From: Ascidia mentula
Lineage: Eukaryota > Chordata > Ascidiacea > Phlebobranchia > Ascidiidae
Length of the DNA stretch: 64,000 nt
Direction of reading: 5' to 3'
Assembly (NCBI GenBank): GCA_947561715.1
Contig: OX387197.1
Span: forward strand, 19,886,266-19,950,265
Part shown: piece after piece, positions 1 through 64,000 of the stretch
Position numbering within the stretch: the first letter of the stretch is position 1
How the letters are laid out: every line of letters begins with the position of its first letter
Notes under the pieces: model-generated
The model's database searches: none
What the model saw: the letters and a program-made list of their open reading frames with translations, nothing else
Told to the model about the DNA's origin: nothing
Position numbers and translations under genes: made by a program

Positions 1-1054
1 CTGGCCCGGTATTACACAATATTCGTATTAGGAAGAGCGCGAACCGTAGTTAGGAACAATTTTTATTTATCTTCCTGAATTGGTATTGCGCAAGTACATT
101 CGAAAGGATTTTGCAGAAAAAATATTCGTAAAGATAAGACCATGCTTAACTGTTTAGAAACGCATGTTCGATAGGCTCTCAGCAAATATGGCTGCGTTTT
201 AATTGCTGCACATACATAACCACATTAAAAAAAACAGACCCTTGCATAGTGACATGTTATAACGGCAACCACGCACTTACTCATAGATGCGTAAACACAC
301 ATTTTGTCTTATCAACCAGCGTAATGCGCATGTGAAACGGTCATGGCAACTTTGCGTAAAATTGATAGTACATTTATGACAATCATATTTTACTTTCGAG
401 CGACAGATTGGATAAGGCATACTATTATAGTTCATATTTATGGCGTCCATAGGGTTTGATCCGTCCTGAATGGACAGCGTAGAATGGCAAAAGCTCCTGT
501 ATATTCCCGGTTATTCTCTTTGCGAAGTAACTGCACAATCGCACATATTCCCATTGGTGCAAAATACCGCCTTAGTTCAAGTGCCGCAAATACCACTTAA
601 TCCCTTGTTAACTAAAAAGTTTTCATAGTATCGGATTATGTTGGGATGGTTCAAAACCTTCTTTAAAAATTGAACTTCGTTGCGTGAACTTGCACATTCT
701 TAAGCAGAAAGATCTTCCATGGAAATTTCAATATGAGTCACAAAGCCAATGCTTTGTTCGTCGCAAAAACTTTTCAAACAATTTCGTATTTTTGCGTGCA
801 GCCCGCCGATCAAACCTCACGTCACGTCATGCAATAATGCTCACAAAGCGCCGCCCTGTACATGCGCCCATCACGCGTTCATCACGTTGACTCCATTATC
901 TCGGCCGTAAATGTACCCCTTGACATAGTTTACCGTTATTTATCATCTCTGTACAAACCGTCATCCGCACTGAAAATGGAAATGATTTCGAAAGAAAATA
1001 ATTTAACATTTATCATAAAATTGATGTCGAATTTCATTGTCATTGTTTTATTAG

Positions 1055-4000
1055 ACTTGCACCGATATTGATGAATGTTCGAATACGGAGATCTGCCCTC
1101 CACAGTCGTTCTGTATCAACACTATTGGTTCTTATGTCTGCCAATGTTTTCCTGGAGTTGATTGTATACGTAAGAAAATTTATTTGCTTCCTTATTGTGG
1201 TTCCATAGATAGGATTCAAACTAGGATTTCTCGATATAAAACAGGAATCATTTTTGTATATAAACCCAAATAAAAAAAAATTTTATTTTCGCAGTCAATC
1301 CTCTATCGGTTCCTCCCAACGTACTGCAAGTTTCCACAGATTCATTGACAATCGTTACAGACGCTCGTCGTTTCTACGGAGAATACGAGGTACCTTGACG
1401 ATAAACAACAAATCGAAAAAACGTTTGAAAACGTTTTTGTAAAGGTGTTGGTGATTGAAGCCGATGGAAATGAACAAAGCATTATCACCACCGAGATCAT
1501 CGCGACAATCACTAACTTGAAACCAAATACGAATTACTCGTTGGGCACAAGAGTTCGGAAGCTAAAAAATTCATCCTACGTTTACAGGAAATCAGAATTT
1601 AGTAACTTTGTTGCTGTGACCACAGGTAAGTTGGGCTGTTGGAATAGCTGACGTACAATCTAGACAATCCAGACTGTTACCATCTAGACATTACATACTT
1701 TTGATTTCAGATGCAATAAAAGTGGCTTTTTCGTTAAACTTGCTCAATGAAGCGTATGGTGTTGAGCTGGAGGATATTACATCAGTCCGCTCCCGTCAAT
1801 TACGCGATCGATACGAGCCTGAGTTGACTGCGGCGCTAAAGGCTGTACTGGGAAATGTTACATTAGATTTACTGGACGTAAACATCACTGCCTTCAGGTA
1901 ACGATTGCTACTTTAAAGACTGTTATTCTCGTCCATGCGCCTTATTTACGCTTCTACAGGAATGGAAGTACTGTTGCGTCGTGTGTTGGAACGCTCAATA
2001 CTAACGATCCAACCCACATGTACATTGTTGCGGAATTAGACGGGTCTAATCTGGATGATGTTGTGTTTCAACATATTGTTACCAGTACGTTTTTTCTATC
2101 GTTTAAATACATGGCAATTTTAAATCCATGTGTGTAATTTAAGATGTTTGTTCGCGTCAAATTGACTCAAATGATTTGCATAAATTGTAAAGAAAATCGT
2201 AAAACAATTTACTTATCGCCTAAAATCATGTTTTATAGTTCATCCTTTGCCCGATATTCCAAATTTCTTCCGTGCAACAAGAATCAACACCACGTCAGCA
2301 AAGTTTGAATACGACAGCGTCAGTGCCGCATTAGAATACGAAGTTACACGTGAGTTTGAATCTTCGTAGGGTAACTAGTATATCTTAAAGTTAGCTAGTA
2401 AAACATAAAGTTTTCCTATCCAATATTGTTGTACAGATTTAAAATTGATTATTATTATCCATTTTTGTTACAAAACGAACAGAGATTGCTAAGGGCAAAA
2501 AGAATTAATAGATTAGTTGAATACTTTATTGTGCATTTGTTAAACAGGTCTGTTTCAAATAGTTTTTTGTATCAAAGTTATTTATTGCAGTTACTTGTCC
2601 CGGGGAAACATTTGAGGTAATCACGACTGATCTCTCCGTAACATTCAACGACCTAACACCTAACCAAATATGCTCCGGTCAAGTAAGAGTCCTCGTCAAT
2701 GTTGGCCCCAGTACATTGGCTTACTCTCCCTTCAGCAACCTCGTGGTCATATCAACAAGTGAGCTTCATTTTTTTAATTAGCCAAATTATCTAATTTTAC
2801 CTGCGGTTTCTGAACAAGTTTGTTGTGAATATTGTCTAATACGTTCTTAATGTTAATTCAGCTCCTGTCGTCTCACCGCTCACGGTATCTTCTGTCACGG
2901 AAACATCCCTCATTATATCTTTTGCATCCGTTGCACGGGCCACCAGCTATCACGTGATGACGGTTGGGGTTACTCCAGTCCATGTTCAAGCGTCCCCTCC
3001 AAACGGCAACACAGTTAAAGTGACCGTTCTTGGATTGACCCAAGCTACGAATTACGTGTTCACAGTAATTGTTGTTACAAACGATGTAACGGGACTGCAA
3101 AGAAACGGAACTGGTCAAGTCACAGCCCAAACGTCGGGTATGGCACTAACCACAAATGTTTATTTTCAGTGATAAACCTATATGACAGCAGATAGATTTG
3201 TTAATCTTTACCCCGTCGGTCATGCTACAGCATTTGTTCAGGTTCTATTGGTTGCTCAGCCGACATCTGTTCAGACGGAGCAACTTGCTATGATGTGAAA
3301 GAAGGTTTTATGTGCGTCTGTGGCGCTGGATACAACTATGATTATGCGGCAAAATCGTGCATCGGTAAAACGTTGTTTTAATGTCAGGCATGCAAGTAGG
3401 ACAGACATTACCCCCTTACCACAATCTGTCTCTTCAAATAGGTACATGCGAAACTGACCCCAACTACTGTTTGAATGGGGGAACCTGTTGTCAAACAGCC
3501 GGAGGAAGTCCTGTCTGTCGGTAAGTTTTTCACGAGTTTGAATTTAAACAAACGTATTTTTACACACCGAATACTCCAATTTGGCAGCGAAGCTTTCATT
3601 ACACTAATACAAAGTTCAGGTGGAAAATATCAAACACAAAAGAATACCCTCTCTTCACCTTTGTGTGTCATCAAATAAGCCCTTATATTAACCAATTAGT
3701 ACTATAGCATAGTAAGAAATGATTCTTCCACAAAACAAAAATGTTAGAAGTTCATTCTCAGAAACCAATGATCAATAATGGTAGCCCTGTTGTTAGTTAC
3801 GCTTTTGTTAAAATAACGTATCATAAATGTGTATAGTTAAAAATTTCAGAAAAAATTATGAAGTGAACTGAAAAGATTTTGTGTTATTGTCCTGTTACTT
3901 GTAACATTCTGCATTTTTAATGCAGATGTGTATTTGGATATAAAGGTGATCAATGTGAACGTTCAGGCAAGTAGTGATTTTTTGGGATAAAAGTATCTTC

Positions 4001-4117
4001 GGTACCAGATTGATAAATCGCTATTAATTTGCAGTCGCATCCAAGCACGCTTTGAAGATTGCTGCTGGAGTTGTTGGAAGTATGGTCATTCTTGGGCTGT
4101 TGTACAGAAGATTCTAA
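1055..4117 (+). CDS. Gene 1 (3' end only): membrane-anchored EGF/FN3/SEA protein
   Basis: This is the C-terminal part of a large extracellular protein whose 5' part lies outside the window. Exons by splice sites and phase: 1055-1169 (calcium-binding EGF), 1295-1389 and 1445-1625 (FN3), 1711-1897 and 1960-2084 (SEA), 2239-2349 and 2591-2758 (FN3), 2862-3137 (FN3), 3242-3364 (EGF), 3442-3520 and 3926-3966 (EGF), 4035-4117 (membrane segment and stop). The SEA part has the sequence NGSTVAS where SEA domains self-cleave between G and S. The last exon encodes a hydrophobic run ([16 protein letters not shown]) followed by RRF and stop. The frame is open through every exon, unlike the near-identical gene 2 copy. 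The donor after 3966 is GC rather than GT. The rest is presumably like gene 2; that is inference. Confidence 0.88.
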
Positions 4118-4283
4118 ACAAGGAGAAGAGAACATATATATTTACAAGGCTTTGCAATTTAATCCCGCTTCTTCTTTTTACTAACGTGTTTCAGTGTAGA
4201 TACTGCTTTGCATTAACATGGTGTTCAGCGAGATTGTAAGAAATTAAATTTGACGTGAATTAAATGAGAGTAACGTGATATGA

Positions 4284-4289
4284 AATAAA
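4284..4289 (+). terminator. Polyadenylation signal of gene 1
   Basis: Canonical AATAAA 167 bases after the stop codon. The equivalent hexamer is kept after gene 2 at 47942. Confidence 0.6.
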
Positions 4290-5169
4290 TGTCGAAGTAG
4301 TCGCTAAAATTATCAAGTGTTTCTTTTAAGGGTTTAAGAAGATTTCTCCTTGATTTTCTGGCACCAAAATCGCCATATATTCTTCATCGTAATTTAAAGG
4401 GACAAAGAAGCAGGTTGAATACGTTGCAACTGGCATAAATGTCTACGTATACATTAGCACTTTTCAAAGTTGATCTACATGCCTCACCATAAGGAAATGT
4501 CTGATGTACACAACTCATCTTTCGTCGATCGACAATGGTGCCTTTATAAGACTTTACAGTAGAACCGAAGTGCTGTTCGCCGACACTGTTACATTTGTAG
4601 ATTCGAAACAGTAGGTAATGTGTTACTTCTAATTACATCACTTCATCGTTAAGTCAAAACCTACATACCCCGAAATGCATGACATGAATTTTAGCCAACT
4701 CCTCGTAGCACTCGCGCAAAAGACATACGAACAATGCAGCTTCTGCACCAAGCACGGGCAATGCCACTTTCGTGCTGCAAAGTTGCAACAAACAAATAGG
4801 CAGTGAAACATGAGATACTACGTCATATAAATCGGGACATGGAGTGACGAAATATCAAGAATCAAGAAAAAGTGCACTGAACAATTTTTGTGTGGAAAAT
4901 ATTTAATTATCCATAATAACCTCCATTCTGAGGCACATAAATCAGGAAGGCATCAAAGCATTTTGGTGCACACCTTTTCAACTTGTGTTCATGAAATGAC
5001 CGATCTGACAACATATGTTGATAAAAAAATTTAACAATTGAAGTTTGACCTATCCATTGGTTTGGACATGCAAATGAAGGCATTGCAATCTGTGTAAAGT
5101 ATAAAAATGCAACACTTGAAGTTTTTAGCTCAGCAAGTGTTACTGAATCGCAGCAAACAATGTCAACAT

Positions 5170-5300
5170 CGAGGCCAAAAGGACCCAGAACGGGTGGTTA
5201 GGGCGCAACAACAAGGGTTTTAAAATTTTCCGCTGCACTGTTAGCACCGAAACCAGTCATACACGACCGCGATTCTGGACTGGCCCAATGCTGAGCAAGA
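5170..5300. repeat. R repeat, copy A
   Basis: About 130 bases sharing a core (gcgcaacaacaagggttt, then ttttccgctgcac, then cacgaccgcgatt and ctggccca) with 6470, 48670, 49608 and 51188. I see the family only in the two intergenic regions. I do not recognise it; no coding frame is kept between copies. Confidence 0.6.
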
Positions 5301-6469
5301 TATGTATAGTTTTTTTGCGTTTGCAAAATCACTGAACATGAATCCGTAATAGTTACTGGTCCTCGTTTAGTCGTTATACACGGGGTTAACCGACAAACAT
5401 GTATACACTGAAACCTTTCAGCGTTCATGAAACTGAGGAGAAATTTAAAAATGACGAATATTTGATTGGAATGAAATCAATGCATTCTCTCGGATTTTTT
5501 TGTTACACCGGATTTATGTTGACGATTTGGTGATTTAACTTTAAACAAATATGCTTAAGTTTACTGGACACTAGCACCAAACTTGCTTGCCTACTTGTAT
5601 AAGGCAGCGGATCTGCGCTTACTTGAAGTATCGTCATTAGATTTTTCGTAAAAATGATTTTAAATCTGGTAGTGTTCGTTCGATTAGGGGATACAAATCA
5701 ACTGTATTATTGAAAAATCCTTTCTGAATAGCTGAAATCTTTTAGTGGATCATATTTATTTAAAATATGTTAGTCTTAATTCAAAACTACTGTAAACAAT
5801 ATTTACCCCACTTTGTTATATAATGTTGTGTAAAGATATCCACTGTGTTTTGAAATGCTTTGAAAATATTAATTTTTTTCGAGTTTCAAACAGTTTTTAA
5901 AACAGTTCCACCTTTATCTATCAACAGTACCTTCTATACAGGCGATAAGTAAATAAAAAGTATTTTTGTTATACAGAAGATTTTGACAGATAGACAGGCA
6001 GACAGACACGTGGTAATTGCCTTTGTGGTGTGAGTGCGTACGATGTGTTTATATTGACATAGAATCTTCAATGTAATTTAAATTCAACTCTGTTGACGGA
6101 TTTCGCATTTAAAGCGGAACAAACATAACAACCAATGTTGCCCTTTTTCGGACATCATGAGTCGGTTTGATGTAAATAACAACATAATCCGTTTCGAATA
6201 AAACAAAACTTGTTATAAAGATCGTTCTATGAAAATTTTCTTTGTGACACAAAAATGTTCGATTTGGTTTATTGCGGCACATTAGGAAATGGAGTCGGTT
6301 GAGACAAAAATGAGAAAAAAGAGATCAAATTGCAGAGCGTCGCCTTTTCTGAAGTGCGAGCGTGAAATATCTCACACGAAAGGTCGAATTCACAGAAAAA
6401 AGGCGAAGTGTGCGGCGGTAAGCGGTCGGATTCTTGTGTGCATAGTTTTGCATGCAAAGTCGAAAACAA

Positions 6470-6595
6470 CAACGTGGAGGTCAGAAGGGCGCAACAACAA
6501 GGGTTTCAAAATGTTCCGCTGCACTTTCAGCAGCGAAATCGATCACGCACGATTGCAATTCGGGGCTGGCCCAAAAGCTGAGCAAGGACATGTTC
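6470..6595. repeat. R repeat, copy B
   Basis: Same family as 5170-5300, in the same orientation, carrying the gcgcaacaacaagggttt core. It sits just upstream of the relic EGF exons and marks the end of similarity with the second duplication copy. Confidence 0.6.
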
Positions 6596-6642
6596 CGTCT
6601 GTTTAAATGCATGGGACTTGTGAATTTCGTTTTGGATATGTA

Positions 6643-6880
6643 TGTCGTGATGTGGATGAATGTACCGGCGATCCTTGCACTATGGTCCGACACTCACACT
6701 GTGTAAATACGATTGGAAAGTACAGGTGAAATAATTCCTTGAATCTTTTTTCATTTAGGTATTTTTTTATAACGCGTTAATGCTATTAAGGTTTGTAAAT
6801 CAACACACATGAGAACAAATATTTTTCATACAGTTGTGTGTGCAACTCCGGGTTTGCAAGCGATGCATTTAGACTTTGCT
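6643..6880 (+). pseudogene. Relic of two EGF exons downstream of gene 1
   Basis: 6643-6725 encodes [20 protein letters not shown] and the next residues almost exactly as the second half of the gene 2 exon 38711-38921, and ends at a splice donor. After a short intron, an acceptor at 6833 opens TTGTGTGTGCAACTCCGGG, matching the start of the gene 2 exon at 39305, but similarity ends near 6880. The fragment lies 2.5 kb past the stop of gene 1 and has no neighbouring exons, so it is a leftover of a duplication. Its intron lacks the SINE found in the gene 2 intron. Confidence 0.8.
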
Positions 6881-8659
6881 TACGTACCGACAAACCACGC
6901 GACTTAGTCACGGAAGAGGCAAATAGAAATGTCCATCGGTATGTTTAACCGAGGCCTTCGTCATGTTGAGCACTCTCCTATCCTCAACTGACGTTGGGAA
7001 TGGAATGTCACCAGGCTCTTGCTGGAATTCCTCTCTCCATGATTCACATTTAAGGAAATTAACTGAAATATTATCAACGGCAGGATGACAGATAGACGGG
7101 CCGACAAGAGATCACCGCAGCGGTGTTCTCGCAGCAAATGGTTGTTTGCGGTTTCATCTCCAAGACTCTATGGGCAAATTCATCATGAATGACCAAATTA
7201 GGTTTATCTGCAATTTTGATTGAAGCTATTTAGTGGTAACGAACGTTGTAAGTATACACGGTCGGAGTTGCGCAACAACAATGGACTCGAAATTCTTTCT
7301 GAATTTCGAACGCCTGGACGCACAATGATGCACGGTACGCATGGGCAGCGGTGTTTACCGATTATACGCGTCAAACTAATGACCAACTTCATAAACCATA
7401 TGTAATTTGATTCCGCTAACATAAACGAAAACGGGTGTAAATAAGGAACATGATGTTTTTTGAAATATTTAGCCACCAAACCAGGAAAAAGTATATCTGA
7501 GAAGTCTTTCAGCTAGTTTTAGGAACGTTTTTAACAAGCAGAAATGACGTAAATCCCTAAACAGTTACCTGGCGTAGTTTAACGAAATTTTCTAAAGCTC
7601 TTGAACCGTGGGCGACAGAGTCAGCACGTAGATGAAACGGGCGCCGCCGAAAGGTAATGGGACCGAAACCAGGCACCTGAACGAACAGGTCCGCAAAAAG
7701 TACGTATTAGTGGTGCTGGTGTTTGGAGTAAGGAGATTTTAGACGGGACAATTGTCTACGCGTCCACGTACAAGCATGTATTAGATCTTATCTGAAAAAA
7801 TACAGAGTCAGAGATTCAGAAGTGGCATAGGACAGCGCAACCGTGCACGGTGCAACTACTGCCAGTCGTGCTTTTAGATCTGTATTCTGCGATTTACGAA
7901 TCAATATTATTTGCGATACATTTTGCGAAATGTTTTATACAGAAAGTTTTGTCTGCATTGCAAAACTAAACTAATACCACACACTCGATTTCCTTGCTTT
8001 GGGGTCAAAGTCGCTGACGATAATCATAAATTTGCCAACTTGAACGCAATACCCAGAAGAAAAAGGCGCAGGTGTTCTTCAATAAAGTGCTTCGCATTTT
8101 GCACGCATCTACCCCCAAAAAACTATTGCAAAAACAATTGAGCTTTCAACATAGGGCTTAAATTAATAAAAAAAATGCAGTGTAGTAGATGCGCTTACGT
8201 AAGGACTTTGGGATTTAAGAACCAGCGTATTTATTCCATTTGTAAAAAATAAATACACAAAGTCCAAATAAATACAATCTTAAAATACAGGTTTATTGCA
8301 TTGTATGCAATTCATAGCAGGAAACTGATGTTAGCTGGCAAATATAAAAGTTTGAAGCTACTGACTCGCAACCGGTGTGGTAAACACATTTGGGTTGAAG
8401 GTCGTTAACTTAACCGCCAATCGCAAGACCGGATCACCGAAAATCGCACGAAAGTGGTTGGGGTTTTGCCCGAAACTAGCTGCCGTTTGCGCTTTAACTA
8501 AAGTTTAATATAAGTAACAAATATATGTCGCATGTTTTGACGCTGAAAATTCGCTGGCCGCGGGGCTCGAGAACGGTTGAATGCAAAAGACTGTTATTAA
8601 CACATTATAACAACGAGTGTAATATTATTTATTCGCCGTATTATACTGTTCCTTCAGCG

Positions 8660-8766
8660 TGAAATACCTGTTTTAACTTAACAACAGAGCTCTGGTCACG
8701 TGCTGATCATGAATGCTTTATCGGAGTGAAAAAATGGACTGTTGTTAAGTTAAAACAGGTATTTCA
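8660..8766. repeat. Perfect 26-bp inverted repeat (hairpin)
   Basis: Arms 8660-8685 and 8741-8766 are exact reverse complements (tgaaatacctgttttaactt plus acaac), with a 55-base loop. The hairpin lies about 350 bases upstream of the gene 2 start. It could be a small foldback element or an element that forms an RNA hairpin; I see no coding content. Confidence 0.8.
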
Positions 8767-8825
8767 TGTATTTTACAGGCTCTGAGAATTTTCACAGAAC
8801 AGGCAGTCGGTTTTCTAGCTGCAAA

Positions 8826-9010
8826 CCATTATTAACCTTACGCTGAGATCCCGCGTAGATAAAGCCTGGTTAGACCAGGATCGTGAGATCAAGCTCACCG
8901 GTAGCTTGAATTTTTGGATTTCGCTCCGACTAGTCTGGAAAAAGTGACTGTTCTAGCTAGGTACCAGTGCTGAGCTGCGAATCCTGTAAACCTGATAATC
9001 TTTAGAATTA
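8826..9010 (+). mobile_element. Degenerate tRNA-derived composite SINE, copy 1
   Basis: Reads, in order, a partial tRNA-like T-arm region (gcctggttagaccaggatcg), ctcaccgg, a tgatttttcagatctcgctc-like body, then the ctagctagg...gctgcgaatcctgtaaacct tail shared with the copies at 34143, 39028 and 63265. It is more diverged than those and ends about 100 bases before the gene 2 start codon. Confidence 0.65.
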
Positions 9011-9103
9011 ACAGCACTTCCAAATTTTCTTCTGTAAATTTGACGCAATTTTGTTTTAACTTTCGAATAGGTCTGTACATTTGGCGTTAATCAAGGCGCC
9101 TTT

Positions 9104-9113
9104 CCAGGTTAAG
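9104..9113 (+). promoter_or_regulatory. Possible splice-leader acceptor before gene 2 ATG
   Basis: The sequence tttccag|gttaag sits directly before the ATG at 9114, leaving a six-base leader. Tunicates are known to trans-splice a short leader onto many mRNAs. Gene 3 has a similar arrangement (aatgtag|caaac before its ATG). An ordinary upstream 5' exon is equally possible. Confidence 0.35.
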
Positions 9114-9180
9114 ATGATTTTTTTGTTGCGCATTGCAACCCTTTTGCTGGTGTGTGACAGAATTACACATGGACAAACTG
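9114..9180 (+). CDS. Gene 2 exon 1: signal peptide
   Basis: Encodes [20 protein letters not shown] then QT, a classic signal peptide: a short hydrophobic core and a small residue before the likely cleavage site. It ends in phase 1 at gtaagt. The same GQTG ending occurs in gene 3 exon 1, which supports this start. Confidence 0.9.
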
Positions 9181-12100
9181 GTAAGTAATTTCCTTTACAA
9201 GTTCTGTAAAGAACCTGTTTATTGCAATATAAAAAGCAGATAGGTTTAGTTTGTAAAACAGTAATAACCGAGCTTTCATTACAAACAACTGAAATCGTTC
9301 ATTTGTTAGAAATACGTATCAATGTAAAACGTGAGTTGGAAATGTTATGTGAAGATTTTTATGTTGAACTTTTGATTGTTAGTTGCCAATAAAACAGAAG
9401 TTCTGCTTCAGCGACTGAGGGCTGCAGATTTAACAACAGCGATTGGCGACTTTTATTCCTACCGTTATGACAATTCATTTCCTCCAATTAATTCAATTAT
9501 TGACGGCGGTGGCGACATGTATGATGGTGGAAATCGAGTAAGATTATAAATATATACAACAACAAAAACAAAATAAATAAATAAACTGATATTTTTTATA
9601 GGTGTATTTCACTGCTGATGGAATTCGAGTCTATGCCGAATACGATTTAACATATGAGTAAGTTTCATAGCGTTTACAGATTCAGAAAATTGTTCGTTGC
9701 AGACGTGTTTTTGTATTGTTAAAATCGAGGCAAAATGTTGCAAATTTTTTTTTATTAGTCGTTCTGACTACTCGTTTTCATCGTTGGCCATCTACCCATT
9801 CACCGCGTTTTTCTACATCAACTCAACCAACGCTGCAAGTGACAGTTACTCTATTGAGGTAAAGTGAACCAAATCGGCGTTGAACTGTGTACGGATGAGC
9901 TCGATGGCGCGGGACAAAAATAATCCAGAAGACTTTTGTTAATTTTTATCATGCAATGGAAGTTTTTGGAAAAAGTTTAAAAGAGATTCCAGTCCCTAAA
10001 CAAACTGTAACAATGTGGCAAACAAAAGTTAGTTATTGCTGTCCTCGATCAACCACCAAAAAATAATTAGTAATGTCCTGTTTCGAAAATAGTGTTTGGT
10101 TGATCACTGTTATTATTGTCGGTTAAAACGTGTTGCTGTTTGCAAAACGAAATATAACGATGGCTTGTTTTTTACGTATTAATCTAAGTGCTATTAGGTT
10201 GTTTCCAACTTGGGTGCTGACGGCAGGGGAAATTTTCGAGTGTTTTCCGGCAATGTGATAATTGGAGCTTACATACTGTCTTACAAGGGGGTTCAAGCCT
10301 TTGGTGCATCTGGCCCAAGTGTGTGTGAAGTATATTTCTACATTGCACAGGTAAGCCAAATATTCAAAAATGACATTATTAAAAATGTCATAAATATGTT
10401 TAATATATTGGTCGATTCGCAGAGGCAGACTGGACTCGAGTTTTCTTTTTCGTTTCCAACACGAAACACCCACAGCTGGCGAAATGTAGCATCTCTAAGA
10501 GGAGACACCAATGACGTTGTTTTTGGATACACACTTTTATCAACGTACGTCATGACATTTCCTTTAAGGGGGATATAAATTTCCAACACACATCAAACCC
10601 GAATCAAACAGGGGACCTCAAATGTCTACGTAGTAAATGCCCAGGTCACCCTTCGTATACAGCGACGCGACGAATGACACTAATTTGAGTAAAATAAAAA
10701 AAAAACTCACCCCTATACATCGGATTTCTGCGGCCAATGCGATTAAAATGTGACATTAGCCAAATCTTGCGCTATTTTAGTTGATATGACTAAAGTGAGA
10801 GGGGCGTAATGGACCACCGTGTGAAAACATAACTAGGCGAAAATTTCGCTGCTTTACGTTCAGTGTCCTAATGAAGTAGTTTTAACTGGGTGTTTGCAGA
10901 GCGTTATCACGAGATCCAAGGAAATTTCTGACAAGTGCTTTTAAATTTATAAATCTCGATTTTCAAGTAATATTTGGAAAATTTGCAACAAGTCTGAAAA
11001 CACGCCGAATTACAGCTGTTCGCTACAACCTTGGTACACGACAAATAAATCCGCAATGTGACGTGAAGCTCGGACTGAATCTCAGCGGTTTAGAGCCATT
11101 GTTGTAATGCGTTCATTAAACATTACCGAAGCACATACTGTCTCATCCACAGATTTAAATCCATCATACGAGTGCCAAAACTATTAATATTCCGGCGAAA
11201 CTTTACCTTTCATTGTCTATTTTGCCGAGGATAACTTTTTAAAGCATATACCGTTGTTTATCACCATTTTTTTTTAATTGTTAGCGAGATTCCAGGTCGT
11301 GAAATTACGAAATGCGAACTTGATACAACAATGTTAAACATGTTGGAAACCATGAAGGAAGGTGAGGACGTTTTGCAGTATTGTTCTGAATTTTGTGCTC
11401 TACAATGTTATAGCTTTAGGTTCACGTAATTAACGTACTTTGGAGTGACTTTGGTTTGAATTCAATTCAATTCTATTCTTTTTATTGTGAATTAATGAAC
11501 TTTTATGCAAATCACCGTCTGACGTAGGATCGCAATAAGTCGCATCATGCAAGAAAAATACATGAGCTACAAGTTTAGGCATTAACCAACAAACTCAAAC
11601 ACTATCTTCAACTAAATTGATTAGTGGCACATGTCTTCGTAACTTGCAATAAATACTTTTTCAGAGCTAGACGTCAACGCATCAATGGATCCTCAAAGTA
11701 AGAAAAGCATTTTGCATAACTGAATCACTTACAAACATGTAATCTCAATGCAGTTGCCGTGGAAACGAATGCAACATTGACGCGGCTGAAATCCTTTGAT
11801 CTCACAAAACAAATAATAAACTTTTACCGCTATCGCTACGACGATTTAACCTCACCAGTCAACATGATTATTGACGGGGGCGGTAACATGTACAACGATG
11901 GAAACAGTGTAAGTTGTATGGTTTGCAATGCGAAAAACTGTGCGTATTAAAAATTCTAACGTCAGGTGAGCTTCAGCGTCGATGGTGAATGTTTCTCGGC
12001 CACCGGATACAACGTCACTTACAAGTAGGTGATGTACTCACGGTACGGAAAAAAGGCGCGTTTATGCGCTGCGCGATAAAAGACAAATCAAATTTAATGC

Positions 12101-15100
12101 CCCTTTTTCTTTTTCTTGGAAGCCTGAAAGTCGTGCTTGCTCTCGTCGTAAACGCAACATCATTGCAGAATCTGAGACTTTCATGGCCGGAGGGATTTGC
12201 GTTATATATACCCACCATAAAATAAATAAAAACAAAACATCCGGCATAGTTTGTGACTAAAATTTAATAAATGCAATTACGTGACATTCATTGATGGATG
12301 CGCTTAAAGCGTTGCACAGCTTTGTTGCGTTGCAAAGTTAAGACTGACTCCACGAGCCAACGCAACATCAGCAAAAAAGAAACGCGGCGAAAAAGGCAAT
12401 TAATCCGCTTCGCTAAAGTGCGGTAAAGTGAGCGCTACACGCTCCTTTATATGTTTTAGTGCAAATTACTGACACGTTTTCAACATACTGTCAAGAGTTT
12501 TTTCTGGCAAACTGCAAACATTCTTCATTTGCAATCCTGCGCAAAATTAGGCAATTCGTAAATCTTAGTGACCTCACTTGCATTTGGAAAATCAACCACA
12601 GCGATCTTATTTTCAAACTATATGTTTTAGTGGATCAGACTACACGTTCACCACTCTTGCCATTCACCCCTTTACTGCGTTTTTCTATATAAACTCCACC
12701 AGCAATTTCAGCAAATCATACACAGTGAAGGTACGCATTTCGTTGCTCTTACTTCATGTTTAGTATTTCAACGAATGAAACACATAAATCCTTCTTTGGG
12801 TTGTTGTGTATGAAAAAAACATGCACATAAGCTAAATTAATGTTGATTTACAGGTTCGGTCTAATATCGGTAGTATCAGTCAAACACAAACTTTTGACGG
12901 CTATGTTTCCAACAACGGTTATGTGTTGTACTTTAGAGGTATCCAATATTTTGGTAGATATGCACCGTCAGTGTGTGAAGTATTTTTCTACATTGCAAAG
13001 GTAAAAAAGTGCATAGGTCCAGTTGTAATGCTAAATCAAAAAAGTTTTTCTTAACAGAACAACAGTGGGTTGGAGTTTTCGTTCAGCAACATCTGGAATC
13101 GCGAAAGCGAATCTGTTCTTACTGGAATTCCCCGAAATATCGTGACGGGTTACACCTTGCTTTCCACGTACGTTCAATTTTATTGCATTTGTGTGAGGTA
13201 TTTGTGGCAAAGGAATGCAATACGTGTAGTTATTATGTCATTTTTCTTTTCGTGGTTATGTTTTATTGCGCTACAGTCGTGGTGCAAAATTTCTAGGAAA
13301 GGCTTTGCGTTGCGAAGATTTCGTTTATAGTTGCTAATACGTTCACTCCACCATGCAATAATAACACTTAACATTTTAAGCCGTTAGATGACGGAAATAT
13401 TGCGAAAATATTTTGATGATATTGCCTGTTTGACAAAGTAGTGTTGGCTTTTTTTCGTTTCGCCTTCAATATCAGCAAATGTTATTTATCAGAAATATTG
13501 CGAAACCATTCGTTATATATCCAGGTCTCCGGCCAATGAAATTACGAAATGCGAACTTGATGCGACAATGTTCAACATGTTAGCATCTATAACGGCTGCC
13601 GGTAAGAACCTAGTTGTGCTGTAGCGTTGATTTGCAGCAGCCACAATTTATTTGGTTGTCATAGCAAGGACCATTATTGGTTTGGTCCTATTAATGTTTC
13701 CTTGTGTGAATTTCCCAGACTTTTTTGGTAATTACGGTTACTAGCACAAGCGCTCACATCAGCTTGCTTTTATTCTGTTGGAAGTCCAAGTTTGACGATT
13801 ACATGCTCATCCATCCAGAAACTCAACGCTATCTATGAATTGCGCAGTAGCAGTGCATGACTTTTCGACTGAAAATATTTGTATGTTTTTTTATAGAACA
13901 AGGTTTCAACGCATCTGTGGATCCTCAAAGTAAGAAAATTATATTGCATGACTGTTTTATTTTTGCAATGATTAAATCTAAATGCAGCTGTCGTTGAAAC
14001 GAATGTTACATTAACCCGACTGAAATCCTTTGATCTGACAAGACATTTGAAGAACTTTTACCGCTATCGCTACGACGATTACTCTTCTCCTGTCAACAGA
14101 ATTGTTGATGGGGGTGGTAACATGTACGATGTTGGAAACATTGTGAGTTAAATGACGTGCACAAAACACAAAAGAATTGAACATACTATATTAAAACTGT
14201 TAATTTCAGGTGGGCTTCAGCGCGAATGGTGAATGTTTTCCGGCCCTTAAATACAACGCCACATACAAGTAGGTGCTCAACTTGAGATGTTTGGATAACA
14301 GGATAAAGTGCGTTTTTTGATGCTGCGTTTAAACTATTGGGTATAAACTAACAGCAAAACTTGCAGATTAACGTTCTCACAAAGTATGTTGATCTGCTTT
14401 CAGGCCTTTTTTACAGGCAAAGGGGAAAATATATGACATTTATTTTTATAAAAATGTTTAAAAATCGAGCAAGCAATATCCCTGAAGCGCATTGAAGGTT
14501 TTGCTTGACTATTTTACACGCTTCTATATTCGCACACTAGTCCGTTCCTACGAGGCTACTGATAGTTGTTCAGTATGTCTGAAGGTTTTGTCTACATTCC
14601 AGCAGCACAATTCATTTACACTTCATTCTAGTTTTAGGTTATTTGTGAATGATCGTTACCAAACCTAGATAAGGTGATCATTTGGGATTGATTCCACATT
14701 GGTACTTATTTTTTTAGCGGTTCAGACTACACGTTTTCTACGCTTGCCATTCACCCTTTTACTGCGTTCTTCTACATAAACTCCACCAGCAATTACAGCA
14801 AATCATACTCAATAAAAGTACGTATTTGATTTGTATCTAATAGGGCCTATATATAGGCTGTAGCCAATTTGGAGCCTTTTACAAAACTAATATACTTTAC
14901 TCTTATAAAAGATTTAATATTCGAAAAAATTATCTTTAAAATCTTTTTTACATATCTTGGTGTATCATAAAATGTCTTAGCGATAAACTAAATTTCGTTA
15001 GCAGTCCCATAGGCTAAATTATCGTTGTTTTACAGGTTCGGTCTAATATCGGTAGCTTCAGTCAAACACAGACTTTTGACGCCTCAGTTTCATATGAAGG

Positions 15101-18100
15101 TTACGTGTTGCCCTTCAGAGGAATCCAATATTTCGGCAACTTCGCACCAGGAGTGTGTGAAGTATTTTTCTATATTGCATCGGTAAAGAAACTGCGTACG
15201 GTTCAAGTTTAGGTATTGTTTTGAAAACATGTTTCTTAACAGAACAACAGTGGATTGGAGTTTTCGTTCAGCAACATCCAGGACCGCGAAAGCGAATCTG
15301 TTCTTATTGGAATTCCCCAAAATGTCGTGTCGGGTTATACCTTGCTCTCCCCGTAAGTTGATTTCTGTTGCATTTTAAGTAAGAGTCAGGCACAAATTCT
15401 TAAATTTCCATACGCTACAATATGGGTGCAATAGCCATTACTTCAAATAATTTTTAAACAGATATCTGCGTTGGGGGCGTTTAATCTCGCCAAAGCTGTT
15501 AAAAGATACAATGCTCGACTTGCTAATCGCAGTGACAAAAGGTAAAAAAACAGCTTTTAAATATTACTTATTAACAGTTTCACTCAACCAAAGGTCTTGT
15601 TACCAAAATAATTATGTGTTCTTTGTTGTAGTTTTTTGTGCACACGATCGATTGTTTGCCACATTTCAGGTGTTCAGATTCCGGACGAGGAATTGCAGCA
15701 GGACCCAAACGGTTCGTAAAATTGCGTCATATTTCTGAGTAAACCAAATTTTTGCACAACATACGTACTTCTAAGCTGCAGACAGGTTGTGTACACGCAC
15801 TGTTTCGACCTGTTAGGTCTCATCGGTGCAGCCTTTTAAGTTTAGTGTGCCGGCTAGTGCAGAAGCTAGCACGTGCCACTTCAACAGCTGCACTGATGAG
15901 ACCTTACATGTCGAAACAGTGCGTGTACACACCCTGTCTGCAGCTTGCAAATATAATGGCTTTTTTGCACATATACGTACTTTTGATCTTATAAAATTGC
16001 GAAATTAGGGTTAAAGCTGGACAATTGCAAGTTTAATATTTCTTAGATTACTAAATACAATTAAAAAGTAAGTCAAAGTTTTGAAAGGCAGTTTGGCAGT
16101 TTAATCCCTATAATAGAACATGATTTAGCGTTGGTGCTCCACCTGTTTGGAACGCCCAGATTGGTCGGCTTGTTATTGCTGGTTCACAAGTACATACATA
16201 TAAATATGATGTCTTATGCCGTTTTTTTATGTACATACAATTTACAATATAAAACACATACAAAATTTTCTTCAGTTGCAAGCGAAACAAAACTTCTCTT
16301 GGAGCGACTGCGATCTGCAAATATCTCGAGCCATTTGCCTGATTTCTATGAAATTGTTTACGATGATAACTCCGAACCAATCAATCAAATCATCCGTGGA
16401 GGATTTTATCCAAACTATTTGTTTTCAGAAGGAAATTTCGTAAGATAGAATGAAAACGCCAATTGATTAAACTCACAACCTATTAATTTTAGGTATATTT
16501 TGGTATCAACGGTGATGGTTGTTTTGTTGAATATGATAAAATATACAAGTAAGTGCAACGAAAATAATCAACTTCATAGAATAAACATTATCTTAGTCGA
16601 ATAAATGTTCTATTATGATAAACCATTTTGAAAAAGCACTCGCAAATTAAATTTATAATAGATAGAACTTGAGATAAAAGAAAGAAATATAAGGAAGAAA
16701 CACATCATTCTGCCTACTTTCTCAGATATGCCTTAAATTAAACAGAGTTTATCAAATAACTTACCAACCAAACATCTTGTTAGCGCCACAAACGCATCTA
16801 CTTGAATCACATGAACAGTAGATAGGCTATATGTTGCAAAATATTGTGGATATTTGATGAAAGTTGATGTTTAAAAATTGATTATAAATATGTATGCAGC
16901 GGTACGGACTATTCTTTTTCGACCCTTACTATTCAACCATTCACCGCCGTTTTATACGTCAACACGACTGATATTGCATTGAGAAGTTACAGTATTGAGG
17001 TATAGTGCATAACTAAGATTTTTGTATTTGCTAGAACTTGCTTATGGTTATATTTACATTATCTATATTTGAAGATAAAATATAAAGACATTTGTACCAA
17101 AAATAAACTTTTAGCCATCATTTTTTTAAGGTATGGTCGAATATTTATTCATACCAGAGATCAACCGATTTCTCTGGTACTGTATCATACAAGGAATACG
17201 TTGTCGTGTACAAAGGTGTCCAGTATATTGAAGGACAATCCGCAACCGTGTCTAAAGTATTTTTTCTTTTGACCCAGGTAAGTGTCGTCTCAGTAAATGC
17301 AAAATAAGAAAGCTTTTATAAGTCGAATAAAAACAGATCGTCAATTTTAATGAAACAGCTGAAACTTGAATAAAATATACATGATGAGGACAGACACTTG
17401 GGCACGAATTTAAAATAAAACACACAGTGTTAAAACAAAAATGAAGATCTGCAAATGTACATGACATAAAACACAGATAAGATCGAAAGTCGAGAGAAAT
17501 GTGCGTTTGTTTCTTTTCATTAAAGCGATTTTGTTTTTCAGGGGCAAGGTGAATACGACTTCACATTTGACGTGGTGCACAGGAGATATGCCAATGCTAC
17601 ATTTCGCGGAAACGCGACAAACTTTGTACTCGGTTACGTTTTATTATCCAAGTAGGCAGAGAATTTTTTGTGAAAAGTATAAAACGTTTCTTTGACGTGG
17701 AAAAGTAAAAAGATATTTTCTGGAATCAAAGAACGTTTCGTTATAGTAATAAGGTCCAGGAAGACATTAGCACACTTAGGCTAGCGATCGCAGTTGGTTG
17801 CTACCCAAATTATTAGCACAAAAAGAGTCATGTGAAACATAAGTTTAACTACTTCAAACAATTGATGTTAAATTAGTTGGTATTTACTTTACTACGTCTT
17901 ATACCCACCCTTATTGTATGTACCTTTAGCACGAATCCCGGTCACGAGTTTACATCTTTCCAATTAAAAACCACGATGTCCAAGCTGATGATGACAATCG
18001 TTGATGGTGAGATAAAACTTCAGATAATTGGTTTGTTTATAATTTCGGCTTAATTATGTGGGAAAGTTTAATTATGAAAGAAGTCATTTATACCTAAAAA

Positions 18101-21100
18101 TTAAATTTTGCATTTTCCCATATTTTTTGCAGATTCAACCTGAAACCAAATAGTTTATCGTGTTATCCTTAACTTTAAGGTCATTTTTGCATACTTATTT
18201 CATACTTTACTTGTTTTACCAGGTACCATTTATCCAGAACCACAACCTAATCCACAAAGTAAGTTGATTTATTATAATCACTAAATAAACATTTTAACGG
18301 TCTTTCGTATAGAATATATTCTGGATAAAAAGCCCAACATCAGCTAACGTAATTGACAAAATAACTTTTTTATTCATCATTATAACACAAAACATCAAAT
18401 ATTAGTGGGCAACGATCTCCACATAATATTGGAACGTTTTGCATCCTCAAATTTGAGGAACAATTTCAAAGACTTTTATGACTATCTTTATGACGATACT
18501 GCTGTTCCGATAAACATGATTAGGAATGGTGGCAACAATATATTCAATGAAGGAAACATAGTAAGTGTGCATGTGTATTTATACATACTTGAAACAGCAA
18601 CCTATAAAATGTAGATTTACTGGTACGTGAATGAAGATGGCCAACTTGCCGAATACAACAAAACCTACAAGTAAGCGCTGTTGCAATTATAACACTATTA
18701 TTCCTGTAATTGTGACTACCATATATTCAGTGGATTCGACTATGCATTTTCAACACTTGCAACGCATCCATTTGTTGCACTGCTGCTCACAAACAGCACC
18801 ACTAACGAGACAAGGACATACACGATTGAGGTGAAAAATAAATTTGGTTTTTGCAACACAAAATAAAAATACCCAAAAAAAGTTTATAAAAAACATAGCT
18901 TGGTAAAGAAAGTTTGTAGCTGTACAGGCTTTATTTAAATGAACTATGCTCTATTGTTTTACTAGTCGTGGTCAAGACTTTACAGATACGGTAGGAGAAC
19001 GACATTTTCCGGTTCAATTTCCAATGAAAACTTCAAGTTGTCGTTCGATGCAGTTCATTACTATCAAAGCTATTACCCTACTGTGTGCAAACTCTTCTTC
19101 TTTGTAACGCAGGTACTTACTTTCTTGTATAAACTTCCCAGAATTGTACAATTTATTTACGAATATTTTACAGATAAAAGTCTGATAGATTTACCACAAT
19201 ATTTAGATTTACCTCTTTTTTCGTTTAGAAACAAAACGACTTTACCTTCACATTGTTTGAGAGGTACAGTAGGTACAGACAAAGCATAGCTTCATTTAGT
19301 GGCAATTCTTCGTTCGCCGTGTTCGGATACACATTGATTTCGACGTAAGTTGTAATGTGGCCTGATTAAAGCTAATATCATTTTTCACAAATTGATAAAC
19401 CGCAAAAGTTCGTGTCGCCACTCCTATTCCTTTTCACAGAACGTTCCCAAGCTTTGCAATTACTCAGTCCCAGGTGGGAGCTACAATGAATCGTATTCTA
19501 CACGCCATAACGAAAAGTGTGTTGGATTTTATCCAAACGTGGTTTTATTGTGTGGGGTGTAATTAAGCAACGAAACAATTCTTAAGATGCTTCAAAATAA
19601 TTATTATTTTGTGTATAAGCTGCAGACAGATGGCCACTGTTTCGACCTAAAAGGTCTGCTTATCAATTATTATTTTGCTTGCAGGTACTAATTACACCGA
19701 GGAATCACAAGCCCAAAACAGTTAGTACCTTTTTCTGATCGCTTTAAAACTCCTGAATCAATAGTAGTCAACGGCTTTACGTATGTGCCGTTTCCTTGAT
19801 TATAAAACACCTTTAGCAGCATTAACACGGTGCCATGCGGAGGATGCCATTGAGTAGAATACAATAAAATTGCAAGAAAGGGTATCTTTTTTATGTTTTC
19901 TTATAAATTCTTAACCGTTGTGGAACGACATCATCACCATTGCACACGTATGCATAATTATAAATTTAATTTATAGTTGGTATGGAGACCAACGCGATTT
20001 TGGAGAATTTAAGGTCTGTGGATTTAACCAGGCGAATCCGCGACTTCAATCACTACGATTATGACGATCATTCTCATCCCATCAACATGATATCTAACGG
20101 AGGCGTGCTGTTTAGTAATGGAGGAAATCTGGTGATCTTTTTAAAATTAAATACTCACCTGGAGTTTTAAATATCTGACTTTACTTAGGTTCATTATGCT
20201 GCAAACGGCGATGGCGTGAATGTTGAATACAACCAAACCTACAAGTAATACAACATCCAATGATTTTATTTTGCACTATTTAGTATTTTGTGGACAGCAT
20301 AAATCTCCTTAGCAATCTTAGATTAAGGCAATCGCAAATATGTACTAATGCTTGGTTCTTAATAAATGCAGTGGCTCCGACTACACATTTTCAACAGTGG
20401 CCGGATATCCGTTTTTTGCTGTGTTGTACACCAACACAACATACAGTAAGGACACGGCATACAGCATCTCGGTAACCTATTATTTTATATTTGGTATCCT
20501 TGTTATACTGCTGCCATATTTTTCCAATAAAATTATATGATCGTAATGTGCAGCTCATTCTTGAATTGTTGTGTATATATTTATAATTCTTTTATAAATA
20601 AATATTCAACAGTAAACTCTTTGACCAATTCTCCGGCTTCGAGGTTGGTTTAATATAGCGCAGAAATGGAACAAAGTGGATACTTTTACCTTTGAACTAG
20701 GCTATTTATAAATAAGACACAAATAAACAACTAAACAAAAAATAAAATTACTTTTAGGTATGGTCACGCATTCGAACCTATCGAGTACGTACCTCTTTTT
20801 CCGGGTCTGTGTCAAACGAGTTCTACAAAGTGTCATTTGAAGCGGTTCAATATTCATATGAAGGAAACTACCCAACAGTCTGTCAATTGTTTTTCTACAT
20901 TGGGGCGGTAAAACATTTTATTTTGACGTCTTGCAAAAAGTAATAGTGTATACTGTTGTTTTAGATGGACAATGACCTGGCATTTGCATTAACTTTAACA
21001 ACCGCAGTGTTTGGCCGTTACCAAAGCATTGAAGCGAACCTGAATGGAAACAACACATTTACCATCCTCGGTTACCTCTTATTATCCTCGTAAGTAGAAC

Positions 21101-24100
21101 ACTTGCGCATTGTTATTTAATGCACAACGTAATCATATATGCAGTACACATACTTATACGACTTTAAAACAATGTCCACGAACCATCTTTCTTGATTTTA
21201 CTAGATCGTATCCTGGGCATGTAGTGACAACAGATCAAGTTGAGGCGACATTGCAAGATATTTTGGACACTGTAATGGAGGGTGCGGATTTCCATTTCTT
21301 TAAAACAGATTATTATATATTATGATGCTAGCGTTGATAAATGAACCTGACCCAACTAACTCGTTAAATGATCGAAACACAAACGGACTTCTTGTCATTG
21401 TTCAAGTCGTTCGTTTGATTTTGGTTTGTTTGGCTGCTGCATTTTCACATTAATTTTTCATCAAAGTTTGTACAATAATACCACGAATTTATCTAGCGAT
21501 GTATCTTATATCTTTCAGTTTTACCTGCGCGATCCTTGGAACCACGCAGTAAGTGTTTTTTTGTATACGGGTATCTATTGTTTTCAATAAGTTAACAAGT
21601 GTGTCACGTTCTACATTACTAGATTTTTTTCCTTTGCCTATTTTAGTTTTCCACGAAAGTGAATCTTTTTTGAACCGTATTTCTCGTTCTGACTTAACCA
21701 GTCACATGTTGGACTTTAATCATTACGAATATGATGACTCCAATCAACCAATGAAATCAATCGCTAATGGAGGAAACAACATGTTTAACGAAGGAAACCA
21801 CGTAAGGATTTTAACTGCTTTTCACATGCCCAATTCTCATAGGTTAGAATTTAAAAAAAAACAGGTTTATTTTTTGGCAAATGGAACCGGGGGATTTGCA
21901 GAATACAACCGAACATACAAGTCAGTAAAAATATTATTAATGCGTATAGTGACATTCACGCATGTTGTACAATTATTGTGTTATATTGTATAGTGGATCT
22001 GACTACACGTTCACAACATTAGCAACTTATCCATTCACTGCGATTTTGTACACGAACACAACTCTATCTAGACACAGGACATGGACAATCGAGGTTGAAT
22101 TTGATTCCGTTTTGATTGTTTAGTGTAAAATATTCCTTGCTACCACCACAAGTTCATTACCAGTCATTTAGGCAACGTGTTGTTTGGATTACCATGTTTT
22201 TTTTCATAAGGAAACTATGCAAATTCTAATTAAACGAAACATTGTTTCAGGTCTGGTCACGATTACATTATTCCTGGACAACTAGCACCTTTGATGGAGT
22301 GATATCCAGTGGAGAATACGTGTTATCATATCGGGCAACAAATTATCTGCAAAGATCCATCTCTTATTATAGTTACAATTACCCAACCATATGCAAGGTC
22401 TTTTTCTACATTTCAAGACAGGTGAATTTGTAACTTATAAATGAATACACCCCCTCTCAGAGCAAAAAAGAGCTATTGCAAGCAAATACCATAAGTTGTT
22501 TATAACCAAGTGGTTGTTTCCTCTGTGCAGCGTAAACTTTATTCAGAAAAAAATTATCTTTGTTTTCCGATAACTTGGCTTTTAACAGAACGAAAGCACC
22601 TTCGAATTTACATCAATGCATCAAAGTTTGTGGTGGGACAGTAGACGAAGTCAAACCATAGGAAAAATAAGTGGAAATGCAACATATCTTGTGTTTGGTT
22701 ACATCCTAATCTCTACGTAAGTGTCACGGAATTATTTCGGCAATCCAACGCTGCCTCCCTAATACAAAAAAGGCCCGGATCCTACAATAACGGCTCACCA
22801 CTAAAGCCAAAATACCTCACACTGGTTTCACTAAATGGGCGTCCAACTTTAATAAATGAACTGATGTTAAAAACGACGACAAAAAAGTACATACAATACC
22901 ATTAAATGCGAATAAACAATTCAATACAAAGTACTTGTTGGGCAACACTAAAAACAACCGTACAGCGCGACGCCCATCTCAAGACTCCCCGGGTCATACA
23001 CACAACACTCCTTGCACCGGCCATTCAACCACTCAACCATTTGCACGTGAACCAATGGAGCGTTACAGGATGTGGCAAACATAGAAAACCACTATTGTGC
23101 GAAAATAAACACAAAGGGAAATTTGATAAAAAGTGAGTGCAAGGAACGATCAAAAACGAAAGCATAGTGCGATGTGTTGTGTACGTATATGTAATAAGGA
23201 GTGCTTTAAATAACAACACAGATGAACAAAGAAAGCATAAAGAAAAGCATTAGTGCCGTGTGTCATTTTCGCCACATAAGCAACCACGAATCATAGATAT
23301 GAACGTTTTTTCAGTGCAAAGGAACATCGTTATAGCATTTGTGAACAGCTATCATTGGAAAATATTTTGTACCAACATAAATAAATAAGGCAGACCAGAT
23401 TTTTTAATTTTCATCATATTTCAATGTAACAAACGCATATATCTGTTTCAGTCAATGGTACAGCAAAGTTGTGACAAACCAACAAGTCGAAGGTACAATG
23501 CGAATCATACTGAATGCAGCAACAGGCGGTAAGTTCCAAGTTCGTTACCTAAAGCAATGCATCAATGAATAGAGATCGCAACTAACATGTAGTGGGTGTG
23601 TAGTATGACCATTCGATTATTTAAGTCGTTCGTTTAATTTTGGTTTGTTTGTCTTAATGGCTGCTGCATTTTGCACATTAATTTTAAATCAAAGTATGTA
23701 CAATAATACCAGGAATTTATCTCGCGATGTATCTTATACCTTTCAGCTTTACCTGCGCGATCCTTGGAACCACGCAGTAAGTGTTTTTTTGTATACGGAG
23801 GTCTATTGTTTACAATCAGTTAACAAGTGTGTCACGTTCTACATTACTGGATTTTTTTCCTTCGCGTATTTTAGTTTTCCACGAAAGTGAATCTCTTTTG
23901 AACCGCATTTCTCGTTCTGACTTAACGAGTCACATGGTGGACTTTAATCATTACGAATATGATGACACCAATCAACCGATGAGATCAATCGCTAATGGAG
24001 GAAACAACATGTTTAACGATGGAAACCACGTAAGGATTTTAACTGCTTTTCACATGCCCAATTCTCATTGGTTTGAATTAAAAAAAACAGGTTTATATTT

Positions 24101-27100
24101 TGGCAAATGAAACTGGTGGATTTGCAGAATACAACCGAACATACAAGTCAGTAAAAATGTTCTTAATGCGTATTGTGACATTCACGCATGTTGTACAATT
24201 ATTGTGTTATATTGTATAGTGGATCTGACTACACGTTCACAACATTAGCAACTTATCCATTCACTGCGATTTTGTACACCAACACAACTCTACCTAAAAA
24301 CAGGACATGGACAATCGAGGTTGAATTCTGATTCCGTTGATAAGTCTTTTGCATAAAATATTCCTTGCTACCACCACAGGTTTATTACAAGTCGACAAAC
24401 ATGTTGTTTGGATTAACAGGCCTTTTACAATGAAACCAAGCAAAAACTAATTAAAGAACACATTGTTTCAGGTTTGGTCACGATTACATTATTCCTGGAC
24501 AACTAGCACCTTTGACGGAGTGATATCCAGTGGAGAATACGTGTTATCATATCGGGCAACAAATTATCTGCAAAGATCCATCTCTTATTATAGTTACAAT
24601 TACCCAACCATATGCAAGGTCTTTTTCTACATTTCAAGACAGGTGAATTTGTAACTTATAAATGAATGCACTCTCCTTTAGAGCAAAAAAAATGTTTTGA
24701 TAAAATGAGCTGATACAAGCAAATACCATAAGTTGTTTATAAACAAAGTGGTTGTTTTCCGCTGTACGCAATCTCTGATCAGAAAAACTTTATCTGATTT
24801 TTTTGATAACTTGGCATTTAACAGAACGAAAGCACCTTTGAATTTACATCAACGCATCAAAGTTTGCGGTGGGACAGCAGACGAAGTCAAAATATAGGAA
24901 AAATAAGTGGAAATGCATCATATCTTGTGTTTGGTTACATCCTAATCTCTACGTAAGCAACCATGAATTATAGATATGAACGTTTTTTTTTCCACGCAAA
25001 AAAACATCGTTCTAAAGTTTGTGAACAGCTTTTATTGGAAAAAAATTTGTTCCAAAATAAACAAAAAAGGCAGACCAGATTTTTTAATTTTCATCATATT
25101 TTAATGTGACAAACGCATATTTCTGTTTCAGTCAATGGTACGGCTCAGTTGTGACAAACCCACAAGTCGAAGGTATACCTACAATGAGAATCTTACTGAA
25201 TGCGGCAACAGTCGGTAAGTACCAAATTCGGTACCTAAAGCAATGCATCAATTAATAGAGATCGCAACTAACATGTAGTGGGGGTGCAGTGTGACCTTTC
25301 GATACTGTAGTTTACATCGGCGAAAATTTTGTTTCGAATAAACTGAATTTTTCAGATCTTCTCCAATCACGAATAAACGTATTTCCTAATTTATATAGAA
25401 CCATGTTTTAGAAAAATAAAATTTAAATACAACCATTGACCGGCCCACCAAAGTGTGGCAGATAAAAGCAAGGACCACGTAAGTTACCACTCTGCAAAGG
25501 TTTTTGATTGGACACTCGGTGAAGCCAACACCATACGACAGTTATTGATGATTAGTTTTAACTTGCAATCTGATTTCAAAACTGCTTGCGTAAAGTGTTT
25601 TTTGTTTCTGTTCGGACCGGTTGCAAATGTCCCCATTGGCCAGTGCCGGTTCGCGAGTTGGTAGTCCTGCAAACTTAGAAATGTAGATCAGGTCCGCGAC
25701 TCTGATCTACATTTCCAAGTATATAAAATAGTAACTTCGCAAACCCTCGACTAACGAGCCGCAAATATGTCGCAACAATTAATCTATGTACACTGAAATG
25801 CGACTTGAAATTACTGGGACTAAACAATGTTACTACTTTCAGCAGTAATTTCAAAAGTAGGTTTTTGCTGCAACACGTTTATAATAAATCTTGAAAACGA
25901 TATACAGCTGTAGTTTTTTCAAATAAATGTATCTACTTTTTGGTTTTCGGGTCGCACAGTTTTTAAAAACGACAACCTCCGGTGATCGAAAATTTTGGCT
26001 GCACACACGCCGTGTAAATATTTTCGTTTGTTGCAGAAGCTCTTCCCACGCCACAACCAACCGACCCACGAAGTGAGTAAAGCTTAAACATATGAATTTT
26101 TAAGAACTAAATAACTTTAGTGAGATTTGTATCTTTTGCACGCAAGTTCAATTCTGCAACAACTGTGTATGTTTTTTTTTCTAGTCGTTCTAGAGATGGA
26201 AGAAGTTTTGGAAAACATTAGATCGGCCAATTTAACGAAGAACATTGTGGATTTCCACAATTATACATATGACGATATAGATCCTCCCATAAATAGAATA
26301 TCTAGAGGAGGAAACATGTTTAACGACGGAAACTACGTGGGAACACTTTTCTATTACACTTGTATTAAAACCTAAATATTCTTTTGGACAGGTTTATTTC
26401 CATGCAAATGACATTGGTGGTGTCGTTGAATACAACCGGACGTACAGGTCAGCGGTTGCTTGTACTAAGCAGCCTAATGAATCGTGTTGTACAGTTTTTC
26501 AAAACAATTGGTACCTTTCAATTCATTTGTAACCTATGTTTGTACTGTTTCAGTGGTTCTGACTTCGCGTTTTCAACGCTGCCAATTCATCCCTTTGTCT
26601 CTATTTTGTACACCAACACCACATATAGCAAAAACACAACGTACAGCATCGAGGTAAACGATGTTTTAGATTCAAAGTTGTAAAAGCGTTGCGGCAACGT
26701 CTTCTCTTTTAATAGAGTTGTACGGAGGTCGCGAAATTAAGTATTGTTATGTCAATAGTAAATAACAAACGGGTTAACCATACAGTATGTATAGCTATGT
26801 AGTTAGCGCCAAAGCTTTTGTTGTCTGGTAGAACTAAAATTGTGTCTAATCAACAAGGTGTGGTCGCGGTTATTCAGCTACAGAAAAAGAAGCACTTTCT
26901 CTGGGTCGGTATCAAACAACAACTACGTGTCAAGATTTGAAGCTGTTCAATATTCACAACACCCATACTACCCGTCCGTGTGCAAAGTTTTCTTCTGTAT
27001 ATCCCGACGCGTAAGTTTTCACTAATTAAACATGGAAGTATTAAATGACCTCTACTTTCACAATCGTCAAAATACATATCGTAAAACATTTTTTTATTAC

Positions 27101-30100
27101 GCTAAGCCATTTATAATTGTATTTTCGTTATCTCAATGTGATTTGTTTACAGAACGAAACTGAACCAGAGTTCACTTTCACAGAACAATACCATAGTAAT
27201 AATTATAGACAAAATAAAGCAAACCTTAATGGAAACACAACGTTTGCCGTGTTGGGTTACGTTTTGCTGTCGACGTAAGTTCCATGTACTAATTATAATG
27301 TAACACCTTATTGTTAATATTCAGTTAAATACAACGTGTATAGTTTGAAAAAGCAAAAATATTTTTTAGCTTTAATAAATGGAGCACAGGTGTTGTTTCA
27401 AATCATTGATATTAAAATTTTAACTTACACAAAATTTTAGAATAACGCCAAGTCGCACCATCACGCAACTTCAGGTCGAGTCAACGACGTTAGCTATACT
27501 CAATGCCATAACAAACGGTAAGTAATTTGTTTTTTTAATGACAATTATTTTAATCAGGGATGCCAATGGGTTTTATTTTAAACACAATCCAACACAGTCA
27601 GTTTTCATCCGACATAAAATAAATTTTGATACGACCCTAGCCTTTAAAGTAGGTCAAAATAAGCAAAAGAAGATAAGGTTATTGCCGAGCAGCTATAAAA
27701 ATTGTTTCACAATTTGGGACAACGTAACAAAATTCCATCCGGAATTGAGAGCTGGAAATCATGGTTAACCCATTGTTGTACTTCGTCTGATCCCATGCAG
27801 AGGTGCAAATTTAGTTTAGTAAGTTTAGCAAATTCGGCTTTTTTTATCATATCCATCAGTATGTGAATAGTTGTTGCGAACTAAAACAAATTTAGCAATA
27901 ACAGCCTGTAAACGCTGGTATGGTATACTGCCATATATATGACAAATGTTTTATGCACGTTCCATGTTTTTAGAACGTGTTGCTGACGAACAGCCACCAA
28001 ACACAGAAGGTATTTGCTTTGTGATTTTGTTGTGACACTGCCATTAGCGTGAATAAAAAGCATGTTTTAAAAAAGCATGCTTATGACAAGGAGTGTTTTG
28101 TTTCAAGTTTTGACGGGTGCTTTGAATAGCATTGAATCTTCATATGTGATAAGACATCTGCCGGATTACCACCGTTATCTCTACGATGATTTCGCCCAAC
28201 CAATCAATAAGATAACGGATGGAGGCGATAACATGTACAATGATGGAAACTTGGTAATCAGAATAAGCTTCAGGCATAATTTCACAAATTGCTTCATATA
28301 GTTTGATTCTATTTTGTCCGTAGGTAATCTATGATGCAAACGGTGATGGTGGTCTTGTTGAATACAACAAAACATACAGGTTTTTATGCATTGAAGCACA
28401 TTTGACGTTTTCGTATTTTTGTAATTTCGTCGTATTTATGTTTTGTACGAATTTTGTATGTATATCCTTTTTTTTGGTTACGCTATCTTGAAATTTGTCG
28501 AATCTTTCAGCGGTTCCGGCTATTTGTTTTCAACCCGCGCCACTCATCCATTTTTAGCACTTATGTACATTAACGGAAGTGACCAATCACCTAGGAGTTA
28601 CACCATTCAGGTGAGGTGTTCAATCTTATAAAAGCTTTGTTCGAGAAACGTTGATGATTTGTATTATATATCATTTTCAAGTTGTTAATTAAGTTGTGTA
28701 TCATAAACTACTGAGGCAAAACCCTAAAGCCAACATCAAACGTTTTTGACAAAATTATAGGTGTGGACAATCGTCGGCAGCTATCAACGGGAAATGACCT
28801 TCTTTGGGTCAGTTTTTATTGATGACCATGCATTATACTTTCGAGGAAGACAGTTCTTCAACGGGTTTGCCCCAAGTGTTTGTAATGTCTTCTTCCATGT
28901 TTCCAATGTATGTTATTTCTTGTTTCAATGTAATGTTTCCTTAAACTTAATAATACAAGCTAAATGATCACAAATTAGATATCGTAGTGAAATAAAAACG
29001 ACAGGATTAAAACGCGTGGTATTAAATACATAGTTTTGTACATTTTTGCCGCATTGCCATCAAGCAGAAGACAACCGATTTTATTCGTTTTGTTTAGAAT
29101 CAGAGCGGTAGCAGTTTGACTTTTCAAACAGGATCTTATCACTACCGAAGCGATGTCGCTGTCCTTACCACAAACGAAACAAACACTTTCTTCGGTCATA
29201 TTCTGCTTTCCACGTAAGTTACTATTATGGAACGAACGCATGAAGCAAGGCTGAAACAAAGCCAAGTCGGTGTGCCAAAAAAATAATAATCATGCTTCCA
29301 CAGAAATATGAACTTACGAACCAAGAGCACAGCGGTAAATGTTGGTACGTTGTGGCCAACGTACACCGGCTTTACAATGCCCAAGATCGCGAGTTCAAAC
29401 CTTAATGGAACCTTGATCTCGCTTGGAGAGATTGGGGTAAATTATACCTCCGTGGTATAGACAATTATTTTGTTCGTGATTTGAACTCGCGATCCTGGGC
29501 AAATACAATTAGGGAAGCATTAATTGATTAATAATAACAAACAATGCTTCAACACATACTGTTTGGTTAGTACTTTAAATTGGTGCTTTAAGGCAGTGCT
29601 TCCCAATATTTTTTGGCTTACAGCACCCCACAAATTAAGCAAAGTTTTCTTGGCACCCATTGGGGACCAAGAAGTCCGCATTAAAATATTTTAACAAATA
29701 AAAAATTTCAATATCAAGTGCATGTAGATAACCTGAAATATTCAAATGTCGTTTGTTACAAAAAAAAAGGTTTCGCGGCACGCTGGGAATCACTGCTGTA
29801 AGGTATATAACATTTTTAATAAACCTATGTAATTTCTGTGTCTTTAAGTTGGGACCGAGGTCGAGAAATTACGCAACTCCAACTAGAAAATACAATGCGT
29901 GATGTATTACAAGCTTTAGTCAACGGTAAGCTTTATAAAGGCAATCGGATAAGCATTTATAATCTTAATATTTCGTGCATTCATTCGCTTTTCGGTATGT
30001 TTTTCACCCAATCATGGAGGTTCTGTTTATAAGTTTTACTTTAGATATCAACCTATCAATTAAAAAAACTTCGTTTTGATTTAAAGATAAGAGAAACGCA

Positions 30101-33100
30101 AATATACATTCTACTTGATGTTTAAAGATATTATTGGTTGTGTGTTTTTTAGGTACAATAGATCCAATACCACCACCAAATCCCGAAGGTAATTTGTTAG
30201 TTGTCGTACACATGGCAATATGTGTAATAAATTTGTTGAAATTCCAGTTGTCGAAGTGGCAGAATGTTTGCGGGTGGGAATAGAGACGCTCAACCTAACA
30301 GGGCACGTCGCGAATTTTTCTCAATATGTTTATGATGATCGGTCGTATCCGATTAATTCCATTGTTGACGGAGGAATTAATATGTACGATGAAGGAAATA
30401 TTGTACGTATATTAGCTTCATGTAAGCTGCTCAAATTTTAATGTTTATTGGTTGTTTTGTGCAAAGGTGAGGTTTAACGGAAATGGAGAAAGCGCTTCTG
30501 CCGAATACAACAAAACTTACTAGTATGTATAAGAACTACTATATATTTCATAAGAGTATGTTTTTTAGCAGTAATTTTCCTTGGGACTCGTAGCGCCTGC
30601 TTCTAACCATCAGGGTGCATATATTAAAACTGTTAAATAAAGTAAGCCCTTGACACAACAAGTCCTTCGCGTGATTGCCACGCATACATTCTCTCGCTTG
30701 AAGATCTTTTCAAAGAAATCGCACGTAACCGTCAGAGGCGATAAAATGTTATGACGATAAAAATAATAGTACTTATCGCTTGAGAACAAGTTTTGTGTTT
30801 TAAGTGGAAAAGACTTTTCATTTACAACGTTGGCTCTTCATCCTTTTGCCTCATTCCTTTATATTGGTCGGAATGCTCCCACAAACGGGAAATATTCTAT
30901 TGAGGTTACAAATCTTATTTTTGCTGTAAGCATTTAAATATATATGTTTTGAGATCACTATAGGTGTTATCAAGAGTAGGGTACTATTACTATTACGGAA
31001 GGATTGCGGATGAATTTTCGGGCTCTGTGTCAAATGGGGCTTTTGTGCTTAACTTCAAAGGATTTCAAATTTATGACATGCATACCCCAAGCATTTGTGA
31101 AGTCTTTTATGTAGTCTCACAGGTAAAAGCACGATGTTTTTTGTCTTGAAACGCGTCTTGGCATATGTTGTAAACAAAATATTTTAACATGAAATTTACT
31201 TTACATTAAATATGTAATCTAAACTTGAATAAATTTTAATTTTCAGAATTTAACTTATTTGGATTTTGAGGTTTCCTCGACAAATGGATATTATTATAGA
31301 GACTATAACAACATAGCCACTCTTTCAGGAGATGCTCAAAACAGCTTGTCCTGCTTTCCACGTATGTTTCTCCTAAAATAATGGTGGCGAAATAAAAGTG
31401 TCGACAAATATAGATATTACAATGAAGGAGTTTTGGCTGAAATGTGTAAACGAACTTAATTTTATATTTTGTGCGCAAAATTTCGGTTGCTTAAACTTTT
31501 TAAACAAAGAATTAACTTTCCCTACTCAGACTGGAAGTCAATTTAGAATTCTACAGTTTCTGATCGTGATAAATCTTCAATCATGTCCTAGTGTTGTTTA
31601 GTGCTGTGCAAACTGTATAATTTTCTGTCTAGCTACCCTGTACGCGTTATTACGCTTGATGAATTGGAGACAACCATGCGGATGATGTTGGACAGTGTAT
31701 CTGAAAATGGTGCGTCTCGAAAAGCAATTATTCACTATTACTAATGTTCAAGCATCTGTAAAATTATTTTAAAACACAATGACCTGGACATCGGATTGTA
31801 TACAAATATGCAATGTATTGGAAAGTGCAATTAACACATCAAAAAAATGTGTTTGGTTATTTGCTCGCATAGTACATTTATACTTTTTTTAGGTTTGGCA
31901 GAAAAAGAAATCGTTTCCACAAAAGGTGACTAAGATTTTGCTTTTTTTACATTTGCAACCAAGAATAAATCATCAACGAAAAGTCAGTGGAAGTTAGACA
32001 AATAATCATAACGAAAGTTTTCTCTTTTTGCAGTGGAAGCGTTTCCCGGAAGTTCGGTTATTTATTTGAACATAACCAGATTGAACGTCAGTATGGCTAC
32101 ACGCACGTACTCCATTGATATTATGGGACTTAGTCAGTTTTGGACGATTACAGCCTTTGACGTGGAATTCTTGTTGATCACTGGCCTAAGTCCCGAAGTT
32201 ACTTACGAACTAGTCGTTTCGGTTTTAAACGATGGCCTGCTGGAAGCGTCGATAACTCTTAGAGTAACTACAAGTATGTTGCGTTGCTATAAATACACAA
32301 TGCAGGCGAAACGTAGTTCTCATTTAAGTAATATTCTACCGTTAAAGCTAACAAAAAACTTGTTGTGCAGCCAAATTCTGTACTCTGTCGTGTACAAACG
32401 GCCACTGCATCGCCTTTTCATCATCAAGGACGGAATGCGTATGTAACAGCGGCTACGCAGCTCATCCAATCCTGCCCAATCTTTGTTTGGACGTAAACGA
32501 ATGCCAAGACACGCCTTCACCATGCCCAGTAAACTCTTCATGTTCAAACAGAGGTGGATCATACACTTGTCGATGCCCCAGAGGTTTACAACTGTTTGGA
32601 GACCAGTGTGTAGGTCAGTAGCTTGCTTCTCCTTTTTCGTGCTGCAACACTAAAAAAGCATATCACAAGCAAGAAAATTGACCTACCTTAAACACTTTCC
32701 ATGTATTTTAATGCAAATCAACGTACATGTCCGAATAACGTATTATTTAGGCTCAAACATCTGCGACCAGGAACCCTGCAATAACAATGGAACGTGTCTT
32801 TCTCTTCAAGGAAGATTTTCTTGCGATTGTCGTGAAAATTTTTTTGGTTCCAGATGCGAGTATTACACAAGTCCCTGCTTAAATGAACCTTGTGAAAATG
32901 GCGGAACCTGCGTCGATACGTTTGGAGGTTATAGGTGCAATTGTCCAACCAACTATCAAGGTTAAACAAAGAAACCATTTGTGCAATTGTATTTTAGCTT
33001 TATAGTTCAGGTGTGCATCCAGCACAGTTGCAAGTAAAATAATTGTGAGGGCAAAATGTTTTTTTCCTGATCTGCACAACCGAAAAAAGATTGTTTAATG

Positions 33101-36100
33101 GTGTGATTGCCATGTTAGATTTGTTTTTTGGTTAATTAAGGAACAAACTGTCGAGATGACGCAAACGAGTGTCAACTCAATACGTTTAATTGCGACGAAA
33201 ATTCCCACTGCGAAAATACGTTGGGTTCCTATAACTGCATTTGTAACGACGGATACAGGTTTGCTTGACAAAGTAATCTTCAAATCTTCTTTGTCTATAT
33301 ATCATTATATTGCAGAGGAAATGGAAGGAAAAAGTGCTACTTTATTAGACTACTTCCGTATGGCCCGGACGAAGGCGACGAGTTGTTAAAAATCGGAGAC
33401 GACGTTGCTTCGCCAACGATTAGGTAGAACGTCGGTACATTTTGTTATTTTATTACAACACAACATTGTGTTAAGGTCGTTCTTCAACATTCCTTTCCGC
33501 TTCAAGAGGTTCAGAGCTATGCATGTCACATCAAATGGTTTGATATCTCTTGGTATTGATTCTTGGTTTGTCAAATACCTTTACCGTCCACCATACAATG
33601 GATTCGGTATTTACGATATCGAAATTATTGCTCCTTTCTGGGACGACTTTCATCCGAGTAAAAACAACAATGGACGTGTTTATTATCAGGTATTTTTTAT
33701 TCCAAATACAACCATAGGGTAAATTAATTACTTTTGCACTAAAAAGAAACGAAAACCCAGCTGGGATAAATATTAAAACACTTCGTGTTGTGTAAACCCA
33801 AGAACGTTAAACATTGTGCAGGTTTATGACCAAGGAACAGTCACTTTGACTAATAGGAGTGTGACTGTGGTAAATGAGGTTGCAAGTCGCATCAACACGC
33901 ATTTACAGAAGGACGACTTTGAACCACTGTTTGTGTTGAAAGCTACGTGGAGTGAGGTTGTGATGTACAACGAGTTCTACAACCGCAATTATGTAAGTGA
34001 AGGCTAATTCCATTGGGCTGCAAATGCTAAATGACATTCACCATTTTATTGGCAGGACTTTACTGATATATTTCTTGTAACACACGTTGTTGATATAACA
34101 TACCTTGGAACATAAACAATTCATACATGTATACATAGTGTTTGCAGGCTTGGCAGCCAAGGCATTGCAGCCTACCTGGATCAGCCACTTTTTCATGACA
34201 AGTCGGAGCAAGATTTGAAAAATCAAGCTCCCGGTGAGGTTTGAACTCACCACCCTGGGCTAACCAGGCCCAACGCTCTACCAACTGAGCTACAGGAGTT
34301 CAGTGGTTTCACGGGGTATATTGTGGCCAAGGTAGACTGGTGCGCAAGCGCACGACTTGCCAGGCAACCTTCACATACAAAAAGTGGCTGACCCAGTTAG
34401 GCTGCAATGCCTTGGCTGCCAAGCCTGGAAACCTAATGATCGCGATACGATAGCTGTGATCGCCAGGCAAGGACCTGCGTAGTGGGGCGATCCTGCCAAT
34501 CATACCATTGCATGAAATATTACTGTATACATAGTGTTAATGCATATTCATTCCAAAGAGCAACAAATGGTGTTTGCCCTATTCACAGGATATTATTTGT
34601 ATATTTCAGCCTAGTACATTCCAAGCGATCATAGCGAGCGATGGGACCGACACCTACCTTATCTACAACTACAAGGAAGACGCCATGTTGTGGGATACAC
34701 GAAAGAGATATTACAGGGGAAACCGGGCTTTAATTGGGTACAGGTTTGCCCTGGGTCACGAATACATTGAAACACAGGGAGATTACAGGCCTGACCACCG
34801 CAATCAAACAGCAGGTTCGCTATTTCTGTGGGCATTCACATAGCGGCAATATTTTTTCTGCTCATAGCGCGTGTTTTGCATAATTTGATTTTTCAAGACC
34901 ATAAAAATAAAATTAAGTGTACAATAATAATTGTGCTTCTTCAATAGGTCTTCAAGGTACTACAAGAAAATTTTTTGTTATAGGTGGCCCAACAGGCCAG
35001 TATTATTATCAAGTAGCACAAGGCCGTGACAACGAAGCAGCAGCAAGGAGAGGATGTCGAAAGTGGGCTTTGCGAGACGTAAGAGATCCGTGGAAACCGG
35101 AAGAAGAGCCCTGTCCGTGCAATAGTCTTCAGGCGCGAATTGACAGAAGGTTCACATGGTCTGTGGACGTGGAGCTCTACGTGAACTCTCTCCGCGACAG
35201 ATACTTACCCGATTATTATCGAACAGCAAACTTTGAGGAATGGGGATATGATGATGGTGAGATGTTTTGCTGATATTTGTATTTGTCGTGTTCCTTGCGA
35301 ATATACTACATTGGTAAAGAAAATGTCAAAAATGACTATAGGAATTAGCCTCCACAGGTCGGTGACCGGCTTTACGAATAAATATATTATATTCCCGAGA
35401 CTCCAAAAAGAGCAAAGAACGATCAGGAATACAATTACATTGGATTAAACTTTTTTCAAATTGCTTTTTCAAGTTTACCATCAACTATATTACAATTCAA
35501 CTATAACCACATTTTCTAATATTACCATTGTGTTTGTGTGAAAAATTAAAAGGCTAAGCTACGTCTATTAATATAACCCCACATCCCAAGTTTTGACATA
35601 CACATGCACAACAGGAAGTAATATCTACATAATATAATGTACCATTTGTTTTGCAGTCGGTTTGTACAACTGCTACCAACCTCGTGTCAATACGGGCCCA
35701 AGGTGTTGCTACGCACTTCGTGGCACTTCATTTTCACGGCTTTGGGGGTGGTGGAGTCAAGCTCCACTCATATCAGGCCCGTTTGCTAGTCGATACGAGC
35801 GCAGTCAGATTCCAATATTTGAACGAAACCCACGTTGGTCTTGGGTTTCCACGAGAAGCAGAGAGTTATTTGAAGCTCAATACAACCGCTCGTTGGGTGA
35901 GTTTCAATTCACTCCAATATTTCTAAAAATCACCAAAAATTTTACCATTTCAACATTGTGTTTCCCTAAAGTAAATCACTACTCACATGCGATATGTTCG
36001 AAAATCATGTTAACATTCTTGTATTAGAAAACGACCTCATTCCTCGAAGGCAGTGCTGCGTTGAGAGCAACGATCCACTCCTCTGCAGTTTGTATCAGGC

Positions 36101-39100
36101 CCAACGACAACCAGCCACTTGTATCGGTTACATCCCCAGAAGGGTTGGTAAGTATATTCTATGTCCTCTTGTTATCAGGAAAGAAAATAGGAAAAAGGGC
36201 ACTATTTTTCACTCTCTTAGCTTTCTTTTGGGGCGATCCTCACATTACAACAAACGACGGGGTTACGTACAGTTTTAACGGATTGGGAGAATATCATATG
36301 TTGTACGCTCCCGGTGTATTCTCCCTGCAAGCTCGCACCAAGAAGGCCAAGAAAGAAGATTTGACCGAATCGGACGCAACTGTTTTTACCGCTTTTGCAG
36401 CAAAGGACCTTGCAACCGACACTTCTGGAACGGTAGACAATCCTATGATACAAATTGTTTTGTTTACATTTGTACAGCATTTTGGCCAATCCTTAACTTT
36501 CTGACCGGATGGTTAACGCTTCACAAAAATTTAGGTTCAGTTTGAGGTTGACTTTTCGAGCGCAATTGGGGATGAAGTGATCGTAAAGGTAAATGGCGCT
36601 CTTGTGGAAAACATAACAGACAGTAAGTTGCGCAATTCAGTTCAACGTATAACATTTGGAGCAATATAACCACTTTTTTTAGCTGAAACAGTCGTGGAAG
36701 AAGTGAGTTTAACCGCCGCAAATGGAACTTACACCGCGACATTTCCCTCCTCGAATTCACTGTCGATAACATCCACCAACTTTCTCCTTACCATGCAGTT
36801 CACAGGAGACACAGCTACACTGCAAAACTATTCACAGGGACTGATGGGTAAGTCATATCATTATCGATCTGGGGAGCACATAACACACAATTTATTTGCA
36901 GGTTACTGGGATGGAATACAAGAAAACGACTTCTTAATGAGAAACAGAACCACCCTTGATTGGATGACGCTGCAACCAACCGAAAATCAGGATATCTTAA
37001 ACAACACATTGAATGAAAGAAGCATTTTCTCTTTTGGGCAAACATGTAACTACTACTTATTTGTAAATTATACAGCCATAAAAACTTTGAAATGTAACAA
37101 AAGCTGTTGAGCTCTTATTACGGTTTGCATAACGCTGTATCTTCTATGCAGGGAAGTTGTTTAACGAAAGTGAAAGCTTCTTTAACTACACCGGTGAAAC
37201 TGGCGACACATACCAAGATCACAATCCCACATCAGCATCCGAACCTCCGTTCCTCGAAGATCTTGTGGCCGAACAACGAGGATCATCTCACTTTGAGGGG
37301 ATTCGGGCGAACTGTACAACCAACAATGTACTTTCTACTACTTGTCTCTACGACGTGTTGACGACAAACCGAAGTGAAATCGGAGAAAACACCAAAGCAG
37401 AATCCGAGAGCAGCGCAGAAATAACCGAAACCAATGGTTTGTATTGTCATGTCTCCAACTTATGTTGTGAACTTTTAAAACTTTTCGAATAAGATAAAAC
37501 GCAACCAACTTTAAGAAATATTTTACACTTTTCCGGAAAAAATTTCTAAATACTTTTCTGTTGTTTTAAAGCCAATGCCTTACCTGTTATTACCATCGCT
37601 CCATCACCTATGATTGCTGTGATGGACATGCAGTTACATTTAGTCTCGATGAAAATGACTTGATCGGTGGAATGTTCATTGAAAATTGTAAGAATACTTA
37701 ATTCTGATTTCTATTGTTATCGATAAAAAAGTTACAAGCGATCGTCTGATATAAAAGTGGAAAATAAAAAGTACCTTGACAAGATAAGATCAGTGACAAT
37801 ATCTGTAACTGAATATGAGAACAAAGATACTAATCATACAAACTCAACTCGTACTTAATTTGAAAAATATAAATATATTCGGGAATAGGTATTCCGACCA
37901 ATATCTCAACCTTCCTGTATCCTTGATGAAAGTTCTAAAAAATACCAAAATAAAGATTTATTAAAATTTGGGTATCATAACACAGTACGTCAAACCAATT
38001 TTAGTAACCGGCGTTATGACGTGGACACCATCAGACCGTCACGTGATTACAAACGTCACTAACATGACCTCAATTGTGATCGCCACCGATTCCCTTGGAG
38101 GTGAAACTGTCATGGTCATCAACGTGAAACTGTGCAACTGTTTAAACAACGCAACTTGCCTCTTTGACAATCCGGCCGTGCGGAACGAGAACTATCAGGT
38201 TCCTTTATAAAAAAAAGTGCAAATTTATTACAATAATATCATACCATGTAATGTACAATAGAATGTACAATAGACATATAAAATGTGTTTTTATTTTTAA
38301 AGATGGTTAACTGCGAATGCACTGAGGCTTACACCGGTTCTAATTGTTCTGAGGATAGAAACGGTTGCCTTTTATCGGCCTGTTTCACCAACGTCACATG
38401 TACAGATGTTCCAGCTCCAGGAGTTGGTGAGACTTGTGGGGATTGTCCTGAAGGAACAACAGGTAAACTAAATCACATTGTCGTTAAAAGTTTAACCAAC
38501 CCTCATGTGGTCGACCTCAAACAATATTTCTGATTATGTTGGGGACCTAACCTATTTATTTAACATTTGTTATTTTGGAAAAAATATAATTTTGACTTTT
38601 TGTAACTGTCAACTGTTCGCAAATATACTGAATGGTGAACTTTTGTTATGCACAATATATCTCGAAAAGTTTTGACGACTTTAACAAGTATATTTGTACG
38701 GCGCTGTAAGGTGACGGACGAAACTGTACGAATATTGACATGTGCGATTCCAATCCATGTGAACATATGTGCGAGTCAATCTACAACGGCTTTATATGTT
38801 CTTGTAATGACGGATATGTTTTGGAGAACACAACACAATGTCGTGATGTGGATGAATGTACCGGAGATCCTTGCACTATGGTCCGACACTCACACTGTGT
38901 AAATACAATTGGAAATTACAGGTAAACTAATTATTTTAATTATTCTTTTGAAAGTTGGGTATATTTTTGAAACGTCTTGGTGTCATTAAAGTTTGTAAAC
39001 AAAATAAATATTCATGAGGAATATAGTTCTCAGGCTTCGCAGCCAAGGCATTGCAGCCAAGCTGGATCAGCCACTTTTCCCGACAAGTCGGAGCGAGATC

Positions 39101-42100
39101 TGAAAAAAGTGGCAGATCCAGCTTGGCTACAATGCCTTGGGTGCGAACCCTGTGAACCTTATGATTAGAATATTAGAGCTGTGATCGCCAAATATAAAGG
39201 GCCTGCGCAGTGGGGCGATCCTGCCTTGCTATGCGAAAGCATGGCATGGCTTCTGAGGAATATAGTATTTTTTTTGGTGATATAATAAGTATTTTGTTAT
39301 GAAGTTGTTTGTGCAACCACGGATTTGCGAGCAACACTACGGGGGTTTGTCAAAACATCGACGAATGCACGACTGCAACTCACAACTGCTCTCTCGAGTC
39401 GACCAGTTGTCAGGATGTACCAGGCTCGTTTGTATGTCCATGCCTACCAAATTTTTTCAGGTAGCTGTTCTCAATTGGCCTTGTTCGTTTCTTGATCTAA
39501 TCATTGTACTCTCAGAAACGCCACTGATGGGGATGAGACTTCTTGTGTGGATTTTAATGAGTGCGAGCAAGGATTACACAACTGCGATAATCAGACAGAA
39601 ATATGCGTCAATGAAGCTCCTTTATTCAGTTGCATTTGCAAGCACGTCTTTGTTTTTACAGTTTCATTTCTGAAATTTACTTTTTCAAACCAACAAATTG
39701 CGTTTTAATAAGCAAAATTTGGTTTATTATTGTTTTCATTGAATTGCCAACATTTTACCAAATCATGGCCATCATATCACAAATAAAACTCAAACTTTTG
39801 TTCAAACAGAGCCGGATTTCAGGAAATATCCGGTACTTGCGTTGACGTGGAAGAGTGTTCGGATCCCAACTTGAACACTTGCGACAACAACACTTCACTG
39901 TGCGTGGAAATGGAAGGAGGATACAATTGCACATGTTTCGATGGTTATGAAATGGCATCTGATGGAGTGAGCGGAATTTATTGAATAAACAATGCTACAC
40001 GGAAACCATTCTTAATAAGGCTTTTGACTCGCTCAGATCAGCATTTCAAATAACTTTCATACTGATTTACATGTTGTTGACACTATTACAAACTTCTACA
40101 TCAGAATTAAAAATTATTTGTATTTTTTTCTTTGCGTTAAACTATTAGTTGATTTGCAGACTTGCAACGATGTTGACGAATGCTCAACTGACGATATTTG
40201 TCCGTCCACGTCGCCATGTTTTAATTTCAACGGCGGATACCAGTGTACGTGTCCAACAGGTTACCATATAGCACCAAATGACGTAAGTGTATCAGAAATT
40301 ACAAAACTAATCTACACGCAATAAATTGTTTAAATTTATCTTGACATATGTTGCAGACATGCAGAGATACTGACGAATGCATGGGTGGTATCACTTGTCC
40401 AGGAGGTTTATCTTGCTTTAATACAGAGGGTAGCTACGAGTGTGCGTGTCCTGTGGGATTCGAAATGAATGCTAACGGCGTAAGTTGGCAATGTGGCAAT
40501 TTATCCTATCCGTTATATCCACATAAAAATATAGAGGTTAAGTTTGCGGAATCATCATAAATTTAACCGGTTTGTTACTTTAGACGTGCTCCGACATGGA
40601 CGAATGTCTAAACACAGATGTCTGTCCACCTGGTGCAGTTTGTTCAAATTTTGTTGGAGGCTACAACTGTACGTGTTTGGAAGGACATCATGTGGTCGAT
40701 AACGGAGTGAGTAGCAAAACATACAATGAGACTTTCGCCTGATATTGCTACCAACTAATATTTTGAACATGAACTATTTGTCTCTGTTTCAAAAAGAAGT
40801 TTATTGATAATACTGTGAATAAATATAATATTCTGTGGAACCAAATGCAGACATGTGAAGACATTGATGAATGCCTTAATATCACTTCGTGCCCGATGGG
40901 TTTAAATTGTTTCAACTTCCCTGGTGGCTACAATTGCTCTTGTCCACAAGGTTTCCATACAACTACAAACTTTGTGAGTTTCAATAAATTCCTGCAAATT
41001 CATGTAGATTTGTTAGACAGTGTGTAACGTCCTTTGTACTTAATTGATGGTTTTAATGTTTCCATGTGACTAACTTTCCAAGAAATGCCTACTTTTAATA
41101 GACGTGCGAAGACATAGACGAATGTTTGAATATCGGTATATGCCCAACCAGATCATCTTGCATGAACTTCGACGGAAGTTTCGAATGTGTGTGCAATTTA
41201 GGACATGAGATGACTGCAGATGGTGTAAGTGTTTCGGTTTTCCTCCTCCGATTGTCAATAAGCTGGATTAAAAAAGTATGGTGTGATGTTACGGTTGTTA
41301 TACGCTCTGATCTTTTGTTAAATAAGCCAGGTGTTCACATCTACAATGCCGATATTTGTTATTTTTAAAACGCTTTGTTTAGACATGCAAGGACATCAAT
41401 GAGTGTCTGGACAACAGCACTTGTCCAACAGGATTAAAGTGCGTTAACTCTCAAGGAAGCTTCAGTTGTGTGTGTTTTGACGGCTATCAAATATCATCCA
41501 ATGGCGTAAGTTTTTAAACATCTACCTTTTTCATAAATACATTTTCAGTGCGGTTGCGATTGCGCAATCTGAGCCGGTATTACACAATTTTCGTATTAGG
41601 AAGAGCGCGAACCGTAGTTAGGAACAATTTTGTATTTATCTTCTTACATTGGTATTGCGCAAGTACATTCGGAAGGATTTTGCAGACAAAAATATTCGTA
41701 AAGATAAGACCATGCTTAACAGTTTATAAACGCATGTTCGATAGGCTCTCAGCAAAGATGGCTGCGTTTTTGATTGCTGCACACGTATAAACACATTAAA
41801 AACACAACAGACCCTTCCTACCTGGTGACATGTTATTAACGACATATCACGCACTTACTTAACGCACAATTTGTCCCAACTACCAGCGTTAAGTGCATGT
41901 GAAACGGTCATGTCAACTTTGCGTAAATTTGATAGTGTGGCGATGTTTATTCAAGCGCCAACAAATCAGAATGACGGGCACTTCAACAAGCAACATAAAA
42001 CGAGACACATTTAGAAAAAGGCAATCGACGCTTGTCACGTTTCGATAAATAACCAGTAGTCGCTACACCACCCCCGTTCAGAAACGTACAATGCGGAAAA

Positions 42101-45100
42101 TAAGGAGACAATTACACAGTAATATCATCGGAGCGCAGGATGTCTAGGCGGTCTGCCTCGACGCGGAGGTCGCGCAACTGCGACCGGTTCGGTCAGGTCC
42201 ACTTCTGCGGGCTTAAGCCGATCAACAGAAATTGTTGCATGTCGGCCGCCAAAATCCAAAACAAACGTTGTTTTAGAAGTCTCAACAACCTTGTAGGGAC
42301 CCTCGTAAGGTGCTGTTAATGGTGGTCGATGAGTATCCTTGTACTTCGTACTTCGCAGTTAACAGCTTCCTCGGAAGTGCTACTCTTTTAGCACCGTGGC
42401 GGGACATTAATATCGGAATCTGACTTCTCACTGACTGTCGGAGCTGTGAAAGCAAATTTGCAACATTTGGTGGTGTAGCAATGTTGGGTGTGATGTCTCC
42501 CGGCACTGCGAGCGGTGCACTGTAAACCTGTTCGGCCGACGAAGTTTGTAAATCTTCTTTGGGAGTTGTTCTGATGCCCAGAAGCACCCACGGTAAATCG
42601 TCAACCCAGTTAGCCGTTGACGTTGCGCGCGCCATAAGAGCGCTTTTCAAATGCCTGTGGAATCGTTCCACAAGGCCATTGGCCTGGGGATGAAAAGCTG
42701 TTGTAGGGTGTAGTTTAATACCGAGGAGCTTGTTAACAGCTGACCAGAGTTCGGAGGTAAACTGGGGTCCTCGATCCGACGTTAAATGGGAAGTAATGAA
42801 AAAGCGGGCAATCCAAGCGCTGATGAAAACTTTGGCGCAGGTCAAAGCTGTTGCATTCGACATGCGTATGGCTTCTGGTCATCGTGTGACACGGTCCACG
42901 ACAGTGAAAAGGTATGTGAAACCTTGGCATTGTGGCAAGGGGCCCACTATGTCAACGTTCAGGTGAGCGAATCGTGCATGAACAAAAGAGTAGTATTCGA
43001 TCGGAGCTCGTACATGACGTTGTACTTTGGAGCGTTGGCAAGAAAGACACTGCAGTGCCCAATTTCCTACGTCTTTCTGCATTCCATGCCACACGTAACG
43101 TTGCGTAATGAGCTTTTTAGTCCTCGCCGATGAATGAGAAAGGTCGTGCAGTGCATGGAACACGTGTTTGAGCCACGCTGTCGGCACCACAGGTCGCGGT
43201 ACACCAGTGGAGATGTCGCAGAGAATTTCGCAACCATCCTTTTCAAAATTAAGCATTTTAAAGTGGAGATTGGTTATCGAAGATCGATAATCTGCCATTA
43301 CTTGCTCATTTGCTCGTTGTGCTGCAGAAAGAGATTTGGGATCAAACTGTGTTGCAGAAGGTTGGACCTCCGCTACTAGAGACCGGGAAAGTGCGTCAGC
43401 GACATGATTCTGCTTGCCTGCGACATGCCATACATCTGTGGTAAATTCTGATATGTAAGAAAGATGTCGTTGTTGACGACTCAACCAAGGATCGGAACAT
43501 TTTGTGAAAGCAAATGTGAGCGATTTGTGATCAGTGAAAACCGTAAACGTACGACCTTCAAGGAAGTAACTGAAATGACGTACCGCAAAATACAAAGCCA
43601 GCAACTCTCGATCGAATGCACTGCTGTACTTTGTTTCCGCTGGGCGAAACTGTTTGCTGAAAAATGCCAAAGGTTTCCATTCGTCTCTAATAAATTGCTC
43701 AAGTACAGCCCCAACAGCTGTTTGTGACGCATCCACTGACAAAGCAGTGTCAGTCATTGCCTGAGGGTGGCTGAGAAGCGTGGCGTTCGCAAGCGCTTGT
43801 TTGGCTTGGAGAAACGCGCGGTCGAGTTCATCAGTCCACACTACTTCTTTTTTCTTTGCCGCTATCGCTTTGTAATTGGGTGACAAAATTTTTGCCGCAG
43901 ATGGTATAAAGCGATGGTAAAAGTTTATCATCCTATTGAACTGTTGTTGGCCCGCTAGGGTTGTGGGTCGTTAAAATGCTTGAATGGCCTGTACTTTTGA
44001 TTGCAAAGGCTTAGCTCCAGTTTTGTCCACTCGTTGTCCGAGAAAGTCTATTTCCTTTAGACCGAAAGAGCACTTCGAAATGTTAATAATAAGTCCATGG
44101 TCGTTAGGCCTCTGAAATATTTGCCGAAGATGCGTTACATGAATGACTGCCGAGGAACTGGCGACTAAAATGTCATCCAAGTATACAAATGCAAATGGCA
44201 AATCCTGACACACAGAATCCATTAGACGTTGGAAAGTTTGCGCCCGTGTAGAAAAAGGCAATCGACGCTTGTCACGGTTCGATAAATAAGCAGTAGTCGC
44301 TACAATAGTACATTTATGATAATCAGATTTTAATTTCGAGCGACAGATTGGCTAAGGCATACTACTATAGTTTATATTTATAACGTCCATAGCGTTTGAT
44401 CCGTCCTGAATGGACTGCGCTGAATGGCAAGAGCTCCTGTATATTCCAGGTATTCTCTTTGCGAAGTAACTGCACAATCGCACATATTCGCATTACTGCA
44501 AAATACAGCCCCAGTTCATGTGCTGCAAATACCACTTAATCCCTTTGTAAGTAATATTGGCTTTGTTCGTCACAAAAACTTTCCCATCACGTGTATAATT
44601 GTCTGCGTGCAACCCGCCGACCAAACCTAACGTCACGTCATGCATTAATGCTCGCAAAGCGCCGCCCTGTACATGCGCCCATCACGCGTTCATCACGTTG
44701 ACTCCATTATCTCGGCCGTAAATGTACCCCTTGACATAGTTTACCGTTATTTATCATCTCTGTACAAACTGTCATCCGCACTGAAAATGGAAATGATTTC
44801 GAAAGAAAATAATTAAACATTTATCATAAAATTGATGTCGAATTTCATTGTCATTGTTTTATTAGACTTGCACCGATATCGATGAATGTTCGAATACGGA
44901 TATCTGCCCTCCACAATCGTTGTGTATCAACACTATTGGTTCTTATGACTGCCAATGTCATCCTGGAGTTGATTGTATACGTAAGAAAATTTATTTCCTT
45001 CCTTATTGTGGTTCCATAGATAACAAAGAATTCAAACTAGGATTTCTCAAAATAAAACACGAATCAAGTTTGTATGTAAACCCAAATACTAAGATGTTTA

Positions 45101-47775
45101 TTTTCGCAGTCAATCCTCTATCGGTTCCTCCCAACGTACTGCAAGTTTCCACAGATTCATTGAAAATCGTTACAGACGCTCGTCGTTTCTACGGAGAATA
45201 TGAGGTACCTTAACAATAAACAACAAATCGACAAATGTTTGAAAACGTTTTTGTAAAGGTGTTGGTGATTGAAGCCGATGGAAATGAACAAAGCATTATC
45301 ACCACCGAGATCATCGCGACAGTCACTAACTTGAAACCAAATACGAATTACTCGTTGGGCACAAGAGTTCGGAAGCTAAAAAATTCATCCTACGTTTACA
45401 GGAAATCGGAAATTAGTAACTTTGTTGCTGTGACCACAGGTAAGTTGGGCTGTTTGAATAGCTGACGCACAATCCAGACAATCCAGACTGTTACCATGTA
45501 GACATTACATACCTTTGATTTCAGATGCAATAAAAGTGGCTTTTTCGTTAAACTTGCTCAAGGAAGTGTATAGTGTTGAGCTTGAGGATATTACATCAGT
45601 CCGCTCCCGCCAATTACGCGATCGATACGAGCCTGAGTTGACTACGGCGCTGAAGGCTGTACTGGGAAATGTTACATTAGATTTATTGGACGTAAACATC
45701 ACTGCCTTCAGGTAACGATTGCTACTTTAAAGACTGTTATTCTCGTTCAAGCGCTTTATTTACGCTTCTACAGGAATGGAAGTACTGTTGCGTCGTGTGT
45801 TGGAACGCTCAATACTAACGATCCAACCCACGTGTACAGTGTTGCGGAATTGGACGGGTCTGATCTGGATTATGCTTTGTTTCAACATATTGTTACCAGT
45901 ACGTTTTTTCTATCGTTTAAATACTTGGCAATTTTAAATCGATGTGTGTAATTCAATAAGTTTGTTCGCGTCAAATTGACTCAAATGTTTTGCATAAAAT
46001 GTAAGGAAAATCATGAAACAAGTTACTTATCGCTTAAAATCATGTTTTACAGTTCATCCTTTGCCCGATATTCCAAATTTCTTCCGTGCAACAAGAATCA
46101 ACACCACGTCAGCAAATTTAAATACGACAGCGTCAGTGCCGCATTAGAATACGAAGTTACAGGTGAGTTTGAATCTTCGTGGGGTAACTAATATATCTTT
46201 AAGTTAGCTAGTAAAACATAAAGATTACCTATCCAATATTGTTGCACAGATTTAAAATTGATTATTATTATCCATTTTTGAAAACAAACCGAGATTGCTG
46301 AGGGCAAAAAGAATTAATAGATTAGTTGAACACTTTATTGTGCATTTGTTAAACAGGTCTGTTTCAAATAGTTTTTGTATCAAAGTTATTTATTGCAGTT
46401 ACTTGTCCTGGGGAAACATTTGAGGTAATCACCACTGATCTCTCCGTAACGTTCAACGACCTAACACCTAACCAAATATGCTCCGGTCAAGTAAGAGTCC
46501 TCGTCAATGTTGGCCCCAGTACATTGGCTTACTCTCCCTTCAGCAACCTCTTGGTCATATCAACAAGTGAGCTTCATGTTTTTCATTAGCTAAATTATCC
46601 AATTTAACCTGTGGTTTCGTAAACCATTGTAAAGTCTAAACAAGTTTGTTGTGAATATTGTCTGATACGTTCTTAATGTTAATTCAGCTCCTGTCGTCTC
46701 ACCGCTCACGGTATCTTCTGTCACGGAAACATCCCTCATTATATCTTTTGCATCCGTTGCACGGGCCACCAGCTATCACGTGATGGCGGTTGGGGTTACT
46801 CCAGTCCATGTTCAAGCGTCCTCTGCACACGACAACACGGTTAAAGTGACCGTTCTTGGATTGACCCAAGCTACGAACTACGTGTTCACAGTAATTGTTG
46901 TTACAAACGATGTAACGGGACTACAAAGAAACGGAACTGGTCAAGTCACAGCCCAAACGTCGGGTATGGCACAAACCACAAATGTTTATTTTCAGTGATA
47001 AACCTATACGACAGCAGATAGATTTGTTAATCTTTACCCCGTCGGTCATGCTACACCATTTGTTCAGGTTCTATTGGTTGCTCAGCGGGCATCTGTTCAG
47101 ACGGAGCAACTTGCTATGATGTGAAAGAAGGTTTTATGTGCGTCTGTGGCGTTGGATACAACTATGATTATGCGACAAAATCTTGCATCGGTAAAACATT
47201 GTTTTAATGTCAAGCATACAAGTAGGACAGGCATTACCCACTTACCACAATCTGTCTCTTCAAATAGGTACATGTGAAACTGACCCCAACTACTGTTTGA
47301 ATGGGGGAACCTGTTGTCAAACAGACGGAGGAAGTCCTGTCTGTCGGTAAGTTTTCCACGAGTTTGAATTTAAACAAACGTATTTTTACACACCAAATAC
47401 TCCAAGAAGTTCATTCTCAGAAACCAGTGATCAATAATGGTAGCCCAGTTTTTGGATAAGCTTTTGTTAAAGTACCGTATCATAAACGTGTATAGTTAAA
47501 ACTTTCAGTAAAATTATTAAGTGATCCGAAAGGATTTTGTGATATTATCCTGTTACTGATAACATTATGCATTTTTTATGCAGATGTGTATATGGATATA
47601 AAGGTGATCAATGTGAACGTTCAGGCAAGTAGTGATTTTTTGGGGAAAAAATATCTTCGGTACCAGATTGATAAATCGCTTTCAAATTGCAGTCACATCC
47701 AAGCACGCTTTGAAGATTGCTGCAGGAGTTGTTGGAAGTATGGTCATTCTTGGGCTGTTGTACAGAAGATTCTAA
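9114..47775 (+). CDS. Gene 2: giant modular MUC4-like membrane protein
   Basis: Complete from start to stop: about 119 exons and 14.3 kb coding, roughly 4,750 codons. Order: signal peptide; 11 copies of an unrecognised ~230-residue module; FN3-like; two EGF-type exons (four EGFs) and a calcium-binding EGF; NIDO; AMOP; VWD; a post-VWD segment; a long series of EGF and calcium-binding EGF domains; FN3; SEA; FN3; FN3; two EGFs; a short membrane segment. NIDO-AMOP-VWD-EGF is the core of MUC4 and of related proteins such as Drosophila mesh; here the module array takes the place of the mucin repeats. The product should be secreted through the ER and anchored as a type I protein acting outside the cell, probably in adhesion or a surface coat (inference). 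Three exons (31247-31361, 37572-37687, 46053-46162) do not keep frame, so the gene may be damaged or the assembly wrong. Only coordinates by splice consensus and phase are given; no transcript was available. Confidence 0.88.
9383..11697 (+). CDS. Gene 2 module 1
   Basis: First copy of the unrecognised module. Exons: a 9383-9537, b 9602-9657, c 9759-9858, d 10198-10350, e 10423-10544, f 11285-11361, linker g 11665-11697. Exon a carries the YRYDN...[13 protein letters not shown] signature; exon d ends in [11 protein letters not shown]; exon e ends in FGYTLLST. Phases are 1,0,2,0,0,2,1,1 as in all copies. It resembles gene 3 module 1 most (LGADG start and AFGA/VFGA in exon d). Confidence 0.88.
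11754..13929 (+). CDS. Gene 2 module 2
   Basis: Exons: a 11754-11908, b 11966-12024, c 12631-12730, d 12854-13000, e 13058-13167, f 13525-13601, g 13897-13929. Exon a reads [20 protein letters not shown] and then [13 protein letters not shown]. It is closest to module 3, from which it differs by scattered substitutions. Linker g ([11 protein letters not shown]) is nearly the same as that of module 1. Confidence 0.9.
13988..15711 (+). CDS. Gene 2 module 3
   Basis: Exons: a 13988-14142, b 14210-14268, c 14718-14817, d 15036-15182, e 15243-15352, f 15462-15541, g 15670-15711. Sister of module 2. Exon f is three bases longer than usual and poorly conserved at its start, and the linker is longer (42 bases) with an unusual donor (gttcgt). 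A hairpin element lies in the intron after g. Confidence 0.87.
15773..15946. mobile_element. Hairpin element with 60-bp inverted arms
   Basis: Arms 15773-15832 and 15887-15946 are reverse complements with only a few mismatches, starting aagctgcagacaggttgtgt. The loop holds a second small inverted repeat (gctag...gctag). A stretch close to tttttgcacaacatacgtac occurs on both sides (about 15749 and 15960). No coding content: a foldback or MITE-type element in the intron between modules 3 and 4. Confidence 0.75.
16276..18258 (+). CDS. Gene 2 module 4
   Basis: Exons: a 16276-16439, b 16493-16548, c 16900-16999, d 17131-17277, e 17542-17651, f 17930-18006, g 18223-18258. Exon a is nine bases longer than usual: the signature reads [13 protein letters not shown] instead of GGxNMYxxGN. 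Exon d lacks the usual cysteine ([11 protein letters not shown]). Linker is proline-rich (PEPQPNPQ). Confidence 0.87.
18406..19720 (+). CDS. Gene 2 module 5
   Basis: Exons: a 18406-18560, b 18615-18670, c 18731-18830, d 18966-19112, e 19229-19344, f 19440-19516, g 19685-19720. Exon a shows [20 protein letters not shown]; exon d shows FSGSIS and [12 protein letters not shown]. The donor after f is gtgtgt. A small foldback lies in the intron before g. Confidence 0.88.
19615..19664. repeat. Small foldback related to the 15773 hairpin
   Basis: Begins ataagctgcagac and ends gtctgcttat (near reverse complements), with cactgtttcgacct inside, a segment shared with the arms at 15773-15946. It is flanked on both sides by attattattttg, which looks like a target-site duplication. 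Confidence 0.6.
19977..21548 (+). CDS. Gene 2 module 6
   Basis: Exons: a 19977-20131, b 20189-20244, c 20372-20471, d 20758-20907, e 20965-21089, f 21205-21281, g 21519-21548. Exon a has a divergent signature ([12 protein letters not shown]). The donor after f is gtgcgg, weaker than most. The 30-base linker (LPARSLEPR) is shared with module 7. Confidence 0.88.
21647..23776 (+). CDS. Gene 2 module 7
   Basis: Exons: a 21647-21801, b 21865-21920, c 21994-22093, d 22251-22421, e 22589-22716, f 23452-23528, g 23747-23776. Exon d is 24 bases longer than the common form (extra [10 protein letters not shown]-type residues before [10 protein letters not shown]). Nearly identical to module 8, introns included; its e-f intron is about 556 bases longer because of an insertion at 22721. 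Confidence 0.9.
22721..23276. mobile_element. Insertion in the module 7 e-f intron
   Basis: The sister intron in module 8 is continuous across this point, so the 556 bases are an insertion. It starts gtgtcacggaatta and ends ttttcgccaca, with TAA on both sides. I see no terminal inverted repeat and no convincing protein, so I cannot name the family; a small non-autonomous element is likely. It begins four bases inside the intron, so the exon e donor keeps its gtaa. Confidence 0.65.
23875..26072 (+). CDS. Gene 2 module 8
   Basis: Exons: a 23875-24029, b 24091-24146, c 24220-24319, d 24472-24642, e 24825-24952, f 25132-25214, g 26037-26072. Recent tandem twin of module 7. Exon f has two extra codons. 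The f-g intron (822 bases) is unlike that of module 7 and holds a 14-bp hairpin at 25678. Linker is [10 protein letters not shown]. Confidence 0.9.
25678..25715. repeat. Short perfect hairpin
   Basis: Arms gaaatgtagatcag (25678-25691) and ctgatctacatttc (25702-25715) pair perfectly around a 10-base loop. Intronic, no coding content. Confidence 0.6.
26185..28009 (+). CDS. Gene 2 module 9
   Basis: Exons: a 26185-26336, b 26392-26447, c 26554-26653, d 26858-27010, e 27153-27274, f 27441-27517, g 27974-28009. Exon a is one codon short in the signature ([10 protein letters not shown]). Exon d reads [20 protein letters not shown], a typical pattern. Introns are otherwise unremarkable. Confidence 0.88.
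28108..30188 (+). CDS. Gene 2 module 10
   Basis: Exons: a 28108-28253, b 28324-28379, c 28511-28610, d 28761-28907, e 29098-29213, f 29849-29925, g 30153-30188. Exon a is nine bases short at its start, losing part of the first helix-like segment. The e-f intron carries two small mobile elements (29379 and 29594). Confidence 0.86.
29379..29500. repeat. Foldback with tRNA B-box-like arms
   Basis: Arms 29379-29400 (gcccaagatcgcgagttcaa) and 29476-29500 are near reverse complements; each contains a GTTCAAA-type B-box-like motif. A palindrome acgttgtggccaacgt lies just upstream at 29347. Intronic, probably a foldback element. Confidence 0.5.
29594..29795. mobile_element. hAT-type MITE
   Basis: Begins CAGTGCTTCCCAA and ends with its inverted counterpart TGGGAATCACTG, the terminal pattern of hAT transposons. 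The flanking octamers ctttaagg (29586-29593) and ctgtaagg (29796-29803) match at seven of eight bases, fitting the 8-bp target duplication of hAT. At 202 bases with no coding content it is non-autonomous. Confidence 0.8.
30248..31925 (+). CDS. Gene 2 module 11 (last; exon e out of frame)
   Basis: Exons: a 30248-30402, b 30467-30522, c 30805-30904, d 30964-31122, e 31247-31361, f 31633-31709, g 31893-31925. All but e keep the usual length class. Exon e is 115 bases, so it ends in phase 1 instead of 2, and it lacks the FxVFGY-type segment before LLST. Read through, the next exon soon meets a stop. A rare alternative donor inside e (after AACAGCTT) would restore phase but has a poor consensus. 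Confidence 0.8.
32034..32273 (+). CDS. Gene 2: FN3-like domain after the array
   Basis: A single 240-base exon encoding about 80 residues with the FN3 pattern of alternating strands, ending in [17 protein letters not shown]. It joins the module array to the EGF section; phase 1 on both sides. Confidence 0.7.
32371..33258 (+). CDS. Gene 2: EGF cluster before NIDO
   Basis: Exons 32371-32613 (an EGF-like unit, then a calcium-binding EGF starting DVNECQDTP), 32751-32960 (two ordinary EGFs, CNNNGTC and CENGGTC) and 33141-33258 (calcium-binding [21 protein letters not shown]). Cysteine spacing is typical and all splice phases agree. Confidence 0.88.
33316..34814 (+). CDS. Gene 2: NIDO domain
   Basis: Exons 33316-33423, 33476-33689, 33822-33992 and 34610-34814. 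Reads [13 protein letters not shown] near the start, then [21 protein letters not shown], and [19 protein letters not shown], the standard order of NIDO (extracellular nidogen-like) domains. The third intron holds a composite SINE. Confidence 0.92.
34143..34523 (-). mobile_element. Composite tRNA-derived SINE, copy 2, with foldback arms
   Basis: Flanked by a 15-bp direct repeat tgtatacatagtgtt (34128-34142 and 34524-34538), so it was inserted as one unit. Inside, caggcttggcagccaaggca at 34146 and its reverse complement near 34427 form arms of about 49 bp. Between them lies a 73-base tRNA-like sequence on the minus strand (34227-34299). A further tail (gatcgccaggcaa...ggggcgatcctgcc) is shared with the copies at 39028 and 63265. 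The layout recalls the composite SINE described from Ciona, which I cite from memory only. Confidence 0.85.
34227..34299 (-). tRNA. tRNA-like sequence inside the SINE
   Basis: 73 bases on the minus strand that fold as a tRNA: a perfect A box (TAGCTCAGTTGG), a B box (GTTCAAACC), D and T stems, and acceptor arms with one mismatch at the end. The anticodon stem pairs TGGGC with GCCCA around CTGGTTA, which would give anticodon GGT, but needs one extra base before the stem. It lies in a repeat and an intron, so it is more likely a SINE promoter than a working tRNA gene. Confidence 0.55.
34948..36147 (+). CDS. Gene 2: AMOP domain
   Basis: Exons 34948-35256, 35657-35896 and 36028-36147. Features: [10 protein letters not shown], then [35 protein letters not shown], and a [18 protein letters not shown] ending: the cysteine layout of AMOP domains in MUC4-type proteins. 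AMOP follows NIDO directly, as expected. Confidence 0.9.
36221..37436 (+). CDS. Gene 2: VWD domain
   Basis: Exons 36221-36456, 36535-36622, 36683-36847, 36902-37045 and 37152-37436. Opens with [20 protein letters not shown], the hallmark of the MUC4-like VWD, and continues to [10 protein letters not shown] and the [13 protein letters not shown] segment. The donor after the first exon (gttttg) is weak, but it is the only one that keeps phase. Confidence 0.9.
37572..38198 (+). CDS. Gene 2: post-VWD segment with a frame problem
   Basis: Exon 37572-37687 starts in frame as [15 protein letters not shown], then stops. Its second half reads well one base off as [20 protein letters not shown] and joins correctly to the next exon 38005-38198 ([14 protein letters not shown]). 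One base seems to be missing near 37620. The second exon ends in a cysteine-rich stretch ([11 protein letters not shown]) that begins the following EGF series. Confidence 0.75.
38303..39966 (+). CDS. Gene 2: EGF series after VWD
   Basis: Exons 38303-38462, 38711-38921, 39305-39460, 39516-39641 and 39810-39966. They hold ordinary EGFs ([22 protein letters not shown]) followed by calcium-binding EGFs opening [34 protein letters not shown] and [13 protein letters not shown]. To keep frame, the exon ending at 39641 needs a GC donor (gcacgt). A SINE lies in the second intron. Confidence 0.85.
39028..39253 (-). mobile_element. Composite SINE, copy 3
   Basis: Flanked by the 13-bp direct repeat tgaggaatatagt (39015-39027 and 39254-39266). 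Inverted arms about 39033-39080 and 39105-39152 (ggcttcgcagccaaggcatt and its complement), then the shared gatcgcc...gggcgatcctgcc tail. The tRNA-like core of copy 2 is missing. The relic intron at 6726-6833 lacks this insertion, giving an empty site. Confidence 0.85.
40160..41505 (+). CDS. Gene 2: six identical-length calcium-binding EGF exons
   Basis: Exons 40160-40282, 40357-40479, 40584-40706, 40851-40973, 41102-41224 and 41383-41505, each exactly 123 bases (41 codons) and phase 0 on both sides. Each begins TC plus D-[IMVT]-[DN]-EC and ends NG/DG, and each contains the calcium-binding EGF cysteine order. They clearly arose by exon-by-exon tandem duplication. Confidence 0.92.
41936..44304 (-). 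mobile_element. Ty3/gypsy-type LTR retrotransposon, broken
   Basis: A fossil element on the minus strand in an intron of gene 2. Parts: an LTR of about 132 bp at 41936-42067 with TG...CA ends, a purine-rich tract beside it, integrase (about 42.3-43.3 kb), RNase H (about 43.4-43.9 kb), the end of reverse transcriptase (about 43.97-44.25 kb), and a 56-bp remnant of the other LTR ending at 44304. The flanking tetramer ATAG is duplicated. The gag, protease and early polymerase regions are gone, and the coding part carries a few further breaks. The shared 56 bp of the LTRs differ at about two sites, so the insertion is young. It postdates the segmental duplication, since copy 1 lacks it. Confidence 0.92.
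44866..44980 (+). CDS. Gene 2: last calcium-binding EGF exon of the series
   Basis: Encodes [20 protein letters not shown] and onward, then exits in phase 1 at gtaag, switching from phase 0 exons to the FN3 section. It pairs with gene 1 exon 1055-1169 (same length). The preceding intron is over 3.3 kb because of the retrotransposon. Confidence 0.9.
45110..45439 (+). CDS. Gene 2: FN3 domain before SEA
   Basis: Exons 45110-45204 and 45259-45439. Opens [19 protein letters not shown] and continues to [20 protein letters not shown], an FN3 pattern (proline start, L-P-x-T-x-Y turn). Nearly identical to 1295-1625 of gene 1. Confidence 0.85.
45525..45898 (+). CDS. Gene 2: SEA domain
   Basis: Exons 45525-45711 and 45774-45898. 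The [14 protein letters not shown] stretch, split by the intron, sits where SEA domains self-cleave between G and S. Before it come the helix-rich [20 protein letters not shown] segment and [13 protein letters not shown] strand. In membrane mucins this leaves two chains held together without a covalent bond; whether this one cuts is not shown by sequence. Confidence 0.75.
46053..46963 (+). CDS. Gene 2: two FN3 domains, first exon one base short
   Basis: Exons 46053-46162, 46399-46566 and 46688-46963. The first is 110 bases against 111 in gene 1, because of one missing base in the run after ACGTCAGCAAA; read as it stands, the frame meets a stop a few codons later. The other two match gene 1 without length change and give FN3 motifs ([27 protein letters not shown]). 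Confidence 0.85.
47068..47775 (+). CDS. Gene 2: last EGFs, membrane segment and stop
   Basis: Exons 47068-47190 (EGF), 47268-47346 and 47584-47624 ([20 protein letters not shown]...[10 protein letters not shown]) and 47693-47775. The final exon reads [20 protein letters not shown] then LYRRF and stop: one short hydrophobic helix and a tail of a few residues. The last intron uses a GC donor (tcag|gcaagt), as in gene 1. Confidence 0.9.
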
Positions 47776-47941
47776 ACAAGGAGAAGAAGACACATATATT
47801 CAAAAGGCTTTGCAATTTAATCCCGCTTCTTCTTTTTACTAACGTGTTTGAGTGTAGATACTGCTTTGCATTAACGTGGTATTCAGCGAGATTGTCAAAA
47901 ATTAAATTTAACGTCAAATAAATGATAGTAAAGTGATATGA

Positions 47942-47947
47942 AATAAA
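47942..47947 (+). terminator. Polyadenylation signal of gene 2
   Basis: AATAAA in the same context (gatatgaaataaatgtcg) as after gene 1. A second hexamer lies at 47917. Confidence 0.6.
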
Positions 47948-48669
47948 TGTCGAAGTAGTCGCTAAAATTATCAAGTGTTTCCTTTAAGGATTTAAGAAGA
48001 TTTCTCCTTGATTTTCTGGCACTAAAATCGCCATATATTCTTCATCTCGTTTTAAAGGGACAAAGAACCAGGTTGAATACGTTGCAACTGGCATAAATGT
48101 CTACGTATACATTAGCACTTTTCAAAGTTGTCTCACATTAAGGAAATGTCTTATGTACACAGCCCATCTTTCGTCGGGCGACAAGGGTGCGTTTTTTAGA
48201 CTTTACAATAGAACCGAAGTGCTGTTCGCCGCCACTGTTACAAAATCCGCAGCTATGTGGATTCGAAATGTTAGGTAATGTTTTACTTTCTTTTTCTAAT
48301 TACATCACTTTATCGTTATGTCAAAACCTAATACCCAAACAAAACTGCATGACATGAATTTTAGCCAACTTCTCATAGCACTCGTGCAAAAGGGATACAA
48401 ACAATGCAGCTTCGGCACCAAGCGTGGACAGTGCCGCTTTTCGTGCTGCAAAGTTACTAAACGTGCACTAAACCTTTTTGAAGGTGTGCAAAATATTTAA
48501 TTATCCATAATACCCTTGATTCTGAAGCACATAAATCAGGAAGGCATCACAAAAAAACAGATCATATCATTAAGATAATTTTGGTAGTTCATTCAGGCGA
48601 ACATGAGGCGGAAGTTCAATAATAGCAAAACATTGCATTTTTACTCATGAAGTCAGTAAACTGTAACCG

Positions 48670-48785
48670 ACAGTGGCGGCAAATTAGCTGGTGTGGCACA
48701 ACAAGAATGGGTTCGAAACTTTCCGCTGAACGTTAAAAGCACCGAAACCAGACACGCACAAAGGAAGGTTGGGGATGGCCCAAGG
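48670..48785. repeat. R repeat, copy C
   Basis: Diverged copy of the R family (acaacaagaatgggttcgaa, ctttccgctgaac, ggggatggccca), lying in a stretch that the first duplication copy lacks. Confidence 0.5.
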
Positions 48786-49607
48786 TAGTTGGTCAACTCG
48801 CACGAACATGTGTCCGGAAAAAAATAAGCGAAAAAGGGAAGCATGGTTCAAAAAGCATTTCTTGTGCATTGGAGCTTAGTGCAGATTACGTTAGATTACG
48901 GATAGATGTAGTATAATAGTTGCCATTTCACTAAACAGGTCGAGGATGTTAATTAGGTTTTGTTCTAATTAAGCAACGTCTGTCACATTAAGTCAAATAC
49001 GTCAACTAAACAACAGCAAGAATGTAGTTCGCATTTTGGTTTGGTCCCGAAAATGCGAAGTCTAAGATGTATCAATAAGACAGCCATAACTATACGACGC
49101 AGATATTAAACCTTAATAGATCGGGTGGCATAAAATCAGAGCACTTTGGTGTACACCTTTTGAAATTGTGTTTATCAAATGACCGATCTGATAATATATG
49201 TTGATATAAAATTGTGACAGTTGAAGTTTGACCTATCTATTGGTTTGGACATGCAAATGAGGGTATTGCAATCTATGTCCAGTATAAAAATGCAAATTAA
49301 GTTTTTTTACGATAATTCTAATTAAACAGTAGAGAAACTGAGATTTTGTGTTAATTTTATCCCTTGCGTGATTTTCAAAAAGAACAATAAACTCGTGCCT
49401 AAAACAGTTTTGTTCGACAAATTCGCGCAATGATTGAAAATTAATGAATTAGAACAGCTTGATTGAAAAAGCAAGACCAGACCAGTGAATGTTGTAATTA
49501 CGAAATGCCGAGACACTCGAAGTTTTTTACTTAGCAGCAATGACGAAATTTCCAAATCTATCTAGTTTACCACAAATGTGTTTCTGAATCGCAGCAAACA
49601 ATGTCAA

Positions 49608-49722
49608 CATGGAGGCCAAAAGGACCCAGAACAGGTGGTTCAAAATTTTCCACTGCACTGTCAGCACCGAACCAGTCATGCACGACCGCGATTGGGGGCT
49701 GGCCCAAAGCTGAGCAAGATAT
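49608..49722. repeat. R repeat, copy D
   Basis: R family copy equivalent to 5170-5300 by position in the segmental duplication; part of the core (gcgcaacaacaaggg) is deleted. Confidence 0.55.
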
Positions 49723-51187
49723 GTATATTTTTTTCTGCGTTTGCAAAATCACAGAACATGAATCCAAAATAGTTACTGGTCCTCGTTTAGTCGTCTTATA
49801 TGGGGTTAACCGACAAACATGAATACACTGAAACCTTTTAGCGTTCATGAAACTGAGGAGAAATTTAAAAATGACGAATATTTGATTGGTATGAAATCAA
49901 TGCATTTCCACGGATATTTTTGTTACACCAGATTTATGTGGACGATTTGGTAATTTAACTTTAAACAAATATGTTTAAGTTCACTAGCACCAAACTTGCT
50001 TGTCCTACTTGTATAATGCAGCGGGTCTACGCTTACTTGAAGTATCGTCATTAGATTTTTCGTTAAAATGGTTTTAAATCTGGTAGTGTTGGTTTGATTT
50101 AGGGATACAAATCAACTGTATTACTGAAAAATCCTTTGTGAATAGCTGAAATCCTTTCGTGGATTATATTTATTTAAAATAAGTTAATCCTAATTCAAAA
50201 CTACTTCAAACAATATTTACCCCACTTTATTCCATAATGTTGTGTAAATATATCCACTGTGCTTTCAAAAGCTTTCTCCTTTATCTATCAACAATACCTC
50301 CTAAAAAAATATTATTTTTATTATACAAAAGATTTTGACAGATAGACAGGCCGACGGGCACGTAGTAACTGCTTTGTGGTGTTAGTGCGTACGATGTGTT
50401 TATATTGACATAGAATCTTCAATGTAATTTAAAGTCAACTCTGTTAACGGATTTTACATATCAAGCGGAACAAACAAAATAACCAATGCTGCCCTTTTTC
50501 GGATACCATGAGTCGGTTTGATGTAAGTAACAACATAATCCGTTTAGAAATAAACAAAGTTGCCATAAAGACCGTTCTATGAAAACTTTCTTCATGACCC
50601 AAAAATATTCGATGTGGTTTATTGCGGCACATTCGAAAATGGAAGCGGTTGAAACAAAAATGAGATAAAAGAGATCAAATTGCAGAGCGTCGCCTTTTCT
50701 GAAGTGCGAGCGTGAAATACCTTACACGAAAGGTTGAAACCACCAACCTGATTGAACACGTTCACAGAAAAAAAGGCGAAGTGCGCGGAGGTAAGCGGTC
50801 GGATTCCTGGGAGCGTGGATGTGCATACAAAAGTCGCGAAAAAACACACTCGTACCTAAATCTTGCGACAAAAAAGTTCGACTGATCTGCGCAATGATGG
50901 GAAATTAGTAAATCAGAAAAGCAGAAAATCCAAATTGCCAAAAGAACAAAAAAAGTTCTAGTATTGCACCAGTACATATTTTAAAATACCCCTTAAATCC
51001 CTTGACGTTTGCAATGTTAGTAATTTGGGGTGAGTTAATCTAAACAATGCAGCGAAATGTTGTTATCAAGAAATGCTGAAATGTTTGAAGCCTAAAAGTT
51101 TCTAACACACTAGCAATGAAGAAATTTCCATATCCATCTCGTTTACCTAAAACGTTTTGAAATTCACTGAATCGTAGCCAGCAATGT

Positions 51188-51304
51188 CAGCTTGGAGGTC
51201 AGAAGGGCGCAACAACAAGGGTTTCAAAATTTTCCGCTGCACTTTCACCACCGAAACTGATCACGCACGATTGCATTTCGGGGCTGGCCCAAACGTTAGA
51301 CAAA
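51188..51304. repeat. R repeat, copy E
   Basis: R family copy with the full core; equivalent to copy B (6470-6595) by position. It ends about 400 bases before the gene 3 start. Confidence 0.6.
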
Positions 51305-51708
51305 GACGCATTCATTTTTTCGCCGCGTTTTCAAAATCACGTAAAACATCTCCCAATGACAGCATTTCGTGCTCTGGTTCAGTCGTCAGTTATAAAGTTC
51401 AACGACAAATATATACATGTAAAACCTTTTAGCGTACATAAAACCGTAGGGGTTTCACCAGCGTGAATTATGTGGAAACGAGGATTTGTTTTGAAATGGC
51501 GCATATTCAGACAGTTTGGTTGGCGTGAAAGCAATGCATTAGCACGAGTTGTTTTATTACAATGGGTTATCCATGCTTGTCTGCTCGATTGTATGGGGCA
51601 GGGTTGGAATTCCTGCTTAAAAATGGATCGTTTGTCCCACCTTTACTATATGTTTTTGTGGAAACAGTTAGGCATCAGCGCTCTTTGGTTAGCGCTAATG
51701 TAGCAAAC

Positions 51709-51778
51709 ATGAAGTTGGCTTTGTTAAATGTGGTGACTGTTCTTGTTTTTTGTGAAAACTTTGCATACGGACAAACTG
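51709..51778 (+). CDS. Gene 3 exon 1: signal peptide
   Basis: Encodes MKLALLNVVTVLVFCENFAY then GQT; hydrophobic core and likely cleavage before or after the AYG. Phase 1 exit at gtaagt. A possible splice acceptor (aatgtag) lies five bases before the ATG. Confidence 0.88.
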
Positions 51779-54700
51779 GTAAGTGGTACAGTTTTTTTGC
51801 AAATAAAAGATGATAATATGTACCGTTGTGTAGATGTAACTGAAAACTTCGATGTGACTTCAGTTGGCAGTAACACCGGACTGGACATGACCACTTTCAC
51901 GGAACCGTCTACAACCATTCAAGGACAACCGGACACCACATTAACCTATGAATTTTCAACTACCGCTCAAATAATGGAAAATACAAGTAAATAAAATATC
52001 ACAAACATATATCACGGATTGCATTACGTATCTCTTTATACACGTGCATAAAAACGCCAATCACTTTGCCGGTACGAATGTTGTTAGGTGGTATTAGTGT
52101 TTTCTTCTTCGAATGACCTTCTTTTCTTTCACAGTCGAAGTCAAAACCGAAAATTTGCTACAGCTTCTTGAAACGACCAATTTGACGGACGATATAAATG
52201 GTTTTCATTACTATGTATATGACTATTCGTTGCCACCCGTCAACATTATCATTGACGGGGGGAGTGATATGTACGACGGCGGAAATCAAGTAGGTTAACC
52301 CGACACAAACCAAGTGATTTGAATTCATTACATCAAAATTAAAATTTATTTGACAGGTTTTTTTTACCGTCAACAATAGTCGCACTCTGGCTGAGTACAA
52401 CCGAACATATTAGTAAGTTTATTTTTTTTAAAATAGACACAACCTCTGCTTGATCGTATTTTTAAAATCGCAGTGGACCAGGTTTTTCATTTTCTTCACT
52501 CACAACTCATCCGTTTGTTGGATTTTTCTTCATTAATTCGACAAACAACTCTAGTGAAAGATATTCCATTGAGGTAAGCGCTACGCAAACCCAATTCCCA
52601 CCAGTGCGGTTTTCTGTAGCCCCGTGACTATTTCTGAGTGTGGAGAACATCAGACGATTTTCAGGTGAATGTAAACACATTTAACATTCTTGTTTTCCAA
52701 TAGGTTCAATCGGATCTTGGGGCAGACGGTGCAGGAACTTATCAAGACTTTTCCGGAACGGCAAAGTACGGGGACTACGTGCTTCACTTTAGTGGAGGTC
52801 AAGTATTTGGAGCCAATACAGCGAGTGTTATTCAGGTGTTTTTCTACATTGCGCGGGTAAGACAGATTACTTAAATTTAAATTAAATTGAAACGAAGTCA
52901 TGGTGTGAACCGTTTTGTGCAGACGGAAAACAATCTTGCCTTTTCATTCTGGCCAACAACCAGAAGCGACCAAAGACAAAATTCGCAAAGTTTTGCCACA
53001 CTTGAAGGAAATGCAAAGGATGTTGTTTTCGGTTACATGCTGTTATCAACGTAAGTTTGTGTTGCCTATAATTAGAAATACTACCAATAGCCACGGTTAA
53101 CAACGCAAAACAAAAAACCTTCCCGTTTTCATAAACTAATATAGTAGATCTAGTAATCCTGTATTTATGAGTTGCGACATCCCGGTCGAAAAAGTGATTA
53201 GACATAACTTTGTAGACAACACTACCGCATTGATAGTTCTTAAAAGAACTTTACAGGTGTAAGTGAACAATCAAATGGTATATATTTAAACTGCAACCGA
53301 CACAAATGGCATTCAAAAACGTTCGGTAACCAATAAACTTACCCGAGATTAAAAAAAAAATCAGTTAGCTGAAAATAACTCTTTGTATTTTTATTGTAGC
53401 ATTATACCAGGCCGTGAAATCCTTCAATGTGAATTGCAAACAACAATGTTCAATACCTTGACAACTCTGACTGAAGCAGGTAAGACTATTTCCAGAATTA
53501 GTATTTTATTACCCAAAATGCAGCAGAAGCTAAACGGGACTCAAACCCTGACAGCATCCGTTGGCGTAAAAAATATATAAGCCATCTTTTGTGATAATGG
53601 TAAATTGTACCGACGGGTGGCTATAGTTATTATGTATTGCAATTTATTGTTCATATTCCCAGACTCAGAAACACGAGGTTATTATATTTTTTGATTTGTT
53701 GCTGAAAAAACTTTATTGTCATGTAGATTTCATCAAAAACCAACTACCAGAGTTAAACCACGATAGTAAGTACAGACCATATTAATAATTTTGCGGCTAC
53801 ATTAGGATTATTGTCGTTGTGAATGCCTTGTTTCTTTAGATGACAACAAAACAGAAGAAATCTTGAAACGACTGAAATCCAGGGATTTTACAAAACACAT
53901 AAAGAACTTCTACGAATACCGATACGACGATTATTCTTCTCCCATAGAAAGAATAGTTGACGGGGGAGAAAATATGTACAATGATGGAAACATAGTAAAC
54001 ATTCTTCTGTAAATAATCCTCAAGCTTACGCTTTTGTTTTCATTTTTAGGTTTATTTCAGCGTGAATGGTAACTGTTCGTCAACTGAATATAATGATATT
54101 TACAAGTACGTTTGACTTTTATATCCTACTTGAAACAAACTTTATTTAAAATAAAATATATGGGTAGAGAATTGTTCATACTCTGTTTTATTTGATGTTT
54201 TGTGCCATTGTTTTAGCGAACATGAATACTCCTTTGTTACCCTCACCGGATATCCATTTTTGGCGTTTTTTCACATCAAAGCCTCCCATGATCGAAGCAA
54301 TGTATATTCCATAAAGGTAACCGGGCATTTTCTGTCGCTTACACTGCAACAAACTTGTTTGTTTATTACTGAATAAAAATCGCAATTTTTAGGTCCGATC
54401 AAGAATCGGTGCATACAGCCGAACTGATGCCTTTACCGGTTTTGTTTCTTATGAAAATTATACGCTATCATACAAAGGAATTCAGTATATCGAGGGCTAC
54501 ACCCCAACCGTGTGTGAAGTTTTTTTCTGCATCGAACAGGTGAACCACAAAATATTCGGTAACATGATAAGGCAGTATGCCACAATGCAATACAAACACT
54601 TAAACCAGAACGCTGATAAAGAAAAAAATATTTGTCGTCGTAAACAATTCCGTAGGCAAATATGAACTAGGTCTACCAAAGAATGCTCTCAAGCTTGGTG

Positions 54701-57700
54701 CTTGTTTTAGAACCAAACCGACATTGAGTTCACATTCACCAATATTCCAAACAGAAGAAGTGATTCTTTTTTTACCAGGACTGAAACAAACAACTTCCTT
54801 GGTTACACTTTGTTGTCAACGTAAGTTGGTTTTTAGTGTTTTGGCGAATTTACTACTAAATTTAACGCTTCTAAATTCACGTAGCTGCAGTAACGTCCAC
54901 ATTCTTGCGTTCCTTATATATTTTAAACTTTTTAAAGCAACGATACTTCTGTTCTTTAAAAACCAGAATATCTCCGGGACGCTCTATTCCGCACCAACAA
55001 ATAGAAAGTACAATGCTTGATATGCTAATGACCTTCACCAACGGTGAGATATGATTTGGTTCATACATTTTCAAAACAAAACCCTTGTTTGTGCGCTGTG
55101 GCAGTTACATGCAAAATTAGAGGCAAAGAAAAGTTAACAATTGTTGCACTAAATTACCACTTCGTAAAGCAAATCTATAACCTTATGTTTTGTGCTTTCA
55201 TTGTAAACACTAGGTGAAATGCAACAATTTGAGGTGCATGTCAACAACACTGTTTAAATTTAAATGAAAACATAGTATATAATCGGTCATCAGGCATCCC
55301 AGAAAAATAGCACACACACCGAATTGCTTTGCGACCAATCTTATTTGAAACGACCAGTTTTTGCATATTTGTGCAGTCGATATCAGTCATCATACTTATT
55401 TCAATGGTCATTCAACACCAAACAAGAAACCTAACATATGCTAATGATAAAAGTTAGGAGAATACTGCAAGGTTATTTCATGTTAATATCTTTGTTGTTG
55501 CAGGTACTGTTGACCAAGTCGATGAAACACAACAAAATACATCCGGTTAATTATTCTTACTTTTCTTTATGCGTAGCATTTACTGTTGTTTGACTAACAT
55601 GTTCTGATGATATAGTTGCCAACGCCACCGAAACTGTTTTGGAACGACTGAGATCCACTAATTGGATAAGATATGCAAAATCGTTTCATGCATATCGATA
55701 TGATGATTACTCGCATCCAATAAACATGATATCTAATGGCGGAGAGAACATGCTTAACAAGGGAAATTACGTAGGTGTTAAAAGAGCAATTTGATGATGT
55801 TCGGATGTTTTCGCAAACACATGGTCTAAAACCGAAAATCTAAAGTAAACTGGTATCTTACATGGTACAAAAATGGCCCCTACGTCAGGGCTTATCTGTC
55901 TCCCTAGACACCGATTTTAATTAAATAAAAAAATTTTGCGACCCCTCGAAACAGTGGCTTTAATCTAGCCTGTAGCTGAGATGCTTTGTTATCCAATAAC
56001 TGGTGTGTTATGTACGAAAGGTAAACAATAATTTATTTAAAAAAAGGAAAAAAATACAGTTCATGTTTGCATTTTCAGATTTATCTTGCCTTGAATGGAT
56101 CTGGTCGTTTTGTAGAATATGATCAAATCTTCTAGTAAGTATTTAGCAATAAAAGTAAATGAGAATACATGATACCTTTTTCACATACACAAATATTTCT
56201 AGTGGTTACGACTATTCGTTTTCAACGCTTTCCATTCACCCGTTCACTGCTGTTCTGTACACGAACACAACTGACAGAACAAAAAGAAGTTACACAATCG
56301 AGGTGACAATTGTTATGTTCTTCCACACCTTATATGTTACGTCAAATTTAGTAATTTCGTATTATCTATGTCCAACACATGTTTAAGGCGAGACATTGTA
56401 ATCCTTTTAAACAAAACATGACAGTTATATAACCCACAACCATAACTGCACGGTTTTTCTCTCCAGGATCGTAGGTAACCTTGTGTCCCCACAGTAGGAA
56501 AACTATGTTTCATTTCTTAAGTATAAAACGTTAGTTTAATGTTAAATTGCCCGTACCATATCTGGTTGTCCTCGGTAATTTTCGATGCAACGATTGTAAG
56601 TATGTACACTGTTTACATAGGCGTGGTCGAGACTTCATTCAATTGGACGAACATCCTCTCTAAGCGGCTCAGTATCAAATAAAGTTTCCGTACTGTCTTT
56701 CAAAAGTTTACAATATTATGATGGACATTACCCTACTGTCTGTAATGTGTTTTTCGTCATAACTACGGTGAGCCAAATTTAGTTTATTTTGTTATATTTC
56801 AACAGTGATTTTATTGATACTATCGTTATTTATCAATTTTTAAAGTTGTGCCCATGATTAACAAATTTACACTACTTTAGACACAAGATCGGGATCGGTT
56901 TGAATTTACGCAGCATTATTCATACAACAAGTGGGTTAAGGCCACAGTTTATGGAAATGTCAGCAACTTTTTGTTCGGTTACACACTTCTATCTAAGTAA
57001 GTTACTTCACACAAGTCATTTATTGAGATAGACGTCAATCAATTTGTCAGCTTGCGACATGGCTTTTCAATTAGTTCAGTTTTAACTGCGAAAAATTGTT
57101 CATATAGTAGGCTGTAAATTTGACGCATTTATTGTATCATGTTTATTTTACGATAAAGCAATGTTCCTGGCCATGACTTCACACAACCACAATTGGGAAA
57201 AATAATGCGTGACTTGCTTACAACTTTAAACAATGGTAAGTGACAAGTAAACTTATGTTAGTTCTGTAAAAGTACTATACATCATACAATGTGTCATGTG
57301 TCAAATAACTTATACATGCCTTGATTGAACTAAACAATTTATTTTACAAGTTCGCATACAACTGTAATTCTATATTTTATATCCGTGTCGACATTGCATC
57401 TCTATGAACATTTGTACCAATTATTGTTACCGGCATGACATAATGCAGTGAATATATTATGAGTAGCAGATAAAGTAAAGTCAGGTTCTTTATGTCATGA
57501 AATGCTGGCAAACCATGCGAAAGAAGAAACTGAAAATAATTTCGGTTTTGCAGGTTCACTTTTGGACGAACAGTCAGCTGACCCACGCAGTAAGCTTACA
57601 AATAACTTTCGTTGGTTTATTGCTTTCATTTATTTGTAACATATGTTCATAGTTACAACGGAAACACAAGTTGTTGTAGAACGTCTCATGGCATCAAATT

Positions 57701-60700
57701 TAACATATCATATAAAAGACTTTTATCCTTATCGATACGATGATTACTCTTATCCGATCAACTCGATATACAGAAGCGACAACATGTTTTATCAAGGAAA
57801 TTACGTGAGGCTGTCTTTATATATATATATATATATATATGTAAGCTTTTTTGCTTTTAGGTGTACTTCTTTGTTAATGGGGATGGCTGTCTTGCCGAAT
57901 ATAACCGCACATATAAGTAAGTTTAAGAAACCTTTATTGGGAGGCTACTATTACAATATATTTTATATTTTACCTCAATACATGATAAAACAAAAATAAA
58001 GCACAAGAACTTTACTTGTGAGTGTATTGTAGGATGAAATGACGTTTTATTTGATTTGTATGTGTTGTTTCTACAGCGGTTCAGGTTATTCATTTTCTAC
58101 ACTGGCCATTCATCCATTTACGTCGATTTTGTACATCAATTTGACTAGGCCCATGCAGAACAAATACTCCATCGAGGTAGCACACAAACTTACAAATGAA
58201 ATGCAAAAACACTGCAAACAATTAATTTGATAAATTTTACCAACGTCACATGGCACTGAACAAGTTTTATTGTACCATGTAAACGTTCGCAAAACGATAC
58301 TACAACTGGAATGTCATGCTGGACGTAAAGAGGAACGTATCATGATTTATTGTTTAAAATCATGATTATATTCATTTAGAAATAACTTGAATAACACATA
58401 ATAACAACGGTTTTTAATTTGGTGGACATATTTCTTCGCATGAGCTATTAATAAAACGTTGTGTGATTAATGTACTGTTTTTGTATAAAGATATTTCTTT
58501 AAGGTTCGATCGAGATATTTTCAGCACCCTTTACGTACAACTTTCTCTGGCTCCGTTTTAAACGGGGATTACGTTTTGACATTCGAAGGTGTCCAGTACT
58601 ACGAAGGATATTATCCGACAGTTTGTAAGGTCTTTTTCTATATTACACAGGTAAACGAATCATGTATAGTGCATTCACTTATTTTGGGCAAAAAATAGCC
58701 AAAAAAACTGTCAATTTGGGGCAGTGTTTCTCAAACTTTTTTTCTGCAAATTTTAAAGTATGTTTGTTTTGGTAAATCCTGCGATAACAAAACAATAGCA
58801 AGTCAATTTACCTGTAGGTTTGTTTGTTTTCAGAATCAAACGAAATTTGATTTTACGTTTACGGAGCATTTCCGAGTTTTCAGACAATACATAGCTACGG
58901 TAAATGTTAATACGACATTTGGTGTTTTGGGGTATACTCTACTGTCCACGTAAGTATCGTTTTCGTTTTTGAAAACTGTTTGGTCCTTGGTGGGTTGTTT
59001 CAGATGTTAACAAAAAGTCATTTTCAAATCAATAAAGTTACAACAATACAATGAAAATAGCAATACCTTGTAAGAAATGAATGAACTTGAACATTACAGC
59101 TTCGTTCCTGGTCGAGCAATAACGCAATTGCAGCTGGAGGCAACAATGCTGAATATGCTGATTGCCATAACAAGCAGTAAAGTGTTTTTGTTATAACGTA
59201 TAGGAAATTATAATTGGGCTTACTTGTTGTGGTATATGTTTAGTAGTTCCGTTAACAACTTGTTTAGTTTTTTGTTTGAAATCCCAGGCTGTAACAGCAA
59301 AACGTTTGTTTTTGATTGCGGATATTTGTTTGTTGAATTTAATTTGTTTTTAGGAACAGTTTTGTTCGAACGAGCCCTGAACCCAGGTTAGTAACATCTT
59401 CAGATTATTTTTGATGTTAGACAGTAGGTCAGAACTAAAGAATATAAAATCAATGTAGAGCATCAATCCAGGTTATTTTACTATTCCAATTTTACATGTG
59501 AGCGATTTTTAACTGGTGCACAGTAAATTACACAATTTTCACGTATATTAATTTTGCATATTGATGGTTTCTGCTGTGTAGTTGCAGAAGACACATCATT
59601 CATGGTTGACCGTTTCATATCATCGGATTTAACAAGGCGGATGGTTGACTTTCACCGTTACAGATACGATGGTCAAACATACCCTGTTGGCTATATAGCC
59701 AATGGTGGGGACAACATGTTTTCCGGTGGAAATCGTGTAAGACATGCATTGAAGTTGACATCACACTTCCTAAATTATTCTTTCATGCTATCAGGTTTGG
59801 TTTGGAGCAGGCGGGGACGGGGGATTTGTTAAATACAATCAAACTTATAAGTAAGACTTAAGACGGGTAATGCTGGAAAAAAAGTAAGATAAGCTATAAA
59901 TTGTTTGTGTTGTTTAGCGGTTCAAACTATTCGTTTACAACTCTTGCTGTTCATCCGTTTTTGGCGCTTCTGCATGCTGACTCCAATGGCTTGGAATCCA
60001 AAACTTACTCTATTGAGGTAAGTCAGTATCTACTACTTCACAGTTGAAAACAAAAATGTACGTTTAAATCTATCGACTGCCCCTGATATCTGCACGCCAA
60101 AGCATTTTGCCTCAAATCCATTGTTGCAGCAATTCAGTTTACCTTTTTAATGATACACTTGTATGGTACACGCCTTGAATTTTTCTATGGTTGAATCGTT
60201 ATTTTTAATCACTGCAATTAAGGTAAGCGCATTAGAAGTCGTCAAAAATATTTTCGAGGGCGTGTACCATACAAATCCTTGATCAAACAGGTAACCTGAT
60301 ATGCAGCAACAATGGATTTTGAGGTAAAATGCTTTGGTGTTTTTCCACAAACGATTTTTGAAGGCGCTCGAACATGTGTGTTTATAAAACTTTAGCAATT
60401 ATGTTGTTTCCAAACAACAGCGCATGTGTTTTTCTAACGCTTTGTTGCTTTATAAAGGTGTGGTCAAATCTCGTTCAATACGGCAGCAACTCTTTTACCG
60501 GATCAGTTTCAAATCGGGTCTACACGCTGTCATTTCGAGGAATTTATTACCAACGGCGATATTACTACAATTGGTGGAATCGAAGACACTATCCGACCGT
60601 GAACAAAATATTTTTCTACATTGCGCAGGTATAAATTAAGTAATGACTCAAACTAGTGGGACTTCTTGTTTGTTTACATTTTTTGCTTTAAAGTGTAATT

Positions 60701-63700
60701 CGAAAAAACTTTTCAGAACGCAAGCAAGTTTGACTTTTCTTTCGAGGAAGGTTCTACTTGGGCTGGTCGGTACAGACGAAGTAGAGCTAACTTGCACGGA
60801 AATGGAAGAAAAGTTTTGTTTGGTTTCATTCTGTTATCCACGTGAGAAAAAAACTATCTAATTTCTGGACATATAAAACAGTATATCGAAAAACGAATTA
60901 CACATAAAATCTTATGGGATCCACGTGTTGGTAAATAGTTTTACAAAACATGATTTTCTTCAACTAAAATCCCACTTTTAATAGGTTAATTACCTTCAAT
61001 TTTTTTTCATTATACGAAATTTCAAAATCTAACTATTTTTAGCATGGTACCTGGTCATCAGATCACCCAGTCTCAATTGGAAGCTACGATGCAAGCCTTG
61101 TTGTCTGTCTTAACAAACCGTAAGCAATACAGATATTGTGAAACTTTTGTGGGGTAATCTTTAAAGAATTATGGTCAAAAAGTTTTAGTGCATACCGTAA
61201 ACAGATATTACTCAAGGAAATGCAATTTGAGGCAATTAACACCAATTTTGCATAGTTATGAAGTTTAAGAATACAGTATGTCATAATAATATACTTAAAT
61301 ATACTTTTCGATTCCAGACACAGTTAACGGAAATGAAACACCAGAACAAAATAGTAAGAAATCTTTATTTTTTGTTTAGATTTAGTGTTTAGCGTGATTT
61401 CAATACCTAAATATAGTTGGTGTTTAAGATAGCCCAAAATTCGACCTTCTTCGACAAGCATGTTTGTGTTTCTATGCTACTGATTACAATTTCCATGAAT
61501 AGATCTCATTTACAAACAAGCATGCACAATTTTAAACTTTCGTAGTGTGGTTTAAATTTTTTTTATTGCCATAAATATGTTTTGTTTCAAGTTTTCAAGG
61601 AAACAACGAACGCATTGGAAAGAATAAAATCGAAGGATTACACGAAACGCTTTACGGATTTTAATTTCTACCAATATGACGACACCACTGAACCGATTAA
61701 TAGAATAGTTAATGGTGGAAGCAACACTTTCTATGATGGAAACTATGTAAGATTAAACATTGTTTTATCCTTTTTAAAAAATATAACCTACGTATTTTTA
61801 ATCTGAAGGTGTATTTTCGTGCGAACGGAGATGGAGGATTTGTTGAATATAACAAAACCTATTTGTAAGTCACAAATAATGTTTCCATTCCTGCAAGTAA
61901 TCCTCGTTTGTTTGACGTTCTTTATGATATATATATTTCGCCTGTATTTGCAGGCACAAATAATGTTTTATTTTTGTGCATTATATGCTCTAAAGCAGCT
62001 CTTACTTTTTAGTGGGACAGACTACTCCTTTTCAACAGTTGTTACTCATCCCTTTGTAGCGCTTTTTTACTCCAACTCGACAAAAGCTAGAAAAATAAGT
62101 TATTCCATTGAGGTAATATAAAAAGAAACACGTTTTTTGTTCCACAAATTATGACTTTTAGTAATGACAAATAATGACTAACAACCAATGACTCTGAAGT
62201 CGAATCCTTCCGATATGACTCCATGAGATCGTCAGCTCAATAATGTTAATAAACAAAACACATTCAAGACTTTTGGTGCACTAGGTTGGACCTTTTAGTT
62301 TACTGAAAACAAATACGGGCGTTTAATTTGTTTGGTGTGGATTTAAGAATGAAATTGTTGCAGTTAAGTGCTAAAGAATGTAAATGTATTGTAGTGTGAA
62401 GGTTGCTGATTTTTCTGGACTAGGTCATTGCTTCTCAAGGTGTTATCATACCAATGATACGATTAGGCTATCAATGTGATATTATTAGACGGCAAAAATA
62501 TATTAATGTGTTTACACAGCGCATAAGGTCTATTTACTCCATAAATTTGTGTCACAGTAGATTTATTTATAATTCTTTCCATTGAAACCGCCAAAACAGC
62601 GTTTGTAATTGTATCAATTGCCTCGTCGCATATTTACGTTCGCAATTTTTTTCATGCAACTCCACAACATTCACAAATACTCGCAACCGATTTACCCAAA
62701 CATAGTCGTGCATTTTATAACCGAAAAACAGGAATTATACGAGCAGACAGTGTGACAGTAACTGTTTTCTTTCTTAAAAAATAATACAGAAAGATTTCTT
62801 TTTTAGGTCTGGTCGAAATTTATTTATGTTCGTTCAACAAGTACGTTTGTTGGTTCTGTTTCCAACGGTGATTACGTGTTGTCCTTTCGTGGAGTTCAAT
62901 TTTACGAAAACAACGAACCGACTGTGTGCAAAGTCTTTTTTGCCGTAACTGAGGTAAACAAACAGAAAATATAAAAGTTTTCATTTTTGTAACAAGTTTT
63001 TTCCACTAATAAACACTATTAACGGATTTACTCATAATTCTGTGAATAAAGAGACTGGCCCATACTGTTAAAAACATTGACATGTTTTATTTATTTGAAA
63101 CGTTTCGGCAAGAACGTATGTCATCATCAGTTGAAAGTGACGTGGTTGGTCTAGCTCCAGGATTATATAGAGCTGGCCTAACTGACGTATTCCACTGTTT
63201 CTAAATTGTTTTAATCGATGTAAATGAATAAATAGCAGCACATTTGCATTGAAACAAAACATTACGTTAATGTTTCATACAATGGCATGATTGGCAGGAT
63301 CGCCCCACCGCGCGGGTCCTTACTGGCGATCACAGCTATCGTATCAAAATCATTAGGCTTACAGTCTTCGCAGCCCAGGCATTGCAGCCTAGCTGGATCA
63401 GTCACTTTTCCCGACAAGTCGGAGCGAGATCTGAAAAATCAAGCTCCCGGTGAGGTTTAAACTCACGACCTTGGGCTAACCAGACCGAACGCTCTAGGAA
63501 AAATGTGTCTGATCTCGCTAGGCTGCAATGCCTGGGCTGCGAAACCTATAAAAATAATAATTTTCATTGCATTAATTACGTTTATCAGTTTAAGTACGTA
63601 AAATTTGCACTTAGTTGTTGTTTTTAAGAGCACATCCGCCGTTGACCATACATTCACCGAACAATGCAGTACGTATTACTGGGCTTGTAGATATGGGCAA

Positions 63701-63780
63701 TATGGTCATTACAGGAAAAGTGTCGCTAACTTAAATGGAAACGCCTCGTTTGTGGTGTTCGGTTACACGCTTCTGTCCAC
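51709..63780 (+). CDS. Gene 3 (5' part): paralog of gene 2 with module array
   Basis: Starts at ATG 51709 with a signal peptide, then a Ser/Thr-rich exon, then six copies of the same seven-exon module as gene 2; the sixth runs out of the window after exon e. All 43 exons seen keep frame and the shared phases, so this gene looks intact so far. The NIDO-AMOP-VWD and membrane parts are expected downstream but not seen. The frame is open upstream of the chosen ATG, but only this start gives a clean signal peptide, and it ends GQTG as in gene 2. Confidence 0.88.
51834..51986 (+). CDS. Gene 3 exon 2: Ser/Thr-rich mucin-like segment
   Basis: 153 bases, phase 1 on both sides, after an intron of only 55 bases. 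About 51 residues rich in Thr and Ser (MTTFTEPSTTIQGQPDTT), a likely O-glycosylated stretch. Gene 2 has no counterpart between its signal exon and its first module. Confidence 0.8.
52135..53765 (+). CDS. Gene 3 module 1
   Basis: Exons: a 52135-52289, b 52357-52412, c 52474-52573, d 52704-52856, e 52923-53050, f 53400-53479, g 53727-53765. Signature IIDGGSDMYDGGN. Exon d starts VQSDLGADG and lacks the common cysteine (ASVIQVFFYIAR). Closest to gene 2 module 1. Confidence 0.88.
53840..55545 (+). CDS. Gene 3 module 2
   Basis: Exons: a 53840-53994, b 54050-54105, c 54217-54316, d 54393-54539, e 54711-54820, f 54967-55043, g 55504-55545. Signature [20 protein letters not shown]; exon d starts VRSRIGAYSRT like modules 2 and 3 of gene 2. 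Confidence 0.88.
55616..57589 (+). CDS. Gene 3 module 3
   Basis: Exons: a 55616-55770, b 56079-56134, c 56203-56302, d 56621-56767, e 56881-56996, f 57159-57235, g 57554-57589. Signature [20 protein letters not shown]. Exon d: LSGSVSNKVSVLSF and PTVCNVFFVITT. Confidence 0.88.
57653..59386 (+). CDS. Gene 3 module 4
   Basis: Exons: a 57653-57804, b 57861-57916, c 58077-58176, d 58504-58650, e 58834-58949, f 59100-59176, g 59354-59386. The usual GG of the signature is replaced (IYRSDNMFYQGN). The a-b intron is only 56 bases, much of it an AT dinucleotide run. Confidence 0.88.
57818..57840. repeat. AT microsatellite in a minimal intron
   Basis: About 11-12 AT units inside the 56-base intron between exons a and b of gene 3 module 4, close to both splice sites. 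Confidence 0.9.
59582..61353 (+). CDS. Gene 3 module 5
   Basis: Exons: a 59582-59736, b 59795-59850, c 59918-60017, d 60458-60628, e 60717-60841, f 61043-61119, g 61318-61353. Exon d is the long 171-base form (YYQRRYYYNWWNRRHYPTVN) and has Asn where most copies have Cys. The c-d intron holds a 240-bp hairpin element. Confidence 0.88.
60097..60337. mobile_element. Long hairpin (MITE-like) element
   Basis: The outer ends are near reverse complements over about 75 bp: ccaaagcattttgcctcaaa ... gtatggtacacgcc on the left and ggcgtgtaccatacaaat ... aaaatgctttgg on the right, with a loop of about 75 bases. No coding content. A non-autonomous foldback or MITE. Confidence 0.75.
61592..63780 (+). CDS. 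Gene 3 module 6 (cut by window end)
   Basis: Exons: a 61592-61746, b 61809-61864, c 62013-62112, d 62807-62953, e 63629-63780; f and g lie beyond the window. Signature YQYDDTTEPINRIVNGGSNT. Exon e is the longest seen (152 bases) and has two extra cysteines (QCSTYYWACRYG). Its d-e intron carries a SINE. Confidence 0.86.
63265..63552 (+). mobile_element. Composite SINE, copy 4
   Basis: Reads the shared tail in reverse (attggcaggatcgcccc...gatcacagctatcgtatc), then gcagcccaggcattgcagcc, a partial tRNA-like segment near 63430-63500 on the minus strand (ctcccggtgaggtttaaact), and the opposite arm ggctgcaatgcctgggctgc. The tRNA-like part is cut short, so it has lost the A-box half. Exact ends and target duplication are not clear. 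Confidence 0.75.
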
Positions 63781-64000
63781 GTAAGCCAATTTTAAGCGTG
63801 AAATACTTATGTTAGGTGAAGTTGCTGTTTACTGTACAATATAGTGATTTTTTATTTGTATTCAACAACGACAGTAGCAAATTTACTGCTGTGTAATTTT
63901 CTAAATATCAATATTTATTCCTTAGCATTGCAAAACTATCAAATAATTCGTGGCATCTGAATAGTTAAAGTTACAAGTCATTGTGGTTAAAGGCAGCATT

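Follow-up and report, generated by a model that had tools for sequence, protein, structure and literature searches.

The layout of MUC4 is that of a mucin with NIDO, AMOP, VWD and EGF domains. A precedent for the exchange of domains between phage-tail-like fibres and metazoans is provided by C1q in eCIS fibres (PMC12923769). The locus described here lies in a window of 64 kb, the whole stretch of DNA that was analyzed, from the ascidian Ascidia mentula. It carries arrays of an exon-encoded module that belongs to an unnamed family extending to bacteria and viral contigs.

Exon structure and copies of the module

The window contains 17 module copies, 11 from position 9383 to 31709 and six from 52135 on, and exon profiles located all of the tandem copies that the initial annotation had claimed (11, or 17 with its gene 3). 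The copies are built on a common plan of six exons (a to f) whose splice phases are conserved; in most cases a short linker exon (g) comes after them. Unless the line says otherwise, they were placed by exon profiles and splice sites:

9383..11361, + strand, copy 1
9383-9537, 9602-9657, 9759-9858, 10198-10350, 10423-10544, 11285-11361, + strand, exons a to f of copy 1
11754..13601, + strand, copy 2
13988..15541, + strand, copy 3; its divergent exon f was assigned from position and splice sites
16276..18006, + strand, copy 4
18406..19516, + strand, copy 5
19977..21281, + strand, copy 6
21647..23528, + strand, copy 7; DNA near-copy of copy 8
23875..25214, + strand, copy 8; DNA near-copy of copy 7
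26185..27517, + strand, copy 9
28108..29925, + strand, copy 10
30248..31709, + strand, copy 11; exon e frameshifted by a short deletion that the paralog does not have
52135..53479, + strand, copy 12, first in the next gene
53840..55043, + strand, copy 13
55616..57235, + strand, copy 14
57653..59176, + strand, copy 15
59582..61119, + strand, copy 16
61592..63780, + strand, copy 17, exons a to e; acceptor of exon e not found, exon f outside the window

With iterated profiles, 100 of the 101 exons matched at E <= 3.7e-5, the exception being exon f of copy 3 (E 1.2 only). AG/GT splice sites of the expected phase and place were present for 99 of the 101, a count that is partly circular because the search was directed to that place and phase; some sites were picked by hand among several candidates. 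The remaining two are both e exons: for that of copy 17 no acceptor was found, and that of copy 11 is 10 bases shorter than in the paralog, which shifts the frame. Exon c is 100 nt long in every copy. The intron phases are 1-0-2-0-0-2-1, so the a–f unit is symmetric. Copy 17 is truncated by the window end; the exon f that comes next is situated a short way beyond it (C1:19950321-19950397, locus L046). Many more copies occur elsewhere in the Ascidia mentula genome. PolyA RNA-seq reads of this species are available as ERR10378036 (PMC11109543). The seven exons per copy proposed earlier hold for a to f in their conserved phases; linker g was plausible, as judged by eye, in 12 of the 15 gaps between modules, and copy 11 is frameshifted.

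The module, some 215 residues long, is probably a single complete extracellular domain. Its dN/dS was 0.24-0.48 over four copy pairs, two of which involve a paralogous gene. With copy 11 excluded, 78 sequons were observed in 16 copies vs. 52.3 expected from shuffles, in agreement with the many N-glycosylation motifs reported initially. The lone cysteine reported with them is found in eight of these 16 copies but not in the remainder, the range being 0-3 per copy.

Two acidic motifs, with the patterns DGGxD[MI][YF]DxGN and GADx(x)G, divide the copies. Copies 1 and 12, the first of each array, keep both, as an 11-residue stretch and GADGRG in copy 1 and as DGGSDMYDGGN and GADGAG in copy 12, while the remaining 15 of 17 keep neither. 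Among 36 further copies in the genome, near-duplicates included, 20 possess both motifs, 12 neither and four one. Both motifs are invariant or nearly so in the 24 viral and 13 bacterial sequences considered below. Most window copies are a derived form in which both motifs have been lost, and the 15 motif-less copies are assigned to the family via profile and gene family only.

The MUC4-like host gene

The host protein is considered MUC4-like because exons downstream of the array match NIDO, C8-3_MUC4, EGF and fn3 in Pfam, which bears out the initial description:

32352..32618, + strand, EGF_CA exon region, 3' of the array (Pfam)
32654..32962, + strand, EGF exon region (Pfam)
33390..33719, + strand, first part of NIDO (Pfam, 19.7 bits; alone below the cut-off of 25)
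34541..34840, + strand, second part of NIDO (Pfam, 38.9 bits)
37133..37489, + strand, C8-3_MUC4 domain (Pfam, 28.2 bits vs. cut-off 25)
40773..41024, + strand, EGF_CA (Pfam)
46666..46995, + strand, fibronectin type III, fn3 (Pfam)

NIDO is spread over two exons, one of them above the Pfam cut-off. A Pfam search of 10 unspliced open frames gave no match to AMOP or VWD; three of the 10 frames, including the regions where these domains were expected, were without a hit.

Relatives in bacteria and on viral contigs

The initial annotation assigned the module to no known family and named a strong match to a named family as the observation that would speak against this. None was found at cut-off in Pfam, NCBIfam or PDB sequences. 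Specifically, Pfam was searched with 15 window copies (1 to 10 and 12 to 16) and three paralogs, NCBIfam with the same 15 copies, and both libraries with 13 bacterial members. The best score of DUF3845 (PF12956), 16.7 bits in one of the 15 copies vs. a gathering score of 25, was taken as chance, as were matches to SPV1_VP10, DUF2515 and other Pfam families (a single copy each, below cut-off or weak) and PDB sequence matches at E 0.19 or worse. In PHROGs, no match of the 24 viral members was significant (phrog_8529 in one, best E 0.023; phrog_21123 in two, best E 0.076). By tblastn, neither two viral members nor a bacterial one matched GenBank phages, and the latter matched no plasmid either. 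The motif strings gave 0 matches in the literature, and the titles and abstracts listed for MUC4 and tunicates, shared tail-fibre domains, endostyle mucins, and tail fibres and the supersandwich contained none on this domain. As judged from sequence, the family is unnamed in the libraries searched (Pfam, NCBIfam, PDB sequences, PHROGs). The earlier claim holds to that extent, but the module does have relatives, both bacterial and on viral contigs.

IMG/VR viral contigs carry the domain as well; alignment A3 contains 24 such sequences, from L047-L114. Ten neighboring proteins on seven of the viral contigs were scanned. In L111, tail-fibre genes flank the domain gene to the left and right; the neighbors in L047 and L051 include a tail-spike/virion match and a virion structural match, respectively. 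The L052 protein has an N-terminal part ahead of the domain, and 11 other contigs (L069-L079) match its residues 1-119 only. The domain is also present in large bacterial proteins at 17 loci (L121-L137), which were recovered in a prokaryote scan with an ascidian paralog as query. A scan with the viral alignment as query had found no relative, and the absence from bacteria was overturned by these loci. An Aureispira genome has four domain matches, one partial, and one of two bacterial host proteins scanned has choice-of-anchor D domains. The bacterial domain is rare, with one of 198 and two of 199 genomes from two phyla, the centre genome counted.

Structure predictions cover the viral copies. 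An AF2 model of one (pLDDT 88.3, pTM 0.91) is beta-rich, with both motifs almost wholly outside strands; the beta-rich character initially predicted for the module is thus matched by the predicted structures of its viral relatives. Carbohydrate-enzyme chains make up most of the 50 structural matches listed for both viral models, and their shared fold is presumably the supersandwich (galactose mutarotase-like).

The reading we favor, which we hold to be somewhat probable, is that the module is a complete domain of an unnamed family spanning large bacterial proteins, viral-contig proteins (some beside tail-fibre, tail-spike or virion genes) and proteins of this ascidian, and that copies of it arose in MUC4-like genes of Ascidia mentula by duplication of a phase 1-1 exon block. 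The exon unit, the arrays, the homology and the MUC4-like downstream domains are established by the results above, whereas the functional part is more tentative. The outer part of the protein would consist of the array instead of mucin repeats. The domain would be an adhesion, probably glycan-binding, module with a putative binding site made up or supported by its Gly/Asp-rich loops, DGGxDMYDxGN and GADGxG. In each array the first copy, with its loops and perhaps an ancestral site, could be the functional tip, and copies without both loops an extended N-glycosylated stalk.

It is very improbable that the resemblance to viral and bacterial proteins reflects chance or convergence of Gly/Asp-rich loops. 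Identity to viral L047 is only 19 percent for two window copies (alignment A2), and a first shuffle control that included gap-rich columns reached a maximum of 135.75 vs. 73.2 for the real pair, a high value that we tentatively ascribe to those columns. However, with match columns only, the window and viral profiles score 75.8 over 199 columns, whereas the best of 200 shuffles reaches 23.4; the window and bacterial profiles give a similar picture (67.9 over 180 columns vs. 22.9 for the best of 150). In addition, most of the domain aligns co-linearly, starting close to the N-terminal helix and ending with the C-terminal one, and canonical ascidian paralogs bridge the gap to the viral and bacterial relatives.

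Accepting homology leaves the role of the arrays. They may be purely structural, ligand-free beta-rich spacers that take over from mucin repeats in holding EGF and NIDO away from the membrane. The loss of both motifs in most window copies, the sequon excess and the location of the array at the position of the MUC4 mucin region are consistent with this, but the first copies keep motifs that scarcely vary in viruses and bacteria, and on some viral contigs the domain adjoins tail-fibre genes; we regard a spacer as rather unlikely. Less likely still is that the domain is or was a glycan-acting enzyme, of which the ascidian copies would mostly be dead versions, as the invariant Asp in both motifs and the glycoside hydrolases, phosphorylases and lyases among the listed look-alikes could suggest. 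Under the favored reading of a glycan-binding tip and stalk, motif-keeping first copies and motif-less others make the binding-site idea testable inside one protein.

Origin and comparison with known systems

In a tree of 47 rows (10 chosen animal, 13 bacterial and 24 viral), the animal, bacterial and viral rows each form a supported group of their own, which gives no support to a recent transfer, whatever its direction. More speculatively, and with considerable doubt, an attachment domain of phages and bacterial surface proteins may have been acquired by tunicates, or shared with them very early, and incorporated into a MUC4-like family of many copies, whose canonical first copy would recognize microbial glycans at filter-feeding surfaces. 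If so, sea squirts would possess a receptor family whose recognition head has the same origin as phage adhesins. One domain connects viral genes, some in tail-fibre neighborhoods, with large but rare proteins of bacteria and with an animal family that has expanded, and for this reason it may act as a recognition module in widely differing forms of life. A single profile from alignments A1, A3 and A5 would allow its general annotation.

Compared with MUC4, the Ascidia gene is similar in that NIDO, C8-3_MUC4, EGF and fn3 exons follow the array. In contrast, an array of folded domains occupies the place of the MUC4 mucin repeats, and AMOP and VWD were not confirmed in the unspliced frames. The viral-contig domain matches the module by profile across most of its length but is longer (about 240-280 residues, with longer loops), has no introns, forms a separate clade and is mostly single or C-terminal in the frames read, unlike the long ascidian array. 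Similarly, the bacterial DGGxDMYD/GADGxG domain shares a profile match over most of the domain, common motifs and sometimes several copies, but lacks introns, is rare and forms a clade apart from the animal rows. Among enzymes, the supersandwich domains of GH65, GH94, GH116, GH92, GH63 and polysaccharide lyases account for most of the 50 structural matches listed for the two viral models. Finally, the C1q fibre domains of eCIS (PMC12923769) are shared by phage-tail-like fibres and animals, although C1q is a different domain from the ascidian module.

Exon unit and arrays in the window

Exons a to f of every module copy were located on the plus strand of the window with iterated exon profiles. 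These profiles matched 100 of the 101 module exons at E <= 3.7e-5, and the remaining one, copy 3's exon f, had E 1.2 and was admitted on its position and splice sites. The 11 tandem copies, or 17 with those of the next gene, proposed in the initial annotation were thereby recovered as arrays of 11 and 6. Its seven-exon plan holds for a to f in every copy, apart from the cut copy 17, but a linker g of 8-12 residues with phase 1-1 was plausible, as judged by eye, in only 12 of 15 inter-module gaps. The features discussed below are as follows.

9383-31709, plus strand: first array, 11 copies
52135 onward, plus strand: second array, 6 copies, the last (copy 17) truncated by the window end
21397-22721 and 23616-24957: duplicated DNA segments at copies 7 and 8
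31247-31366, plus strand: exon e of copy 11
751-5861 and 44560-50275: 3' ends of two consecutive MUC4-like genes
34225-34300, minus strand: gene for tRNA-Thr (ggt), with one NIDO exon region of the MUC4-like gene on either side
42285-44351, minus strand: long open frames that, judged by eye, look like pol of a Gypsy-type retroelement, within the MUC4-like gene region

Splice sites of the expected phase, some hand-picked from several candidates, are present for 99 of the 101 exons. The intron phases of the module are 1-0-2-0-0-2-1, so the a-f block is symmetric and can be duplicated without breaking the reading frame. Exon c is 100 nt long in all 17 copies, and the spliced copies comprise 213-230 residues (185 in the cut copy 17). 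Copy 1 shares 34-54% identity with fourteen other copies. In four copy pairs, dN/dS values of 0.24-0.48 suggest constraint at the protein level. Copies 7 and 8, with 89.9% DNA identity, are a recent duplication. Exon e of copy 11 lacks ten bases relative to a paralog (L045:477-612) at 19.876 Mb of C1, the contig carrying the window, and this deletion is out of frame.

Host gene and acidic motifs

Exons matching EGF, NIDO, C8-3_MUC4 and fn3 lie downstream of the first array, in agreement with the MUC4-like protein recognized initially. The 3' ends of the two consecutive genes share 88-94% DNA identity, in pieces, indicating that the MUC4-like gene has itself been tandemly duplicated. Within the 195.8 Mb assembly, the window occupies C1:19886266-19950265, and further module copies occur on C1 at 19.75 to 19.96 Mb, 18.5 Mb and 23.0-23.1 Mb; C2 has them in two regions, and C67, C70, C71 and C72 carry them too. 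The mitochondrial contig is 19461 bp long, and its cox1 has AGR codons mostly at conserved glycines, as in the ascidian code.

Each of the two window arrays opens with a copy that retains both acidic motifs (copies 1 and 12), and neither motif is found in the other 15 copies. Among 36 further genome copies, near-duplicates included, 20 have both motifs, 12 neither, 3 the first only and 1 the second only; thus, the losses go together, though not strictly. A 57-row tree omitting copies 11 and 17 groups 13 of the window copies in a derived set with SH-aLRT support of 99. Copies 1 and 12 fall outside this set, beside two conservative paralogs, with supports of 83-92, below the tool's mark. Our reading is that each array begins with a tip of ancestral type and continues with repeats that have diverged, and the first copy may function as the tip and the others as the stalk.

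Relatives and strength of kinship

The view that the module belongs to no known family stands insofar as nothing matched it in Pfam (15 window copies and 3 paralogs), NCBIfam (15 copies) or PDB sequences, but relatives do exist on viral contigs and in bacteria. Paralogs located in other parts of the genome are more conservative, with the core Y.YD..ISDGGNDMYDGGN ... HPF.AL ... NLGADGSG ... DPSVCEVYF ... GYTLLS. One canonical copy (L039, C70:13260001-13270000) has exons b and c apparently fused, and the same exons recur about 7.26 kb further.

With a conservative ascidian paralog as query, 6 loci were found on viral contigs. Later scans returned 3, 24 and 38 loci, many being the same contigs again. 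In the scan with 24 loci, 11 (L069-L079) align only with the N-terminal portion of that scan's query. An alignment of 24 viral domain sequences detected no relative in a scan of prokaryotes, but the ascidian paralog detected 17 bacterial loci, indicating that the negative result was a matter of sensitivity. Judging by their record titles, these loci belong to Planctomycetota, Bacteroidota, Verrucomicrobiota and Chloroflexota; 13 of the 17 were aligned.

Profile comparisons support the kinship. The window profile scored 75.8 against the viral profile over 199 columns (maximum of 200 shuffles of match columns, 23.4) and 67.9 against the bacterial profile over 180 columns (maximum of 150 shuffles, 22.9), and the viral and bacterial profiles scored 122.9 (maximum of 150 shuffles, 24.5). 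In an earlier control that also shuffled gap-rich columns, the putative cause of its high maximum, shuffles reached 135.75 (mean 15.0, frequency of high shuffles not recorded) compared to 73.2 for the real pair. The alignments are co-linear at or near the first helix through the last helix, so exons a-f represent one whole domain. Counting against kinship, single viral sequences match the A. mentula genome weakly (best E 8.8e-4 and 0.013), and the viral locus L047 shares 19% identity with two window copies. In a 47-row tree with 10 animal rows of our choosing, the animal, bacterial and viral sequences form three separate, supported groups. This topology speaks against recent transfer among the sampled sequences, and is silent on direction and age.

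Viral and bacterial settings

Ten neighbor proteins on seven viral contigs were scanned with PHROGs. A domain copy is flanked by two tail-fibre genes on L111, a tail-spike-like gene is nearby on L047 and a virion structural gene on L051. Thus, three of the seven contigs support a tail or virion neighborhood. The other four do not decide: the neighbors have no PHROGs match on L095 and L105 and match only families of unknown function on L104, and L101 has a kinase-like neighbor with a weak terminase match. On L052 the domain is preceded by an N-terminal part, and 11 other contigs match that part only (residues 1-119). Two adjoining genes at L051:4827-7591 each contain the domain; in the second it is preceded by a segment whose Ig-like match is weak and falls short of the cut-off.

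The domain is rare in bacteria, occurring in 1 of 198 and 2 of 199 genomes from two phyla, with the center genome counted each time. The bacterial hosts are open frames of at least 700 residues, several ended by contig edges, and one of the two scanned with NCBIfam contains choice-of-anchor D domains. An Aureispira MAG (L123 and L131) has four matches, three of which (one partial) share one open frame on one contig. The label 'adhesion module' rests not on a measured activity but on the extracellular role that these viral and bacterial settings suggest for the domain.
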